From NCBI GenBank assembly GCA_030446715.1, contig JAUJMU010000008.1:186001-250000 (forward strand): 64,000 nucleotides of DNA, in the 5' to 3' direction. Every line of letters begins with the position of its first letter. Position 1 is the stretch's first letter. Below the pieces are notes generated by a model. It worked only from the letters and a program-made list of their open reading frames with translations. It was not told where the DNA came from and did no database searches. Positions 1-64,000 of the stretch are shown here, in pieces. The DNA comes from Cytophagales bacterium. Its GTDB lineage: Bacteria > Bacteroidota > Bacteroidia > Cytophagales > 172606-1. Made by a program: the position numbers and the translations under genes.

Positions 1-770
1 GCCACCGGCGGCACATCATCAAGGTCATTTTCCGGCTCGTCGGGCAAGTGAATATCCTTGAGCTTGTACATATCGAAGTATTTCTTCGGCGCAATGTAGG
101 GGCTGTGCGGGCGGTGGAAGCCTACCAGAAAGAAGAAAGGTTTATCCTTTACTTTTTCCAGCGCCTTTACGGCCTCATCGGCCAGTTGGGTATCGGGCAG
201 CATGTCTTTGTCGGCTACCGGGTCGGCGGCCAGAAAATTAAGGGTAGCGGCAATGTGCCGGCCGGGCGTGTAGTCGGTCAGCTTCTGCTCATTGTACACG
301 TGGGTTTTGGGCGGGTAGACAATCTGGTCCCAGGCGGGCTCGTCTTCGATGTTTTTCCGGCTTTTGTCTTTCGCCGGCACCCCGTGGAAGCCTTTGCCGA
401 ACCGGGCGGTGACGTAGCCATTGCGCTTAAAGAACATGGGCATGGTAACGGCAGTGGGCAGATGATCCCGGAAATAGGTACTGTTGCCGAATACCTGCGT
501 GGTATCCGGCCGCAGCCCGTTGAGAATCGACACGCGGCTGGGGTTGCAGAGGGGAACCTGGCAGTAGGCTTTGTTGAATTTAACCCCTCTTTTGGCCAGC
601 CGGTCCAGGTTCGGCGTTTTTACCAGCGCGTGCCCGTAGGTGCTCATATCGGCGTTTAAATCATCAACGATAATAAAGAGCACGTTTTTCTTCACGGGTG
701 CCGGGGGCCCGGGTGGCTGCCAGGCGGCCGCCAACAACCCAAAGAAGATAGAAATCCACACCTGAAGCAT
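1..770 (-). CDS. Sulfatase, iduronate-2-sulfatase-like (3' end beyond window)
   Basis: The reading frame is open from an ATG at 770 down to the window edge, about 256 codons, so the C-terminus is missing. The start gives a hydrophobic N-terminus (MLQVWISIFFGLLAAA) that looks like a signal peptide. The metal-site aspartates lie in FIIVDD (about residues 35-36), and the formylglycine motif is CNPSR at about residues 75-79, fitting C-x-P-S-R of type I sulfatases. The visible part ends in a segment like the LPxxxxDDLxDVPP region of iduronate-2-sulfatase relatives. It should hydrolyse sulfate esters of glycans in the periplasm or outside. It is the last visible gene of the minus-strand cluster, 410 bp downstream of another sulfatase. 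The family is certain; the substrate cannot be read from sequence. Confidence 0.9.
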   Translation of the reverse strand, partial: MLQVWISIFFGLLAAAWQPPGPPAPVKKNVLFIIVDDLNADMSTYGHALVKTPNLDRLAKRGVKFNKAYCQVPLCNPSRVSILNGLRPDTTQVFGNSTYFRDHLPTAVTMPMFFKRNGYVTARFGKGFHGVPAKDKSRKNIEDEPAWDQIVYPPKTHVYNEQKLTDYTPGRHIAATLNFLAADPVADKDMLPDTQLADEAVKALEKVKDKPFFFLVGFHRPHSPYIAPKKYFDMYKLKDIHLPDEPENDLDDVPPV

Positions 771-1180
771 ACAGCTGAAATTGATTTGGGTTAAAATTTT
801 GTTTTGTTTATGGGCTGCACTTCGGACCAGTCCTTACAGTCAGGCAAGGATAGCCGCCCGGCAGGGCCCGCGTCCACCCCTGCGCTGGTCCACGCGCAGT
901 TCAAGTCCGTACGGGTCAGAAACAGCCGGTAAAATTCCGGTGGAACGCGGATACAATAAATGGAGAAGCCCTTCCGGACAGACAAGTGCCGGTAATGCTC
1001 CTTTTGTACTGAACTTTTTTAAGTTTTCTTTTAACTATTTTCTTGATCGGATCATAAAAGCCGGTACCAGAAACACTGGCTTCGCGGCGAGTGCGCCGAG
1101 CCCGGCGGGCACAACAGTACGGAAAGCGTACGGTTACAACGGAATGGCTACTGGCAGCAATACGAATCGCAACATTTTCA
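771..1180 (-). other. Gap between two sulfatase genes, possible gene remnant
   Basis: This 410-bp stretch has no convincing gene. On the minus strand a frame at 791-985 encodes about 64 residues rich in aromatic residues and cysteine, ending just upstream of the next sulfatase. A short hydrophobic start (MLRFVLLPVAIP) lies near 1174 but stops after 13 codons. It may be the stub of a deleted secreted enzyme, but I cannot name a family. Confidence 0.3.
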
Positions 1181-2563
1181 CTACAGCTTTTCCGCGTTTA
1201 GCGGTTCGTACGCATCATTGTAATGATACCCGGGAAAGGAGTTGCGGGGCGCGGGTAAAAAGTCGTGCGTCTGGTTCATCCAGTCGCCCAGTATTTTCTG
1301 ATAATCGAGCACCACTTGTTTATAGGCCGGATCAGCCGCCAGATTATGCCATTCGCCGGGGTCTTTTTCCAGGTCGTATAGTTCTACTACCGGGCGGGGT
1401 GCCCCAAAATACCATTGCTTCAGCCTGGGAGCCAGGCCGCCCATCTTATGTAAACTATCAATGGCCTGGAAAGCGGGCGAAGTCAACCGGTCAAGCGTCG
1501 GCATGGGGGCTACCTCGGGCCGGAAGTTGTGGATGAGTTTATACTTTTTGGAAATGACGGCCCGGCCCGGTTCCCAGTTGTCGTGCCAGTTGCGTTCGGT
1601 AAATACGTACTCGTGTAGGGGTTGGGTGCCCCCTTTTAAATACGGCACCAGCGATTTGCCGGTCATGCGGGGCAGCAGGGGAGCGCCGGCGGCTTCCAGC
1701 CAGGTAACCGGCAAATCCATCAGCGAAACAATGTCGGTGGCTACCCGGCCGGCTTTGACCTGACCGGGCCATTTAATCAGGAGGGGCACGTTAACGCCGG
1801 CTTCGTACAGGGTGCCTTTGGCCCGGGGGAAAGGCATGCCGTTGTCACTCGACACCACAATGATGGTATTGCCGGTCAGGCCCTGCTTTTCGAGTAGGGC
1901 CAGTATCTGGCCGCAGTCCTGATCGAAGCGGGTGATGTAATCGTAATAGTAGGCCAGGTCCTGGCGGGTACCGGGCGTATCGGCCAGGAAACCGGGTACC
2001 CTTACGTTTTTAGGGTCGTGGGGCGGGTTCACGGCGCCCGGCTTATAGGGGCGGTGCGGGTCGGTGGAGCCAAACCACAGGAAAAACGGTTTGTTCCGGG
2101 GCCGCTGGCTGAAGAAAGTAGTCAGGTCTTTATCCCCCTTGAAATCAAACTGCTGCTCGATGCCTTTCTGGTGCACCTTGCGGTACGCCCCCGTAAAATA
2201 GCCCTGCTTTTTGAGCGCTTCCACAACCGAAGGAAATTCGGGCAATACATCTACGTGCAAGCGGGAGGAGCCGGTAGTATGCGGTACCCGCCCGGTCAGC
2301 AAGGCGCCGCGGCTGGGGCTGCACTGCGGACTGGCTACGTAAGCGCGGGTAAAGCGCACGCCTTCGGCGGCTAATTTATCCAGGTTAGGCGTACGAACCG
2401 CTTTGTTGCCGTAGCAACCTAAATCAGCGGCAGTCTGGTCATCGGAAAATAAGAAGACAATGTTGGGCGGCGTGGCCGCGAAGCCTCCGGCGCTTGCCAG
2501 CAGCCATACTACGAAGCCTATTCCGGCGGGAACAAGTGATCTTACGGGGTTGAATATGCTCAT
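1181..2563 (-). CDS. Secreted sulfatase, heparan N-sulfatase-like
   Basis: This 460-residue protein has an N-terminal signal peptide (about residues 1-30, hydrophobic run GIGFVVWLLASAGGFAA). The sulfatase core follows: metal-binding DD at about 41-42 in VFLFSDDQ, and the formylglycine motif CSPSR at about 81-85. Further core pieces are SGKWH-like GAYRKVH, DPHRPYKP and the SSDNGMPFPRAKGTLYEAG segment typical of sulfamidase-type proteins. The length is normal for family S1. It lies 72 bp downstream of the sugar-porter gene and probably shares its transcript. It likely removes sulfate from sugar residues before uptake. It resembles the sulfatase at 46675-48159 in the PFPRAK region, so the two may belong to related subfamilies. 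The exact substrate is unknown. Confidence 0.93.
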   Translation of the reverse strand: MSIFNPVRSLVPAGIGFVVWLLASAGGFAATPPNIVFLFSDDQTAADLGCYGNKAVRTPNLDKLAAEGVRFTRAYVASPQCSPSRGALLTGRVPHTTGSSRLHVDVLPEFPSVVEALKKQGYFTGAYRKVHQKGIEQQFDFKGDKDLTTFFSQRPRNKPFFLWFGSTDPHRPYKPGAVNPPHDPKNVRVPGFLADTPGTRQDLAYYYDYITRFDQDCGQILALLEKQGLTGNTIIVVSSDNGMPFPRAKGTLYEAGVNVPLLIKWPGQVKAGRVATDIVSLMDLPVTWLEAAGAPLLPRMTGKSLVPYLKGGTQPLHEYVFTERNWHDNWEPGRAVISKKYKLIHNFRPEVAPMPTLDRLTSPAFQAIDSLHKMGGLAPRLKQWYFGAPRPVVELYDLEKDPGEWHNLAADPAYKQVVLDYQKILGDWMNQTHDFLPAPRNSFPGYHYNDAYEPLNAEKL

Positions 2564-2635
2564 GTATTTCTGATTAAAATCTGTTCAAATGTACCGAACC
2601 GGTAAATATCCGTAATTGAACCGGTTTTACGAACG

Positions 2636-4015
2636 TCAATGTCCGGCTACAAAAATGCCTTCTATTTCTTCCAGCGTTTTCCCTTTGGTTTCCATCAGAA
2701 TTCTTAAGCAGAACAGTAGGTTAAAGGCACTGAAACCGGCGAATATCCAGAATACCCCCGCTGCGCCCACGTTTTCCAGCAGCCAGGGAAAAAACTGCCT
2801 GACCAGCCATACCGCCATCCACAGGGATAAAGTACAAAGGGAAACGGCCTTTACCCGTACATCCCCCGGGAAGATTTCGTTGATGAGAATCCAGGTGATG
2901 GGGCCCAGGGAAAGGGCAAAGCAGGCAATGAACAGCAGGAGCATCGCCAGTAACAAGGGGCCATTGGTATAACCGGTATAAAAACAGGCGCCTACTACCA
3001 CCAAAGCGCTGATGATGCCCGAAAATCCCAGAACCAGCAAGGGTTTGCGCCCCAGTTTATCCGATTGGGAAATAGCCACGCCGGTAAAAACGACATTCAC
3101 CACCCCGATAATCACCTGGGAATATAGGGCATCCTCCGTGTTCAGGCCGGCGGCGGCAAAAATCTTAGGCCCGTAGTAAATAATGGCGTTGATGCCGCTG
3201 AATTGCTGAAACACCGCCAGCAGTACCCCGATGAGCAACAGGGGACGGATGTCTTTACTAAACACGGTACGTACGGATTGCCTGTTTTTTACCATCGAAG
3301 CGGTTATAGCGGTATATTCAGCCGCTGCGGCCGGTTCGCCCCGAACGGCTTGCAGAATGGCCAAAGCCCTGCCGGTTTTGCCCCGTAACAACAGCCAGCG
3401 CGGACTTTCGGGCACCAGCAACAGCGCCAGCATAAAGAGAAGCGAAGGAATGGCCATTACCAGGAACATGCTCCGCCAGACTTCCTTCTGCAAGAGTGCG
3501 CTTAACGGCGAATCACTGGCCTGACTCCTGGCGGCCAGGTCTGCCAAAAAGGCATTCGAGAAATAAGCCAGTAAGATGCCGACGGTAATCGCCAATTGAT
3601 AAAGCGCAATCATTTTTCCCCGGGAACGGGCCGGCGCAAATTCGGCAATGTACATCGGCGAAATAACGGAAGCTACCCCCACGCCGATGCCGCCCACCAG
3701 CCGGTACCAGACCAGCATTGCCGCTGAACCGGACCAGGCGCAGCCTACCCCGGAGGCCAGGAAAAGTACGGCCGACAGGATCAATACATTTTTACGGCCG
3801 ATGGTATCGCTTAACAAGCCGGCCACAATCACGCCGATAATACTGCCCAGTAAACCGCTGCTTACAAACCAGCCTTCCATCACCGCGTCCATCGTAAACT
3901 GCCGGTTCACCAGTTCGATGATACCCGAAATAACGGCCGTATCAAAACCAAACAACAAGCCGCCCAGCGCCGCGGCGAAACAAATAAAGCCAGTGGTTTG
4001 AATGCTTTTTATCAT
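2636..4015 (-). CDS. Sugar porter, major facilitator superfamily
   Basis: An inner-membrane hexose or pentose transporter of about 459 residues with 12 predicted membrane helices. The start at 4015 (MIKSIQTTGF) is preferred to an in-frame ATG at 4054, because the latter runs back into the preceding gene, which ends at 4038. Sugar-porter signatures are visible: GGLLFGFDTAVISG in helix 1, SDTIGRKN in the loop 2-3, PESPRWLLLRG after helix 6, QQFSGINAIIYYGP in helix 7 and the C-terminal ETKGKTLEEIE. It sits downstream of hexose-phosphate isomerase and kinase genes, which fits uptake of a free monosaccharide followed by phosphorylation. The gene is intact although its neighbours are broken. The transported sugar is unknown; proton symport is usual for this family. 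Confidence 0.93.
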   Translation of the reverse strand: MIKSIQTTGFICFAAALGGLLFGFDTAVISGIIELVNRQFTMDAVMEGWFVSSGLLGSIIGVIVAGLLSDTIGRKNVLILSAVLFLASGVGCAWSGSAAMLVWYRLVGGIGVGVASVISPMYIAEFAPARSRGKMIALYQLAITVGILLAYFSNAFLADLAARSQASDSPLSALLQKEVWRSMFLVMAIPSLLFMLALLLVPESPRWLLLRGKTGRALAILQAVRGEPAAAAEYTAITASMVKNRQSVRTVFSKDIRPLLLIGVLLAVFQQFSGINAIIYYGPKIFAAAGLNTEDALYSQVIIGVVNVVFTGVAISQSDKLGRKPLLVLGFSGIISALVVVGACFYTGYTNGPLLLAMLLLFIACFALSLGPITWILINEIFPGDVRVKAVSLCTLSLWMAVWLVRQFFPWLLENVGAAGVFWIFAGFSAFNLLFCLRILMETKGKTLEEIEGIFVAGH

Positions 4016-4037
4016 GGCTGATTCAAGAGAGTCCGGG

Positions 4038-4525
4038 CTACCGGTTATAATCATCGTCGTAGCGTTTAATATCCTCTTGCTGCCAGTCGCCGAAGGCTAC
4101 TTCCAGGACCCGGATGGGCTTTTCGCCGCTGCACGACAGGCGGTGCCTTTCGTTCACCGGTATCCAGATCTCGTCGCCGGCCTGGTAGGTGCGGATCGTG
4201 TCTCCCACCTGGATGGTGGCATCATCATCCAGCACGATCCACAACTCGGCGCGGCGGGTGTGCGATTGCAGGCTCAGCCGCTGGCCGGGAATAACCGTCA
4301 TGAGGCTTACAGTGCAGGCCTCGTTGTGGGCAAATTGCTTAAAAGAGCCCCAGGGTCGTTCTACAAATTTGACGGGTGGCTTGTCAGCCGGAATGGCTAA
4401 GTCTACATTTTGGGTAGTGCTACAAATAGGGTGCTACCTGAATTTGAAAACTTGGTTCAATGTGGTATTAAGGGTGGTTTTGAACTTGGAGCAGCACCCT
4501 ATTTGTAGCACTACCCATTTTGCAT
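4038..4525 (-). pseudogene. Small cupin phosphomannose isomerase, split by a 105-bp MITE after codon 3
   Basis: The 87 residues read from the ATG at 4301 are the C-terminal part of a single-domain cupin like the isomerase half of ManC. The frame continues upstream through a typical ERPWGSFKQF segment but then runs into an inverted-repeat element (4412-4516), where an in-frame stop occurs. Removing the element and one copy of its 5-bp target duplication restores an uninterrupted frame from an ATG at 4525, giving about 125 residues starting MQNVDLAIPADK. The insertion therefore cuts the gene within its first codons and strips its start. Translation could at best begin at the internal Met at 4301, losing 38 residues including the conserved PWG motif. 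It would interconvert mannose-6-phosphate and fructose-6-phosphate. Family assignment is firm; loss of function is inferred. Confidence 0.85.
4412..4516. mobile_element. 105-bp MITE with perfect 24-bp terminal inverted repeats
   Basis: The two ends, 4412-4435 and 4493-4516, are perfect inverted complements over 24 bp and begin GGGTAGTGCTAC. The element is flanked by a direct repeat ATTTT at 4407-4411 and 4517-4521, a 5-bp target-site duplication. It has no coding capacity. Beyond the perfect termini the inner sequence is imperfectly symmetric. A degenerate relative lies at 39678-39772. No transposase with matching ends is in the window; the IS630-type element here has different ends and uses a TA target, so it is not the obvious helper. 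Confidence 0.92.
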
Positions 4526-4547
4526 GATCGTATTATTTGGTTGGTGA

Positions 4548-6319
4548 TTACGCTTTGGTCCGTACGTAGGCTTTGAGGGTTCCGCACGGCTGATCCTGGC
4601 TTTCCCCGTAGGGCCGGATGCGATAAGCGCCTACTTGAGCCGGAATAATAAATGTTTCGGCATAATGCACTACGAAAGGGGTAAATGCCCCGCCCGGGCT
4701 CTCTACGAGTGCTTCCCGCCCTTCCACCAGGTTGAGCACATGGACAATGCCGTGGGTGTTATGCAGCACCGGTCTGGTGAACCAATGCCGGTGGGTTTCT
4801 ATGAATTCAGTTTCGTGCAACCCGGTCCGTTCTTCTACCCAGCCCTCTCCTTCGGCTATCTTTTCTACCCGGTTTAAGAGGTTTTCTTTGGTCCAGGAAG
4901 CAGTGCGGTTCCATTGAATGTTCTTTTCCCCGTGGGCGATACTGATCGGCCGGGGTTTGCCGTCCAGCCCGACGCGGCCCCAGTCCCATAATTTAAAGGT
5001 GAAAATATAGGGCGTGACGCTGATTTCCAGCACCATGCCGTTGGTACCGGAGCAGTGGACCGTGCCCGCGGGGATGAGGATGTGGTCATGCTTTTTTACC
5101 GGCCATTTCGCTACGTACGCTTCCGCGTCAAATTGTCCAGTAGTTTGTGATTCGCGCAATTGCCGCATCATTTGCCTTGGTTCGGCATTTTCTTTCAGGC
5201 CCAGGTATACGCAGGCATCTTCGGCGGCATCCAGCATGTAATAGCTTTCGTCCTGGGTATAGGGCATCCCGAAATGTTCCCGGATGTATTCGGTCAGGGG
5301 ATGCACCTGCAAACTCAGGTTGCCGCCTCCCACTGTGTCCAGGAAGTCGAACCGAATGGGAAATTCATCGCCAAACCGGGAATACACCGGGGCGCCTAAT
5401 AATTCTTTGGGTTGGTAGAAGACCATGTTCAGGGCGGGTATTTCGAAGCGCACGTCGCCAAAGCCCAGCACCAGGCTGTTTTCCTCGGGAACGCAATCAA
5501 AACACCAGGCATAATTAACCGCAGCGCGATCCAGATCACACACTTCTTTCATCCACTGCCCGCCCCAGGGGCCGGGGTCGAAGAAGGGCACCACGCGGAA
5601 CGGCCGGGTAGCCGCCCCGCGCAGGCCGGTCCGCACGGCCTCGCCGCTGACCATTTTGGGTTGCCCGGGGATTACGGTATCCAGCACATAATCCCACTCC
5701 ACTTATGGATCAACGTCTTTTTGAGGCGGTCGCCTACCCGCCAGTCTACGAAGTAAGCCCGTTTGTACTGGAGGGCCCCGTCTTCATTTTTATTTTCGGC
5801 GCCCAGGTTACTGGCTTCGTTCCGGCGAAAACGCAATTGCCCTTCCCAGCGCGGCATATCGGCGTACACCAACAGGTCGGCCTCGGCGAGCAAAGAAGCA
5901 CCCGTACCGTAAAGTAAAACCACGCCTTCGGTGATGGCTTTTAGGATGTTCTGCGCTTTAGCAAGCCGGTTTTTATCGAAGAAATCGGTGATGTGCAGGC
6001 GGGTAAGGTACCCAAATACGCGGTCATCGGTTACGTCGGGGTAAACCAGCTGGTCAATTTCGGCCGGACTTTTATGGGCATCCTCCGCCAGGCAGGTGTG
6101 TACCGGTTGCAGGGCCCGGATAAAGGCGGGTAACACTTCCTCCTGGTTTACGCCCACGTAACATTCTACGGCTACCACCATCTTTTTGCCCGCAAACCGG
6201 CCCCGCTCTTTTTGCAGTTGCTCCCCGATGGCTTCCCAGCCTTGCCGGCAGGCCTCTTCAAATCCCGGTACGGGAACAAAGGGATATTTATCGTAATTAG
6301 ACGATCCGGTTGTATTCAT
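4548..6319 (-). pseudogene. Class I mannose-6-phosphate isomerase, frameshifted by a 5-nt insertion
   Basis: Two adjoining minus-strand frames form one protein of about 590 residues. The N-terminal part (6319 down to about 5690, start MNTTGSSNYDKYPF) ends at KKTLIHKW; the C-terminal part resumes at WDYVLDTVIPGQPK. At the junction the bases TGGAGTGGGAT look like a 5-nt near-tandem duplication of TGG(A/G)(G/A), shifting the frame by -1 relative to the upstream frame. The C-terminal half carries the zinc-type isomerase core: GGGNLSLQVHP, TQDESYYML and HDHILIPAGTVHCSG. A GTG at 5702 could restart the second half as a separate 384-residue polypeptide containing the catalytic core. It lies 6 bp downstream of the ROK kinase gene. 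Expected role: mannose-6-phosphate to fructose-6-phosphate. Partial activity cannot be excluded. Confidence 0.82.
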
Positions 6320-6325
6320 AAACGG

Positions 6326-7258
6326 TTAGCATTCAAATAATAAGGTGGCACCCAGTATGGCTGCCGTATCGGGGTATTGCGCCGGGCGGATCAGTGGCTG
6401 CCCCCAGGGACACCAGGCTCTTTCGGCAATAAATCGGTCGAAATAAGGTATAAGCGTGTCACTCGCATTTGAAATGCCGCCTCCGATCACAATTACCTCG
6501 GGGTCATAGGCGTGAATCAAATTGACTAACCCCACCCCCCAGGCTTTCAGGCAATGGTTTTGAAGCACCATCGCTAATGCATCGCCTCGTTTAGACAAGT
6601 CAAAAATAGCGGCCAGGTCTATTCTGCTAACTTCCTTCAAGCGGCTCTGTTCAAACAGGGGATTTTTGCGGGCCGCTTCTCCGATCATCCAGGTAGAAGC
6701 CACTGCTTCCACACAGCCATACTTGCCGCAACTGCAAATCCGGTCTTTATTGGTAAAGTCGATAATAAAATGCCCACCCAGAATGCCCGCCTGAAAATGT
6801 TTTCCCCGCAGTATTTGCCCGTTTATAATGGCAGCCGTGCCGTATCCGGTACCCAGCGTGACCATGACCATATCGGAACTGCCGTTGCCGGCGCCGTATT
6901 TCCATTCGCCGAGGCAGGCCAGGCGGGCGTCGTTTTCCATCTTGAAAGCCATACCCAATTCCTGGCAGGCCCAGGCGGCCAAATCCAGGGCAGGCGCATG
7001 TTCGTATTTGCCGCTGGTACCGATTACCCGGTTTTGACCGGTATCTACCAGCCCCGGGAAAGCCATGCCCAGGCTGGAAACCGGTCCGGTGTGCGTCTGC
7101 TTCATGAGCCGGAGGATGTGGTCTTTGATGAAAGGCAAATGAACCCGTAGTCCTTTCCCGGCGGCCGCTTCCATCACGGCGCTGGCCAGCAGGCGGCCGT
7201 CGGCAACGATTCCTGTTTTTATTCGGGTTCCGCCAAGATCAATACCAATCACGTTCAT
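6326..7258 (-). CDS. ROK-family sugar kinase
   Basis: A 310-residue cytoplasmic ROK protein without a DNA-binding N-terminus, so a kinase rather than a NagC-type repressor. The ATP-binding motif is DLGGTRIKTG (about residues 7-16). The catalytic aspartate lies in MENDARLACLGEWKYG, and the zinc-binding cluster is CSCGKYGC followed by VEA. The ExGH sugar-contact motif common in glucokinases appears as ILGGH, so the glutamate is not in its usual place, as in other divergent Bacteroidota ROK kinases. It starts 2 bp after the stop of the cupin glucose-6-phosphate isomerase remnant and ends 6 bp before the phosphomannose isomerase, so the three form one operon. It probably phosphorylates glucose, mannose or fructose with ATP. 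It is intact although the isomerases on both sides are broken. Confidence 0.9.
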   Translation of the reverse strand: MNVIGIDLGGTRIKTGIVADGRLLASAVMEAAAGKGLRVHLPFIKDHILRLMKQTHTGPVSSLGMAFPGLVDTGQNRVIGTSGKYEHAPALDLAAWACQELGMAFKMENDARLACLGEWKYGAGNGSSDMVMVTLGTGYGTAAIINGQILRGKHFQAGILGGHFIIDFTNKDRICSCGKYGCVEAVASTWMIGEAARKNPLFEQSRLKEVSRIDLAAIFDLSKRGDALAMVLQNHCLKAWGVGLVNLIHAYDPEVIVIGGGISNASDTLIPYFDRFIAERAWCPWGQPLIRPAQYPDTAAILGATLLFEC

Positions 7259-7490
7259 GCTTACGCTTTTACGAGTCGCGGTTTTCCATCTCTATTCACC
7301 AATCTTGCCGCAAAGCCATTTCTGGCAATTTCCTCATAATCGTGGCCGGCATCCGAGGGCCAGCAAGCCCCGAACGACAACAAGGCTGAACCCGTATTGG
7401 CAACCCGGTGGGCGGTGTGCGCCGGTATGTAATGCAAACTGCCCGGATGCATCTTCTCGGTGCGTACACGGCGGTCGCGACTCATTAATA

Positions 7491-8557
7491 CTAAGATGAA
7501 ATTATTGATGCGTATTTAGAAAAGGGAACAAGGTAGTCTGGATGAGTAGTTTAGGTTCTTGCCAGTACTGATGCAGGATTAGCTCAATGCGTTGCTCAAC
7601 CTGATGAAGCGTTTCGAAGACGCGGCATTTGAGTTGTCGGCGCAGTTCCTTGAAAAACCGCTCGACGGGATTAAGTTCCGGATAAGCGGTAGGCAGAAAG
7701 AGTAGCGTTAAGTCGGTCTGTGCTTTAGCGGCACGGTGGCAAGCGGCTTTGTCGGGCACCAGCGTAGTGGCTTTAGCCGTGTGCTCAAGGAGTTGCCGGG
7801 TAAAGATTTGGAAGCACTCGGTAGTCATACCAGGTAGAAAGACGGCAAACAGGTCACCATTGTAAGGACAAATGGCCGTGAACAAATGGCCGAACTGGTA
7901 GCCGATCCTGATGGGACAAATAGGCCGCTCTCCCAGGGGCATCCATCTTCTTTGGGTATCCGTACGCGTGCCGCAGCGCATCTCATCTTGAAAGCAGATG
8001 CTGCTGGCAGGCACGGATTGAGTCAGAGAAGAGAAGTTTTTTTAAAAACTTCCCCACCTGCTTCATCCTTCCGCACATTGCTGGGACGGCCGGTTTTGAG
8101 CTTGATCTTTAAGCGTTGGAAGAGTTTACTGATGCCACTTTGCTTATATCCTACCCCAAAGCTGTTTTTGATCCAGTCGGCGATCTGCTGCTGAGTTAAA
8201 GGCGTAGTAGCATCCCTAAAAAGGCCCCGCAGGCGGGTGATCTGACTGTAGCTCAACTTGCCTGCTGTCCCTTCAAAAGGATAAGTAAGCATTCCGGCAA
8301 GACCTTCCTGCTTGTAGCGCTGCCAGAGCACCTGGCTTTGGCGTGCCTTTAGGCCGATTCTTTCGCCGGCTGCTAGTTGAGTGGTCGAAGTGCCTTCTTT
8401 CAGGTAGCGCACAAATCGGACGTAGTCCCGGTAGCGGGAGTGCTTTTGGGTGCGTTCCATCTCTTGTAGCTCGGCGACACTCTCCTTGATTAAGCTCGGG
8501 TAATCTTTGCTTTTGCCACTCATTTCACCAATATACGCATTGCTAATTTCATTTTAG
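7491..8557 (-). mobile_element. IS630-family insertion sequence, 1067 bp
   Basis: The element is bounded by TA dinucleotides at 7489-7490 and 8558-8559, the TA target duplication of IS630/Tc1-mariner elements. Its imperfect terminal inverted repeats share CTAA(G/A)ATGAAATTA and ATGCGTAT in both ends (7491-7520 and the complement of 8530-8557). It carries one transposase encoded in two overlapping frames. The DDE residues appear intact, so it may be active. It interrupts the cupin glucose-6-phosphate isomerase gene. Confidence 0.93.
7502..8523 (-). CDS. IS630 transposase made by -1 frameshift
   Basis: The upstream frame (8523 to 8023, 166 residues, start MSGKSKDYPSL) holds the helix-turn-helix DNA-binding half, with a second HTH-like segment TQQQIADWIKNSFGVGY. 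The downstream frame (ending 7502) holds the catalytic half. They overlap at a run of seven A residues on the minus strand (about 8037-8043), where slipping back one base turns KKTSLL-stop into KKNFSSLTQSV and on into the catalytic domain. Catalytic residues are the D of CFQDEMRCG, the D of VPDKAACHRA and the E of NPVERFFKELRRQLK. Programmed -1 frameshifting at A-rich heptamers is known for IS630 elements, so this is probably normal expression and not damage. Confidence 0.88.
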
Positions 8558-8804
8558 TATTATGCTGAACTGGCTGCCTTCTCCCCGGATGCCCCAGTGA
8601 AACTCGCCCCGGTCTGACTGGGCGTGAAAGTGCCCGCGGGTCATGAAATACTCTTCCCCTACCTGGCCCGGCTGGAGTTTTGTGATTCCGAAGAACAGGC
8701 CGCCGGTAGTGCCTTCCGGCACGGGAAAAACAGACTTCTACTTCATAGGCCAGTTGATCTCCTGCCATTTGCGCTCTGGCGGATGGTTATCTTAAAAGTA
8801 GTGG

Positions 8805-9071
8805 CCGCACCATCGGTTGCTCCGGCCTTCCCGGAAAATACATCCACCGGGGATATCATTCGTCGCCAAAAGCGGGCACCGAATAAACGCCCCAGTGGAA
8901 ATAAATGCCGAATTTGGTGTCTTTAAACCATTCCAGGGTTTCATCGTGCCCGCTCAGCGAATTCCAGTCTTCGGTGTAGGCTTTCTCTTTTTGCCCCTGA
9001 CCGAAGGCAGCGGTCGTGGCAACGGCCAAGAGCGTAAAAAGTAGAATTTTCGGGTAAGCGTGATGCTTCAT
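8805..9071 (-). pseudogene. N-terminal remnant of GH29 alpha-L-fucosidase
   Basis: The frame starts at 9071 with a signal peptide (MKHHAYPKILLFTLLAVATTAAFGQ) and continues into the hallmark GH29 N-terminus WFKDTKFGIYFHWGVYSVPAFGDE. It then meets TGA where the family has a tryptophan (EWYPR), consistent with TGG to TGA. The same frame reads on as YPRWMYFPGRPEQP and then loses similarity near 8805, where the catalytic barrel has been deleted and the isomerase remnant begins. The start codon overlaps the stop of the upstream symporter gene as ATGA, so the two were translationally coupled. It indicates that the cluster once acted on alpha-L-fucosides. No functional protein is expected. Confidence 0.82.
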
Positions 9072-10237
9072 AATCCGTTAAAGGAAACTGTTTTATCCGT
9101 AAGTTTTTCTCTGCTGGCTGGCGCCGCTTCGGGCGCATTTTCTACGGCAGGGCCCTGGTCTTTGGGCGGTTTCCGGTGCCAGTAAGACGCCAGTGCCGAT
9201 CCGGTAATATTCATCAGCGGGCCGAATACGGCCGGCGCTAAACCAACCGTGGCAATTTTCCCCATTTCTTTGGCAAGTCCGGAGGCGAGTCCGCCATTCT
9301 GCATGCCTACTTCAATGGCAACCGTACGGCAATCGCGTTCACTCATTTTGAACAGACGTGCAGCCCAGTAGCCCAGTGTGTAACCTGACAAATTGTGAAT
9401 CAGCACCACCACTATCAGCGCCGGGCCAATGGCTAATAAACTATCACGGCCGGCAGCGGTAATAATGACAATAATAAAAGCAATGCCGAACATGGAAACC
9501 AAAGGCATGGCCGTATCGAGCCATTTGGCTTTGCCACTCAGTAATTTATTAAAAAGAAGCCCGGCTCCGATGGGAATGATCACCATTTTGATAATGTCCC
9601 ACATCATTTTTAATACGTCAATTTCCACGAATTCTCCGGCCAGCATTTTCATCAACAACGGCGTCATGACCGGCGCCAAAAGCGTGGTGACCGAAGTGAT
9701 GGTGATGGAGAGCGCTACGTTTGCCTTGGCGAGATAAGCCATTACGTTGGAAGCCATGCCGCTGGGCGAACAACCAATCAAAATTACGCCGGCCGCAATT
9801 TCGGCCGGAAACTCAGTGAGGCTGGCCAGCGTAAAACCAAGGCAAGGCATGATAATGAACTGGCTCAATACGCCGATGATTACGCCTTTCGGCATTCTGA
9901 CCACGCCCACAAAATCTCCCAGACTCATGGAAGTGCCCATCCCGAACATAATCAGCTGGATGAGGGGGGTAATGAGGATGGCAAATTTGAACCCGTTCCA
10001 TTCCACGAAATAACCCGGGTAACAGAGGGCGGTGGTGACGGCCGCAAAAATCATGATGGTGTAGGCAAACCCCTTCAGATGGGTAAAACCCCGGAACCCA
10101 ATGGCTAAAGCGATAAAGAAGCCGATAAAAAGAGGTCCCGCCCGGTCAATGGCGCCATTAAAAACCAGGATGAGGGCGGTGGCCAGACAAAGGGCCGCCA
10201 GCCCCAGGAATAATTGATAAATAGTTTTCGTAGTCAA
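9068..10237 (-). CDS. Bile acid:sodium symporter (BASS) family transporter
   Basis: A 389-residue inner-membrane protein with about ten hydrophobic helices. Family marks include the GCSPSGMASNVMAYLAKAN segment of the sodium-binding crossover region and FGMGTSMSLGDF before it. The last 45 residues form a charged cytoplasmic tail. In bacteria the family moves organic anions, including keto acids and sugar acids, with sodium. It follows the RraA-type gene by 56 bp and overlaps the next start by 4 bp (ATGA), so it is part of the same operon. Given the exported sugar-acid enzymes upstream, import of a small organic acid made in the periplasm is a reasonable guess. Substrate unknown. Confidence 0.88.
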   Translation of the reverse strand: MTTKTIYQLFLGLAALCLATALILVFNGAIDRAGPLFIGFFIALAIGFRGFTHLKGFAYTIMIFAAVTTALCYPGYFVEWNGFKFAILITPLIQLIMFGMGTSMSLGDFVGVVRMPKGVIIGVLSQFIIMPCLGFTLASLTEFPAEIAAGVILIGCSPSGMASNVMAYLAKANVALSITITSVTTLLAPVMTPLLMKMLAGEFVEIDVLKMMWDIIKMVIIPIGAGLLFNKLLSGKAKWLDTAMPLVSMFGIAFIIVIITAAGRDSLLAIGPALIVVVLIHNLSGYTLGYWAARLFKMSERDCRTVAIEVGMQNGGLASGLAKEMGKIATVGLAPAVFGPLMNITGSALASYWHRKPPKDQGPAVENAPEAAPASREKLTDKTVSFNGL

Positions 10238-10293
10238 GGTACGGCTTGGTTAAGAGTAGAGGTAAAGGCTCAGTTGAAATGTTGAAAACCGGC

Positions 10294-11223
10294 TTACCAG
10301 GTTCTTTTGCTCATAAATTCATCCAGCTGGGCGCGGGTCAGCTTGGGTTCGTTGGGATTCTGGCCAAGCCATTTCATAAAATCATCTTTAATGGCATCGG
10401 TCCACTGGCTGTCAATCTGACCGGTGCTGTAGCGGCCGGCCTTCAGCATGGCGTGGCCGAATTTATCGCGCAGGGCAATAAACTCCGCGGTGGCTACTAC
10501 TTTTTCGGCCAGGTGCGCCGGAATGAAGAGGACGCCTTCCTTTTCCGAGATGACCAAATCGCCGGGCAACACCAGGGCTCGCCCAATGCGGATGGGGGTA
10601 TTGAGGCCCATCAGGACCACGCCTTCCAGGAACGAGGGGTCAAAGTCGCGCACGAAAGCATTAAATCCCGGTATTTGAGCCAAACCTTTTAAATCGCGGG
10701 CAGCTCCGTCGAAGATAACCCCATTACCCGATTTGGCGAAGATGGAATTGCCCAGGTTATCGCCGATCAGCGTACCCTGGGCGATTTTCCCGAAACCGTC
10801 GGCTACGTACACATCGCCTTTGGTAAGTACATCTATCGGCCAGGCGTTGGTATTGCCCAGGCGGCCTTGTTTCTTGCCGCGTTCCCTGATGCTTTCCTCC
10901 ACGTCCGGGCGGCTGGGCATAAACCGGGCGGTGAGGGCGCGGCCAATCACGGGCACGTCGTCGTGCACCATTTTCCAGTTGCCCTCAAACTGGTTTTTGT
11001 ATCCTTCGTTGTTTAACACCGTCCAGGCTTCTTCAATCCCAATATTGCGGGCACGTTTAATCAAATCATCCGGAATTTTGGGACGCCCATCCGGAAAACG
11101 TTCCCCTTTCCACTGCGAGGTGAGGAAAATTAATTCGTCTTTCGGGATGGTCTGAGCGGCCAGAGCATGAGGGCAGTACAAGCCGATGAGTACGCCTAAT
11201 AAAATGGAAAATTTGAATTTCAT
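10294..11223 (-). CDS. Exported RraA-family protein (aldolase-like)
   Basis: A 309-residue protein with a clear signal peptide (MKFKFSILLGVLIGLYCPHALAAQ), unusual because most RraA/HMG-aldolase proteins are cytoplasmic. The RraA fold is recognised by GRALTARFMPS, GDVYVADGFGKIAQGTLIGDN and the catalytic stretch GVIFDGAARDLKG, where R176 and D177 match the Arg-Asp pair used by 4-hydroxy-4-methyl-2-oxoglutarate aldolases. The tail VLPGDLVISEKEGVLFIP is also typical. About 60 extra residues precede the core. Family members with this pair split 2-keto-4-hydroxy acids to pyruvate and an aldehyde or acid. It lies between an exported cupin gene and the symporter gene. It could act after the exported dehydratase-like enzyme at 13725-15116. 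Family certain, reaction inferred. Confidence 0.85.
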   Translation of the reverse strand: MKFKFSILLGVLIGLYCPHALAAQTIPKDELIFLTSQWKGERFPDGRPKIPDDLIKRARNIGIEEAWTVLNNEGYKNQFEGNWKMVHDDVPVIGRALTARFMPSRPDVEESIRERGKKQGRLGNTNAWPIDVLTKGDVYVADGFGKIAQGTLIGDNLGNSIFAKSGNGVIFDGAARDLKGLAQIPGFNAFVRDFDPSFLEGVVLMGLNTPIRIGRALVLPGDLVISEKEGVLFIPAHLAEKVVATAEFIALRDKFGHAMLKAGRYSTGQIDSQWTDAIKDDFMKWLGQNPNEPKLTRAQLDEFMSKRTW

Positions 11224-11264
11224 GAGTATTGGTTTGCTGAACTTCTTGATTTACTATTTTTAAT

Positions 11265-12233
11265 TTATTTCTTTTCGGCTGATGCTTCCGGCAGTTGGGG
11301 ACATTTCACCCGCACCGCCAGGATGCGGGCATGTTCCGTATCCGTATCCGGGGAGCTGTAAAAGCCGACCAGCGTATTTCTGGCGAAGAAAAAGGCATCG
11401 CCTGCTTTGACCGGATGCCGGGCTTCTTTCCCTTCCGCCGTTTCCCCGGCTACCATTTCGCCGTTACCTCTGAGCATAAAATAGATTTCTTCTTCGTTTT
11501 CGTGGCGGTGCGGAATATTGGTACCCCCGGGGTCAAAATCAATGACGTACAGGCTGTTGATTTGGTTAGCCGCTGCCAGCCGGTCGCGTTTGCTGTTGGT
11601 ATTGCCCAGGAGCAACTGGAACCGGCTGGAGGGCCCGTGGTTACTCTGGGGCAGGAGCTGGAACGCAACTTGGCCGGCGTTCGCCAGGGGCAGGCGGGGC
11701 GGTGGCTTTACGGCTGCGTTAGCCGGTATTTCCACGCCCATTACCATCAACTGGAGCGTATCTTCCCGCGGATTGGCGAAACCGTGCCGGGCGCCGATGG
11801 GCAAGTAGAAAAAATCGTCTTTGCTGACCGGAACTTCCCGGTTGCCGTAACGCAGTAGGCCGGTACCCGCCAGCACGTAATAAACTACCTCTTCCCGGTT
11901 ATAGTTGACCGGCCTGCTTTCGCCGTCCGGGTCGATGGACAGGAGCCCGTAGTGTTTTACTGCTTTCACAACCTCACTGTTGGCTGAGCCAACACCGAAC
12001 AGCGGCTGGTACCGGGCCGTTTTGGTTGAAACGTGCGTATGTACTTCCGGCGCCTGCCCAATGGATTGCCTTAGGTATTGCGTCTGGGCAGAGGCCGGCA
12101 GTGCCTGCAACAGCAGGAAAACACTACTGCCTGTCGTTAATACTATAGCCCTGGCGAGGCAGCGAAGCCGCCTGCTTCTTTCAAGATTGCTCTGCAAGAC
12201 TGCTTGCTCCCTGTGATGCGTTTGGTGTGTCAT
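11265..12233 (-). CDS. Exported double-cupin protein
   Basis: A 322-residue protein with a long basic N-region and a hydrophobic segment ending in an AlaXAla-like site (LLLQALPASAQ, about residues 40-50), so it is probably secreted; Met-1 is accepted although an internal start is possible. Two cupin folds follow. The first has the histidine in GARHGF (about residues 150-155). The second has IPHRHENEEEIYFMLRG, a clear metal-binding HxH(x)nE motif, and KAGDAFFFARNTLVGF. Cupins of this shape can be isomerases, dioxygenases or simple sugar binders. It lies between the metallohydrolase and the RraA-type gene with short gaps, so it belongs to the same operon. No specific function can be assigned. 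Confidence 0.8.
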   Translation of the reverse strand: MTHQTHHREQAVLQSNLERSRRLRCLARAIVLTTGSSVFLLLQALPASAQTQYLRQSIGQAPEVHTHVSTKTARYQPLFGVGSANSEVVKAVKHYGLLSIDPDGESRPVNYNREEVVYYVLAGTGLLRYGNREVPVSKDDFFYLPIGARHGFANPREDTLQLMVMGVEIPANAAVKPPPRLPLANAGQVAFQLLPQSNHGPSSRFQLLLGNTNSKRDRLAAANQINSLYVIDFDPGGTNIPHRHENEEEIYFMLRGNGEMVAGETAEGKEARHPVKAGDAFFFARNTLVGFYSSPDTDTEHARILAVRVKCPQLPEASAEKK

Positions 12234-12272
12234 GCGCTGATTGGTACGTGGGTCAGGAGGATTATAACCTGC

Positions 12273-13523
12273 TTATTTGGGCACCGACAAACCGGCCGTG
12301 CTGGCCAGGCCATTTAAGTCATACACAACTTTGCCGGCCCGGATGGTCAGTTCGCATTCCAGTTTCTGCTTGCCTGTTATTTTGGCGTTAGCCGCATCCA
12401 GGAAGCCGAAGCTGCCGTTGCGGATGCTCAACACGGCTACATCGGCTACGGCCCCTTCGCTTAAATGCCCCAGTTCCGGGTGTTTGATGGCCGTAGCCGG
12501 GTTCCAGGTAGCTCCCGCAATCAGTTCGGGCATCGTCATACCCAGGGTCAGGTATTTGGACAGCACATTGAGGATATCTTTCATGCCGGAGTTCATGCTC
12601 TTGTAGTGCAGATCCGTACCGAAAGAAGTAGGCCTCAGCCCTTGCTGATAGGCGGGTATGGCGGCGCTGAAGTGGAAACTGGCCCCGCCGTGCCCCACGT
12701 CAAACAAAATCCCCCGCTTTTGGGCTTCCAGCACGTAAGGCCGCACCTTGCCCTGGTCGTCCACTACCGATACCCGGTCGGCGGACGTTTTCTTAAATGA
12801 TTGGGAAAAAATATCGCCGGGGCGCATCCGCTTGAGCATTTCTTCTAAGGGCAGTTTGGGCAGGTGGGCTTCGATGATGATGGGCACGTTGGCCATTTTC
12901 CCGGCTTCCAGGGCGCGGTCGAAAGGCGCCCAGTCGCTGCCGTGGTAATGCCCGATTTTAACGCCGACGATCAGTTCCGGGTACTGCCCGATCACCAGCG
13001 AGGTCATGCGGGCGTCCATGTCGTTCATGTCCTGCTCGGTGGGGAACCCGGACATACCGCTGCCGGCAATGTTTAAAAAGGCTAACACCCGGGTGATGGA
13101 TTGATCAATCACCTGCTGCTTGAAAAGGGGAAAGTTCCGCCAGCCCGAGGTTCCGGCGTCTACTACGGTCGTCACCCCGGACTCCAGGGTAAAATCGTCC
13201 GGCGAGAGGCTGTAAATCCCGTTGGCGAACACGCCGGCCGTCGGGCCCACGAACACGTGCGTATGCAAATCAATCAGGCCCGGTGTAACGTACGTACCGG
13301 CAGCATCCACCACTTTGGCGGCCTGGGCGGCCGGAATGTCTTTGGCTACTCGGGCAATTTTATCCCCGTTCAGGGCTACGTCCATGATCCCGTTCAGCTT
13401 ATTTTTGGGGTCAATGACGTGGCCGCCTTTCAGCAGCAGGGTATAGGCCGGCGCCGTCTGGCCTTGCAACCTGCTCATACCAAGGCAGGTAATCAACAAC
13501 ACTAAAAGGTATCTATTCTTCAT
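12273..13523 (-). CDS. Exported amidohydrolase/deacetylase-family metallohydrolase
   Basis: A 416-residue amidohydrolase-superfamily protein with a signal peptide (MKNRYLLVLLITCLGMSRLQGQ). Metal ligands are visible in order: H87 and H89 in LIDLHTHVF, a lysine in GVKIGHYHG that can be carbamylated, a histidine in IIIEAHLP, the DVGHGGASF histidine and the aspartate in FGTDLHYKSM. The N- and C-terminal segments (LLKGGHVIDPKN and GAVADVAVLSI) form the small beta-sandwich of the family. Relatives annotated as deacetylases or lactonase-like enzymes act on amides or esters. It sits directly after the enolase-superfamily gene; a lactonase-type step on a sugar lactone would fit, but this is a guess. 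Confidence 0.85.
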   Translation of the reverse strand: MKNRYLLVLLITCLGMSRLQGQTAPAYTLLLKGGHVIDPKNKLNGIMDVALNGDKIARVAKDIPAAQAAKVVDAAGTYVTPGLIDLHTHVFVGPTAGVFANGIYSLSPDDFTLESGVTTVVDAGTSGWRNFPLFKQQVIDQSITRVLAFLNIAGSGMSGFPTEQDMNDMDARMTSLVIGQYPELIVGVKIGHYHGSDWAPFDRALEAGKMANVPIIIEAHLPKLPLEEMLKRMRPGDIFSQSFKKTSADRVSVVDDQGKVRPYVLEAQKRGILFDVGHGGASFHFSAAIPAYQQGLRPTSFGTDLHYKSMNSGMKDILNVLSKYLTLGMTMPELIAGATWNPATAIKHPELGHLSEGAVADVAVLSIRNGSFGFLDAANAKITGKQKLECELTIRAGKVVYDLNGLASTAGLSVPK

Positions 13524-13586
13524 CTCGAGTCTATTGTAGAGATATGGATCTGCCGCTTTTTTAATTATTGCAAGAAGCTGTTTTAA

Positions 13587-13677
13587 AACCTCACCCCCGG
13601 CCCCTCTCCTGGGGAGAGGGGAGAAAAATCGGCGCTTTTATTCCCCCTCTCCCCAGGAGAGGGGTTGGGGTGAGGTT
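13587..13677. repeat. Long imperfect hairpin of the CCTCACCCC type
   Basis: The arms 13587-13621 and about 13643-13677 are near-complementary and begin AACCTCACCC, with a 21-base A/T-richer loop. Each arm itself contains a small hairpin (CCCCTCTCCtGGGGAGAGGGG). A diverged relative lies at 38856-38938. It sits between the enolase-superfamily and metallohydrolase genes, so it may trim or attenuate the transcript; it looks like a dispersed intergenic repeat and not a simple terminator. Confidence 0.8.
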
Positions 13678-13724
13678 CTTTTTAGGAACCATCAACCAGA
13701 TGTACCCTATTATAACTATTCCCT

Positions 13725-15116
13725 TTAATTGGTAGACATGCCCAAACCATCCGACGAACGCTTCTCGTTCCACTGCGTGGTGGGGGCAAAGAAACTTTTA
13801 TCGGTCGGGTGCAGCAGCCTTTTCATTTCGGGTTCGTTCAATTCAATGCCTAAACCCGGCGCATCAAGCGGCACGTTGGCGAATCCTTTGGTAATCAAGG
13901 GCAGCTTACCGGTTGGCTTGACCATTCTGGCCCATTCCTCAATGTCGTCGGGGTGGTACTCCAGCACCAGGCAGTTTTCGGTGGCGGCGGCGCAGTGTAC
14001 ATTGGCCATGAAGGAAACCGGCGTACCGGCAAAATGGAGGCCCATCCCGATGCCCTTATCCTGGGCGTAATCACCGATTTTTTTGGTTTCCAGGAGTCCA
14101 CCAGCCGTGGCCAGGTCCGGGTGGACGATGTCCACCGCGTGAATGTCACACATTTTCCGGAAGGGCTCCAGCAGGTACATGTCTTCGCCGGCAGCGGTAG
14201 GCACGTTAATGGACTCGGTAACGGTTTTTAACTGGTCGGTCAGGTTCCAGGGAATCACTTCTTCCATCCAGGCGAGCCGGTACGGTTCGAGGGCTTTGCC
14301 CAGGTTGATCATTGTATTCATATCGCGGTCCCGGAAGTGGTCCACGTTAATGGGAATGTCGTACCCCACGTGTTTGCGGAGGGTTTCTACGTAGCGCACC
14401 ACTTCGGGAATCCGCTTGTCGGCCGGCACATCCACCAGAATATTGCGGACGCGGGTCATTTTCAGCCAGGTAAACCCTTGTACCTCAATCCGATGCTTGA
14501 CGGAAGCTACGATTTTATCGAAGTCTTTATCCCCGTGGGTGTCAGCGTATAAGCGTACCGTATCCCGGTAGCGGCCGCCCAGCATTTGCCAGCACGGCGC
14601 CCCGTAGGCTTTACCCGCCAGATCCCAAAGGGCCATTTCTACCCCGCTTACTCCGCCGCCCAGGCGTCCGTTACCCCCAAAGGGTTTAATAATTTTAAAT
14701 AGTTTCTCTACGTTACAGGGATTTTCGCCCAATAGCCGGCTTTTGAGCATCAGCGCGTAGCGTTCATCACCTCCGTCACGCACTTCGCCCAGGCCATAAA
14801 TGCCCTGGTTCGTATCCATTCGCAGGATGGGAATCCGACGGCCTAAATGGGTAACCAGGATATAGCGCAGGTCGGTTATTTTCAACGCCGACGGGTTAGA
14901 GGCCCGGTTTACGTTAGACGTAGTCTGGGCAAGGGTATCTTCAATAGATGAAAACAGGAAAGCACTCAGGGAAAGTCCACCCAGGGCCGTCTTTTTCAGG
15001 AAACTCCGCCGGCTTTCAGCCGTGGCAGGGTGGTTTGTTTCGGCCTGGCGGCTGGCAGCTTCGGCTTTCTCCCGGGTTTGGTGGGCTTCAGTGATTTGTT
15101 TTACAACACTTTTCAT
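13725..15116 (-). CDS. Exported enolase-superfamily (mandelate racemase/muconate lactonising) enzyme
   Basis: A 463-residue protein with an N-terminal twin-arginine signal (SRRSFLKKTALGGLSLSAFLF, RR at 36-37), so it is probably exported folded by Tat. The mandelate-racemase fold follows. Metal ligands are D259 (INVDHF), E285 (AWMEEV) and E311 (AGED); the second base is likely the H361/D334 pair (MGLHFAG and VHPDLATAGG). The usual K-x-K base motif reads WLKMTR, so only the first lysine is kept. Members with this dyad are acid-sugar dehydratases or epimerases. The gene follows SusD by 44 bp. A sugar-acid dehydratase role in the periplasm is inferred. Length is about 60 residues above the cytoplasmic family because of the leader. 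Confidence 0.87.
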   Translation of the reverse strand: MKSVVKQITEAHQTREKAEAASRQAETNHPATAESRRSFLKKTALGGLSLSAFLFSSIEDTLAQTTSNVNRASNPSALKITDLRYILVTHLGRRIPILRMDTNQGIYGLGEVRDGGDERYALMLKSRLLGENPCNVEKLFKIIKPFGGNGRLGGGVSGVEMALWDLAGKAYGAPCWQMLGGRYRDTVRLYADTHGDKDFDKIVASVKHRIEVQGFTWLKMTRVRNILVDVPADKRIPEVVRYVETLRKHVGYDIPINVDHFRDRDMNTMINLGKALEPYRLAWMEEVIPWNLTDQLKTVTESINVPTAAGEDMYLLEPFRKMCDIHAVDIVHPDLATAGGLLETKKIGDYAQDKGIGMGLHFAGTPVSFMANVHCAAATENCLVLEYHPDDIEEWARMVKPTGKLPLITKGFANVPLDAPGLGIELNEPEMKRLLHPTDKSFFAPTTQWNEKRSSDGLGMSTN

Positions 15117-15160
15117 GAATCAATGGATCGAGGCCAATGGGCTTCTTTTGGTAAATTAGG

Positions 15161-16690
15161 TTATTTATCCCAGAAAATGCGGGTAGCCAGGTTATCGGGT
15201 CCCATACGGGCCACCGCAGCGTGGTAATTAGCCGCATTAACCGATACTTCTCTCACCGGGTAAGTCAAACGGCGAATAAAACTTCCTTTCACCGATGGAT
15301 CGGCTGCCGGATACGGATTGGGCGTCAGCTCCGGAAAACCGCTCCGGCGGAAATTGGCCCAGGCCTCGGCCCCGTCCAGGAAAGAGGCAATCCAGTACTG
15401 GGTATTTATCTGCTCCAAAGCTCGAGCCGGGTTAAAAGCATTCGCCGCCAGGTAAGCCTCCTGACTGGCAGCCGTAATGGCAGCCGACGCATCGTATTGC
15501 CTCATCTGGTCCATATGTGCCCGTACCCCGGCCTTGTACAGCGTTGCCGCGTCCCCGGCAATCCAGCCGCGGTGGGCGGCCTCAGTCAGCAGTAATTGCG
15601 TCTGCGCCGCGGTCACGAAGAAGGCCGGGGCGTCAATTTTACCCAGCGTGCGGCGGTTGAGCTGGGAATATTTCCAGGCCGAACCTATTTTACCCGGGTA
15701 GCCGGGGGCGGTGCTGATGGTGGATTCGTTGTACCCGTAAGGCATGCCTTCCTGGTTGGCCGGGTTGGTGTCTTCCGCGCCGGCCGTTGCCAGGGGATTG
15801 GCCGGAATGGCGTACTTCACCGCGATTACCTTCAGGCGGGGGTCAGCCGTACTTTTCAGGTAATCCACAAAGGGCTTGCCCAGGTACAGGTTAAACCGGT
15901 CGGAGTTCAGGAAAATACCGGTGATCGGACTGTTGTACGTACTGTTGTAGACAATCATGGCGTTTGAGGCAACCGATTGGATCAGGCCGCCATTCGCCGG
16001 GTTGGCCGCGACCGCCACGTATTGCCGGGCCTTCTCGGGGTCTACTTTACTCAGGCGCATGGCGGCCCGTAATAAGAGCGAATTGCCCAGCTGCTTCCAC
16101 TGCGCAATATTGCCTTTGTATAGCAGATCCCCTTTTTCAATGGGTGCGGCAGGGTCCAGGGCCCCGGTAGCTTCTTGCAGCTCATTTAAAATGTCGTCGT
16201 AAATATCGGGCGCGGCATCGTACCGGGGCAGATTGACCGCGCCCAAATAGGCCTGGCCCGCTTCCCAATACGGCACATCACCGTAGGTATCAACTAAAAT
16301 TTGAAACACGTACGCCCGCCAGATGCGGGCCATCTGGTACAGATTGCTGCGGCCCGGATTGTCCCTGGTCTGCTTCAGCACGTCGGCCAGCAGCTGGACC
16401 GGGCCGGTGTATAAGGCATTAAACGCGGAACGGGTATTGGGGTCGTAGTCTACATTCCGGTTTCCGCCCTCCCGGGCCCCTCCCACGGCGGTGATGATTT
16501 GCTGTACAATCTGGCTCTGGTAATCAACGGTAGAAATCACGGAGGTAAACTGGGCATTGGAAAACAGGTAACCGGGGTCCATCGTGGTGGGCAGAACCGG
16601 GTTGGTATTGATTTCCTCAAAATTCCGGTCGCAGCTGCTGGCGCCCAAAAAGAATGCAAGCAGCGCCAGGCAGGTATCTATCTTTTTCAT
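15161..16690 (-). CDS. SusD-like outer-membrane lipoprotein
   Basis: A 509-residue SusD/RagB-type glycan-binding lipoprotein. The lipobox is ALLAFFLGASSC, with the lipidated Cys at about residue 20. The protein continues as DRNFEEINTNPVLPTTMDPGYLFSNAQ, the start typical of the SusD-like subgroup paired with STN-less SusC proteins. TPR-like helices follow, with a conserved LYQMARIWRAYVFQILVDTYGDVPYWEA segment. It caps the SusC channel on the cell surface and binds oligosaccharide. It lies 22 bp after the susC gene and heads the set of exported enzymes. Ligand unknown. Confidence 0.93.
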   Translation of the reverse strand: MKKIDTCLALLAFFLGASSCDRNFEEINTNPVLPTTMDPGYLFSNAQFTSVISTVDYQSQIVQQIITAVGGAREGGNRNVDYDPNTRSAFNALYTGPVQLLADVLKQTRDNPGRSNLYQMARIWRAYVFQILVDTYGDVPYWEAGQAYLGAVNLPRYDAAPDIYDDILNELQEATGALDPAAPIEKGDLLYKGNIAQWKQLGNSLLLRAAMRLSKVDPEKARQYVAVAANPANGGLIQSVASNAMIVYNSTYNSPITGIFLNSDRFNLYLGKPFVDYLKSTADPRLKVIAVKYAIPANPLATAGAEDTNPANQEGMPYGYNESTISTAPGYPGKIGSAWKYSQLNRRTLGKIDAPAFFVTAAQTQLLLTEAAHRGWIAGDAATLYKAGVRAHMDQMRQYDASAAITAASQEAYLAANAFNPARALEQINTQYWIASFLDGAEAWANFRRSGFPELTPNPYPAADPSVKGSFIRRLTYPVREVSVNAANYHAAVARMGPDNLATRIFWDK

Positions 16691-16712
16691 GGGATTTGCG
16701 CTTTGCGTAGTG

Positions 16713-19700
16713 TTAGAATCGAACGTTTAAATTCAGGCCGTAGCTGCGGGTGGTCGGGAGCACGTGGTACTCCATGCCCTGGTAATTATCCGATACCGAT
16801 ACCTGGGCCTCCGGGTCAAGGTTGTCAATGTATTTTTTAATCAGCCATACGTTGTTTACGCTGGCTGAAAGCGTCATGCCCTTTACCAAAGGTTTATTGA
16901 TTACCCGCGCTAAATCGTAGCCCACCGAAAGGGTACGCCACCGGATAAAGCTCGCGTCATAAATAAAGGGGGTGGCAATGGTCTTGCCCCGGAAGTTGTC
17001 GTAAAACTCGTCGGCGGGCACGGCGGTGGTATTGGGCGAACCGTCGGCATTGACCCCGTCAAATACAACGCCTCCCCCGCGGCCTACCAGCGACTGTTTA
17101 GATAACCCGTGGCGCAGGAAGTTAAAATTGGAATTGGAGAAAATGACGCCCCCGGCTTTGAAATCAACCTGGGTAAAAATCCGGAGGCCTTTGTAGGTGA
17201 AGGTGTTCAACCAGCCTCCGGTCCAACGCGGAATGGCGCTGCCAAAGTTGGTAAGTTCTCCTTGCAAAGGCTTTCCGCCGGAGGTCAGAATGCGTCCCTG
17301 CTCGTCGCGTTTATAGTCAAAGCCCCGTACGGAACCCAGCGGCTGGCCCACTTCGTGCGATACCAAGCCTAAATGCTGCCCGGCGGAGACGTCGAATACC
17401 TGTTGGCCGTTAGCCAGTTCCAGCACCTTACTGATATTGTACGAAGTATTAAAGACGGTTTCCCACCGGAAAGCGCCTTTCTCTACGGGTACCAGGGTAA
17501 GTAATGATTCTATCCCCTGATTCCGTAATTTGCCCACGTTTACCTTGGTCTGGCTGTAGCCGGAGGCATTGGAAATATCCACGTTCAGGATTTCGTCTAC
17601 GGTATTTTTGCGGTACACCGTAACATCCAGGCTGACCCGGTTATTAAGGATTCTCAACTCCAGGCCTGCTTCGGCTTCTTTTACTTTCAGTGGCCTCAGA
17701 TTCGCGTTCGGACTCACCGCGTTGGCAATGTTGCCGAGCGGTACGCCGTTGAATGGATTCGCGTTAATCGAGTAGTACAGATTGTCAGCGTAAGGCTCGG
17801 TGTCCCCGCCCACTTCGGCGTAAGCCGCCCGGAGTTTCCCGTACGTAAGCCAGGCAGGCACCGAAGAAAAAGCCTCGCTGAGTACCAGACTGGTGCTGAC
17901 CGACGGGTACAGGTAGCTATTCGACTGGGGGTTTAAAGTGGAGAACCAATCATTGCGGCCGGTGATGTTTAAAAACAGGAAGTCCTTGAACGAGAACTCG
18001 GTGGAGCCATACAGGGAATTGACCCGCTTCTGCCTGTAATTGTAAAAGGGCGCTTTCACCTGGCCGTTGCCGATGGTGTACAAATCCCGGACGTAAAATC
18101 CTTCGACGGCTGTACCCAGGTTTTCGTAGACCTGCTTCATCTGGTTTCCGCCGAAGGTTACGTCCAAACCGAAAGCCCCGAACGTATGGTTGCCGCCCAC
18201 CAGAAAATCCAGGTTTCGCTCCCGGAAGGCAGTGGCATCCTGGTAATACCGGCCGGAAAATCCGATGGCGGGGATCGGGTTGCCGTACGTGCCGGTGGGG
18301 ATGTACCGGTCAGATGGCCGGTTGTAGTAATCCTGCCCGATGCGGCCCTGCACGTACAGCCAGTCGGTGAACTGGTAGCGGACGGAGGCATTGCCGAAAA
18401 TGCGGTCGCGCCGGATATTCTCACTGTTTTCGTAAGCTACCCAGTACGGATTGTTGCGGTTAAAGGTAGAAATGGACAATTCGTTGCCATCCGCATCTTT
18501 CCGGTTTTTGAGCCATTCCACATCAATGCTGTTGGCCATGGTATAAATGGTCGTAGGAATACTGTGGCTTTGCGTGCTTATCTGCGGCGGATTGCGGTTG
18601 AATTCATTGGAATAATTGGCGTTCAGCTGCGCGGAAAGCTTCGGCGTAAATTTGTAGGCTAACCCAAAATTTACAATTTTCTTGTGAAAATCGGAGTTGG
18701 GCACGATGCCCCTGGCGTCGGTATTGGCAAGCGAAAAGTTAAAGTTTCCTTTCTCGTTTCCGCCCGATAAACCAATTGAGTTCGTCAGGCTGGTGCCAGT
18801 CCGGAAGAAGTCTTTAATGCGGTTCCGGTGCGGCGAGTAAGGCTGCAGAGAGCCGTCGAATTGAAAAGTGGGCTGGCCATCAAATTTTTCCCCGAAAGCC
18901 CAGGTGCCCGAAGCTTTGGCTTCCGCCGCCGTTGCCTGCCGCACCCCGTTGCGCCCCTGCCCGTATTCGTACTGAAAATCGGTATAATCAAGGGCTTCAT
19001 CGGCCTGGAAGTTCATGTTGTAAGAAACTCCGATACCGGTTGTTTTGGCACCGGATTTCGTGGTGATAATCACCGCGCCGTCTTTCGCCCGGAAGCCGTA
19101 CAGCGCCGCCGCGGCGGCTCCTTTCAGCACGGTCATGGATTCAATATCATCGGGGTTGATGCTTTGCAACCCGTCGCCGCCGTCGGAAGACCCGCCGGTG
19201 GGATTTTCCGTATTACGCGCACCAGTGGGGATGCTGGAATTATTAATCGGGATGCCATTCACGACGATGAGCGGGGAGTTGTCGCCGCCGAAAGAGGACT
19301 GGCCCCGGATGCGGAGTTTAGCCGACCCCCCCGGCCCGCTGGCCGGCGTAGATACGTTCAAGCCCGCTACTTTCCCCTGCAGGCTGCTTCCCACGTTGGG
19401 CGTGCGGTTGGTGGTGAGCTGCTCGGTATTTACCGTTGCCGTGGCGTAGCCCAGCTTTTTGGCTTCTTTTTTAATGCCCAGCGCCGTAACCACTACTTCA
19501 TCCAGGACTTTGTTGTCTTCCCGTAGCACCACGTTGATTGTAGCACGGTCATTTACGGCGACTTCCTGCGTCTCAAACCCAATGAAAGAAAAAACCAGCG
19601 TGCTGTTACCGGGCACATCCATCGAATACTTTCCCTGGGAATCGGTCGTGGTGCCGGTCGTGGTGCCTTTCACGATGATGTTGACGCCCGTTAAGGAACT

Positions 19701-19970
19701 TCCATTGCTATCCGTTACCTGGCCCGAAACAAGACCTTTAACGTCCCGGCGCAGTTCCCCAGGCGATTCTTTTGGGAGTTCCCGGCTGATTGCTACCCGG
19801 TTGATTGCCAAGCTTTTAGCGGGTACGGCCGGGAACAACGGAATGGAGGTTGCCAGTACACCCAGTAAAACCGTTCCCACCCGCACGGGTAGTTTTTTAA
19901 AAAGCAGACCATGCCTGCGCGGCCAGTCATTAAGATGCCGCCGTTCAACAGAATGTACCGACTGATTCAT
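16713..19970 (-). CDS. SusC-like TonB-dependent outer-membrane transporter (no STN domain)
   Basis: A 1085-residue SusC/RagA protein. After an N-terminal hydrophobic segment (about residues 30-50) comes a carboxypeptidase-regulatory-like domain (about 80-165, VSGQVTDSNGSSLTGVNIIVKG), then a TonB-box region NKVLDEVVVTALGIKKEAKKLGY, the plug (SLQGKVAGLNVSTPASGPGG, RIRGQSSFGGDNSPLIVVNG, NPDDIESMTVLKGAAAAALYG) and a 22-strand barrel ending in the C-terminal aromatic NVRF. It lacks the STN signalling domain present in the other two SusC proteins of the window, so it is probably not controlled by a FecIR pair. It imports an oligosaccharide with the downstream SusD. Confidence 0.95.
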   Translation of the reverse strand: MNQSVHSVERRHLNDWPRRHGLLFKKLPVRVGTVLLGVLATSIPLFPAVPAKSLAINRVAISRELPKESPGELRRDVKGLVSGQVTDSNGSSLTGVNIIVKGTTTGTTTDSQGKYSMDVPGNSTLVFSFIGFETQEVAVNDRATINVVLREDNKVLDEVVVTALGIKKEAKKLGYATATVNTEQLTTNRTPNVGSSLQGKVAGLNVSTPASGPGGSAKLRIRGQSSFGGDNSPLIVVNGIPINNSSIPTGARNTENPTGGSSDGGDGLQSINPDDIESMTVLKGAAAAALYGFRAKDGAVIITTKSGAKTTGIGVSYNMNFQADEALDYTDFQYEYGQGRNGVRQATAAEAKASGTWAFGEKFDGQPTFQFDGSLQPYSPHRNRIKDFFRTGTSLTNSIGLSGGNEKGNFNFSLANTDARGIVPNSDFHKKIVNFGLAYKFTPKLSAQLNANYSNEFNRNPPQISTQSHSIPTTIYTMANSIDVEWLKNRKDADGNELSISTFNRNNPYWVAYENSENIRRDRIFGNASVRYQFTDWLYVQGRIGQDYYNRPSDRYIPTGTYGNPIPAIGFSGRYYQDATAFRERNLDFLVGGNHTFGAFGLDVTFGGNQMKQVYENLGTAVEGFYVRDLYTIGNGQVKAPFYNYRQKRVNSLYGSTEFSFKDFLFLNITGRNDWFSTLNPQSNSYLYPSVSTSLVLSEAFSSVPAWLTYGKLRAAYAEVGGDTEPYADNLYYSINANPFNGVPLGNIANAVSPNANLRPLKVKEAEAGLELRILNNRVSLDVTVYRKNTVDEILNVDISNASGYSQTKVNVGKLRNQGIESLLTLVPVEKGAFRWETVFNTSYNISKVLELANGQQVFDVSAGQHLGLVSHEVGQPLGSVRGFDYKRDEQGRILTSGGKPLQGELTNFGSAIPRWTGGWLNTFTYKGLRIFTQVDFKAGGVIFSNSNFNFLRHGLSKQSLVGRGGGVVFDGVNADGSPNTTAVPADEFYDNFRGKTIATPFIYDASFIRWRTLSVGYDLARVINKPLVKGMTLSASVNNVWLIKKYIDNLDPEAQVSVSDNYQGMEYHVLPTTRSYGLNLNVRF

Positions 19971-20281
19971 AATTTTGGCTTGTTTTAAGGTACCGCAATC
20001 CCCGCCCCGGCGGGGTAAGATTTAAAAACTCCCGTTATTGCCCCGGCGGCCCCCGGAGCAACGCAGTTTCCCGAAAGTCTTTGGCTGGACGGCAAAAGAT
20101 TTTTCAGGCCATTGTTAACGGGGAACAACCCCGTACCTTTCCCCAAAAAAGAATCCGATCAGCATCAGCCGGTTGGTCGCCAGCCTCGGTTTCCGTGGTT
20201 TTAATCAGGCGTTGACTCAGTTCTAAAGACCATAACCGTTGCTTTTACCGGATCGTACCGGTAAACGGCGCCGTTGGCCGC
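19971..20281. promoter_or_regulatory. Leader region upstream of the STN-less susC
   Basis: This 311-bp gap between two minus-strand genes holds no open frame with coding character and should carry the promoter of the susC operon. A small hairpin ACGGGG-loop-CCCCGT lies at 20118-20134 and a GC hairpin at about 20000-20015, just upstream of the susC start. I could not find an exact TAnnTTTG/TTG Bacteroidota promoter pair; a weak AATCTTTTG match lies near 20095-20103 on the minus strand. Confidence 0.4.
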
Positions 20282-21241
20282 TCATGGATTGACTACGTGC
20301 ACCGGGCTCCCGGCCAGAAAAGCCGACAGGTTAGCTACCGTAATTGCCATCAACCGGGCTCTTGCTTCTTTGGTGGCCCAGGCAATGTGCGGCGTAATGA
20401 GGCAATTCTTCGCTTTAAACAGCGGATTATCGGGAGGAGGCGGTTCGGCAGAAAGCACATCAATGCCGGCGCCGGCAATCACTCCGTTGTTGAGGGCGTC
20501 GGCCAGGTCCTCATCTACCACGATGGGCCCGCGGGAAGTATTGAGCAGAAAAGCCGACCTTTTCATCTGCCCCAGGCTTTCCTGGTTGATCAGGCCCTGG
20601 GTTTCGGGCAGCAACGGACAATGAATGCTGACCACGTCCGATTGCGCCAGCAGGTCCGGCAGTTCGGCCCACTGGAAATTTTTGCGGTGCGCCTGGTCGG
20701 TACGGCGGCGGCTGTGGCCCAGGATATTCATTCCGAAAGCCGTTGCCACGTCGGCTACCTGTCCGCCGATGTGGCCGAACCCGATGATGCCCATGGTTTT
20801 GCCGGCCAGCTCTGCCAGTGGATACTCCCAAAAGCAAAAATCAGCCGATTGGGCCCACTTGCCGGCCATTACCGAGTCGCTGTGGCGCTGCACCCGCAGG
20901 CACAGTTCCAGCAGCAGGGCAAAGGTGAGCTGCACCACCGAGGCAGTCCCGTAACCCGGCACGTTCGACACCACCACGCCCCGGTTTTTCGCCGCTTCGG
21001 TATCCACGATGTTGTAACCGGTAGCCAGTACGCCGATGTACCGCAAGGCCGGCAGTTGGTTGATCACTTCGGCGCGGAGGGGTGTTTTGTTGGTAAAGAC
21101 GATTTCGGCGCCCCGGCAACGTTCCAGGATTTTATCTTTCGGCGTCCGGTCGTGTACCGTCAACGCGCCCAATTGCGCCAATCCGTCCCAGGTTAAATCA
21201 CCCGGGTTCAGGGTGTATCCATCCAGTACTACAATCTTCAT
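20282..21241 (-). CDS. D-2-hydroxyacid dehydrogenase
   Basis: A 319-residue cytoplasmic NAD(P)-dependent dehydrogenase of the glycerate/hydroxypyruvate/lactate type. The Rossmann motif is GIIGFGHIGGQVA (about residues 154-166). The catalytic triad is present: Arg in LNTSRGPIVVDE, Glu in GIDVLSAEPPPPDNPL and His in NCLITPHIAWAT. No signal peptide. It would reduce a 2-keto acid such as pyruvate, glyoxylate or hydroxypyruvate, or oxidise the hydroxy acid. It closes the operon that begins with SusCD, the PQQ dehydrogenase and the lactate/glycolate permease, so oxidation or formation of the imported hydroxy acid is likely. The family overall prefers D-acids, while the permease name says L-lactate, so glycolate/glycerate is a sensible alternative. 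Confidence 0.9.
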   Translation of the reverse strand: MKIVVLDGYTLNPGDLTWDGLAQLGALTVHDRTPKDKILERCRGAEIVFTNKTPLRAEVINQLPALRYIGVLATGYNIVDTEAAKNRGVVVSNVPGYGTASVVQLTFALLLELCLRVQRHSDSVMAGKWAQSADFCFWEYPLAELAGKTMGIIGFGHIGGQVADVATAFGMNILGHSRRRTDQAHRKNFQWAELPDLLAQSDVVSIHCPLLPETQGLINQESLGQMKRSAFLLNTSRGPIVVDEDLADALNNGVIAGAGIDVLSAEPPPPDNPLFKAKNCLITPHIAWATKEARARLMAITVANLSAFLAGSPVHVVNP

Positions 21242-21314
21242 GCGGGGCTGTTTTCAGGCAATCGTTGTGGGGAAAACTTTTTGCGGGCAGTATGCGGTAA
21301 TTACGGGTGGCTGG

Positions 21315-22226
21315 CTACACGCGGCTCCAGGCTTCGTTCAGGACGCGTTTGGCGTTGGCGATGACCACATCCGGGTCTTCGTCGCCGAAGGGCTTGACTT
21401 CGAAACTGACGATGGGCGGATTTTCCGGGTTCAGGAAACCAATTTCCAGCAGCACCCGCAGGTAATGCACCACTTCATCCACGTCATTCTCCCCGTTGGG
21501 GAAGCCAAAGCGGGGGTGTACGTCACCGTAGCCGGGCAGATCCGGGCTTTTCACCACGCAATTGCCCAGGTGCGCATGGATAATGTAATCTTTCACCGGC
21601 AACAGCGATTCTTCAATCGTTTCGTGGATCAGCGGAATGTGGCTCAGGTCCACCATCAGACCGAAGTTGGCGTACTCTTTTCTCACTTCCCGGGCGTAGC
21701 GCAGGGCCAGCCCGGCCGGTCCGATCAAGCTTTTTTTATCAACGTCGTAATCAAACACTTCCAGGGCAATCTTCATGTTCCCTTTGCTCCGGGCGTAGGC
21801 ACATATTTCTTTGGTGGACTGCACCAGGGCGGCGTAGGCGGCTTCTTTGGTAGCTTCCTGGTATTGTCCGCTCAGAAAAGAAAAACCGGCGGCGCCCATT
21901 TCGAAGGCCTCATCAATGCCTTCTTTCAGATTGGCCAAAGCCCGTTGCCTGGCTCCTTCATCCAGGTCATTTATGTTTAACCCGTTGGTCAGGAGCCGGG
22001 GCTGGGCGCCGTACACTACCGTCATGTGCGCTGTTTCCAGCATTTTTTTTACGCGCTGCCGGGTGGTCCGGTCCTTTATCGTGGTGATTTCAATGGCCGT
22101 AAAATATTCATCAGTGGCCAGCTTCCTGATGGTTTCCAGCACAGGTCCTTCTCCTTTGATCGTTTCCGGGAAAGCCATGAAATGCACCAGTCCCACTTTC
22201 ATGTATTTGTATAGCGGTTCGTTCAT
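21315..22226 (-). CDS. Sugar phosphate isomerase/epimerase-like TIM barrel
   Basis: A 303-residue xylose-isomerase-like TIM-barrel protein without signal peptide. The four metal ligands of the family are visible in order: Glu in IALEVFDYD, Asp in LMVDLSHIPL, His in YIIHAHLGN and Glu in VSFEVKPFGDE. Start MNEPLYKYMKVG; a second Met at about residue 9 is possible. The family covers epimerases, isomerases and dehydratases such as inosose dehydratase and hydroxypyruvate isomerase. It lies between the permease and the D-2-hydroxyacid dehydrogenase. Hydroxypyruvate/tartronate chemistry would fit the neighbour, but the substrate cannot be read from sequence. Confidence 0.87.
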   Translation of the reverse strand: MNEPLYKYMKVGLVHFMAFPETIKGEGPVLETIRKLATDEYFTAIEITTIKDRTTRQRVKKMLETAHMTVVYGAQPRLLTNGLNINDLDEGARQRALANLKEGIDEAFEMGAAGFSFLSGQYQEATKEAAYAALVQSTKEICAYARSKGNMKIALEVFDYDVDKKSLIGPAGLALRYAREVRKEYANFGLMVDLSHIPLIHETIEESLLPVKDYIIHAHLGNCVVKSPDLPGYGDVHPRFGFPNGENDVDEVVHYLRVLLEIGFLNPENPPIVSFEVKPFGDEDPDVVIANAKRVLNEAWSRV

Positions 22227-22352
22227 AAGTAGCGATTAGCCTTTTTATTAATGGTTTACATGAATAATAGTATAAACTGATTTCGTTCGGGCACTTATCA
22301 ATGACGTATAAATTTTTATCTGAAGTTTACCCGTCCGGAAAAAGCGCCTTCC

Positions 22353-24134
22353 CTACTCCGGCCGGCCGGCTACGTCGTAGGGCCGCGGCTTTCGCCTGGC
22401 TGCGAAGAGAACCGCCGCTGCAATCGCGGCCAGCAAGCCGGCCAGGAGCAGCAGGTAAGCGTAGCCTTGCCAAATAGCCGGAGCCGGACCGGCATTTTTA
22501 CTGTCCAGCATCCGGTAAGCCGGAATCATCCAGTGCAGCACGTAAGCCTGGGCCAGGGTCATCAGGCAGATGGCGAAGAGCATTATAAAACTGTGTTTGA
22601 CGGTAAACCGGAACAACTTCGATTCCTGGCCGATCAGTCCCACGGACGCGGTAGCAATGGCGATGGACTGCGGCGAAATCATTTTACCCACCACCCCACC
22701 GGAAGCATTGGCGGCCACGGTTACTAGTGGATCAACCCCGATGGCGGCCGCCGTGGCAAACTGAAGTTTGCCGAATAAGGCGTTGGAAGAGGTATCGGAG
22801 CCGGTGAGAAACACGCCCAGCCAACCCAGTACCGGGGCGAAGAACGGGAACAAAAAGCCGGTGCTGGCCAGAGCATTGGCCAGGGTAAGGGTGATCCCGG
22901 AATGATTGGCCACGTAAGCAAAGCCTAAAATAGCGGCAATGGTGATAATGGGAAATTTCAGCTGGTTGAGGGTAAAAAAGAATATTTTGATACCGTCCGT
23001 AAACCGCAACCCGATGAGGGGAATGGAAATAAAGGCCGAAATCAGGATGGCCGTACCGGAAGCTGATAAGTAATTGAATTTAAATGTCTGGGCTATTAAA
23101 GTGCCGCCGTCTTCGCTGCGGATTGCCTGGTGCAGTCCGGGAATGTTGAATTTAATCAGACCGGTATAGTCGAGGGCATCCTTTACCGGTTGCAGGCCCC
23201 AGGCAATAATCATGACGGTTAAAATGATAAACGGCGACCAGGCCCGGACCACCTGACTGCTGGAATACGCATGGGTGGGAGTGAACGTCGGCGCGGGTTC
23301 GTCGTGAAACCGCCAGATTTCCTTTGGTTTCCAGAACTTTAATAGAATCATCAGGCAGACAATCGAAGCCAGGCCGGCAATCACGTCCGGCAGCATGGGT
23401 CCCAGGTAGTTGGAAGAGAACCACTGAAAAAAGGCGAAGGCAATCCCGGAAACCAGAATAGCCGGTAATACTTCCAGGGTTTTTTTAAAGCCCGCCATCA
23501 GCACCACCAGGTAAAGGGGAATAAACACCGACAGGAAAGGCAGGGTGCGGCCTACCAGCTGGGAGATCGCCATTTCCGGTAAACCCGAAACCTGCGACGC
23601 CACAATGATGGGGATGCCCACGCCCCCGAACGCTACCGGCGCGGTATTGGCAATCAGGCAGATGCCGGCGGCATACAGGGGATTAAAACCTAAACCCGCC
23701 AGCATGGAGGCCGTGATCGCCACCGGGGTTCCCATGCCCGCCGTGCCTTCCAGAAAAGACCCGAAAGAAAAAGCAATCAACAAAGCCTGCAGCCGCCGGT
23801 CGGAAGTAATGGAAGCCATGAAGTTTTTGACAATCTCAAACTGACCGCTTCTGACGGTGATGTTATAGAGAAATACGGCCGTAATGATGATCCAGCAAAC
23901 CGGAAACAGGCCGTACAGGGCACCATGCGCGGTGGACAAAAGGGCCAGTCCTGCCGGCATCCGGTAAACCAGCACCGCAATAACGATTGCCAGCGCCACG
24001 GTGCCTAAACTCGCCTGGTACCCTTTCATCTTTTTGATGATCAGCGCCCAGAATATAAAGACAATCGGCGCTGCCGCTACCAAAGCCGATAGCGCGAGGT
24101 TGTTGAATGGGTCAGTAATTTGGGTCCAGTTCAT
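22353..24134 (-). CDS. L-lactate/glycolate permease (LctP family)
   Basis: A 593-residue inner-membrane protein with about 13-14 hydrophobic segments, the usual size for LctP/GlcA permeases. Family signatures include the GSFLEGTAGMGTPVAITASMLAGLGFNPLYAA segment and TGSDTSSNALFGKLQFATA, together with NASGGVVGKMISPQSIAIA. It takes up L-lactate, D-lactate or glycolate with protons. It sits 29 bp downstream of the PQQ dehydrogenase gene and upstream of the TIM-barrel gene. L-lactate is a product of non-phosphorylating fucose degradation, and the adjacent cluster has a fucosidase remnant; that link is an inference. Confidence 0.93.
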   Translation of the reverse strand: MNWTQITDPFNNLALSALVAAAPIVFIFWALIIKKMKGYQASLGTVALAIVIAVLVYRMPAGLALLSTAHGALYGLFPVCWIIITAVFLYNITVRSGQFEIVKNFMASITSDRRLQALLIAFSFGSFLEGTAGMGTPVAITASMLAGLGFNPLYAAGICLIANTAPVAFGGVGIPIIVASQVSGLPEMAISQLVGRTLPFLSVFIPLYLVVLMAGFKKTLEVLPAILVSGIAFAFFQWFSSNYLGPMLPDVIAGLASIVCLMILLKFWKPKEIWRFHDEPAPTFTPTHAYSSSQVVRAWSPFIILTVMIIAWGLQPVKDALDYTGLIKFNIPGLHQAIRSEDGGTLIAQTFKFNYLSASGTAILISAFISIPLIGLRFTDGIKIFFFTLNQLKFPIITIAAILGFAYVANHSGITLTLANALASTGFLFPFFAPVLGWLGVFLTGSDTSSNALFGKLQFATAAAIGVDPLVTVAANASGGVVGKMISPQSIAIATASVGLIGQESKLFRFTVKHSFIMLFAICLMTLAQAYVLHWMIPAYRMLDSKNAGPAPAIWQGYAYLLLLAGLLAAIAAAVLFAARRKPRPYDVAGRPE

Positions 24135-24163
24135 GGCTTATTTCCGTTTCTTTTGGGTTCCGG

Positions 24164-26413
24164 TTACCGCGATTGTTCCGGTTTAGAGGGGGCGGCCTTA
24201 TCTTTTGCGGACGCTTCCGGCAAAGCAAAGGCAACGTAATTGCCGCCCGGTTTATGGCCGTTTTTGGCGCCGCCGGCCGCAATCACAATATATTGTTTGC
24301 CATTGACCATATAGGTGCAGGGCGTGGCAAACCCGCCGGCCGGCAGTTGGTATTCCCAAACCACCCGGCCCGTTTTTTTATCGAAAGCCCGGATGCGTTC
24401 GTCTTTGGTACCGGCAATAAAGACCAGGCCGCCGGCCGTCACGATGGGGCCGCCGTAGTTCTCGGTACCGGTAATCGGGATGCCTTTTTTGGTTAACTCC
24501 GGAAATTCGCCCAGTGGCACGCGCCACACGTATTCCCCGGTGTTCAGGTCAATGGCATTGAGCGTGCCCCAGGGCGGTTTGATGGCCGGGTAGCCTTGCG
24601 GGTCTTTGAATTTTTTCATCCCGTTATTGCTGTAAGGCGGAACGTACGGAAAATCGTCTTCGCTAGCCGCCGGCGGACCGGATAAGCTATGGTCGTCTTC
24701 GTGCTTAACCAGTCTGGTTTCTTTTTCTTTGTTCACCAGAAAGGCGACAATAGCAGTGCGTTCTTTTTCCGGCAGGTGCCGGAACGAAGGCATCCGGCCC
24801 CGGCCCGTCTCTAAAACCGACAAAATTTCCTTAAAAGGCAGCTTCTTGTCAATATTCAGGAGACTTGGATACTCCTGCCCGCTGCCCTTTCTATCCAAAC
24901 CGTGGCACGGCGAACAGTTGGTCAGGTAGAGGGAATTACCCAGCGACGCGCTTTCCCTGGTCAGGCTGGCAATATCCGTCATTTTTAAGTCCCAGGGCAT
25001 CTCATTGGCGTTCTGGTAGAGAATTCCTTCCGGGTCGGCGGCATTGCCCCCCCATTCGGCGCCCCCGCTGATCCCGAAAAGCAGGGTGCCCTCAATGGAG
25101 GGCGGGATGTATTTGTGCCCCCGGCGGGTTTCCAGGAAGCGTTTCTCCGCAAAAGCACGCGCCTCCGGCGTCAGATCGGGTAAATCGGCCTCGGTATACA
25201 CCTGGCGGGCAAACGGCAGCGGCTTGAGGGGAAACTTCTGGGTGGGCCAGGGATGTTCGCCGGGTACGCCATCCGTGGGGACGGGCCGCTCTTCGACGGG
25301 AAACAGGGACGCGCCGGTATCGCGGTCCAGTACGTAAACCAGGCCGTCTTTGGTAGTCTGGGCCACGGCATCCACCAGTTTGCCGTTATGTTTTACCCGC
25401 ACCAGATTGGGCGGACAAGGCAGGTCATTGTCCCAGAGGTCGTGGTGGATGGTCTGATAATACCACTGCATTTTGCCGGTTTCGGCATTCAGGGCCAGGA
25501 TGCAGTCCGAAAACAGGTTCATGCCCTGGCGGGCCCCGCCGTAAAAATCCACCGACGGTGAGCCGGTACCCAGATACACCACGCCCCGTTTCTCGTCGAG
25601 TACCATGCCGGCCCAACTGTTGGCACCGCCTATTTTTTTATACGCCTCCGGGGGCCAGGTGTCGTAACCGAATTCGCCGGGTTGCGGCACAGTATGGAAC
25701 GTCCAGGCGATCCGGCCGGTACGCACATCGTAGCCCCGCACGTGGCCGGGCAGGGCGTCGCCGTATTCCGACACGGTGGTACCCATCACCACGGTGTTTT
25801 TGTAAATAACCCCCGGCGTGGTAGAGGTAATCGCCAAATCCTTGATCTCGCGGTTGGGGATCGTCTCCAGGCCGTCGTGCAGATCTACTTTCCCGTTTTT
25901 GCCGAAGGAGTCAATCAATTTGCCGGTCTTCGCATCGAGGGCGTACAAGTGGGGGCCGGCCACGTAGAGGATGCGCTTGTCCCCGCCGTCGGCCCAGTAC
26001 ATGACGCCCCGGTTGGGCCGGTAACGGGCTTGTTTATCAGTAAACGGGTCGAATTTCCACAGCGGTTCCCCGGTGGCGGCTCTGAGGGCAAACGCTTTCA
26101 GGCCCGGGGTGGTCGCGTACAGAATGCCGTCTATCACGATGGGCTGACACTGGATTTCCATGGCCCGCGAAGGCTTCGGTTCGTTCCCGGCAAACTGCTC
26201 GGAAGCATCGTACATCCAGGCTACCTGTAAATTTTTCACATTACCGGTGTTTATCTGGGTTAAGGGCGAATACCGGTTGCCGGCATGATTGCCGCCGTAG
26301 GTGGGCCAGTCCCGGTTGAGTTCCGGCTTCTGGTCAGCGCTCCGCAAGGTACACCCCGTTACCACTATCCATCCGACCGCTAAACATTTCAGCTTATGAT
26401 TCATGCTATTCAT
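24164..26413 (-). CDS. PQQ-dependent dehydrogenase with inserted cytochrome c domain
   Basis: A 749-residue quinoprotein. The N-terminus ends in a lipobox (WIVVTGC), so it is probably a periplasmic lipoprotein. The eight-bladed propeller starts with DWPTYGGNHAGNRYSPLTQI and includes GTPGL-like and PWGTLNAIDLNTGEYVWRVPLG repeats typical of glucose/quinate-type dehydrogenases. A haem c site CSPCH lies at about residue 501, inside the propeller sequence, followed by an MPSFRHLPEKE segment whose Met is the likely sixth ligand. It would oxidise an aldose or polyol in the periplasm and pass electrons to the respiratory chain. It is 86 bp downstream of SusD. No PQQ synthesis genes are in the window, so the cofactor must come from elsewhere in the genome or from outside. 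Confidence 0.88.
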   Translation of the reverse strand: MNSMNHKLKCLAVGWIVVTGCTLRSADQKPELNRDWPTYGGNHAGNRYSPLTQINTGNVKNLQVAWMYDASEQFAGNEPKPSRAMEIQCQPIVIDGILYATTPGLKAFALRAATGEPLWKFDPFTDKQARYRPNRGVMYWADGGDKRILYVAGPHLYALDAKTGKLIDSFGKNGKVDLHDGLETIPNREIKDLAITSTTPGVIYKNTVVMGTTVSEYGDALPGHVRGYDVRTGRIAWTFHTVPQPGEFGYDTWPPEAYKKIGGANSWAGMVLDEKRGVVYLGTGSPSVDFYGGARQGMNLFSDCILALNAETGKMQWYYQTIHHDLWDNDLPCPPNLVRVKHNGKLVDAVAQTTKDGLVYVLDRDTGASLFPVEERPVPTDGVPGEHPWPTQKFPLKPLPFARQVYTEADLPDLTPEARAFAEKRFLETRRGHKYIPPSIEGTLLFGISGGAEWGGNAADPEGILYQNANEMPWDLKMTDIASLTRESASLGNSLYLTNCSPCHGLDRKGSGQEYPSLLNIDKKLPFKEILSVLETGRGRMPSFRHLPEKERTAIVAFLVNKEKETRLVKHEDDHSLSGPPAASEDDFPYVPPYSNNGMKKFKDPQGYPAIKPPWGTLNAIDLNTGEYVWRVPLGEFPELTKKGIPITGTENYGGPIVTAGGLVFIAGTKDERIRAFDKKTGRVVWEYQLPAGGFATPCTYMVNGKQYIVIAAGGAKNGHKPGGNYVAFALPEASAKDKAAPSKPEQSR

Positions 26414-26499
26414 TCGGTTGATTGCGCCAGTTCCACGGCTGAGGCCTGCGGATGGTTGGTAGTTTACTTTATGTGAGCGGCTTATTTTTTTGCCGCCCG

Positions 26500-27960
26500 T
26501 TAATTATAGCCGGGGTTTTGCGTGATGTTGACCGGGTTAATGTCTACCTGGCTTTTCGGCAGCGGAAACAGGGTATGGAAGGGCTGGATGGGATAGTCTT
26601 TCGCTTTTAATACCTCCACCAATTTACCGAAGCGTTTCAGGTCGAACCAGCGGTGAAATTCAAAGGCCAGTTCCAGTCTTCTCTCTTCCAGCAACTGCGT
26701 TTTAAACGATGCGTAGTCCAGGTCGCGGGTTAATGCCGGAATTTTAGCCCGGAGCCTTACTTTGTCTACGGCCTCATAGGCTTCGGGGGTTGGTCCCTGG
26801 CTGGTTTCGTTGAGGGCTTCGGCCAGCATGAGCAACACATCGGCGTAACGCAGGATGATCACGTTGTCGTCGGCACCCCCTAAGCCGGAAGGCGGCAGCC
26901 GGTAGTATTTGCGCACCAGGTTCAGGTTGGCTCTTTCCGCATTGGACCGGTACACCAGGAAGTTGAAGCTGCGGCGCGCATCGGTGGCGGTATAGTTATT
27001 GTACAAATCGTTGGTAGCAACTGCCAGGCCGCCACCGTTGCCGCCTACGTACCCGGCGCCGTAAATATCTCTCCCCACCGTAGCGTCGTTGGACATAAAA
27101 AAGGTAACCAGACCATTGCCCTCCCGGGTAGTAAGGCCGCTCAGAAACTGAATTTCAAAAATGGATTCGGCGGTATTGTCGGCACTGAAAACATCCGGGT
27201 AGTTGGCCATCAGCCGGTACGTGTAAGGCGCCCGCGTCAGCTCCCGTAAAAGCGGCAGGGCCAGTTCCGGTTTTTTATCCGTCAGGTACACTTTGGCCAG
27301 TAAGGCTTTGGCGGCACCCTGGGTAGCCCGGCCCAGGTGGGTTGAATTGTGCGTGACCGGCAGATTCGCCAGGGCATCGGTTAAGTCCTGGCTGATGGCT
27401 TCGTAAACCGCTTCTTCGGAACTTCTTGCCAGGGCAAAAGCCTGAGCCGGCTCTTTGACCTCGGTAAGGGAAACCGGAACCCCGCCGAAAAAACGCACCA
27501 GGTTAAAGTAAAAGTAAGCCCGCAGGAATTTGGCTTCGCCGGTGTACTGCGCCTTCAGCGTCTCGTTGGCAAAGGGGATGCCTTCTATCCGGTCAATCAA
27601 TTGGTTGGCGGCGGCGATGCCGGCGTAATGGTTGTTCCAGATGTTGCGCATGTAGGCGTTTTCACTCGTAAACTGGTAAAAGATCAGTTCCCGGATGTCG
27701 CCGCCGGCATTGTTGAGCCCTACGCTGGCCTGGGAAGTGGCGTTGTCGGTGGTCCGTTCGGTTAGCAGGGCCAGGTCGGTGATGCCCTGCTGGGCGGCAT
27801 CATAAATACCCAGCACCGCCCGGTTGGCGTCTTCCGGGTTCTTGAAGGATAAATTAACGCTTCCCTGGTCGAGTGGGGCCAGTTCCAGAAATTCTTTCTG
27901 GCAGCCGGATAGCAGGGTTATGGCGAACAGGATGGCTGGTATTTTAGGGAATTTGCGCAT
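26500..27960 (-). CDS. SusD/RagB-like outer-membrane lipoprotein
   Basis: About 486 residues when started at MRKFPKIPAILFAITLLSGC, which gives a compact lipoprotein signal with Cys as the lipidation site; an in-frame ATG five codons upstream (27975) is less likely. The body shows the classical SusD layout: N-terminal FLELAPLDQGSVNLSFKNPEDANRAVLGIYDAAQ, TPR helices with GEAKFLRAYFYFNLVRFFGGVPV, and the C-terminal DDNVIILRYADVLLMLAEALNE and RRLELAFEFHRWFDLKRFGK blocks. It pairs with the STN-bearing SusC ending at 28025. Ligand unknown. Confidence 0.95.
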   Translation of the reverse strand: MRKFPKIPAILFAITLLSGCQKEFLELAPLDQGSVNLSFKNPEDANRAVLGIYDAAQQGITDLALLTERTTDNATSQASVGLNNAGGDIRELIFYQFTSENAYMRNIWNNHYAGIAAANQLIDRIEGIPFANETLKAQYTGEAKFLRAYFYFNLVRFFGGVPVSLTEVKEPAQAFALARSSEEAVYEAISQDLTDALANLPVTHNSTHLGRATQGAAKALLAKVYLTDKKPELALPLLRELTRAPYTYRLMANYPDVFSADNTAESIFEIQFLSGLTTREGNGLVTFFMSNDATVGRDIYGAGYVGGNGGGLAVATNDLYNNYTATDARRSFNFLVYRSNAERANLNLVRKYYRLPPSGLGGADDNVIILRYADVLLMLAEALNETSQGPTPEAYEAVDKVRLRAKIPALTRDLDYASFKTQLLEERRLELAFEFHRWFDLKRFGKLVEVLKAKDYPIQPFHTLFPLPKSQVDINPVNITQNPGYN

Positions 27961-28024
27961 AATGGTACCGTTCATGTTGTCAACTTATTTTATTGGCCGG
28001 TGGGCTACGGCCTTGCTTAACGCG

Positions 28025-31000
28025 CTAAAAAGTCAGGTTACAGCCCAGGGAAAGTATTCTGGCCGAAGGATAGAGGCCATTGTCGAAGCCGAAGCTGAGG
28101 GAGCCGCCCCCGATGGCGTTTTCCGGATCGAAGCCGGGATACCGGGTGAAGGTAGCTAAATTTTGCCCGCTTACATAAAGCCTGGCATTGCTTAACCGGG
28201 CTTTACTGATCCAGCCAGCCGGTACATTGTAGGCGAGGGTAATGTTGCTCACCCGCAGATAAGACCCGTCGAACACGTAAAAATCGGAGCCTACATCGGG
28301 TAAGGTAGAGAAGCCGAACAACGCTTTGGGAATATTGCCGTCTCCCGGGTTATCGGCGGAGCGCCAGCGGTTCCGGACAATGCCGTTGTTGTTGATGTTG
28401 CCGTTCAGGTTGCTGGCGGCAAACAGCGTATTATAATAAATATCGTTGCCGTACGAGCCGTTCACCAGAATACTCAGCTCAAAGCCTTTGAAGGAGAAAT
28501 TATTGGTGACGCCGAAGGTAAAATCCGGGTTCGGATCGCCGACAAAGTCGCGGTCGTTGTTGTCCACTTTGCCGTCGCCGTTCACGTCCTTAAAGCGCCG
28601 GTCGCCGGGCCTGGGATTATTGTCCTGCGGAACGTGGGCATCTATCTCGGCCTGCGTATTGAATATCCCATCCGTTACCCGCTGGTAAAAGCGCGACAGG
28701 GGCTGGCCCACCACGTTGCGGGTGCCGGTGCCGTCAATAAAATCTTTGGCCGATCCCCCCAGAGCCAGCACTCTGTTCCGGTTGAATGACACGTTCACAT
28801 TGCTGTTCCACTGAAAATTGCCGACGAAGTTGCGGGTGTTCAGGGCCAGTTCAACGCCACTGTTTTCTACCTCGCCGATGTTTTCAATGCGGGTCCCAAA
28901 ACCGGAAACGGAAGGAATGTTGACGCTCAGCAACAAGCCGTCGGTATTGGCCCGGTAGTATTCCGCGGTAAAATCAATCCGGTTCCGCAGCACCGATACA
29001 TCCAGTCCGAAATTGTAAGAGGCTTTGGTCTCCCAGGTTAAATCCGGGTTGCCCAGGCCGGCGGCCCGGGTCGCATTTACCAGTACCTGGCCGCTGCCGG
29101 TTACGTAGGCTACGTTGCTGGTTGCGGCCAGGTGGGTATAATTACCGATGCTGTTATTCCCCGAAACGCCGTAGCTCGCCCGGATTTTCAGGCTGCTGAT
29201 GAACGGAAACGGCTTCATGAATCTTTCTTCCGACACGAGCCAGGCGAAAGCGGCCGACGGGAAATTACCGTACTTGCGGTTGCTGCCGAAGCGGGAAGAA
29301 CCGTCGCGGCGCAGGGTGGCGGTTACCAGGTAACGGTCGGCGAAGGCGTAGTTGAGCCGGGTAAAATACGAAAGCAGGCTCCACTGCGCGCGCTGTTCGG
29401 TACCGCCGTTGATGATACCGGCCGCATTCACGTACGGCACGTCGTCGTTCGGGTATTGCGTGCCCGAGGTACTGAGCAGCCGGAAATCGTTGCGTTGGGC
29501 CGAGTAACCGGCAAGGGCGGTCAGGCGGTGCTTACCGCCAAGCGTTTTTTCGTAGGTCAGCAGGTTTTCATTCAGCCAGTCGAGTTCCTGCGAAGACGAA
29601 GCCGTACCGGAAGGAATGGTCGAAGGCGCCGCACCCGTCAGGCCGTTGATTGAACTGTTGAACACGTGGGTCCGGTTGAAGGCCGCATCAATCCCCACCA
29701 TGGTCCGGAAACGCAGGCCGTTGGTGATTTCCCACTCCAAAAAGGTATTGCCCAAAACCCTTCCCTGGTCCAGGGTATACTCGTCTTCCAGCGCCCGGGC
29801 CACCGGGTTGCCCAAACCACCCACCTGGCCCAGGTACGAACGGGCCGCATTCTGGTTGGAGTAGCCGCCGTACTCATTGGGGTCGTAAGGGCCGATGTTG
29901 GGAACAACCAGCAGCGCCTGATGCACCAGGCCACTGTTAAAATCACCGTCCGATCTTACCTGGTCGTTGACGGTGTAAGACGGATTGAATTTAAACCCGA
30001 TTTTGATTTTATCATTTACGCTGGCATCTATGTTCGACCGGAAAGAATAGCGTTCCATGCCGGAGGCGATCACAATGCCCTTATTGCTCAGATAGCCGCC
30101 CGAAAGCGCATACCGGATGTTTTCGGTGCCGCCGGTGGCGCTCAGGTTAAAATTCCGGATAGTCCCTTGCCGGAAAATTTCGTCCTGGTAATCGGTGGGC
30201 TGCCATTGCTGCGGATCGAACCAGAAAGGGCTGATGGTGAAGCGTCCGCGTTGCTCGTTGGGCGTAGCCGGGTTGCCGCCGCTCTGGAGCCAGCCGTTGT
30301 TCCGGGAATCAATGTGCAACCCGGCCATTTCTTCGGCATTCAATACGTCAATTTTCCGGGTGATGGTCTGGATACCCGCGTAGGCATCCAGTGAGATGCG
30401 GGCCTTGCCTGACTTGCCGGATTTGGTGGTGATGATGACCACCCCGTTGGAGCCCCGCGAACCGTAGATGGCCGTGGCCGACGCATCTTTCAGAATATCA
30501 ATGGATTCAATATCGTTGGGGTTGATATTGTTGAGCGGGTTCCCGTTGGCCACGCTGCCCTGGCCCCGGTCGCCGGCGGTAACCGGAAAGCCGTCAATGA
30601 CAAACAGGGGTTCGTTGCCGGCGGTAATGGAACTCGTACCCCGGATTTTGATGTTTACCCCGCCGCTCGGCGAGCCGGAGTTCTGCGTAACCTGCACCCC
30701 GGCTACCTGCCCTTTTATCGCCTGCTCCACGTTGGGTACGGGCTGGTCCTTCAGGCGCTCCACCGGAACCGAAGCGACCGACCCGGTAATGTCTTTTTTC
30801 CGTTGCGTACCGTAGCCCACGACCACTACTTCGTCCAGGGCTTTGGTATCGGTGGCAAGGGCCACATTTACCACTGCTTTACGCTCAATGGGTACTTCCT
30901 GCGAGATGAAGCCGATAAAAGAGAAAACTAAAATTCCATCGGCCGCCTCATCCGGAATGGTCAGCTTGTAACTGCCGTCGCCGTCGGTTACGGTGCCGCT

Positions 31001-31522
31001 GGTGGTTCCTTTTAAAACCACCGCTACCCCGGGCAAGCCGGCACCTCCTTCCGTACCGGTTACTCTGCCGGTAAGCGTAATACTGGCAACCGCTTGGGTT
31101 TGGGACTGCGGGTTACCGGCCGGCGGGGCTCCCCTGGCCGGTAAAGACGCTTCCGGTGGGGTTTCCGGCCGGCTATCCGGGTGGCTGCTCCCGGAAATCA
31201 CGAAAACGCCTTCGGCAATTTTCCTGTACTTCAGGTGAAGCCCCGGCAGCAATTGATCCAGTACCGCTTCCACGCTGCCGGAGTACCGGAGATCCCCCCG
31301 CATGACTTTGCCTTCCACCGTTTTATCTTCGAATAAAAAGCTGATTTTATATCTGGCTTTTATTTCGTTGAGCACGTGCACCAGCGGTTTGCCCGTGGCC
31401 TCTCTGGTTTTGACTTTTACATCCTGGGTCAGTAGCAGGCCCTGGGCAGCCAGGGAAACCGGCGTTTCCAGCAGGGCGCCGAAGAGCAGCAGGTAACAGT
31501 AGTTTTTGGAGCGGGTAGCCAT
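28025..31522 (-). CDS. SusC-like TonB-dependent receptor with STN signalling domain
   Basis: A 1165-residue protein: signal peptide (about 1-26), STN domain (about 35-110, PLVHVLNEIKARYKISFLFED), carboxypeptidase-regulatory-like domain (about 150-235), TonB-box region ALDEVVVVGYGTQRKKDITGSV, plug (about 245-360, NVEQAIKGQVAGVQVTQNSG, NPNDIESIDILKDASATAIYG) and a long barrel ending in LGCNLTF. The STN domain contacts the periplasmic part of a FecR anti-sigma factor, here encoded directly upstream. So ligand binding should signal to the sigma factor as well as drive uptake. The gene is intact, although the cognate sigma gene carries a frameshift. Confidence 0.95.
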   Translation of the reverse strand: MATRSKNYCYLLLFGALLETPVSLAAQGLLLTQDVKVKTREATGKPLVHVLNEIKARYKISFLFEDKTVEGKVMRGDLRYSGSVEAVLDQLLPGLHLKYRKIAEGVFVISGSSHPDSRPETPPEASLPARGAPPAGNPQSQTQAVASITLTGRVTGTEGGAGLPGVAVVLKGTTSGTVTDGDGSYKLTIPDEAADGILVFSFIGFISQEVPIERKAVVNVALATDTKALDEVVVVGYGTQRKKDITGSVASVPVERLKDQPVPNVEQAIKGQVAGVQVTQNSGSPSGGVNIKIRGTSSITAGNEPLFVIDGFPVTAGDRGQGSVANGNPLNNINPNDIESIDILKDASATAIYGSRGSNGVVIITTKSGKSGKARISLDAYAGIQTITRKIDVLNAEEMAGLHIDSRNNGWLQSGGNPATPNEQRGRFTISPFWFDPQQWQPTDYQDEIFRQGTIRNFNLSATGGTENIRYALSGGYLSNKGIVIASGMERYSFRSNIDASVNDKIKIGFKFNPSYTVNDQVRSDGDFNSGLVHQALLVVPNIGPYDPNEYGGYSNQNAARSYLGQVGGLGNPVARALEDEYTLDQGRVLGNTFLEWEITNGLRFRTMVGIDAAFNRTHVFNSSINGLTGAAPSTIPSGTASSSQELDWLNENLLTYEKTLGGKHRLTALAGYSAQRNDFRLLSTSGTQYPNDDVPYVNAAGIINGGTEQRAQWSLLSYFTRLNYAFADRYLVTATLRRDGSSRFGSNRKYGNFPSAAFAWLVSEERFMKPFPFISSLKIRASYGVSGNNSIGNYTHLAATSNVAYVTGSGQVLVNATRAAGLGNPDLTWETKASYNFGLDVSVLRNRIDFTAEYYRANTDGLLLSVNIPSVSGFGTRIENIGEVENSGVELALNTRNFVGNFQWNSNVNVSFNRNRVLALGGSAKDFIDGTGTRNVVGQPLSRFYQRVTDGIFNTQAEIDAHVPQDNNPRPGDRRFKDVNGDGKVDNNDRDFVGDPNPDFTFGVTNNFSFKGFELSILVNGSYGNDIYYNTLFAASNLNGNINNNGIVRNRWRSADNPGDGNIPKALFGFSTLPDVGSDFYVFDGSYLRVSNITLAYNVPAGWISKARLSNARLYVSGQNLATFTRYPGFDPENAIGGGSLSFGFDNGLYPSARILSLGCNLTF

Positions 31523-31585
31523 CAGTTCATGCGTTATTTTCAGGTTGATGATAGAGGCAGCGGAGCGGATGTACGGCGGGAAATC

Positions 31586-32617
31586 TTAGTCCGGGGGATT
31601 GTTTTCCAGGATAAGCTTCGTGCGGTGACGGGTTACCCGGATGTTCATGGATTCCGAAATGGCCGTGAGCAGAACGTTTACATCACCAATGGGCATTTCG
31701 CCGCTTAGTTCCCGTTGCGCCAGGGTTTTGTCGTTAAACTGCACCGTAAAGCCGTAATCATCTTCGAGCAACCGGGCAATTTCGGCGAGGGGCGTTTTAT
31801 GGAAAGTGTAGGTGTTGTCGCGCCAGAAACTGTACCGGGCCGGCATTTTGCTGGTTTTGTAAATGCGTTGCCGGCCGGCCGACAGTTCGGCAAAGTCGCC
31901 GGGTTGTAAGCGCACCCGGCTGGTATCAGCAGGCAGGGCATTATTGGCTAAAGCTACTTTTCCTTCCGTTAGCAAAACCTGGGTGCGCCCGCGGCGATTT
32001 TTTACGTTAAACTGGGTGCCCAGCACTTCTACATCCAGCAGTTGGGTATGGGTAATAAACCGGGCGTTCCGGGCGTCAGGCTTTTTGGTCACCTGAAAAA
32101 AACCTTCGCCTTCCAGCCATACTTCACGGGCCTGGCCGCGGTCCCAATGCTGGGGGTAAGTAAGTTTAGAATTGGCATTGAGCGTTACCAGCGTACCATC
32201 CGGTAAGCGCACTTTTTTGGTTTGGCCGTAACCGGTAGTTACCACCAGGGGCACCGGTGCTTTCCGGGAATGGTAAACGCTTACCCCGAGGGCTATCAGT
32301 AGCGTTATTGCTGCCGCCACCCGCCACCCGGCTCTAACCGCCGGCCACCGGCGGACTGTAGACGAACGCACGGGCTGCCGGCGGGCCCCTTCGATATGTT
32401 GCCAGACCTCGGAGAACTCGGCAGGGGTGAGTGCATCCCGGCGGAACCGGAGGCCCTGGATGAATAACCGGGCTTCGGCTACCTCATGCGCTTTTTCGGG
32501 GTATTGCAGCAGCCACGATTGCCAGAATCCGTCGGATTGCGCATCGGGTGCTTTTACCCACTGGATAAACGCTTCATCCAGCACAAAATCTTTAGCCGTA
32601 AAGTCGGGGTATCTCAT
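31586..32617 (-). CDS. FecR-type anti-sigma factor
   Basis: A 343-residue single-pass inner-membrane protein. The cytoplasmic N-terminus (about 1-90, YPDFTAKDFVLDEAFIQWV) binds the sigma factor. A membrane helix follows at about 92-110 (AAAITLLIALGVSVY). The periplasmic FecR domain spans about 120-225 (VRLPDGTLVTLNANSKLTYP, EVWLEGEGFFQV, LGTQFNVKNRRG), and a C-terminal DUF4974-like domain lies at about 268-335 (TFHKTPLAEIARLLEDDYGF). It ends 63 bp before the susC gene. It should hold the sigma factor inactive until SusC signals. An ECF-type promoter-like motif lies directly upstream at 32657-32720. Confidence 0.94.
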   Translation of the reverse strand: MRYPDFTAKDFVLDEAFIQWVKAPDAQSDGFWQSWLLQYPEKAHEVAEARLFIQGLRFRRDALTPAEFSEVWQHIEGARRQPVRSSTVRRWPAVRAGWRVAAAITLLIALGVSVYHSRKAPVPLVVTTGYGQTKKVRLPDGTLVTLNANSKLTYPQHWDRGQAREVWLEGEGFFQVTKKPDARNARFITHTQLLDVEVLGTQFNVKNRRGRTQVLLTEGKVALANNALPADTSRVRLQPGDFAELSAGRQRIYKTSKMPARYSFWRDNTYTFHKTPLAEIARLLEDDYGFTVQFNDKTLAQRELSGEMPIGDVNVLLTAISESMNIRVTRHRTKLILENNPPD

Positions 32618-32656
32618 GCGGTGGTGCGTAGGGCGTCTGGTGCCTCCAGGTGCCTA

Positions 32657-32720
32657 CACTTCCATAAGTAGGAAAACCACCAAAATGACCCTCCGGAAAA
32701 TAAGTATTTTTTAAATAAAT
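32657..32720 (-). promoter_or_regulatory. Putative ECF sigma-dependent promoter of fecR-susCD
   Basis: On the minus strand this block reads an A/T-rich tract, then GAGGGTCATTTT and, after a short spacer, CTACTTATGGAAG. The same layout (A/T tract, GAnGnG, then ATACTGATAGAAG or ATCCTTACAGAAG) occurs upstream of the other fecR at 56031-56095 and at 48440-48503. Position between sigma and anti-sigma genes in two independent loci suggests autoregulation by the FecI-type sigma factors. Confidence 0.5.
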
Positions 32721-32755
32721 AATATTGTTTAAAAAATACGGACGGAACGCCTGCC

Positions 32756-33357
32756 CTAAGTGATGACCCGCTGCGAAAAGAGGCCCAGTAACACCAGCAC
32801 ATTTACTTTTACCATGCCCAGTTGCAGGGCATCAATGGCTTTGTAAACCAGTTTATACACCGACCGCTGTTCGACGCCCATAATGAGGGCAATTTCATCA
32901 AAGCTTAAATTATCGAAGTAGCGCAGAAAAATGGCTTCTTTCTGGCGTGCCGGGAGCTTTTCGATTTCCTGCAGCAGCTTTTCCTGCTGCTCGGCAGGCT
33001 CTGGTCCCGGATCAGGTACAGTTCCGGCGACAATTCCATTTCCAGATGGTAGTCAGGGGGCAAATCCGAGAGGGATAACCGGGGGTGTAGCTTCCTTGCA
33101 ATCTCGTAGCGCAGGGCCTTAAACAGGTAAGCCTTTATCGAAGTCGGATCGGCGACTTTCTCTTTGGAACGCCATAAGTTGATGAACACTTCCTGAATGC
33201 AATCCTTGACCAGGTCACGGTCTTTGGTGAGCTTACAGCCGTAATTGAAGAGGCTGTTGGCCAGGGACTGATAAATCTGTGTATAGGCGCTTTCGCTGCC
33301 CCGCTTAAAGGCCAGCCAAATGCAAGCATCGCTGCTATCCTGGAAACCTTGATTCAT
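32756..33357 (-). pseudogene. ECF (FecI-type) sigma factor, frameshifted between regions 2 and 4
   Basis: The frame from 33357 (start MNQGFQDSSDACIW) contains sigma region 2 (LVKDCIQEVFINLWRSKEK) but runs off after LYLIRDQ. Shifting one base at about position 33000 gives the missing half: PAEQQEKLLQEIEKLPARQKEAI, the region 4 helix-turn-helix LSFDEIALIMGVEQRSVYKL and a hydrophobic tail, stopping at 32756. A one-base loss in CAG(G)AGCC explains it; the total of 602 nt is one short of a 201-codon gene. There is no slippery sequence, so programmed shifting is unlikely. It is the natural partner of the intact FecR just downstream. Either the gene is dead and another sigma factor serves, or the base is a sequencing error. 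Confidence 0.82.
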
Positions 33358-33419
33358 AGCTTATCAGCGCTTCAGGCGGGAATAAAGAAATAAATATACT
33401 GTTTTTTTTATAATTCATC

Positions 33420-33824
33420 CTAAATAAATGATAGTATTTGCTGGCGACGCTCCAACCCGCATTTGCGGCATGACTGCTTTATAAACCCGTTCGGATCTGC
33501 TACCACGTGCCACTTACCGGCCAACGCCGCGGTGTAACCGGCCCATTGCAACGCTTCGGCTACTGTAACGCAAGCCTTATTCAAATAGCCCCGGCAGGAC
33601 GGGTAACCGCGGTTTTCGGTCATATCACCCACCCCGGCCTGGTGCGCGCAGAGTCCCGTCAGCAGCGATGCCCGTGAGGGGCAGCACCGGCCCGCGTTGT
33701 AAAAATGGGTCATCAGCAAGCCGCCTGCCGCCAGCCCTTCAATATCCGGCGTTTGGATTTCGGAACCCATGCAGCCCAAATCGGAGTAGCCCATATCATC
33801 GGCCAGTATTACATGAATTGAAAA
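33420..33824 (-). pseudogene. N-terminal fragment of an arylsulfatase
   Basis: The frame encodes the first third of a sulfatase core: VILADDMGYSDLGCMGSEIQTPDI, the formylglycine motif CCPSR in GRCCPSRASLLTGL, and ALQWAGYTAALAGKWHVV. It then ends in unrelated residues and a stop. The frame extends upstream of the first Met to about 33824 (IHVILADD) with no signal peptide, so both ends are missing. It is a relic of a further sulfatase gene between the sigma factor and the beta-helix gene. Confidence 0.85.
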
Positions 33825-33931
33825 AGGCAGCCAGGACTTCGGCCACCTTTCTTAGGGTATGTTTGGGAATTTTATCTGGCAGTATTTGAATCAGCAGCGA
33901 TCTTCGTTGCATGAGCATTGCTATCCGTGTA

Positions 33932-33980
33932 CTACGAAGATTAGCTTCGCTGAGAGAATTCCCTTCGGGAATGACAAAGG
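33932..33980. repeat. Diverged half copy of the 38628-38746 palindrome
   Basis: The sequence ACGAAGATTaGCTTCGCtGAG followed by TTCCCttCGGGAATGACA matches one arm of the large palindrome at 38628-38746 with several changes. It lies in the non-coding stretch between the sulfatase fragment and the beta-helix gene, and marks a dispersed intergenic repeat. Confidence 0.7.
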
Positions 33981-34023
33981 AGTGGTCTAAGGGAATTGTG
34001 GTGATCTGCTTACCGGTTATTAC

Positions 34024-34052
34024 CCCCTGTCCGGCGGGAAACCGGACAGGGG
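34024..34052 (-). terminator. Hairpin downstream of the beta-helix gene
   Basis: A perfect 11-bp stem (CCCCTGTCCGG and CCGGACAGGGG) with a 7-base loop lies 24 bp past the stop of the minus-strand gene ending at 34077. There is no long U tract, so it may be a terminator or an mRNA-end stabiliser. Confidence 0.55.
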
Positions 34053-34076
34053 ATGCGGGTTTGATTTTAAGCGGTT

Positions 34077-36920
34077 TTACCTGGTTACCACTACTCCCTT
34101 CGAGACGTGCGTATTCCCGCAGGAAACATTGAAGTAATACAGGCCGGGCCTTAAATGGTTCACCGGAATCGTCAGCTGGTTCTGACCTGAGCTTATTTTG
34201 TAGCTGAGCGTTTGTACCCCGGCAAAGGGCGTGCTGATGCTGATGGTGGCCTGTCCGTCAGATTCAGCCGTAAAGGAAAGGGTTACGGTGCCGGAGGCCG
34301 GGTTCGGATATGCCGTTAGCGTTGCTTCACCGGAAGCCGGCTCTCCCGCAACTGCCGGTGCCGTTGGTTGGGCAGCCGGGAAAAGCTGGGTCTGGGGTAT
34401 AATCGTTTCCGGCTGACCCGCACTCGACCACAGCAACTTCGCTACTGCCTGGTCGTCATTTTCGTAGTATTCCAGCTTGATCGTATATTTTCTATCGGCT
34501 TCCAACGCCAGACTGGCCGTGTTCCCGCGCAATCCCCGGTGGGTAAAGTCATCAATCAATAACTGGCCGTTTACCCACAGCCGTACGCCGTCGTCGGTGA
34601 TGGTTTTAAAGGTATACGTTTCCGGATAAATTGCTTCTACCTGGCCTTCCCACCGGATGGTAAAGGTGTTGTGGCTCATGCTGGCATCCGGCGAGCCCAG
34701 TCCCCAATCAAAGTTTACCGTGGCATCGGTGCGGGTAAAGCTGCTGCCGTTAAAGTGTTTGCTTTTGTAATAAGTAGCCAACAGACCCGTTCCGGCCGCC
34801 GCCGTCGTAACCGTTTCCTGGTTAGAGGAAGAGGACCCCGCCTCGTTGAAACCGGTTATTTTATACGTATAACCCGTACTGGCCGAGAGGCCGGTATCTT
34901 TATACGAATCCGCGTCGGCGGCCAGGGTGGCCACGGTAACAAATTCACCTCCCGCCGTGCTTCTTTCTACCTTATAGCCCGTTTCGTTGTCAGCTTTATC
35001 CTGCCAGGCCGGGGCTACGGTTCTTTGTGAAACGACGGTAGCCGTAAGGACAGCCGGGGCCGGCGGAACGACCACGAAGCCCTGGCTGGCACCCATGTTT
35101 ACGGGTACGCCGGCCGGCAAATCCAGCAAAGCCGCCTCGGATTCAGACAATGGCCTTCCGGCCAGAATAGCCGGCGACCCCTGTTTCAGGCGATAGTCAC
35201 TGTTGGCAGCATCGATAAAAAATGGATTAACCGCTTCATCATCAATCGCTTTACTATTTTGTTCAAACGGCACGGCGGCTTTGAACGCGGCCAGGGTGGT
35301 AAACTTCTGATTGGCACAACCGGTCGGGTTCCAGTTTAGAACATTAACCGGTTTACCCGCAAGGGTGCGGTAGTAAAAATTATAGTCCATCGCCTTGATC
35401 ATGGGGTCGCTGGCGTCGCACGGATACTGTCCAATGTCTACCATCGCAAACGGGTCTTCCTTCGCTGTGGCGTTGGAGTAAATATTGTTGAAGATCTCCA
35501 CGTCGCGGGTTTCCCAGTCAATGCCCTGGACTACTTCTTCCGCATTCATGTTTTTGCGGTCCGTGTCCTTGACGTAAATGGGTTTTACGTTGTTGATCAG
35601 CGTGTTATTGTAGGCTTTTACCGACGAAGCCCCGCTGATGGCGATCCCCGAAGCATCCCCTACGGAAATATTTCCGGCAATTTCGGCACCTTTGGATACT
35701 TCGTAGAATATGCCAAACACATTGTTGAGGGTAAAGTTATTGATACACCTGGCATTCAGCACGTTTACGTCCATCCAGATGCCCATGCTCCAGTTATTGA
35801 GGGCAAAGTTGTTGCGGACCTGCACGTTTTTAGAGAAAATGATCTTCGTGCCGGCCGCATCCCACCAGTTGGCAAAACGCTCAATGTTATTGTAACTGAA
35901 CACGTTGTTTTCAATCAGGCCGTCGTCCGTGTTTTGCACGCTCAGGCCCATGCGGCCATTGTAGGTAAAGTTATTGCCCCGGATCACCACGCGGTTGGTT
36001 CCGCCGTACCGGCCCAGTACACCGGCCCCCGTTTCGGAATTCCAGGCAAAGGTGTTATTTTCCAGAACGACATCGGGACTATAGACCAGTAAAGAAGCGC
36101 CAAAATAGTGCGTAAAGCCCAGGCCCCGGACCACTACATCCGGACTAACCACTTTTAAACCGGTATTGGAAAAAGTGATCTCCACTTCACTGTTGGTGGG
36201 GTCATTTTTAAGGTAATATTTCTGGTTAGCCGTTTCCCTTGACCTTTCTACGTAAAAGGTGTTTTCGGTAATCTTAGATTTGGCGTTTACCTGCTTCAGC
36301 GATTTCCCGTTGAAAAAAACCATTTCCCGCAGATTAGCCGTCGGGAACCTGGGATCAATGCACTGCGCGCATCCAGCTTCACTTTTGGTGGGGATGTAAA
36401 CTGTCCCGCCGGTTTTTACCCATAACCCATCTTCCTGCACCCAACCGGTTACTACCCGGCTGCCTTTAAACCAGACTTTTTCGTTCGGGTAAGGCTGAAT
36501 CACCAGGCCCCGTTTGTTTACATCAATCTCAGCGGCACGGTACGTTCCTCCGCGCATTACAACCGTACCGCCGGCTACCGCGGCGGTAATTGCCTTTTTA
36601 AGGGTTAGAAACGGCCTGGCTTCCGTGCCGTCGCCGGTCGCATCATTTCCCCGCGGCGACACATACATGGCCCCCGGGGGCTTTTCGTACCGGGTGTCTT
36701 TAATCAGGGCAATGCTGTCGCCGGGGGCCAGGTTATTGGCCGTTTCCCCGATTACGGCATCGGCAATGCCCCCCTGGGCCCGGGAATCAGTAAGGCTCGC
36801 AAGCAGGACCAGTAGCGTCAGCAGCGAACCCGCTAACGACTTCGCATTAAAGGGCAGCCGGTCGTTTCCGGCTGGTGGCTGGTTTCTTTTTTTCATGGTT
36901 CGGGCGTAAGCTTTTTTCAT
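34077..36920 (-). CDS. Secreted parallel beta-helix/Fn3/PA14 protein with type IX secretion C-terminal domain
   Basis: About 947 residues from the Met at 36920 (MKKAYARTMKKRNQ); other in-frame Mets lie at 36980 and 36896, the last giving the tightest signal peptide (SLLTLLVLLASLTDSRAQ). Domains in order: YVSPRGNDATGDGTEARPF opening a right-handed beta-helix with many NN-containing rungs (VRNNFALNN, AGNISVGDA), one fibronectin III domain, a PA14 domain (GLLATYYKSKHFNGSSF, TDDGVRLWVNGQLLIDD) and a C-terminal sorting domain (LTAYPNPASGTVTLSF to the end). PA14 often binds glycans; the helix may be a lyase or carbohydrate-binding scaffold. It should be exported by the Por/type IX system. A longer paralogue on the opposite strand lies at 49448-52615. 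Confidence 0.88.
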   Translation of the reverse strand: MKKAYARTMKKRNQPPAGNDRLPFNAKSLAGSLLTLLVLLASLTDSRAQGGIADAVIGETANNLAPGDSIALIKDTRYEKPPGAMYVSPRGNDATGDGTEARPFLTLKKAITAAVAGGTVVMRGGTYRAAEIDVNKRGLVIQPYPNEKVWFKGSRVVTGWVQEDGLWVKTGGTVYIPTKSEAGCAQCIDPRFPTANLREMVFFNGKSLKQVNAKSKITENTFYVERSRETANQKYYLKNDPTNSEVEITFSNTGLKVVSPDVVVRGLGFTHYFGASLLVYSPDVVLENNTFAWNSETGAGVLGRYGGTNRVVIRGNNFTYNGRMGLSVQNTDDGLIENNVFSYNNIERFANWWDAAGTKIIFSKNVQVRNNFALNNWSMGIWMDVNVLNARCINNFTLNNVFGIFYEVSKGAEIAGNISVGDASGIAISGASSVKAYNNTLINNVKPIYVKDTDRKNMNAEEVVQGIDWETRDVEIFNNIYSNATAKEDPFAMVDIGQYPCDASDPMIKAMDYNFYYRTLAGKPVNVLNWNPTGCANQKFTTLAAFKAAVPFEQNSKAIDDEAVNPFFIDAANSDYRLKQGSPAILAGRPLSESEAALLDLPAGVPVNMGASQGFVVVPPAPAVLTATVVSQRTVAPAWQDKADNETGYKVERSTAGGEFVTVATLAADADSYKDTGLSASTGYTYKITGFNEAGSSSSNQETVTTAAAGTGLLATYYKSKHFNGSSFTRTDATVNFDWGLGSPDASMSHNTFTIRWEGQVEAIYPETYTFKTITDDGVRLWVNGQLLIDDFTHRGLRGNTASLALEADRKYTIKLEYYENDDQAVAKLLWSSAGQPETIIPQTQLFPAAQPTAPAVAGEPASGEATLTAYPNPASGTVTLSFTAESDGQATISISTPFAGVQTLSYKISSGQNQLTIPVNHLRPGLYYFNVSCGNTHVSKGVVVTR

Positions 36921-37154
36921 ACAAGCGTGATTTAGGGAATGGATCAGGTCAAGAGCGTTACTGTCTGTTGAGTAGCGCACCGCCTTATAAATATACCAGG
37001 ATCCACTAGGGCAAATCCACTAAAGCCCGTAGCAAACTTGTTTCAAAGACGTTTCAAAATTTTGATTGCGGTTATTTGCCCGAAGGTTAGGGTTTCTTTC
37101 GGATGGGGAGCTTCTAAAAACGAGAGGCAGAAACTGCTTCCTGCCTCTTACTGC

Positions 37155-38544
37155 TTACTTCAAACCCGGGCAATCATTCCTGCTGAGGGCTATAGTGCAG
37201 CCGAAGCGCTTGGGTAAGTAGCTAAGTAAATGAAATGATAGGCAGATGCGCAGATGAATGCCCGGAAAACGGGCCTCATCATCCACCAGCGTGACCATCC
37301 CGTAATACGCCTTGCGCATGGCCTCCACCCGCTGCGCATCAAAAGGCAACAGGCGGTCATTATTTTCCTGGTGAAATACCTGACGAAACGGTTTGTTCGC
37401 CGCCGTCAGTCCCTCTTTCTCCACGCGCAAGGGCGGAAGCCGGGCATCTTTGTACATGGAGAAATAAGGCTCCGGGACTTCGTAGGGGGTATGCGGGTAC
37501 AGATAAGAAAGCCAGATGAAGAAGGGTTGCTCCCGCTTGGCGTTATCCGCCATAAAATCGAGGGTGTAACTGGTCAGTACGTGCATAAACAGAGGCACGT
37601 GAGTCGAAGGCCGGTAGGGAAGGACTTTACTGGTAAACCCGTGTTCTCCCAACATCCAACCATTATCGCTCATGAAGATGATATAGGTATTCTTCCGTAG
37701 CCCCAGTGTATCAATGGTTTTAAAAAGCCTTCCCAGCGCATCATCCATCTCCGATATTACTGCATAATATTCTTTCGTGTGCTGCTTATCGCCGCGGCCG
37801 CGGGTAACCGTACGCGGCTGCCTGGGTGCGGTTCCTGACCTGCTTTAAGTAATCCGGTTTATTGGCTAAGTCATCCGTGCTGCTTTTGGCCACGGGCATA
37901 CCGGCAGTATTATACTTGGCCAGGGTCTCTTCTTTGGCATCCCATTTCAATTCACCGTTCATGTGCGGAAGCTGGGTGCAATGAAATAAAAAGAAGGGCT
38001 GATCCTCTTTCACCGCCCCTTGTAAAAAATCAATTGAACGATCTACGCAGTATTCATCGCAGTGTTTTTCGGGCTTAATGTCCTTTCCCATGTCGTGGAT
38101 CAGCCGGTTGTAATAGGATCCGTTGCCTTCAAAGAAAGCATGAAAATCAAAGCCCACCGCTTTGGGGCGCTGGTCAATGTGCCACTTGCCCGAGACGGCG
38201 GTTTGGTAACCGGCCTCTTTCAGGTAATGGGCAATGGTCTTTTCTCCCTTCCGTAGGGCGCTCTCCAGGTGCAACACCCCGTTTGCACTCCCGTATCTGC
38301 CGGTCAGGAGAGCGGCCCGGCTGGGGCTGCACAGAGAAAATACCACATTGGCATTGGTAAACCGAACCGCCTCTTTGGCCATCCGGTCAAGCAGGGGCGT
38401 TTGGATTACCGGATTGCCATTGATTCCTAACCCATCGCGCCGTTGATCATCCGTATAGATGATGATGAAGTTAGGCCGGTTGTCTACTTTCGGCTGCGCC
38501 TTCAGCGATAGAACAGTGGTCACTAAAAACCAGAAACCGATCAT
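37155..38544 (-). pseudogene. Sulfatase, frameshifted and fused to the middle of a second sulfatase
   Basis: The gene starts at 38544 with a signal peptide (MIGFWFLVTTVLSLKAQ); an earlier in-frame ATG at 38634 lies inside a palindromic repeat. The core has YTDDQRRDGLG and the formylglycine motif CSPSR in LCSPSRAALLTGRYG. Near 37795 the frame breaks in a CCGCGGCCGCGG tract after AAAYGYP and resumes one base off as KQHTKEYYAVISEMDDALG, continuing to MSDNGWMLGEHGFTSK and THVPLF. There, at about 37590, it jumps to a different sulfatase: DFMADNAKREQPFFIWLSYLYPHTP through YYGMVTLVDDE, which normally precedes the LGRLF block already passed. The tail after VDDEARF is unrelated. The order is thus permuted, indicating recombination between two sulfatase genes. 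No active enzyme is expected. Confidence 0.82.
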
Positions 38545-38627
38545 CTTTTTCAGCAAATTCACTTTTATAAACGTAGTCAGTATACTGTTAAGAAAGTAGG
38601 TTAATACTTTTGGGCCATCTTTCCTTA

Positions 38628-38746
38628 CTGTCATTCCCGGAGGGAACCGCAGCTCGGCGAAGCCAATCTTTGTGGTGTAAAGTGGAGTTTGACCAAAACC
38701 ACGAAGATTGGCTTCGCCGAGCTGCGGTTCCCTCCGGGAATGACAG
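38628..38746. repeat. Near-perfect palindrome with 49-bp arms
   Basis: The arms 38628-38676 and 38698-38746 are complementary at 48 of 49 positions (one T/C difference) around a 21-base loop. Each arm reads from CTGTCATTCCCGG to ACGAAGATTGGCTTCG on the opposite side. It can form a very long cruciform or RNA hairpin. A diverged half copy is at 33932-33980, so it belongs to a dispersed family. Confidence 0.93.
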
Positions 38747-38855
38747 TGTGGCAGGGGCTAATGATATATAAACTTACTTAACAATGTAGTTAGCGGTAAT
38801 TCTTATTAACGCAATATTCCAGTACTCAAAAAGGGGTAATTGGTAGGCTTATTTT

Positions 38856-38938
38856 ACCTCATCCCCAACCCCTTCTCCCAACCGAGAAGGGGAGTTTTAG
38901 AATCCCTCTCCTGGAGGAGAGGGATTCGGGGTGAGGTC
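38856..38938. repeat. Imperfect hairpin related to the 13587-13677 repeat
   Basis: It begins ACCTCATCCCCAACCCC and ends GGGGTGAGGT, with two inner hairpins (CTTCTC..GAGAAG and CCTCTCC..GGAGAGG). It shares outer arms with the repeat at 13587-13677. The 417-bp stretch 38635-39051 that holds it and the palindrome contains no gene. Confidence 0.75.
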
Positions 38939-39051
38939 TCTTTTTACCGACCTAATCCCGTTTTTAGAACACTTGAACTAGTGCCAGTATGGAATGCCCT
39001 GCCGTGTTGTTTGGTTTTTTTAAGGCCCGCATGTAAATCTTACCGGCCGGA

Positions 39052-39573
39052 TCAGTCAGGTGCCGGGCCAGACCGGTATAGCGTCCCGGTGCCTGGTTTA
39101 CGTAAAGACCAATATATACTATCTGGTACTCCGCGGGTCAGGTTTGGAAACAGGTTAACTTGAGCATTGCCAAAGGTCTCGTTGAAAAGGCATACATGAA
39201 AAAGAACTGTTGCGCAGACCAATACGACGATAAAAACCGCGGCTACCCATCCAGAGAGCGGATCGGGCCAAAGCGGTAATACAGCCTGGGTTCCGACCTG
39301 TTCAACCGAACTTTTACAGGCTTCTACAGGCGTCTGAATCCGGTTCCGCATATCCTGCACCTGCCAGTCGGTCCGATGCCCGTCTTTCCCGAATCGCAGG
39401 GAGCCGGTGATAGCCTTTGCCTCTGCAATCGGAGTTCGCTGGTGGAGGGTGGCTTTCAGAAACTCTTCCCGGAACAGGTCATCTTCCCGCCGCTGACGTA
39501 AGGTCTGCTGCTGGAAGTATGCGTCAGTCAGGAAATCTTTCAGCGAAAAGTCGCTATAGTGTAACTGTTCCAT
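39052..39573 (-). pseudogene. Truncated FecR-type anti-sigma factor
   Basis: About 173 residues from MEQLHYSDFSLKDFLTDAYFQQ, an N-terminus like those of the intact FecR proteins (YPDFTAKDFVLDEAF and YSDFSAEDFALDEHF). A membrane helix WVAAVFIVVLVCATVLFHVCLF follows at about 107-128. The periplasmic FecR and DUF4974 domains are gone; the short tail (NLFPNLTRGVPDSIYW) matches neither. No sigma factor or STN-type SusC gene is adjacent, so it is a relic of a third FecIR system. The membrane-anchored sigma-binding part could still be made and could titrate a sigma factor, but that is speculation. Confidence 0.7.
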
Positions 39574-39677
39574 TATAAAATACAATGGATTGCTTTACTA
39601 TATACATAGGGCAAGATTCTCCCTTCTTGTACTGATGCCAGCTGAATTTTTTTATTATTCCTGGTAATGCACAACTT

Positions 39678-39772
39678 AGGGGGCTACCTGATTAGGGGGC
39701 TACCTGAACTTCGAAAACTTGGTTTAAGGGTGATTCTGAACTCAGAGCAGCACGCTGTTTTTAGCACTACCC
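39678..39772. mobile_element. Degenerate copy of the 4412-4516 MITE
   Basis: The core GGCTACCTGAACTTCGAAAACTTGG and the end AGCAGCACGCTGTTTTTAGCACTACCC line up with the element at 4412-4516. The left end is rearranged: the GGGGGCTACCTGA unit appears twice in tandem (39679-39691 and 39695-39707) in place of the full terminal repeat. It lies in the 260-bp gap between the truncated FecR and a TonB receptor gene and disrupts nothing obvious. Confidence 0.8.
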
Positions 39773-39845
39773 AGAAGAAAAGCATTAAAAAATGGGATTC
39801 TTTTCACAACACGATATTAAATTCAACCAGTAGTTCACTCTCCCC

Positions 39846-42311
39846 TTAAAACTCTTTCTCCCCAAATTCACTTTCGGTAAATTTCACCTTGCGGGCCGGC
39901 TGGTTGAGGGTATAGGAAAGATTGAGCATAAAGACGTCGACCTCGTAAATGTAATTGGTGGTGGTGTAAAAATCCCGGCCGCGGGTGGTGATGCGCTGTT
40001 CGTTGCTTTGGAGCAAGCCTAAGTCCACGTGCTGCCACTGTAGGGTGGCGGCCAGCTTGCCGTCTAAAAAGGTTTTGCGCAGCGACAGGTTGGGCGAGTA
40101 AAACCGGGAATCTTCACCCTGGGCAGTGGCCCGCCGCGACAGGTAGTTGAAATTTGCCTGCAGCTGGACCGTGGGGGAAATCCGGAAGCTGGTGTTGACG
40201 TTGAGTGAGTACACCAAACTTCCATTGTTCACGGTAACCGAATTGTTGAACAAACTGCCCGTAATCTGATAATCGTACACGTTGCCCCCCAGGTAAAGGC
40301 TCCACCAGGAGAGGGGTTTTACGTCCAGTCCTGCTTCCAGCCCGATGCGCCGGGCCCGGCCGGCATTGGTATAAATCCGGTTGAGAACCGTATCGGCGTA
40401 CACGCTGTTGACCCGGTTCACTACATTTTTAATGCCCTGGTAATAGGCCGTGGCAAACACCGAACCGCCGGCCAGGTTACCCACCACGCCCAGTTCGGAG
40501 AGGCTGACAAACTCGGGCAACAGGTTGGGGTCGCCCTGCTCGAGGGTTTCGGAGTGCTCCCGCTCCGGCAAGGGGTTGAGCTCAAAGCTGGTCGTGCGTT
40601 GCACCCGCCGGCTGTAACCCGCCTTGAGCTGCCAGTGGTCCGAGAGTTGGTACAAGGCGTTAGCCGAGGGAAAGAAGTTGCGCAGCCGGAGCAGAAAAGG
40701 CCGGCTGGCCGGGCCAAGGGTCAGCTGCCGGTCGGCGTGTTCGTAGCGCAGGCCCCCTACGTAGCTTAGCTTCTTCCCGTATTGACCCGAATACTGGCTG
40801 TAAACGGCGTGGATGACATTTTTTACCCGTACCTCCCCGCTGAACCCGGGGTAATAGGTGAAGGGCTCGTAGTTGCCTTCCTTCTGCAGGTACGCAAAAT
40901 CACCCTCGTCCTGGTGCTGCCGGTACTGGTAGCCGCTTTCCAGCTTGCCACTGCCCAGGTTGCGTACGTAATCGGCTTTCAGCCGGGAGCCCGTAAGCGG
41001 ACGCCGGTTGGTATTGAGGGTATACTGCAGCGTGTCGGTTGACTCTACGCTGCGCAGGTTCGCGTTTTTGGTAAAGCCCGAAAGCTGGTCGTGTTCAAAC
41101 AGACCCGAGACCGACAAGGTGGATTTATTGGCAAAGGTGTGCGAATAATCCAGGTTGCCGATGGAGAACCGGCCGCGCTTCTTCACCAGGTTCGAATTGA
41201 AGTAGCTCAGTTGCCCGGTCACGTTGCCGGTGGTCAGGTCAGTGGCCGTGTTGGTGTACCCGATGTCGGCCAGCCGGTACTCGGTGCGGATGCCGTGGTA
41301 GAAGCCGCCCCGGAACGAATTTCGGGGGTTGGGGGTGAATACCAACGCGGCCCGGGCCGAGTAGTTGTATTTGTCGAAGCTCCGCTCCCCCACGGAAGGA
41401 AAACTGGTAAACCGGTTGCCAATGGTCGTGTTGACTTCCCCCACGCGGCGGCCGGCGTTGTCATTGCGGTTATAACTGCCCCCGGCCGAGAGGTCCCACT
41501 TGCCTTTTTTATAATTCAGGGTAAAGTCGCCACCGTACCGCCTGGGCTTTTCCTGGTTGTCGTAATCTTCCACGCTGGGCAAACCCGCGACCGCATTTAC
41601 GACCAGAGATAGTCCGTCGGCCGCCCCCGTTTTGGTGGTAATGTTGATAATGCCGGCCTTGCCGTCGGCGTCGTACCTGGCCGAAGGGGCGGTAATGATT
41701 TCCACGTTCTCAATGGCATTGGCCGGCAGCTGGCTCAGCAGCGTAGCGGGGTCGCCCTGGACGGGTTTGCCGTTCAGCAGCACCAGAAACCCGGTCGAGC
41801 CCCGCATGCTGATTTCGCCCTGGCCGTTCACGGAAACCGAAGGCAGGTTCTTGATTACATCCGTAGCCGTGCCGCCCTGACTCGCCTGAAACTGACCCGC
41901 CCGGTAGACTTGCTTGTCAATCTTATGGTACACAGCCGCTTTTTCGCCCTGCACCACAATCTCGTCCAGTAGTTTCTGGCTGGCCAGCAGGCCAGTGGCG
42001 GGCAGGACAAGCCGCTGGTTTCTGGCCAGCGTGACGCCGGCAACCGTACGGGCATCGTAGCCCAGAAACCGCACGAGGAGGTAGTATTCGCCTTCCCGCA
42101 GTTTTTCGAAAGCAAACCGGCCATCAGGTCCCGAAACTACGCCGTTCACCAGCGAACTGTCCCCCGAAAGGTGCAGGGAGATGGTAGCGAATTCCAGGGC
42201 CTGTTGGCTGGTCTGGTCCACGACCAGACCTTCCAGCCGGGCCGACTGCCCGAGAACACTTTGCGTCAGGAACAGGAAAATGGAAAAGGCAATAAACCAA
42301 ATTTTTTGCAT
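39846..42311 (-). CDS. TonB-dependent receptor, outer-membrane beta-barrel family
   Basis: An 821-residue protein with signal peptide (MQKIWFIAFSIFLFLTQSVLGQ), a carboxypeptidase-regulatory-like domain (about 25-105, LEGLVVDQTSQQALEFATISL), a plug (about 115-230, KLLDEIVVQGEKAAVYHKIDKQVYRAG, VIKNLPSVSVNGQGEISMRG, NAIENVEIITAPSARYDADG) and a barrel. The plug has the NLPSVSV form of the CarboxypepD/OMP_b-brl group, which differs from SusC, and no SusD gene is beside it. It probably takes up a small ligand such as a peptide, chelate or cofactor. It stands alone between the repeat-rich gap and a glycosidase remnant. Confidence 0.92.
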   Translation of the reverse strand: MQKIWFIAFSIFLFLTQSVLGQSARLEGLVVDQTSQQALEFATISLHLSGDSSLVNGVVSGPDGRFAFEKLREGEYYLLVRFLGYDARTVAGVTLARNQRLVLPATGLLASQKLLDEIVVQGEKAAVYHKIDKQVYRAGQFQASQGGTATDVIKNLPSVSVNGQGEISMRGSTGFLVLLNGKPVQGDPATLLSQLPANAIENVEIITAPSARYDADGKAGIINITTKTGAADGLSLVVNAVAGLPSVEDYDNQEKPRRYGGDFTLNYKKGKWDLSAGGSYNRNDNAGRRVGEVNTTIGNRFTSFPSVGERSFDKYNYSARAALVFTPNPRNSFRGGFYHGIRTEYRLADIGYTNTATDLTTGNVTGQLSYFNSNLVKKRGRFSIGNLDYSHTFANKSTLSVSGLFEHDQLSGFTKNANLRSVESTDTLQYTLNTNRRPLTGSRLKADYVRNLGSGKLESGYQYRQHQDEGDFAYLQKEGNYEPFTYYPGFSGEVRVKNVIHAVYSQYSGQYGKKLSYVGGLRYEHADRQLTLGPASRPFLLRLRNFFPSANALYQLSDHWQLKAGYSRRVQRTTSFELNPLPEREHSETLEQGDPNLLPEFVSLSELGVVGNLAGGSVFATAYYQGIKNVVNRVNSVYADTVLNRIYTNAGRARRIGLEAGLDVKPLSWWSLYLGGNVYDYQITGSLFNNSVTVNNGSLVYSLNVNTSFRISPTVQLQANFNYLSRRATAQGEDSRFYSPNLSLRKTFLDGKLAATLQWQHVDLGLLQSNEQRITTRGRDFYTTTNYIYEVDVFMLNLSYTLNQPARKVKFTESEFGEKEF

Positions 42312-42405
42312 TCAAGTAGTGAGTAAGTGGGTGAGTAAATATAGCAATATACCGATAGAATGAAGCCGCTGCATGGTCTTATATCTAACATCTCCTGTCC
42401 GGCTG

Positions 42406-42752
42406 CTACCCCAAAGGAATGACCATGTTCCAGGTGCGGGTCATGTTGGCAAAGCCGCCCTTACCACTTCGGAGCTGGTCACCCAGTGCGGCACGAAAGG
42501 CAAGCTTTTGGGCCAGCGGGAAGCAAACATGTGGTATCGGCCATCCTCCCCCCGGATCACCGAGCCGCACCACACCCAGTAGTCTTTCATGGCAAAGCCT
42601 CCTCCTGCCGGCGCTGGTTGCAACCTTTGGTAAAAAGCATTGGCTTCGCCGGCAAAGGACCGGGCCTGGGCAAGTCTGGTGAATACGCTTACGGCCAGTA
42701 GTTGTTTCAGCACCCGGCGGCGGGATTTTTTTTCAGTAGCAGGAGACTTCAT
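42406..42752 (-). pseudogene. Glycosidase-like gene with the middle deleted
   Basis: The frame from 42752 starts with a possible Tat signal (KKSRRRVLKQLLAVSVF) and continues into KDYWVWCGSVIRGEDGRYHMFASRWPK and WVTSSEVVRAA, the opening of a family of about 400-residue beta-propeller glycoside hydrolase-like proteins (GH43/GH117-like by eye). It then stops. One base away the sequence reads GGFANMTRTWNMVIPLG-stop (42406), which looks like the C-terminus of the same family. So roughly 300 codons have been lost. The function of the family is not certain to me. Confidence 0.65.
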
Positions 42753-42866
42753 AAGGCAGTGTTTCTGTAAATCAATCGGTTACGACTCATTATGGATATC
42801 CGGCTGATGCCCGGCGGTAAACGCACCCCAACGCTGCGCTTCCTTGCGCGGAGGCCGCCCATAAGG

Positions 42867-44294
42867 CTATTTTCCCGGATGATGCAAAAGCATTTGCATC
42901 CGGGTCACCACCTTTGCGTAAGCCGGATTGTTGGCCAGGTTGGTATACTCCTTCGGGTCTTTCCCGTGGTCGTAGAGTTCCGTGCCGGCTTTCCCGTTGT
43001 CCCATTCGGTATAGCGCCACTGCCCGGTACGCACACTCCGTCCCATCAGATCTTTCCGGTTGATCTGGGTATAGGCCGGCTTGTCCCATTTCAGGGTAGG
43101 GTTACCGAGCAGGGGGACTAAGCTTTTTCCCATCAGGTAGGGAGGCGCCTGCAGCCCGGTAAGCCCGGCCAGGGTCGGGTACAGGTCAAGCAGTTCCACT
43201 GTCCGGGGGCACACGGCTCCGTTGCCTTCCGCGCCGGGTGCGGCAATAATCAAAGGCACCCGGGCCGATTCCTCAAACAGGCTCTGCTTCATCCACTGGC
43301 CGTGCTCGGTCAACAGATAGCCGTGGTCACTCCAGAGCACTACCACTGTGTTATCGGACAGCCCCAACCGGCGGAGGGCATTGAGCAAACGGCCTACCTG
43401 GGCGTCCACGAAGGAGATGGAAGCGTAATAAGCCCGGATAGCCTCCCGGCGGTCCTGCTCGTTTAGCCCCCAGTTGGCGGGGGTAGTCCACAGGGCAGCC
43501 GGTGGAATGTCCGCTGCGTCGCCGGCCGGTCCTTTGGGCAAGGCAATTTTTTCCGGGGGATACAAATCAAAGTACTTTTCAGGAGCAATGAAGGGGCAGT
43601 GCGGGCGGAAAAATCCCACCGCCAGGAAAAAGGGCTTGTCCTGGTTTTCCTGCAGCAGCCGGATTGCTTCGCCGGCGACCATTCCGTCGGTTTGTTCTTC
43701 ATCAGTGCCTTCCGCTTCCAGCCAGGCAAGGGATGATCCCAGGCTCCGGCTGGGGGTTAGATTCTTCAGTTTGCCTTCTTCGGCTTTGTCCCGCCCTTTG
43801 GGATTGACCACCGTATGCCAGGATAAGCTGTCGTCCAGTCCGCTGGTGCCGATGTCGCCGGGCACCCCGTAGTGGAAGAGTTTGCCGACCCGGGCCGAAA
43901 AGTAGCCGTTGTTTTTGAACAATTGCGGCAAGGTAGTAACCGCAGGCACGGTGGAGCGGAAATGCGTCTGGAGATTAAAGACTTGCACCGAATCCGGACG
44001 TAATCCCGTCATCAGCGAGGAGCGGCTGGGGCTGCACCAGGGAATCTGGCAGTAGGCCCTTTGAAACATTACGCCGCTTCCGGCTAGTTTGTCAATATTA
44101 GGAGATTTTACCAGGGGATGGCCGTAGCAGCCCAGGTTATTGTTCAGGTCATCCACGGCAATGAACAGGACGTTGTAGGGACGGGGCGCCGGTTTTGGCT
44201 GGGCTTTGGGAAAAGCCGGTGCCAGTAAGGTGCCCAGTAAAATAACGGCCTTCAGCAACAGCACGGACCCGCCGTAGTAAGGAATGGATTTCAT
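42867..44294 (-). CDS. Secreted sulfatase, iduronate-2-sulfatase-like
   Basis: A 475-residue protein with signal peptide (hydrophobic LLLKAVILLGTLLAPAFPKA, about 12-31). Metal-binding DD at 48-49 (FIAVDDLN), formylglycine motif CSPSR at 87-91, and FFRPHCPFIAPEKYFDLYP, LWSDHGYLLTEHGQWMKQSLFEE as in iduronate-2-sulfatase relatives. It resembles the partial sulfatase at 1-770. The length is normal and the frame unbroken. It lies downstream of the broken sulfatase at 44647-46477, with a hairpin-rich gap of 350 bp between them. Substrate unknown. Confidence 0.93.
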   Translation of the reverse strand: MKSIPYYGGSVLLLKAVILLGTLLAPAFPKAQPKPAPRPYNVLFIAVDDLNNNLGCYGHPLVKSPNIDKLAGSGVMFQRAYCQIPWCSPSRSSLMTGLRPDSVQVFNLQTHFRSTVPAVTTLPQLFKNNGYFSARVGKLFHYGVPGDIGTSGLDDSLSWHTVVNPKGRDKAEEGKLKNLTPSRSLGSSLAWLEAEGTDEEQTDGMVAGEAIRLLQENQDKPFFLAVGFFRPHCPFIAPEKYFDLYPPEKIALPKGPAGDAADIPPAALWTTPANWGLNEQDRREAIRAYYASISFVDAQVGRLLNALRRLGLSDNTVVVLWSDHGYLLTEHGQWMKQSLFEESARVPLIIAAPGAEGNGAVCPRTVELLDLYPTLAGLTGLQAPPYLMGKSLVPLLGNPTLKWDKPAYTQINRKDLMGRSVRTGQWRYTEWDNGKAGTELYDHGKDPKEYTNLANNPAYAKVVTRMQMLLHHPGK

Positions 44295-44384
44295 TGGAGT
44301 GGTTTGCTTTTACTCTTCAAAGTATTGTGGTTGCCGGCGTCCCGTTCCGCCGTTCCGGCCGCCGCCCTTATTGTGGCCTTCCGG

Positions 44385-44474
44385 GCCAGTAACTCCGCCC
44401 GGAGGGTTACTCATTACTGCTCACTGCCGGGACGACAGCGGGGGCGGTACGTGTCCGCCCGGAGGGCTGCACTT
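44385..44474. repeat. Two related short hairpins, TCCGCCCGGAGGG type
   Basis: The motif TCCGCCCGGAGGG occurs at about 44394-44406 and again at about 44454-44466, each inside a short stem. They lie in the 350-bp gene-free gap between two sulfatase loci, beside the 134-bp element at 44501-44634. Confidence 0.6.
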
Positions 44475-44500
44475 CATACTTTCAGGACTTTCTCAAACTT

Positions 44501-44634
44501 TCAGGACTTTCTCAAAAGTGGTCAGTGTGACACTGACCACGGTCCGGCCGATACCCACCACGGTCACGTGTAGGGTATGGACCGCCGTTTGTGTCTCACA
44601 AACGGCAACCCGAAGCGTTTTGAGAAAGTCCTGA
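44501..44634. repeat. 134-bp structured element with 17-bp inverted termini and inner hairpins
   Basis: Termini 44501-44517 (TCAGGACTTTCTCAAAA) and 44618-44634 are perfect inverted complements. Inside lie a near-perfect 23-base palindrome (44517-44539, GTGGTCAGTGT/ACACTGACCAC), an ATACCC..GGGTAT pair, and a 10-bp stem with a TCT loop (44584-44606). The left terminus is duplicated in tandem just outside (44482-44497). A CTT flanks both ends, a possible 3-bp target duplication. It may be a miniature element or a structured RNA. It sits 13 bp past the stop of the minus-strand sulfatase pseudogene, so it could also end that transcript. Confidence 0.75.
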
Positions 44635-44646
44635 CTTTATTTAAAA

Positions 44647-46477
44647 TTACTTTTGCCGGGCAGCGTTCATTCGCTCCACATACACATAGAAAGCCCCGGT
44701 TCTGGTGTCTTTTTCATCGGTAAACCAGGCTTGCAGGCTGGCAGGGCCTTTGGGCAGCTCAACCCGGAAGGTGGTTGCCTCCCCGCCGGTTGAAACAGTT
44801 GCTTTCCGGGTAACTTCGCCTACCTTCAGGTGGGCGCTCTTCCAGCTAAATGGGGTTCCGGCCGGGTAAGCCTCCCCGCCCGGAACCGGTTCTCCGGCCG
44901 GGGCCGCTGCCGCATTGGCAAGACCTGACTCAACGGGCCACCGCCGAAGCGTCACCCGGTAAGTTCCGGCCTGCTGCACGTCTACCATCCAGGCCCCCGT
45001 AGAGGGCACGTTGCCTTTCCGGATCATCTCCTGGTTCCAGGGCGGGCATGGCTTTGGTGTCGGGGTGCACGTCGTGGCTGGTAAGGGCTACCGGGTTTTC
45101 TTTGTCTCCCAGCGGAATGCGCACGTATTCGTCCTTATGCCGGGAAACGTCTGCCCACCACTGTTCATACTGCTGTTGCAACACTTGCAGGGTGTCGGGA
45201 AAACGGGCAGCTATGTCACGCGTTTGACCCGGATCACTTCTCATGTCGTAGAGCTCCTTGCCGTTGATCAGCCGCCAGCGGTCAGTCATCACTGCCGACT
45301 GCTTCCACTTTTCCAGAAAATCCTCCCGCTGGGTGTCCACGATAACCGTGCGGGCGGGCCATTGCCGGACATTGCCTTTGAGCAGGGGTACCAGGCTGTT
45401 GCCGTCAAAGGCAATGGAGGGCTTCGGGATGACGCCGCAGAGTTCCAGCAGGGTGGGCATCACGTCCATGCAGGAGGTTAACTGAGTCACCTCCCGTCCT
45501 GCGGCTACTTGCCCGGCCGGATAGCGGATGAAAAACGGCGTGCGGTGCCCCCCTTCGTAGGGAGAAGCTTTTACCCCGCGCATTCCCGCATTAAAGCCTT
45601 TCCCGTTTTGAAAACCATCTTTTCCCACTTCCACACCCACTCCATAGGAAGTGCCATTATCCGTAGTAAAAATCAGGATGGTATTTTCGGCCAGCCCCCA
45701 CTGCTGTAGTTTCTCCATCAGCCGTCCGATGTTTTCATCCAGGTTGGTGATCATGCCGTAGAAGTTGGGATTAGGCACCTGCGGGATGCCCGTATAGGGA
45801 TTGCGGTAGGAGTCAGGCACGTGGTAGGGGGCGTGGGCCGCGTTGGCAGGCAGGTAGCAGAAGAAAGGCTCGTTCCGGTGCCTTTCCATAAACTTCATCG
45901 CCTCCCCGAACCAGACATCGGTGCAGTACCCCTTATGCTGCTGGGGCTGCCCGTTGTGGAAGTACGTATCATCAAAGTAGTCATTGTTCCAGTAGTCGGG
46001 GGTTTGCCCCACCCCGCCCCCCCGTGCACGAGCACCTCTTCAAAGCCGCGGTCCTGCGGCCGGTAGGGGTAATTGTCGCCCAGGTGCCACTTGCCGAAGA
46101 TGCCCGTCCGGTAACCGTTCTGGCCCAATACCTCGGCCAGGGTCGTTTCCCCTGCCCGCAGGATGGAGCGGCCCATGACCGTATGCCAGACGCCTAACCG
46201 GTTGAAATGCCTGCCCGTCATCAGGCTGGCCCGGGTGGGCGAACAGGTCGTACCCGTGTGGTAATTGGTCAGCCGCAGACTCTGCCGGTACAGCCCGTCG
46301 AGATTAGGCGTTTTTACCCAGGGGATTGCCGTGGCAGGCCAGGTCGCCGTAGCCTTGATCATCCGAAAGGATCAGAATGATGTTCGGCCGCCGGGGTTGG
46401 GCCGGTAGCGGATATAAGCCTAGCCAGAGGGTAAGACAGGTAATGGGGATATAAATGTATTTTCGTAGGGAATTCAT
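44647..46477 (-). pseudogene. Arylsulfatase with three single-base frameshifts
   Basis: The gene starts at 46477 ([21 protein letters not shown], signal peptide) and would encode about 609 residues. Three shifts break it: an extra C near 46325 (after [17 protein letters not shown]), a missing G near 46020 (HGGAG to GQTPDYWNNDYFDD) and an extra base near 45035 (before NQEMIRKGNVPSTGAW). Together they sum to +1, agreeing with the 1831-nt length. The pieces carry the formylglycine motif CSPTR in TTCSPTRASLMTGRH, TTDNGTSYGVGVEVGKDG and a C-terminal beta domain of about 125 residues. Catalytic residues are all present once the frame is corrected. Two shifts lie in C or G runs, so sequencing error is possible, but three in one gene with clean neighbours favours decay. 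Confidence 0.85.
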
Positions 46478-46674
46478 GCTCTGTTAAAATACGATTAAGT
46501 AGATGAGTAGATTTAAATATAGGCAGATGTGCAAATGAAGCATTGATTCACAGTACTTTATCAATTGATGAGGTTATACTTGATCTGGCATGATTACTTA
46601 TTTGGTATGTGTGGCATTCCTTTGTCTGATTTCTCCGGCCTCAGGCATTTTTCGCAACTCATCCCGCCGCTTTA

Positions 46675-48159
46675 TCAACGAACGGGAGCAGGAACCGGCG
46701 ATCCGTAATACGGGTACTGGTCCCACCGGTCGTCATCACTGGTCGCCCGGGGATCATCCGTTTGGGTCATCCAGCCGGTTAAGGCCCGGTCTAACTCTTT
46801 CAGTTTTTTGCTGTATTTGGGATCTTGCGCCAGGTTATTGAGTTGGAACGGGTCGGCGGCCAGATCGTACAGCTCGGTCGCGGGACGTTTGCCATAGGCC
46901 AGTTCAAAGAAACTCCGCGTCGGAGTCTCGTTTCCGCCTTCCGGAGGATTGGGCCGCAGGTTTCGGTTGTGCAGCACCACCTCTTTGGTGGGCGAAGCAT
47001 CCGTGTCCCCGAAAGTACCCACCGAAAAAACGTGTTCCGGATCGCCTCCCGGCCAGCGGTCGGGACGAAAGTTGCGGATGTAGAGGAAGTCTTCCGTGCG
47101 CACGGCCCGGGACGGATACCCCAGGTTGTCCTTGCGAACATACGCGTGGCGTTCCCTCTCCGTAAAAACCATTTTTCTTTCTTCATATTTTCCTTTTCCC
47201 GTCAGCAAGGGCAACAGGCTGGCGCCGGACATATCCTTCGGCACCCGCTGACCGGCGGCCTCCAGGAAAGTGGGCGCCAAATCCACTAAACTGACAAACG
47301 TGTCCACTACCCGTTTCCCCGGTATCTTCCCCTTCCAGCGGATGGCCAGGGGCATTTGGGTGCCGCTGTCGTAGAGGTTGGCTTTGGCCCGCGGAAAGGG
47401 CATGCCGTTGTCACTGGTGACCACAATCAGGGTGTTGTCCAGTTGGCCGGCGTTCTCCAGGATTTGGAGCATGTCCCCCAGATCACGGTCAAGCCGCTCG
47501 ATTTCAAAGTAATAATCCAGGATATCCCGCCTGACTTCGGGGGTATCGGGCAGCCATCCCGGAACCCGTACTTTAGCCGGGTCCATGCCGGATTTTTCGC
47601 CCGTACCTTTTTCGTAAGCCCGGTGCGGGTCCTGGCTGCCAAACCAGAAACAAAACGGATTACCGGCCGGTACGCTTGCGAAGAACTCCCGGAAGCTGGG
47701 GTAGGCTTTGCCGGCCGGATTATGCGCATACCCGCCGGCCTCGTGGTTGCCCGGTCCCCAGCCTTTGCGTTCCATGCCCACCACGTAGCCGGCCGAATCG
47801 AGGAGGCTCGTATAATTGGGAAATTTTCGGGGCAGGAAGCCGTGCAAACTGGCGCCTTCCTGGAGCCGGTGGGGATACTGACCGGTTAGCAGCGCCGCGC
47901 GGGAAGGAGTGCACGAAGGCGTGGCGCAGTAGGCGTTGGTAAACAGCACCCCCTCCCGTGCAATGCGGTCGAAATGGGGCGTTTTTACGACCGGGTCCCC
48001 GTAAATGCCCGCGTGCGGAAAGGACCAGTCATCGGCAATCACCAGCAGGATGTTGGGGAGGGGAGCTTTCGGTGCCCTTTTTTCTGCGGGTATTTCAGGG
48101 CCCGGGCCCAGCGCCAGCAGTAAAAGCAAACAGGTAGTTGTAAAGAACGAAAACGACAT
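46675..48159 (-). CDS. Secreted sulfatase, heparan N-sulfatase-like
   Basis: About 494 residues from the Met at 48159 (MSFSFFTTTCLLLLLALG), which yields a proper signal peptide; the ATG at 48192 adds 11 residues. The sulfatase core has VIADDWSFPHAGIYGD, the formylglycine motif CTPSR at about 83-87, FWFGSQDPHRAYEKG, and TSDNGMPFPRAKANLYDSG. It is related to the protein at 1181-2563. The frame is unbroken. It heads the minus-strand row of sulfatases, facing the plus-strand genes that begin beyond 48193, so a divergent promoter should lie in the intervening gap. Confidence 0.93.
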   Translation of the reverse strand: MSFSFFTTTCLLLLLALGPGPEIPAEKRAPKAPLPNILLVIADDWSFPHAGIYGDPVVKTPHFDRIAREGVLFTNAYCATPSCTPSRAALLTGQYPHRLQEGASLHGFLPRKFPNYTSLLDSAGYVVGMERKGWGPGNHEAGGYAHNPAGKAYPSFREFFASVPAGNPFCFWFGSQDPHRAYEKGTGEKSGMDPAKVRVPGWLPDTPEVRRDILDYYFEIERLDRDLGDMLQILENAGQLDNTLIVVTSDNGMPFPRAKANLYDSGTQMPLAIRWKGKIPGKRVVDTFVSLVDLAPTFLEAAGQRVPKDMSGASLLPLLTGKGKYEERKMVFTERERHAYVRKDNLGYPSRAVRTEDFLYIRNFRPDRWPGGDPEHVFSVGTFGDTDASPTKEVVLHNRNLRPNPPEGGNETPTRSFFELAYGKRPATELYDLAADPFQLNNLAQDPKYSKKLKELDRALTGWMTQTDDPRATSDDDRWDQYPYYGSPVPAPVR

Positions 48160-48192
48160 AGGCAGCAAGATATGATTTGGTGGGTGGTACAC

Positions 48193-48775
48193 TGTGGACG
48201 CTTACGCGGAAGGCGCGCTTCCTTTTAAGTATTATCCGCGGGTTGGTAATATTTCACTAAAAAACTTGATTTATTTTATGAGAGAACGAACGGCGGCCCT
48301 CACCCCGGTTCATTTACAATTGCCCTCCTGACGCGCCTTTGCCCATCAAATATACATTCGCGGGGTTTCCGCTCTAAACGGGGATTTGTTGGATTTATTT
48401 TATAAAAACTTAGGCTCTCCCCCCGGAGTACGTCAATTTCTGCTAAAATAAATAAAATTTTCTGATGAGGTTTTACCTCCCGGTGGATAATCCTTACAGA
48501 AGGACAGGTACTCTCCAGCCGGCTACGCACCATCCCTCCAGGAACGTTCCTCTGCCCGGATAAAGGCCTTTGTCCGGTACTTACAACCTGGCTACGCCTG
48601 GGGTGATGCCCTAAGTGCCTTATCACCTTGCTTACCTGAGTATTAACAAAAAACCGAAATTATCATTTCACTTAAACCATTACCATTATGTACGCAAATT
48701 CTATTACGCATTGGTTACCTGCACAGGTCTCCCGATGGGGAGGCGTCCTTATGCGGATGGTAAATATCCGTCTCC
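48193..48775. other. Divergent intergenic region with no clear gene
   Basis: This 583-bp stretch separates the minus-strand sulfatases from the plus-strand cluster. It contains the ECF-promoter-like block at 48440-48503. The sequence after it (48505-48680) is hairpin-prone and lacks a coding frame I can recognise. It probably contains promoters for both sides and debris of a deleted gene. Confidence 0.5.
48440..48503 (+). promoter_or_regulatory. ECF-type promoter-like motif
   Basis: An A/T tract (CTAAAATAAATAAAATTTT) is followed by GATGAGG at 48464-48470 and GGATAATCCTTACAGAAG ending about 48502. The same layout occurs upstream of fecR at 56031-56095 on the same strand and, in reverse, at 32657-32720. 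No fecR or sigma gene follows here; the nearest plus-strand genes encode the beta-helix stub and the full beta-helix protein. Confidence 0.5.
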
Positions 48776-49237
48776 TTGCACGGCGTTTTTAATTCAGGAG
48801 AGGGAGATTTCCGGCTGCCGGAAACTTCACCGGCCAGAGATAAAGCAATGGCGGTTGAAGACGGTGTGGCCAGACTGATTGGTTTAACCGAAGTAAGCGG
48901 TTACGACATTGGAGCTGTGCAATACGGCGCTCCTAACCCGGATTGTACAGCCAGTGAAGATAAATCGTCTGCAGCAGAGCTAATGGCTGATGCAGTCCGC
49001 CTCTACCCTAATCCTTCTTCTCAGGTAGTGCATCTGCAAGTGCCAGTCAGTGATGAGCAACCAATACGGATAATGGTTCACAACAGTTTGTCCCGCGAAG
49101 TACTACGCCTGGAAAAGACCTTGCAGGCAGGAGAAGAGTTGCCATCAGCCGTAGCTTACCTCAAACATGGTATGTATACGGTCACAATTCAGCAGGGCAA
49201 CCGGCGCACCACTAAAAAGCTGCTCATCAGCCGGTAA
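48776..49237 (+). pseudogene. C-terminal stub of a third beta-helix/type IX-secreted protein
   Basis: The frame is open from about 48764 and encodes the last beta-helix rung (GDFRLPETSPARDKAM, SGYDIGAVQYG) and a type IX sorting domain (VRLYPNPSSQVVHLQVPVS to TKKLLISR). Compared with the paralogues at 34077-36920 and 49448-52615, the signal peptide, nearly the whole helix, Fn3 and PA14 are missing; here the helix joins the sorting domain directly. The only start is a TTG at 48776 with no signal peptide, so it is a relic. Confidence 0.75.
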
Positions 49238-49269
49238 TCTCTCTGCAAGTATAAATGGATTACTCCGTA

Positions 49270-49329
49270 AATCATTCAATCCACTGAAGCTGACGGTAAA
49301 AGCTGCCGGCTTCAGTGAATTGAATGATT
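49270..49329 (+). terminator. Strong hairpin after the beta-helix stub
   Basis: Arms 49270-49290 and 49309-49329 are 21 bases long with one mismatch (AATCATTCAAT..ACTGAAGC) and an 18-base loop. It lies 32 bp past the stop at 49237 and ahead of the next gene. It probably ends or shields the upstream transcript; no U tract follows. Confidence 0.55.
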
Positions 49330-49447
49330 CAACCAAATGCGGAGGCAGGCGTCTCATCACTTTTGATTTATATAAATAATTGAGTATTAACCAGTCTCAT
49401 CCGCCCATTTACTCATCTCCTCATTCACCTTACAAACAACAATCTTT

Positions 49448-52400
49448 ATGCAATTAAAAACCCTTACTTTACCTTTAATTCAAAAGTTCCGGCAAGGCCT
49501 GACTACTGTCCGGTACGGATTGTTAGCCGTCCTCGTATGCCTGGCCGCCCATTCGGCTGATGCGCAAAACTGCCTCGAATGTGCCGAACCGGGCGACATC
49601 ACCGATGCCCCTTCGGGTGACGGTACGGTCACCATCCGGGATACCGACTACGATCCCACCGGCGGCCTTTTCGTGGATGCGGTCAATGGGGACGATGCCA
49701 CCGGAGACGGTACTATCGGCAAGCCCTGGAAAACCTTGAAAAAAGCCATTACCACTGCTCCTGCCGGCGCTAAGATTGTCCTTCGGGAAGGTAATTACCG
49801 CGAAGGTCTGTATCGGGCAATTGACGGCAATACTTCCTTAAACCGGAGTACCAGCTTTAATAAAAAGCTCACCCTCCAGCCTTATCCGCACGAGAAAGCC
49901 TGGCTGAAGGGGAGTCTGGATGTTTCTACGGGCTGGACCCAGGATGGGGCGGTATGGGTCAGGAACTGGCCCTACCAGTTTGAGTCGGATACGGTAAGAT
50001 GTCCCAGGTGTGTGAACAAACCCGACGGCAAATATCCCGAATCTTCCATCATTACGGCCGCCAGGGATATGGTTTTCATCAATGGAAAGAGCGTGAAGCA
50101 GGTGCTTCAGAAAGAACAGGTAGGCCCGGGCGAGTTTTACGTGGACTACGCGACCGACCAGCTTTACATCGGCGATGATCCGGCGGGTAAACTGATAGAA
50201 GCCACTGCTTTTGAAGGGGCGTTTGGTATTTCCGGCGGAAATCCCGGTCCGGCGGACGGCCTGGTGATCCGGGGAATTGGATTTGCCCATTTTGCTTACT
50301 CCGCCTTCTACCAGAATGCCAGAGATGCCGTGCTGGAAAACAATACCTTTGCCTGGAACGCCATTACGGGCGTTAACCTGACTGCCCCCAACGTAACCTT
50401 CCGGGGCAACATTACCAGCTATAATGGCCGCCTCGGGATCAGATCCGGCGGGAGCAACCTGAGACTGGAAGGCAACGTGATCAGCTACAACAACATTGAA
50501 GGTTTTTCCGCCTCGTGGGATGCGGCCGGCACTAAAATTACCGCCAACACCTCAAGTGTTAACCGGGGGCTGGTGGTTCGGAATAACCTGGTGGAAAACA
50601 ACCGGGCGGCCGGCATCTGGATTGACATCAACGTGTTGAACGCGGTAGTGGTCAATAACCTTACCCGGAAAAACTCTGCCTTCAGTATCTTCCTCGAAAT
50701 TTCCCAGGGCGGCATCATTGCCGGAAACACCTGCATTGAAAACGGAACCGGGATTGCCGTAAGCGGCACCAGCAAGGCAAAGGTGTACAACAATACGCTG
50801 ATCAACAACAACACCAACCTCTACGTGAAGGATACCGAAAGGCTCAATACCAATGCCACCCTCAGAAGTCAGGGCTTTGACTGGGAATCGTACGACAATA
50901 TCTTGAAGAATAACATTTTGTACAAAGGAAAGCCTACCAGGGAACCTTTCGCCATGCTGGATTTCGAACAGTGGCCCTGCAATGACGAGCAGGCAATGGT
51001 GTCAGAACTGGACCACAATGCCTATTACCGCACGGATGCCAATAGTCCTAAAAATGTAGTACGCTACGCGCCGGCTCCGGATGATGATTGTACCAATAGT
51101 GGCACACTGGGAATTAAATTCCCAACCTTAGCCGGTTTCCGGGCCGCTTATCCGCAGTTTGAGCAACATTCCATCTACCGGGAAGGGCAGGCGCAGGACG
51201 TGTTCTTTGTAAATGCTTCCCGGGGAGATTATCGTTTAAGGTCCGGTTCTCCGGCCATCCGGGCCGGGGCGCCGCTGCCGGACGACGTAGCCGCGGCGCT
51301 GGGTCTGCCCGCCGGGGTAGCGGTGGATATGGGCGCTTACCAAACCGAAGCGCCGGAAGTTCCGTTGGCGTTAGCGGCAACTGCGGTATCGAATACCCAG
51401 ATAGATTTGGGCTGGAAGGATAACTCGGCCACCGAAGCCGGCTTTGTCATCGAGGTGTCTGAAGGCAATGCCTCCTCCTTTGCGGCCATTGATACGACTG
51501 CCGCCAATGCCGTTTCGTATAGTGCCGTAAACCTAAGCGGTAATACTACTTATTTCTTCCGGCTGAAAGCGCTCAACGCGGCGGGAAGTTCCGCTTACAG
51601 TGATCCGGTTTCGGCAACTACCTTCCCTGATCCGCCCGCCGCCGCCGCCCTGACCGCAACCGTTCTTTCCCAGCGGACGATCAGTTTAAGCTGGACGGAT
51701 AACGCCGATAATGAAGAAGGATACCGGGTGGAAAGAAGCGTAGCCGGCGGCGCCTTTGAAACCGTGGCTACTCTGGCAGCTGATGCCACTGCCTTCAAAC
51801 ACACCGGCCTTGCCGCCGGTGCGGCGTATACCTACCGGATTACGGGTTATAACCGGGGCGGAGAGACCCCATCCAACCCGGTAACCGTCACTACGCTGGC
51901 CGCCGGCAAGGGTTTAACGGGAACTTACTACAAAAGCAAGGACTTCAACGGCTCAAGCTTCTCCCGGGTGGATGCCACCGTTGATTTTGACTGGGGAATG
52001 GGGGCGCCCGACTCCAGCATGAGCCACAATACCTTCTCGGTGCGCTGGCAGGGACAACTGGAAGCCGTGCATTCGGAAACCTATACCTTTCAAACCGTTA
52101 CCGACGATGGCGTAAGGCTATGGGTAAACGGGAAACTTTTAATTGACGACTGGACGCAGCGGGGCCAGAGAACCAATGCGGCTACCATTGCCCTGGAAGC
52201 GGATAAACGCTACGAAATCAGAATGGAATATTACGAAAATGACAGCATAGCCAGAGTGCAGTTGCGGTGGAGCAGCCCCTCACAACCGGAACAAATTGTG
52301 CCCCAAACCCAGTTGTACGCGTCCGCTGTCACCGCGACCGCCAACAAGGCGGTTACCCTGGAGTGGTCTGCTTCTTTGTATCCGAATCCGGCCAGTGAGT

Positions 52401-52615
52401 TCATCAACCTGCAGTTGAACTTAACCCAGGACGGACCGGTGCGGATAACGGTGTATGATCACTTTAACGGCCCGGTGCTGACGGTGGAACGGAACGTAAC
52501 GGGCCAGGGAACGTTGCGCTTACCGGTACGCCACCTGAGAGCCGGCGTGTACATGCTGAAGATTGAAAAAGGCGGCCAACAGGTGGTTACCCGGTTGATC
52601 GTCAGAAAAGAGTAG
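49448..52615 (+). CDS. Secreted parallel beta-helix/Fn3/PA14 protein with type IX secretion C-terminal domain
   Basis: A 1055-residue protein with signal peptide (YGLLAVLVCLAAHSADAQ, about 23-40). The order is: FVDAVNGDDATGDGTIGKPW opening a right-handed beta-helix (about 70-600, rungs such as VRNNLVENNRAAG), two fibronectin III domains (about 640-735 and 740-815), a PA14 domain (about 820-955, GLTGTYYKSKDFNGSSF, TDDGVRLWVNGKLLIDD) and a type IX sorting domain (SLYPNPASEFINLQLN to the end). It differs from the protein at 34077-36920 chiefly by the second Fn3 domain. A polysaccharide-lyase or glycan-binding role outside the cell is likely but no catalytic residues can be named. Confidence 0.88.
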   Translation: MQLKTLTLPLIQKFRQGLTTVRYGLLAVLVCLAAHSADAQNCLECAEPGDITDAPSGDGTVTIRDTDYDPTGGLFVDAVNGDDATGDGTIGKPWKTLKKAITTAPAGAKIVLREGNYREGLYRAIDGNTSLNRSTSFNKKLTLQPYPHEKAWLKGSLDVSTGWTQDGAVWVRNWPYQFESDTVRCPRCVNKPDGKYPESSIITAARDMVFINGKSVKQVLQKEQVGPGEFYVDYATDQLYIGDDPAGKLIEATAFEGAFGISGGNPGPADGLVIRGIGFAHFAYSAFYQNARDAVLENNTFAWNAITGVNLTAPNVTFRGNITSYNGRLGIRSGGSNLRLEGNVISYNNIEGFSASWDAAGTKITANTSSVNRGLVVRNNLVENNRAAGIWIDINVLNAVVVNNLTRKNSAFSIFLEISQGGIIAGNTCIENGTGIAVSGTSKAKVYNNTLINNNTNLYVKDTERLNTNATLRSQGFDWESYDNILKNNILYKGKPTREPFAMLDFEQWPCNDEQAMVSELDHNAYYRTDANSPKNVVRYAPAPDDDCTNSGTLGIKFPTLAGFRAAYPQFEQHSIYREGQAQDVFFVNASRGDYRLRSGSPAIRAGAPLPDDVAAALGLPAGVAVDMGAYQTEAPEVPLALAATAVSNTQIDLGWKDNSATEAGFVIEVSEGNASSFAAIDTTAANAVSYSAVNLSGNTTYFFRLKALNAAGSSAYSDPVSATTFPDPPAAAALTATVLSQRTISLSWTDNADNEEGYRVERSVAGGAFETVATLAADATAFKHTGLAAGAAYTYRITGYNRGGETPSNPVTVTTLAAGKGLTGTYYKSKDFNGSSFSRVDATVDFDWGMGAPDSSMSHNTFSVRWQGQLEAVHSETYTFQTVTDDGVRLWVNGKLLIDDWTQRGQRTNAATIALEADKRYEIRMEYYENDSIARVQLRWSSPSQPEQIVPQTQLYASAVTATANKAVTLEWSASLYPNPASEFINLQLNLTQDGPVRITVYDHFNGPVLTVERNVTGQGTLRLPVRHLRAGVYMLKIEKGGQQVVTRLIVRKE

Positions 52616-52694
52616 GGAATCCCAATAAGGCTTTCGCTTATTCCTTAGATTTGTTAATTATTGACTTTCAGGAAGATGCGGATTTACAGTGGAG

Positions 52695-52745
52695 AACCAC
52701 CCCTGTCCCCTCCTTGAAGGAAGGAGGGGACAGGGTGGTTTTTGC
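52695..52745 (+). terminator. Rho-independent terminator
   Basis: A long GC-rich stem (AACCACCCCTGTCCCCTCC paired with GGAGGGGACAGGGTGGTT) around a short GAA-containing loop is followed by TTTTTGC. It lies 80 bp past the stop of the beta-helix gene and fits a terminator on the plus strand. Confidence 0.75.
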
Positions 52746-52860
52746 TAACCCGTTGTTTATCAAACGTTAACAAGTCTCTTATCTTGATGCATAAACACTG
52801 CCCCCCTTGTGCCTGACCAATGGCGCAAGGGGGTACGCAGATTTAGTCACCACGGCGCCG

Positions 52861-54888
52861 ATGAAAAGACTTCTACTATTGTTGTGTTATTTATATGTTT
52901 ACCTCGCTGCCGGCAGCCTGCCGGCGCAAATTAAACCGGGCCGAGGCAGTCCCCGGCCCGCACCCCAACGGTTCTTCGGCCTGCATTTTGATTTTCACGC
53001 CAACGGCAGCCATACCAGAATCGGGGAGACGCTTACCGCCGCCATGATTGATTCATTGCTTACCCTCGTGCAGCCGGATTACGTGCAGGTGGATTGCAAA
53101 GGACACCCGGGCCTGTCCAGCTACCCCACCAAAGCAGGGAGCCCGGCGGGCGGCTTTACCCAGGACCCGCTGAAGCTGTGGCGCGAAGTGACCCGGAAGC
53201 ACGGCGTCGCCCTGTACGTGCATTATTCGGGGGTGATAGACCAGGAAGCCATCCGGAAGCATCCGGAGTGGGCGGCCATCAACGCCAAAGGAGTGAAGGA
53301 TAAACGGAGTACTTCGCTGCACAGCGCCTACGCCGACCAGTTGCTGATTCCCCAACTGAAAGAAATCAGTAAAGACTACCAGGTGGACGGTGCCTGGGTA
53401 GACGGCGAATGCTGGGGCGTAATCCCGGATTACAGCGAAGCGGCCCTGGCTAATTTCAGGCGGGAGACGGGCATCGGGACAGTTCCCCGGTCACCGGCGG
53501 ACCCGCATTACCGTGATTTTCTGGAATTTCACCGGAAGTCCTACCGGAAATACCTGGGACACTACGTAGATGCCCTGCACGCTTTTAACCCAAACTTCAA
53601 AATTACCGGCAACTGGGCGTATTCTTCCCACATGCCCGAGAGAGTGGATGTGGACGTGGATTTTCTTTCGGGTGACCTCAAGCCGGCCAACAGCGTCAAC
53701 AGCGCCGCGTTTGAGGCCCGCTGCCTGGCGCACCAGGGAAAGCCCTGGGACCTGATGGCCTGGAGCTTTACCAGAGACTGGAGCAAACCGGAAACGAGTA
53801 CCAAATCCGCCGTGCAGCTCTGCCAGGAAGCCGCGCAGGTACTGGCCATGGGCGGTGGTTTTCAAGCCTATTTCAAGCAGAACAAGGATGCTTCCATCCA
53901 ACCCTGGACGATGGGCCTGATGAAAGAACTGGCCGGTTTCTGCCGGGCCCGGCAGCCGTTCTGCCACGGGGCCGTGCCGGTCAGGCAAATTGCCGTGCTC
54001 TTTCCGTCCGAATCCTATAAACGGGTAACTCCGCACGTATACCGGCCCTGGAGCGGCGAACTCGCACCGATGGAAGGCATTCTGACGGCGCTGCTGGACG
54101 GCCAGCATACGGTGGACATCCTGATGGACCACCACGTCAAAGGCCGCCTGCACGAGTATCCGCTGGTGGTCATCCCGGAGTGGAACTACCTGCCGGCGGA
54201 TCTCAGGGAGGAGCTGCTGCAATACGCCTCCGGCGGCGGCAAGGTGCTGGCAATCGGGGCGCAGACCGTTCCTCTGTTCGAAAAAGAACTGGGGGTAGTT
54301 TTGGAAGGAGACACCGCTACCCGGAACCTGGCGTTGGGGTATCACCACCAAATAGCCGGTATGCGCTCCCTCTTCCGGGCGGCCCGGCTCGGCGAAAAGG
54401 CCCGGGCTTTCGGGGGTACGTATACCGTGCAGGATTTACGTTTTCCCGGTCAGCCGGCCGCGTCGGTTGCTCCTTACGGGAAGGGGAAAATAGCCGGTGT
54501 CTATTTTAATGTCGGCCGTGCCTACACGGATAGCAAAAATACCGTCACCCGGAATTTTCTGAGCGGCCTGGTGCGCGAGCTGTTTGCCGACCCGCTGGTA
54601 GAGGTGACCGGCTCGCATCTGGTACACGTGGCGGTAAACCAGTTGGGCGAAAAGCTGGCCGTGAATTTAATCAACGTGGCCGGCGAACACGCCAACAAGC
54701 ACGTATTCAGCTACGACGAAGTGCCCCCGCTGGGTCCTTTGCAGATCCGTATCCACGCGACAAAGGCACCCACCCGCGTAACCCTGCAACCAGAGGGCGA
54801 AACGCTGGCCTACACCTTCTCCAACAATACAATTTCCGTTGCCGTACCCCGGCTCGCCATTCATTCCATCCTGGTCGTTGAACCGTAA
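52861..54888 (+). CDS. Secreted TIM-barrel glycoside hydrolase-like protein with beta-galactosidase trimerisation-like domain
   Basis: About 675 residues from the Met at 52861 (MKRLLLLLCYLYVYLAAGSLPAQ, signal peptide); an ATG at 52807 would add 18 residues without a better signal. The barrel begins FFGLHFDFHANGSHTRIGE and continues VQPDYVQVDCKGHPG, VALYVHYSGVID and VDGAWVDGECWGVIPDY, whose acidic residues are candidate catalytic groups. Residues about 375-560 resemble the glutamine-amidotransferase-like trimerisation domain of GH42-type enzymes (YPLVVIPEWNYLPADLREELLQYASGGGKVLAIG). A short beta domain closes the protein. It resembles the hypothetical glycosyl hydrolase 6/alpha-L-fucosidase-like group. 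The substrate is unknown; fucosyl or galactosyl glycan is a guess. Confidence 0.72.
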   Translation: MKRLLLLLCYLYVYLAAGSLPAQIKPGRGSPRPAPQRFFGLHFDFHANGSHTRIGETLTAAMIDSLLTLVQPDYVQVDCKGHPGLSSYPTKAGSPAGGFTQDPLKLWREVTRKHGVALYVHYSGVIDQEAIRKHPEWAAINAKGVKDKRSTSLHSAYADQLLIPQLKEISKDYQVDGAWVDGECWGVIPDYSEAALANFRRETGIGTVPRSPADPHYRDFLEFHRKSYRKYLGHYVDALHAFNPNFKITGNWAYSSHMPERVDVDVDFLSGDLKPANSVNSAAFEARCLAHQGKPWDLMAWSFTRDWSKPETSTKSAVQLCQEAAQVLAMGGGFQAYFKQNKDASIQPWTMGLMKELAGFCRARQPFCHGAVPVRQIAVLFPSESYKRVTPHVYRPWSGELAPMEGILTALLDGQHTVDILMDHHVKGRLHEYPLVVIPEWNYLPADLREELLQYASGGGKVLAIGAQTVPLFEKELGVVLEGDTATRNLALGYHHQIAGMRSLFRAARLGEKARAFGGTYTVQDLRFPGQPAASVAPYGKGKIAGVYFNVGRAYTDSKNTVTRNFLSGLVRELFADPLVEVTGSHLVHVAVNQLGEKLAVNLINVAGEHANKHVFSYDEVPPLGPLQIRIHATKAPTRVTLQPEGETLAYTFSNNTISVAVPRLAIHSILVVEP

Positions 54889-55151
54889 GCAGACCCTCGG
54901 CCATTTTCAAGCGCAGCCTGGTGGTCAGCCTCAATCCGCACCACCAGTACCGCGCCTGCCTGAACGGCCGCGAACTGGCTTTCCGGACGCTTTCCCCCGG
55001 TGTGCTGCAACTGGATTTACCCGTCGGGATTTCCGAAGCGAGGTTAAAAATTCAAGCAAAGCAGGCCCTCCCTGGTAGAGGACGAGTTTATTCTCCCGCA
55101 AACTTGCCCTGGAAGGTGTCACGGCACTTAAAGCAAAATTCTCATTTGTAA
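54889..55151 (+). pseudogene. Possible C-terminal remnant of a glycosidase
   Basis: Between the hydrolase and the sigma factor gene a frame at about 54920-55151 encodes VSLNPHHQYRACLNG, LSPGVLQLDLPVG and ARLKI, the pattern of a C-terminal beta-sandwich of secreted glycosidases. It has no start, signal or upstream domains. The rest up to 55293 holds the leader of the sigma gene. Weak evidence. Confidence 0.35.
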
Positions 55152-55293
55152 ATATCATTATTAAGCTAAAATATTTAATTTTATCAGTAGTACATACCGT
55201 ATCTAATGCGTATACTTGGGTAATACTGTCGGAGTCGCCCTTGATTCCATCCGGTAACAATAAACGGTAGAGAAGTTTTATTTCACCTGGTCC

Positions 55294-55893
55294 ATGAAGA
55301 ATCCTGATCAATCCCATAAGGATGAAAAAAGTCTGTGGCAGGCTTTCCAGGACGGTGATGAGCAGGCGTATGAGCTTCTGTACCGCAATTATTTCAGTCT
55401 TTTGTACCGGTACGGCCGCAAATTCACCCCCAATATCAACCTGATCGAAGATTGTATCCAGGACTTATTCATTGGCTTATGGAAAGGCCGGCAACAGCTT
55501 CAGCAACCCGCCTCCGTTAAAAACTACCTGCTCAAATCCCTGCGGTTGCGCATTTTCAAACAAACGTCGGCGCTGACAAAGTCACTCTATCAGCAGGAGA
55601 TTCCCGAAGAATACGACACGGAAACAATGGTTTCCTATGAATTTGAACTCATCAGCCGGCAGACGGAAAGTGAGCAGCACGAAAAAGTAAATCGTGCCCT
55701 GTCGCATTTATCCAAAAGGCAAAAAGAAGCTGTTTACTTAAAGTTCTACAACAACCTGAGCTACCAGGAAGTGGCAGCGGTCATGAATATCAGCGTCGAG
55801 GCTGTGTATAACCTGATCTCCAAATCGGTAGCCCTGCTGCAAAAGAGCATTCATAAAATTTATTTCCTGCTGCTCGTGCTCATCATGAGCTGA
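55294..55893 (+). CDS. ECF (FecI-type) RNA polymerase sigma factor
   Basis: A 199-residue sigma-70 factor. Region 2 includes LLYRNYFSLLYRYGRKFT and LIEDCIQDLFIGLWKGRQQL (about 28-70); region 4 has RALSHLSKRQKEAVYLKFYNNLSYQEVAAVMNISVEAVYNLI (about 130-175). The protein ends in a hydrophobic tail (IYFLLLVLIMS), as does the frameshifted paralogue at 32756-33357 (VLVLLGLFS). It is followed after 230 bp by its anti-sigma gene and then SusC with STN domain, the classical FecIR-type surface-signalling set. It should direct RNA polymerase to the fecR-susCD promoter and perhaps also to the sites at 32657-32720 and 48440-48503. Confidence 0.94.
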   Translation: MKNPDQSHKDEKSLWQAFQDGDEQAYELLYRNYFSLLYRYGRKFTPNINLIEDCIQDLFIGLWKGRQQLQQPASVKNYLLKSLRLRIFKQTSALTKSLYQQEIPEEYDTETMVSYEFELISRQTESEQHEKVNRALSHLSKRQKEAVYLKFYNNLSYQEVAAVMNISVEAVYNLISKSVALLQKSIHKIYFLLLVLIMS

Positions 55894-56030
55894 CTGCTTT
55901 TCCTCCGCTCCTCCGCGCCCGGTTATTCTCCCCTTCCCGCAGCAGAGAAGCGTGGCTGGTATGCCTTCCGGTAAGTTGGCTTTATTCTACAGGAAATTTA
56001 CCCGGCCTCCCGGAGAGATTACAATCTTTA

Positions 56031-56095
56031 TAAAATAAATTAAAATTTTTGATGAGATATCCCGCCGTCCCGGATAATACTGATAGAAGCATACG
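56031..56095 (+). promoter_or_regulatory. Putative ECF sigma-dependent promoter of fecR-susCD
   Basis: An A/T-rich tract (TATAAAATAAATTAAAATTTTT) precedes GATGAG at 56051-56056 and CCCGGATAATACTGATAGAAG ending at about 56089, 35 bp before the fecR start. It matches the blocks at 48440-48503 and 32657-32720 in order and spacing. Its place between sigma and anti-sigma genes suggests control by the adjacent sigma factor. Confidence 0.5.
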
Positions 56096-56123
56096 TTTAG
56101 CCTGATTTCCTCCCTCCCCTCAT

Positions 56124-57197
56124 ATGGATTATTCTGACTTCTCGGCCGAAGACTTTGCTTTGGATGAGCATTTTCAACAATGGGTTCTGGCGCCGGATAC
56201 CAATACAGCCCGGTTCTGGCACCGGTGGCTACAGGCGCATCCGGAAAAAGAGCCGGTTATCCGGGAAGCCGAAGCAATCGTGCGGCAAATGAGTAAGGAC
56301 AGTGACGCTCCTGCTGCCGGCCGCGAGGAGGCCGTATGGACAAATATTTATAGTCACTTGCGGCGGGAAGAAGGTTTCGGACAAACAGCGCCGTCCCGGT
56401 CACGGCAGTTGCGGAGGCCGGTCTTTGCCACTTACCTCCCGGCCTGGCAGAAGATGGCTGCCGGCCTTGCCGGATTTCTGCTGATAGCGGCTCTCCTGCT
56501 GATAATCAACCAGTTGATGGGTACCCGGTATACGACCGGTTTTGCCGAAACCGAGACGATCACGCTGCCCGACGGCTCCCGGGTCATTCTGAACGCCAAC
56601 TCTTCCCTGAAGTTGTCTCCCGCCTGGCATTCCGACCAGGCAAGGGAGGTTTGGCTGGAAGGGGAAGCCTTTTTCCACGTCAGCAAAAAGCCGGGAGCCG
56701 GCAATGCCCGGTTCATCGTCCATACGGATCATTTACAGGTGGAAGTATTGGGAACCCAGTTTAATGTGAACAACCGCCGGGGAAAAACGAAAGTGGTGTT
56801 GACGGAAGGAAAAGTAAAGTTAAACGACCAGGACAATGACAATAACCTGCTCATGCAACCGGGAGATTACGTAGAGTACTCCAATCAGCAGACCTCGTTT
56901 TCGAGGAAGAAAGTAGACCCCCTCCTGTACTCTTCCTGGAAAAACAACCGGCTCATCTTCACCGATACGCCCCTCGGGGAAGTGGCCCACCGGTTAGAGG
57001 ATCATTACGGACTGCAGGTGGTATTCAGGGATGAGTCTTTACGGGAGCTTGCTTTCACCGGTAATTTCCCCGCCAATGACCTTTCCTTCTTCCTGCAGGT
57101 GCTGTCCCGGTCTTTGGATATTGCCGTAACCCACGACGGCAACCAGATTGTGATTGATCAGCAGCCCGAAAATCAAGCTCCCACGCTACCGGAATAA
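56124..57197 (+). CDS. FecR-type anti-sigma factor
   Basis: A 357-residue single-pass protein: cytoplasmic sigma-binding N-terminus (about 1-105, YSDFSAEDFALDEHFQQWV), membrane helix at about 112-131 (AAGLAGFLLIAALLLIIN), FecR domain (about 138-235, ITLPDGSRVILNANSSLKLSP, EVWLEGEAFFHVSKKPG, LGTQFNVNNRRG) and DUF4974-like domain (about 280-345, FTDTPLGEVAHRLEDHYGL). It is clearly paralogous to the protein at 31586-32617. The stop TAA overlaps the first base of the susC ATG at 57197, so the two are probably translationally coupled. Confidence 0.95.
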   Translation: MDYSDFSAEDFALDEHFQQWVLAPDTNTARFWHRWLQAHPEKEPVIREAEAIVRQMSKDSDAPAAGREEAVWTNIYSHLRREEGFGQTAPSRSRQLRRPVFATYLPAWQKMAAGLAGFLLIAALLLIINQLMGTRYTTGFAETETITLPDGSRVILNANSSLKLSPAWHSDQAREVWLEGEAFFHVSKKPGAGNARFIVHTDHLQVEVLGTQFNVNNRRGKTKVVLTEGKVKLNDQDNDNNLLMQPGDYVEYSNQQTSFSRKKVDPLLYSSWKNNRLIFTDTPLGEVAHRLEDHYGLQVVFRDESLRELAFTGNFPANDLSFFLQVLSRSLDIAVTHDGNQIVIDQQPENQAPTLPE

Positions 57198-60100
57198 TGG
57201 ACATGAGAAAAAAAATACAGCCACTCAACATTTTACTCGCCTTCATGCTCAGCCTCGCAACGGGGGTAATGGCTACCCCGGCCGGGGCCCAGGAAGTGGC
57301 CTTTGCCCGGGTGCCGCAGGACGGAAATACCGTCAGCCAGCCAGCCGGTAAGCGGGAATTAAAATCCGTGCTGTCCGAGATCGAGTCTAAACAGCACGTG
57401 TATTTCAGCTACAACAGCCATTCACTCAAGAATAAGTACGTAGCCATCCAAACCAATGGGCTCAACCGCGAGAACCTGGAAAAATACCTGGCTGAGGCCA
57501 TTGCACCGCTGGGCCTGAAGATTGAAAGATTAAAGGACAACCAGTACCTGATTTATGCCAAAAACAACAAGCGGCTGCTCAGGGAAATTAAGAACCGGGG
57601 AATTGAGCCGTCCGGTGATACCACCCGGCAAGCCCTGCTCGACCCGCTGCCGGGGTTTGTCGAAACTACCCCGTCCGCCCCCGTCACCCTGTCGGGTAAA
57701 GTGACTTCCGACACGGGAGAAGAACTGCCGGGGGTGAGTGTTGTGCTCAAAGGCACTACTACCGGAACGGCAACCGGTCCGGAGGGCAACTATACCCTTA
57801 CCGTTCCGGACGGAGACGGAGTTTTGGTGTTTTCGTTCATCGGGTACGTTACCCGGGAAGTACCCATCGGGGGCCGGACCAGGGTAGATCTGTCGCTGAC
57901 GCCGGACATCAAATCCTTACAGGAAGTAGTGGTGGTAGGTTACGGCCCCGCTCAGAACCGCCGCGATATCACCGGTTCGGTTTCGTCGGTGAATGTAAAA
58001 GAGCTGGAAGGCGTGCCCATGGCCGGCATTGATGCGTTGATCCAGGGCCGGGTCCCCGGCGTGCAGGTGATTCAGAACTCGGGTACGCCCGGCGGCGGGG
58101 TTACCGTACGCATCCGGGGCACCACCTCGATCAGTTCCGGCAACGACCCGCTGTACGTGGTAGACGGCATCCCGATTGCCACCGGCGATTTCTCCGAAAT
58201 CAACGCGGGCCAGCAGGGCACCAACGCCCTGGCCGACATCAATCCCACCGACATCGAATCGATTGAAATCCTGAAAGACGCTTCGGCTTCGGCCATTTAC
58301 GGGGCCCGGGCCGCCAACGGAGTGGTGTTGATTACAACCAGGCGCGGCAAATCCGGCAAAACCCGGGTAACGGCCAACGTGAGCCACGGCGTACAGCAAC
58401 TGGGCAGAAAGATGGAAATGCTCAGCAGCCGCGAACTGGTGCAATTGTTTTACGACCAGACCAGCAATGCCAACCAGAACCTGCCCATCTTTTTACAGGA
58501 CACCGCCGCCCTTTACGACCCGCGCAACCAAACCGACTGGCAGGAAGAGCTGTTCCGGCCGGCCCCCATTACCACCGCCGACCTGAGTTTCCGGGGCGGG
58601 GAAGCTAAACTGAGATTTGCCGTTACCCTGGGCTATTTCGGCCAGGAAGGGATTGTGATCAACTCCGGCTTCAAACGCTTAGCTTCCCGGATCAACCTGG
58701 ATTACGAGGTAAATAAGAAATTGCGGATCGGCAACAGCCTCTCCTTTACCCGGACCGACAACCAGCGCATCACTTCCGATAATAACGAACAGTCGGTGCT
58801 CACCAATTCCATCCGGATGCTGCCTTTCGTACCGGTTTACAACCCCGACGGTTCTTATAATTTCACCACCAACACGAGTGGTTCCTTCAACAACCCGATT
58901 GCCCTTGCCAACGGCATTGACTATAATTCAAAAGGCAACCGTTTACTGGGCAGCATTCACGCCGAATACGACATCATTGAAGGGCTGACTTTCCGGACGC
59001 AATGGAGCGTAGACCTGCTGAACCAGCGGGATAACCGGTTCGTGAGCTCGGTGGCTACGGAACGGGGCGAACGGCGGGCCAGCGCCGCCGCCACGCAAAA
59101 TTTAAGCTGGACCAATAGCAATACCCTCAGTTATAAAAGAACCTTCAACCAGGATCATGAGGTAAGTGTACTGGTTGGGTACGAGCAGCAGGAAATCCAG
59201 CGCGAAAGCAACCGCAGCGAAACGTCCGGGCACTCCAGCGACGATATTACTACCGTAAACGGGGGGCCGATCCTGGAGACGGCTACTTCCGAAAGACGCG
59301 GCTTCGGGATTGAATCCCTTTTCGGCCGGATCAACTACGGGTTTAAGGATAAATACTTATTTACGGCCAACGTACGCCGCGATGCGTCTTCGAAGTTCGG
59401 GCGGAATAACCGCTACGGCGTGTTCCCGTCGGCCTCGGTGGGCTGGCGGATCTCGTCGGAGCCGTTTATGCAAAACGTCCGGTTTATTTCCGATTTAAAA
59501 CTCCGAGGCAGCGTGGGGGCGACCGGCAACCAGGACATTCCGGAGTACGCCACCCGCGGCCTTTTTGTAGCCGGCCGCAATTACGTGGGCTTCGGCGGGG
59601 TATTCCCGACCGAAGTGGCCAACCCGGATTTAAGGTGGGAATCCACGACGCAGTACAACGTGGCCCTGGATTTTGCCGTGCTCAACAACCGCATTACGTT
59701 CGTAGCGGAAGCCTACCTGAAGCGCACCAAAGATTTGCTCATTCTCCGGTCGCTGCCGCAGCCCTACGGCATCAACAACGTGTGGCGCAACGATGCCGAC
59801 ACCGAGAACCGCGGGCTGGAGTTTGGCATCAACAGCAATAATCTGGTGGGAAATTTTAAGTGGGAAAGCAATTTTAACATCAGTTTCAACCGGAATAAAA
59901 TCCTCAAATTCGGCGATTCCTTCCGGTCAACCGTGGCCCGGCAAGGGTTCAACATCAACGGGCCCGTATCGAACATCCAGGAAGGACAACCCATCGGTAT
60001 TCTCATGGGCTTGAATGCGATCCGCGTCTTGTCTGCGGATGAGGATAACCCGACCGGGCTGCGCAACGGCCAGGTCCTGGTGGCCGGCGATTACCTGGTA

Positions 60101-60664
60101 GACGATCTGAACGGGGATAACCTGATCAATGGCACCGATATCAACAATACGATTATCGGCTACGCCCAGCCCTTTTTCACGGGCGGCTTCACCAACAACT
60201 TCTCCTACAAGAACTGGCAGTTGAATGTGTTTTTGCAGGGTACCTACGGCAACGATATTTTCAACGCCAGCCGGGCCATTGTGGAAGGCATGGACAGCTA
60301 CGACAATGCCGGCAGGAATACGCTGCGGCGCTGGCGCCAGCAAAGCGACGTAACCGGCGTGCCGATTGCCCTTCAGGGCCAGTCCCGCAACCAGCCGCAG
60401 AGCCGGTTCATCGAAGACGGTTCTTACCTGCGGGTAAAAGTGATTACCCTGAGTTATACCCTGCCCAAAACGCTGACCGACCGGATCAAAATGGCTAACC
60501 TGAAAGTGTACGTCACCGGGCAGAACCTGCTCACGTTTACCAATTACTCGGGTTGGGACCCGGAAGTGAACACGTTTAGCCGCAATCCTTACGATCTGGG
60601 CATTGACTACGGTTCTTTCCCGCAGGCGCGCACCGTAGTAGTAGGTTTAAATGTCGGTTTTTAA
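57197..60664 (+). CDS. SusC-like TonB-dependent receptor with STN signalling domain
   Basis: A 1155-residue protein starting at 57197 (or at the second ATG, 57203, MRKKIQ). Signal peptide to about residue 32, STN domain about 45-120 (ELKSVLSEIESKQHVYFSYNSH), carboxypeptidase-regulatory-like domain about 155-235, TonB-box region SLQEVVVVGYGPAQNRRDITGSV, plug (about 245-370, GIDALIQGRVPGVQVIQNSG, NPTDIESIEILKDASASAIYG) and barrel ending in VGLNVGF. The STN domain links it to the preceding FecR. It imports an oligosaccharide with SusD and reports its presence to the sigma factor. The gene is intact and 11 bp upstream of susD. Confidence 0.96.
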   Translation: MDMRKKIQPLNILLAFMLSLATGVMATPAGAQEVAFARVPQDGNTVSQPAGKRELKSVLSEIESKQHVYFSYNSHSLKNKYVAIQTNGLNRENLEKYLAEAIAPLGLKIERLKDNQYLIYAKNNKRLLREIKNRGIEPSGDTTRQALLDPLPGFVETTPSAPVTLSGKVTSDTGEELPGVSVVLKGTTTGTATGPEGNYTLTVPDGDGVLVFSFIGYVTREVPIGGRTRVDLSLTPDIKSLQEVVVVGYGPAQNRRDITGSVSSVNVKELEGVPMAGIDALIQGRVPGVQVIQNSGTPGGGVTVRIRGTTSISSGNDPLYVVDGIPIATGDFSEINAGQQGTNALADINPTDIESIEILKDASASAIYGARAANGVVLITTRRGKSGKTRVTANVSHGVQQLGRKMEMLSSRELVQLFYDQTSNANQNLPIFLQDTAALYDPRNQTDWQEELFRPAPITTADLSFRGGEAKLRFAVTLGYFGQEGIVINSGFKRLASRINLDYEVNKKLRIGNSLSFTRTDNQRITSDNNEQSVLTNSIRMLPFVPVYNPDGSYNFTTNTSGSFNNPIALANGIDYNSKGNRLLGSIHAEYDIIEGLTFRTQWSVDLLNQRDNRFVSSVATERGERRASAAATQNLSWTNSNTLSYKRTFNQDHEVSVLVGYEQQEIQRESNRSETSGHSSDDITTVNGGPILETATSERRGFGIESLFGRINYGFKDKYLFTANVRRDASSKFGRNNRYGVFPSASVGWRISSEPFMQNVRFISDLKLRGSVGATGNQDIPEYATRGLFVAGRNYVGFGGVFPTEVANPDLRWESTTQYNVALDFAVLNNRITFVAEAYLKRTKDLLILRSLPQPYGINNVWRNDADTENRGLEFGINSNNLVGNFKWESNFNISFNRNKILKFGDSFRSTVARQGFNINGPVSNIQEGQPIGILMGLNAIRVLSADEDNPTGLRNGQVLVAGDYLVDDLNGDNLINGTDINNTIIGYAQPFFTGGFTNNFSYKNWQLNVFLQGTYGNDIFNASRAIVEGMDSYDNAGRNTLRRWRQQSDVTGVPIALQGQSRNQPQSRFIEDGSYLRVKVITLSYTLPKTLTDRIKMANLKVYVTGQNLLTFTNYSGWDPEVNTFSRNPYDLGIDYGSFPQARTVVVGLNVGF

Positions 60665-60675
60665 TTACGAAATCC

Positions 60676-62250
60676 ATGAAATCTGTTCTGCAAAATAAGG
60701 CATTCAAAATAATGCCCGCCGGCACCGGATGGAAGCACCGGGCCCCTGATGCTAAAAACCTTAAGCGGCAACTGCTGCACCTGGGGATGATTTGTGCACT
60801 GATGGGCGTTTTTTCCTGCGAGGTGCTGGAACAGGAACCGGTAAGCGTGATCCCGTCCGACAGCTTCTTCAAGGACCTGGCGCAGGCAGAAGGGGCGGTG
60901 ATCGGTTTGTATGACGGCGCCCAGGTAATTGGCAATGAGAATAATCCCATCTGGCTGATCCTGCGGGGCGACGGCCGTTCCGACCTATACCAGGTTGGCG
61001 TGGGCACCGCCCGGCAAAATTTAGTGAACAACAACCTCCAGACCTCCAACAACCCGGACCCCTCCTGGGCAAATACATACGACATCATCAATGCGGCCAA
61101 CAATGTGATCTACTTCACCGCCAGACTGCCCGAAACGGTTCCGTCCCGGATCGAAAAACGCGAGCAGCTGATCGGGGAAGCCAAATTTATGCGGGCCTGG
61201 ATGTATTTCAACGCCGTGCGGAACTGGCGCAACGTGCCGCTCATCACCTTCCCTTTCATTACCCTGGACAGCCTGCAGCCGGCGGCCAAGTACCAGAAGT
61301 TTTACGACCACCCCAATTACCCCAAGGATGACGCCGTGCTGGTGCAGATCGGGCAGGACCTGCTGGCCGCCGAAGAGGCGTTGCCCCTGGATTACGGTTC
61401 CTCGGCGGTACAGACCCGCGGGCGGGCCACCAAAGGCGCGGCGCGGGCCATGCTGGCGTCGGTTTACCTCTGGCGGGCCAGTTATGAACGGTTACCGGAG
61501 TTTTATGAGCCGGCCATTGTCTACGCCCAAAAGGTAATTGACGATGCGGCCCGGTACCGGTTGCTGCCCGGCACTGCGTACGGCACCATTTTTACCGGCC
61601 GCAACACCGAAGAAGCCATTTTTGAGCTGCAGTTCAGTTATTTGTTCAACGAGAGCAGCCAGATTGCCGGCCAGTTTCTGCCCCCGGCAACTTTAGGCCG
61701 CGGCGGCCAACATCAACTGGCGCCCTCCACGGCCATTGCCAATGCCTACGTACCCGGTGATTTACGGAAAGAGGCGAGTATTCAGAACACCGGCACCCCG
61801 GCGGTAGCGCCCTGGACCCGGAACAACCTGAACTACGTGAATAAGTACCAGGGTACTCTGTCAGGCACCGGGCGCGAGCAGGACGATAATTTGAAAATCC
61901 TGCGCCTGGCCGACATGTACCTGATCAAAGCGGAAGCTTTAAATGAACTGGGCCGTACGGCGGAGGCGCTGGAGGCCCTGAACGTTATCCGGGACCGGGC
62001 TTTTGGCGGTGATGATACGAAGCGTATTACCGCCACCGACCAGGAAACCGTCCGGGAAGCAATTGCCAATGAACGCTTTGTGGAACTGGCTTTTGAAGGG
62101 CACCGGTGGTATGACCTGGTGCGTACCCATCAACTGGAAGCAAAGCAGCCGGCCTTGACCGATACCCCCGACAAGTTGAACCGGCAGCGCTACTGGCCCA
62201 TTCAAAACGGGATGATAGCGGAGGGCTTTATCCAGAACCCGGGTTACTGA
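60676..62250 (+). CDS. SusD/RagB-like outer-membrane lipoprotein
   Basis: A 524-residue SusD protein. The lipobox ALMGVFSC places the lipidated Cys at about residue 49; the long N-terminal extension suggests that a later start may be used, but no better Met gives a basic n-region. Core blocks are EVLEQEPVSVIPSDSFFKDLAQAEGAVIGLYDGAQ, LIGEAKFMRAWMYFNAVRNWRNVPL, KILRLADMYLIKAEALNELG and NERFVELAFEGHRWYDLVR. It binds glycan at the surface and works with the SusC encoded just upstream. Ligand unknown. Confidence 0.94.
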   Translation: MKSVLQNKAFKIMPAGTGWKHRAPDAKNLKRQLLHLGMICALMGVFSCEVLEQEPVSVIPSDSFFKDLAQAEGAVIGLYDGAQVIGNENNPIWLILRGDGRSDLYQVGVGTARQNLVNNNLQTSNNPDPSWANTYDIINAANNVIYFTARLPETVPSRIEKREQLIGEAKFMRAWMYFNAVRNWRNVPLITFPFITLDSLQPAAKYQKFYDHPNYPKDDAVLVQIGQDLLAAEEALPLDYGSSAVQTRGRATKGAARAMLASVYLWRASYERLPEFYEPAIVYAQKVIDDAARYRLLPGTAYGTIFTGRNTEEAIFELQFSYLFNESSQIAGQFLPPATLGRGGQHQLAPSTAIANAYVPGDLRKEASIQNTGTPAVAPWTRNNLNYVNKYQGTLSGTGREQDDNLKILRLADMYLIKAEALNELGRTAEALEALNVIRDRAFGGDDTKRITATDQETVREAIANERFVELAFEGHRWYDLVRTHQLEAKQPALTDTPDKLNRQRYWPIQNGMIAEGFIQNPGY

Positions 62251-62382
62251 CCGGACAGATTCAGGGAGCGGCCATTGCGTAAACTTCAGCGTACACCGGC
62301 GCTGGCCAGCTCATGAAGACGCGTTGGCCGGCTGGCCGTCATCAACCAAAAGTGATAAGTTTTATCAAAATAACCGAGACAG

Positions 62383-63381
62383 ATGAAATCCATAAATAAA
62401 TATATAAGGTTAATAGCCTTGTTGTACGCCGGCTTATCTATGTTCAGCAGTTGCGAGCCGGAAGAAAACTACCCTACGTTAGAGCCGAGCATCATGTGGA
62501 AGATACTGCCGGATACCTCCATTTCGGTGTTTTCGAGCGGGTTAAGCCGGGCAGGGCTTTCTAAAGTTTTAAATAATCCCGGGAATACCTACACGGTTTT
62601 CCCGGTAGCTAATGAAAGCTTACGGCTTTTTCTGGCCGATACCTCCCGGCACGAGGGCTTTGCCTCAATTACCGAACTGGGCAACGATCTGGATATGCTG
62701 ACTGCCATTATGAATTACCACCTGGTACCCGCCGTCAAGTTAACGACCGCAGAATTGCAGGCTTTACCGGCGGTGAACACGGTGGAAGGAACCGCTATTT
62801 CCATCAGCCCACTTGACAATGGAATCAGGCTGAACAATAAAGCTACTACCACGGCAACCAATCAGCAACTTGCCGTAAACGGGGCTATTCATACCATTGA
62901 TTCCCTGCTGATCCCGGCCACTGTAAATATCAGATCACTTCGTCAGACGATACAAGCTGACCCGGATTTGAGCACTTTCTACGCGGCCATCGGGCGGGTG
63001 TCAGCCGCCAATGCGACCCTAAAGGCTTTTTTCAACGGAACCAGCAGCCTGCGTACGGTTTTTGCCCCTACCAACGCCGCTTTTGCCGACTACTTCAGGC
63101 GGTTTCCGGCCGACCGGTCGGTAGCAAATATGAACACGCAAAAATTAACCAACCTGGTTAATTTCCTGATTTTGCAAGGAGCTGGCAAACGAAACCAAGC
63201 CTATTTTACCGGTGCAACAGAACGCACCAATTTTACCAGGGCAGGCAGGCCCGTATTTGTAACCATAACCGGTGCTCCTTTCCGGTTCGGTACGGCCAAT
63301 GTAGTAATCCCCGATGTCAATGCTTTCCGGGGGGTAATACACGTAATTGATGCCATTCCGGTGCCGGGTGTAGGATTTTAA
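62383..63381 (+). CDS. Lipoprotein with two fasciclin (FAS1) domains
   Basis: A 332-residue lipoprotein (LLYAGLSMFSSCE, Cys at about 24). Two FAS1-like domains follow, at about 35-180 (YTVFPVANESLRLFLAD, LTAIMNYHLVP, AVNGAIHTIDSLLIP) and about 185-330 (LRTVFAPTNAAFADYFRRF, LTNLVNFLILQGAG, GVIHVIDAIPVPG). FAS1 proteins behind SusCD genes are commonly surface-exposed adhesins or accessory glycan binders. It is separated from susD by 132 bp and probably belongs to the same transcript. Exact role unknown. Confidence 0.85.
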   Translation: MKSINKYIRLIALLYAGLSMFSSCEPEENYPTLEPSIMWKILPDTSISVFSSGLSRAGLSKVLNNPGNTYTVFPVANESLRLFLADTSRHEGFASITELGNDLDMLTAIMNYHLVPAVKLTTAELQALPAVNTVEGTAISISPLDNGIRLNNKATTTATNQQLAVNGAIHTIDSLLIPATVNIRSLRQTIQADPDLSTFYAAIGRVSAANATLKAFFNGTSSLRTVFAPTNAAFADYFRRFPADRSVANMNTQKLTNLVNFLILQGAGKRNQAYFTGATERTNFTRAGRPVFVTITGAPFRFGTANVVIPDVNAFRGVIHVIDAIPVPGVGF

Positions 63382-63418
63382 AAGGTTCATCTTTGTCAGG
63401 AGGCTTAAACTTATTTCC

Positions 63419-63856
63419 ATGAAATTAATTTATTCAGCTATAATCATAAATAATTATTCTGCCCGGCGCACGCTGCTAACCTGTCTGACCGGTTTGATTT
63501 TTATCCTGTCCGGTTGCGAGGAAACAATCGGGCCGCCTGCCGCCTGTTTTACCGTTAACGTGCAGGATGACGAAGGTAAGCTGGTGGAAACCAACACCGT
63601 AAAGGCCGGCCAGTTTGTTACCTTTCTCAATTGCAGCACCTACGCGGCGTACCTGGCGCTGTATACCGGTGACCCCGGCAAGGTGCGGGCTGACTACGCA
63701 GCCCCCGGGAGGGAATTTCCGGTCAGACCCGGCTTTTATGAATATACTTACAGGACCCCCGGTACCTATACGGTAACGTTCATGGCTAGTCAGTACGGAA
63801 AGGACAAAGAAGTTCTGCGATCAGAAGCCGTCCGGATGATTACGGTTGAGCCCTGA
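63419..63856 (+). CDS. Small lipoprotein with PKD-like fold
   Basis: A 145-residue lipoprotein: signal with lipobox FILSGC (Cys at about 35), then a single beta-sandwich-like domain with ACFTVNVQDDEGKLVETNTVKAGQFVTFLNCS and a C-terminal FYEYTYRTPGTYTVTFMASQYG, the YTV-type ending of PKD/immunoglobulin-like modules. It starts 37 bp after the fasciclin gene and seems to be the last gene of the plus-strand susCD operon in view. It may be a surface glycan-binding accessory protein. The 144 bp after it hold no gene. Confidence 0.7.
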   Translation: MKLIYSAIIINNYSARRTLLTCLTGLIFILSGCEETIGPPAACFTVNVQDDEGKLVETNTVKAGQFVTFLNCSTYAAYLALYTGDPGKVRADYAAPGREFPVRPGFYEYTYRTPGTYTVTFMASQYGKDKEVLRSEAVRMITVEP

Positions 63857-64000
63857 ACACTAATCCTGCCGCCTGCCTCCTCCATTACCTGGCAGGTGGG
63901 TTGGTCTGTACCCCCCTCAGCCGGGAAGTAGTTTATCTACAACCCGGCCTTACTCATTCAGGAAAGGGCAGCAGTCTGCAATGGTCATTCTGAAATAGTA

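Follow-up and report, generated by a model that had tools for sequence, protein, structure and literature searches.

A candidate periplasmic branch of sugar-acid catabolism encoded in a Cytophagales gene cluster

The carbon–carbon cleavage and the deamination of sugar acids are normally regarded as cytoplasmic, and HMG/CHA aldolase is likewise a cytoplasmic enzyme, of aromatic breakdown. The closest known pathway to the locus described here is ong, which the cited parts of its reports place in the cytoplasm. In Pseudoalteromonas prydzensis, where the pathway acts on oxidised chitin, a deacetylase, a PLP deaminase and an essential RidA convert N-acetylglucosaminate to 2-keto-3-deoxygluconate (PMC9537276, PMC12017989). 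Cytoplasmic sugar-acid enzymes beside a PUL are also described (PMC11036162), and, as far as the cited part of that report goes, they are not the system of the window, by which we mean the whole 64-kb stretch of DNA analysed. A literature search covering open-licence papers, mostly their titles and the openings of their abstracts, recognised no exported RraA/MR or RraA/DgaE pathway.

The window carries a consecutive row of genes on the minus strand, from SusC to the BASS symporter, in which every Pfam assignment is above its curated cut-off. These genes, followed by two from the neighbouring operon, are:

16713-19970, minus strand: SusC-type TonB-dependent outer-membrane transporter (PF13715, PF07715)
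15161-16690, minus strand: SusD-like surface lipoprotein with a lipobox (PF12771, E 4.2e-78)
13725-15116, minus strand: MR, enolase superfamily (mandelate racemase type), with a predicted Tat signal, likely acid-sugar dehydratase (PF13378, PF02746)
12273-13523, minus strand: AHS, amidohydrolase/deacetylase family, with a predicted Sec signal (PRK09237)
11265-12233, minus strand: double cupin, probably exported (PF07883, two stretches)
10294-11223, minus strand: RraA-type class II aldolase-like protein, with a predicted Sec signal (PF03737)
9068-10237, minus strand: BASS-family sodium symporter, inner membrane (PF01758)
22353-24134, minus strand: LctP-family lactate/glycolate permease, neighbouring operon (TIGR00795, 589.4 bits, above cut-off)
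24164-26413, minus strand: PQQ dehydrogenase with cytochrome c, a lipoprotein with a lipobox, neighbouring operon (PF01011, PF13442)

The initial annotation, which covered 9068-15116, had described an enolase-superfamily enzyme, a metallohydrolase, a double cupin and an RraA protein in succession. All are present in that order, and the SusD and SusC genes that adjoin MR lie outside that interval. That reading was right in outline, and its interpretation is partly supported. Open reading frames were taken from a longest-ORF script with a minimum of 110 residues, which short or overlapped genes escape, as did a TIM-barrel gene of the window at 21315-22226. DgaE and RidA gave no match above noise in the 64-kb window.

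Our preferred explanation, to which we give about an even chance on the strength of sequences and models, is that sugar-acid catabolism has a periplasmic branch, encoded by the cluster and consisting of dehydration by MR, cleavage by RraA and import by BASS. SusC and SusD would admit to the periplasm either a sugar acid as such or a sugar whose oxidation takes place outside the cytoplasm. The Tat-exported MR would then dehydrate the acid to a 2-keto-3-deoxy acid, the Sec-exported RraA, as a class II aldolase, would split this acid into pyruvate and an aldehyde, and BASS would carry the keto acid from the periplasm to the cytoplasm. AHS may remove an acyl group beforehand or, because its metal site is altered, perform a related hydrolysis. 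The reactions, the substrate and the direction of transport are what we infer here.

The best NCBIfam model for MR is galactonate dehydratase, at 184 bits and under its cut-off of 311, and the catalytic positions align with those of 2QQ6. The metal ligands D259, E285 and E311, K219 and the D334-H361 dyad are present in 50/50 close members, that of the window included. MR is thus likely to be an acid-sugar dehydratase, judging by its sequence. At several other sites that are otherwise conserved among close members the window MR deviates. At E <= 0.001, only two matches to MR turn up in the 6.4 Mb genome that carries it, and viral contigs gave none. An aromatic-derived or other acid as the substrate, which would make MR a muconate-type cycloisomerase, RraA an aldolase of the CHA type and the cupin an oxygenase, seems to us highly improbable, given that MR reaches only 57 bits with the muconate cycloisomerase model and that a sugar dehydrogenase, gluconolactonase-type proteins and a glucosaminate-lyase-type enzyme accompany the clusters of relatives. 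Double cupins do include dioxygenases, which speaks for such a substrate. So does the action of HMG/CHA aldolase in gallate and protocatechuate breakdown, as described in PMC5065237. L-Fucose, at which the initial annotation had hinted, is not supported, since its basis is one broken GH29 remnant (PF01120, E 3.7e-13). This remnant is a single fragment that runs from stop to stop over 69 residues and adjoins a pair of transposase genes.

The window RraA contains D155-X20-R176-D177, a D-X20-R-D spacing that we take to be the HMG/CHA-type aldolase motif. R176-D177 is kept in 83/83 sequences, and 82/83 show one or the other of two acid patterns. The idea that a metal acid is universal in RraA was rejected, since it applied to 82/83 but to only 153/172 of a larger set. 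Both acid patterns are absent in 18/172, 12 of them in DgaE loci, which counts against our preferred explanation. With the predicted model (pLDDT 83.8), the first Foldseek match is the HMG/CHA aldolase 3NOJ (E 2.1e-14), and VIA-align superposes the two with a Z of 21.2 and an rmsd of 3.3 over 209 residues, although several RraA-fold proteins score alike with the window RraA by VIA-align. According to this model, the protein has the RraA fold and is HMG/CHA-aldolase-like. Roles are described for Arg123, Asp124 and Glu199 of that aldolase, the last at the metal site (PMC5065237), and the alignment puts R252 or D253 of the window RraA at the position of Glu199.

Another possibility would be that RraA is a dehydratase/decarboxylase or a beta-keto-acid decarboxylase, which would yield a semialdehyde or a shorter keto acid plus CO2 in place of pyruvate and an aldehyde, with the location and the upstream steps unchanged. 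FlDet of Flavobacterium, an RraA-family enzyme, is described as converting 2-keto-3-deoxy-glucarate to alpha-ketoglutarate semialdehyde (PMC8563752). Its action without aldol cleavage weighs against the preferred explanation, and the loss of the usual metal acids from part of the exported RraA proteins agrees with a decarboxylase. However, FlDet, as described, starts at its own Met without a signal and needs a diacid substrate, while the window RraA has the aldolase-type motif and 3NOJ as its first structural match, shared as this resemblance is among RraA-fold proteins. We regard a decarboxylating RraA as unlikely.

AHS matches PRK09237, a family of the COG3964 type, with 419.4 bits against a cut-off of 371, and 2OGJ, 8JE0 and 2ICS are related to it. 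The HxH, Lys and Asp metal ligands are found in 40/40 members, including the window AHS. At the positions of the strand 5 and strand 6 His of 2OGJ, the window AHS has Glu and Gln; its relatives have Asp at the first, or Glu within the clade closest to it, and His at the second. The exchange of the beta6 His for Gln is confined to the window AHS among the relatives compared, in two comparisons whose sets may share duplicates. This alteration also counts against the preferred explanation. The metallohydrolase had been cast as the lactone opener, a role that is not our first choice because the family is that of amidohydrolases/deacetylases, and a conserved metal-site His is missing. The order of oxidation, lactone opening, dehydration or deamination, cleavage and import can be traced in relatives: a sugar dehydrogenase/cytochrome c fusion and a lactonase both lie near RraA in 8/80 loci (the best 80 of at least 581), which speaks for the preferred explanation. 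By its family, the window metallohydrolase is not a lactonase.

The double cupin is an orphan by sequence. A search of 394 other Bacteroidota genomes gave no relative at E <= 1e-20, none was confirmed in a genome contig collection by a method limited to close relatives, and none was found in plasmids. The bicupins of about 400 residues from PQQ-RraA clusters match it weakly (E 4e-7 and 9e-6, 21-23% identity), and the low quality of its AF2 model (pLDDT 51.3) precluded a search by fold. This lack of close relatives and the lost beta6 His would suit a remodelled, partly decaying locus, in which RraA and BASS work, AHS and the cupin are altered or non-functional, and no single linear pathway exists. 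Further points in the same direction are an inverted repeat with two 34-base arms within the 201 bases that separate MR from AHS, transposase genes with GH29 and GPI fragments just downstream of the cluster, and a DgaE-like stretch elsewhere in the same genome that is split across two frames. MR and AHS occur together in 0/149 relative loci, so the exact gene set of the window is not conserved, and this count also weighs against the preferred explanation. Nevertheless, the five genes from MR to BASS are long intact frames with short gaps except the one between MR and AHS, MR, AHS and RraA retain export signals, MR and RraA retain catalytic residues, and an Opitutaceae MAG has an MR with the window's signature next to a 72% RraA. 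Decay is, in our estimation, distinctly unlikely.

Export was predicted with a home-made sequence rule. A loose version let controls through (ThiF 18/19) and was replaced by a strict one. MR carries the consensus Tat motif SRRSFLK and passes the strict rule, as do the window RraA and AHS for Sec signals. The double cupin, with its long n-region, fails the strict rule and passes only the loose one; since cytoplasmic controls also passed the latter, its export is probable. The export signals in the initial annotation are predicted for MR, AHS and RraA by the strict rule, and for the cupin by the loose rule only. Among relatives, the strict rule was passed by 157/172 RraA, 42/43 AHS and 54/64 MR proteins and by 0/60 cytoplasmic controls; sequences with identical C-terminal ends had been removed from these sets, as from the 172-RraA and AHS-residue sets, and kinship was not corrected. 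Predicted export is a conserved property of the RraA, AHS and MR families.

Clustering together with predicted export recurs in relatives, as the initial annotation had proposed to check; it had named a lack of conserved clustering as refuting. The 80 named RraA loci are the best 80 of at least 581 relatives, and this set favours RraA proteins near that of the window because the best-scoring loci were taken. A further 60 loci were hand-picked from the matches to span genera, and some of their genomes are shared with the 80 (e.g. L115, L090). Among the best 80 of at least 581 loci, BASS occurs in 40/80 and is lacking in 40/80, AHS is found in 35/80, an exported RidA or DgaE-type ammonia lyase in 30/80 and an MR-type enzyme in 14/80, while 32/80 have none of MR, DgaE, RidA and PQQ-DH. 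In 30/38 relative loci with MR, RraA is no more than 5 genes away (8/38 are without it), and 23/30 adjacent MR/RraA pairs share a strand, which is more than chance would give for an MR with only two matches in its genome; BASS is absent within 5 genes in 23/38 MR loci. The loci without RraA or BASS, like the 32/80, speak against the preferred explanation. Many of the relative loci have SusC/SusD in the vicinity of MR or RraA, and the recurring sets are MR-RraA-SusCD-BASS and AHS-DgaE-RidA-RraA-BASS. DgaE/RidA was found together with MR in 0/80 of the best 80 (hypergeometric 0.0006, kinship not corrected) and in none of the other 69 loci. Enzymes of both families are known to give rise to 2-keto-3-deoxy acids, and therefore these two unrelated enzymes seem to fill one slot ahead of RraA.

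The SBF domain of the BASS protein (PF01758) scores 135.8 bits against a cut-off of 24.3, both subfamily models, TIGR00841 and PanS, are under their cut-offs, and BASS adjoins RraA in relatives. The cited part of one report describes BASS relatives that transport pyruvate, glycolate or pantoate, and no binding of ketopantoate to the one BASS protein tested (PMC10645422); the transported acids speak for the preferred explanation and the ketopantoate result against it. By analogy, BASS is likely to import the keto-acid product. LctP and the PQQ-DH lipoprotein, which had been drawn into the pathway from the neighbouring operon, both exist, but their link to the cluster is weak. PQQ-DH occurs in 8/80 RraA loci (best 80 of at least 581), and one relative, at 59% identity, follows an RraA-MR cluster (locus L181); it is a possible, weakly linked partner. 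LctP was found in 0/80 of the same best 80 loci, and its link is not supported by relatives.

On the larger scale, we tentatively consider, at somewhat less than an even chance, that many Bacteroidota possess a complete periplasmic, non-phosphorylating catabolism of sugar and amino-sugar acids, of which the window would be the form with MR in place of DgaE/RidA. An exported dehydrogenase, lactonase and deacylase would feed either a Tat-exported PLP ammonia lyase with a Tat-exported RidA or a Tat-exported MR-type dehydratase, followed by the exported RraA aldolase. The PLP enzyme, RidA and the aldolase would all act outside the cytoplasm, and only pyruvate-like acids would cross the inner membrane, via BASS. 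The periplasm would be an unusual place for such chemistry, and a gene set of this kind is common to many relatives. If sugar-acid cleavage and deamination do take place there, PUL-based forecasts of the diet and release of Bacteroidota would have to take in a new class of exported enzymes, a metabolic role would fall to the proteins named RraA, and there would be a testable explanation for why these genomes have so many genes for exported enolase-superfamily, amidohydrolase and RraA proteins. If produced outside the cytoplasm, free pyruvate and aldehydes could also be lost to neighbours.

Non-phosphorylative Entner-Doudoroff-type pathways resemble the window in that an acid-sugar dehydratase precedes a pyruvate aldolase, but they are cytoplasmic and use other aldolase families. 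HMG/CHA aldolase, as described, shares the RraA fold, the Arg-Asp pair and the D-X20-R-D spacing, whereas the window RraA is only about 20% identical, longer and predicted to be exported. FlDet likewise comes from a Bacteroidota species, belongs to the RraA family and has a 2-keto-3-deoxy sugar acid as its substrate, but the cited part of its report describes 237 residues, no signal peptide, dehydration with decarboxylation, and no SusCD/MR cluster. The likeness to ong lies in the relatives of the window, which cluster an amidohydrolase, a DgaE-type PLP enzyme and RidA; the window itself has MR in place of DgaE and RidA, and thus lacks the PLP deaminase and RidA of that pathway. In the ong reports, as far as cited, OngB and OngC have a predicted cytoplasmic location, OngB resembles D-aminoacylases and the product is phosphorylated by KdgK. 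In the cluster described here no kinase is apparent, export is predicted for the enzymes, and RraA and BASS follow.

The cluster under study has the following gene order in the window:

16713-19970, minus strand, SusC (first)
15161-16690, minus strand, SusD
13725-15116, minus strand, MR, an enolase-superfamily enzyme
12273-13523, minus strand, AHS, an amidohydrolase
11265-12233, minus strand, double cupin
10294-11223, minus strand, RraA-like protein
9068-10237, minus strand, BASS symporter (last)

Gaps between these genes are 22-56 bases, except that MR and AHS are 201 bases apart. This wider gap contains an inverted repeat (13595-13670; two arms of 34 bases each), whose core pattern has no second copy in the whole window. 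Pieces of a GH29 alpha-L-fucosidase and a GPI-type cupin (PF06560) occupy 8524-9067 on the minus strand, with BASS on one side and a pair of transposase genes (DDE_3, 7502-8014; HTH, 8023-8523) on the other.

DgaE-type enzymes act on 2-amino-sugar acids, from which they release ammonia, and the acid-sugar dehydratases of the enolase superfamily convert sugar acids into a product of the same kind, a 2-keto-3-deoxy acid. Among the best 80 named RraA loci (of 581 relatives), DgaE or RidA lies near RraA in 30 and an MR type in 14, and the two never co-occur (hypergeometric 0.0006, kinship ignored); nor were they found together in the remaining 69 relative loci. Thus, the position upstream of the same RraA and BASS appears to be filled by one or the other of two unrelated enzymes, both leading to a 2-keto-3-deoxy acid. 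No other observation argues as strongly as this alternation for such an acid as the substrate of RraA.

The initial annotation proposed a periplasmic, non-phosphorylating sugar-acid pathway, every reaction of which we infer, and named lack of cluster conservation as grounds for refuting it; the outline withstands this check, with corrections of detail. MR was found in 92 of 390 Cytophagales genomes (E <= 1e-50), RraA in 96 of 390 (E <= 1e-40) and AHS in 45 of 380 (E <= 1e-70); an exported-RraA profile matched in 23 of 390 Bacteroidota genomes (E <= 1e-50). In 40 loci taken mostly around MR, this gene was called in 38; within five genes of it were RraA (30), SusD (19), SusC (17) and BASS (15), and AHS in none. 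Within six genes of RraA in the best 80 named loci, we found BASS (40), AHS (35), SusD (31), RidA (30), SusC (29), DgaE (23), the SGL lactonase (15), the GSDH/cytochrome c protein (11), MR (11), PQQ dehydrogenase (8), a second MR type (5) and the LACT lactonase (5); 32 of these loci lack MR, DgaE, RidA and PQQ dehydrogenase alike. A common order, SusC-SusD-RidA-DgaE-AHS-RraA-BASS, is found for example in Dyadobacter koreensis (L122) as well as Chitinophaga sp. GbtcB8 (L166). The version in Xanthocytophaga flavus (L115) also includes a second AHS together with a lactonase and a GSDH/cytochrome c protein.

Other arrangements were also observed. Adhaeribacter aquaticus (L185) carries a single row of nine MR-type and three RraA genes. 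A third exported set combines a PQQ dehydrogenase, a 400-residue bicupin and RraA (L105, L108, L186, L187, L191, L193), in some loci with a 591-residue protein without a Pfam match. Exported tandem AHS pairs accompany a GSDH/cytochrome c protein with no RraA nearby (L206-L214), and three of these nine loci contain a distant DgaE-like protein.

MR and AHS share none of the 149 relative loci, so their combination is peculiar to the window. By path length, the nearest relatives of the window RraA belong to loci with AHS and DgaE (L115, 82% over 285 columns). These sequence relationships suggest, but do not show, that the window cluster arose from an AHS/DgaE-type ancestor whose DgaE and RidA gave way to MR: the smallest well-supported RraA group including the window is mixed, its 71 rows comprising 22 from DgaE loci, 20 from MR loci with a paired RraA, and others. 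Elsewhere in the same 6.4-Mb genome, a DgaE-like stretch is split over two frames (L195, 9600-10351; G000 contig C3), which may be a real gene remnant or an artefact of assembly.

Export was predicted by a strict rule that could be passed in two ways: by a positive n-region and an uncharged hydrophobic core near the start plus a cleavage site with small residues, or by an RR motif with an uncharged stretch behind it. A looser rule, used first, was uninformative, as ThiF met it. The strict rule was passed by RraA (157/172), AHS (42/43), MR (54/64, all Tat), the second MR type (23/23), DgaE (31/33), RidA (28/36), and the SGL lactonase (15/19), by 7/13 GSDH/cytochrome c proteins and by 1/7 LACT lactonases. 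The cytoplasmic controls ThiC, ThiG, ThiH, ThiF, CysS and HADH from the same data passed in 0/60 cases, and FecR in 1/45. An RR-x-F motif lies close to the N-terminus in 68 of 69 MR proteins, including that of the window; the window cupin passed the loose rule and failed the strict one.

In MR, 50 of 50 members retain the metal ligands as well as Lys219 and the Asp334-His361 dyad. The window MR deviates at several sites conserved elsewhere in the family and is about 30 residues below the median length of 494, and its signature residues recur in an Opitutaceae MAG (L120), where MR adjoins a 72% RraA and a sulfatase (L120 2369-3841). Judged from these features, the window MR is a subtype, probably with its own substrate. 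Sulfatase genes also lie in the window (1181-2563, 42867-44294, 46675-48192); a sulfated glycan as the source of the substrate is only a hint.

In AHS, the HxH, Lys and Asp ligands are retained in 40 of 40 copies. The beta5 Asp (39/40) is Glu in the window copy and in the nine copies closest to it (56-62%), and the beta6 His, retained in 39/40 and in 18/18, is Gln in the window copy only. These changes make the AHS step the least certain of the pathway.

Arg176-Asp177 is present in all of the first 83 RraA copies, of which 53 carry Asp155 and Gly180, 29 Ser/Ala155 and Glu180, and one neither acid. Across 172 copies the counts are 90, 63 and 18, with one unread; 12 of the 18 come from DgaE loci. 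The window RraA has the Asp155/Gly180 pattern. These two acid patterns parallel the two motifs found in most homologues of the HMG/CHA aldolase (PMC5065237). The AF2 model of the window RraA (pLDDT 83.8) gave the HMG/CHA aldolase 3NOJ as its top Foldseek match (E 2.1e-14), whereas VIA-align placed the RNase-ES inhibitor relative 5X15 first (Z 22.6), before 3K4I (22.2), 5IR2 (21.9) and 3NOJ (21.2). The modelled fold alone does not separate an aldolase from an RNase-E regulator, but export would be needless for a protein that regulates a cytoplasmic enzyme. Both copies of the tandem exported RraA pairs (L070, L072, L076-L078, L099-L101 and others) have Ser/Ala155 and Glu180; such pairs are perhaps hetero-oligomers.

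The adjacent upstream operon encodes FecR, SusC, SusD, a PQQ dehydrogenase with cytochrome c, LctP, a TIM-barrel protein and a D-2-hydroxyacid dehydrogenase. Eight of the best 80 named RraA loci contain a PQQ dehydrogenase; in one of them, L181, a 59% relative lies shortly after three RraA and one MR. LctP occurs in none of these 80; among the remaining 69 loci, a single one has it, at 29%. Membership of this operon in the pathway is possible, if weakly supported.

We recognised no published account of such a system in searches of an open-licence library; one may exist elsewhere. In the Pseudoalteromonas ong pathway, N-acetylglucosaminate is converted to 2-keto-3-deoxygluconate by the deacetylase OngB, which is D-aminoacylase-like (PMC12017989), and the PLP enzyme OngC; the RidA protein OngD is essential, and a cytoplasmic location is predicted for both OngB and OngC (PMC9537276).
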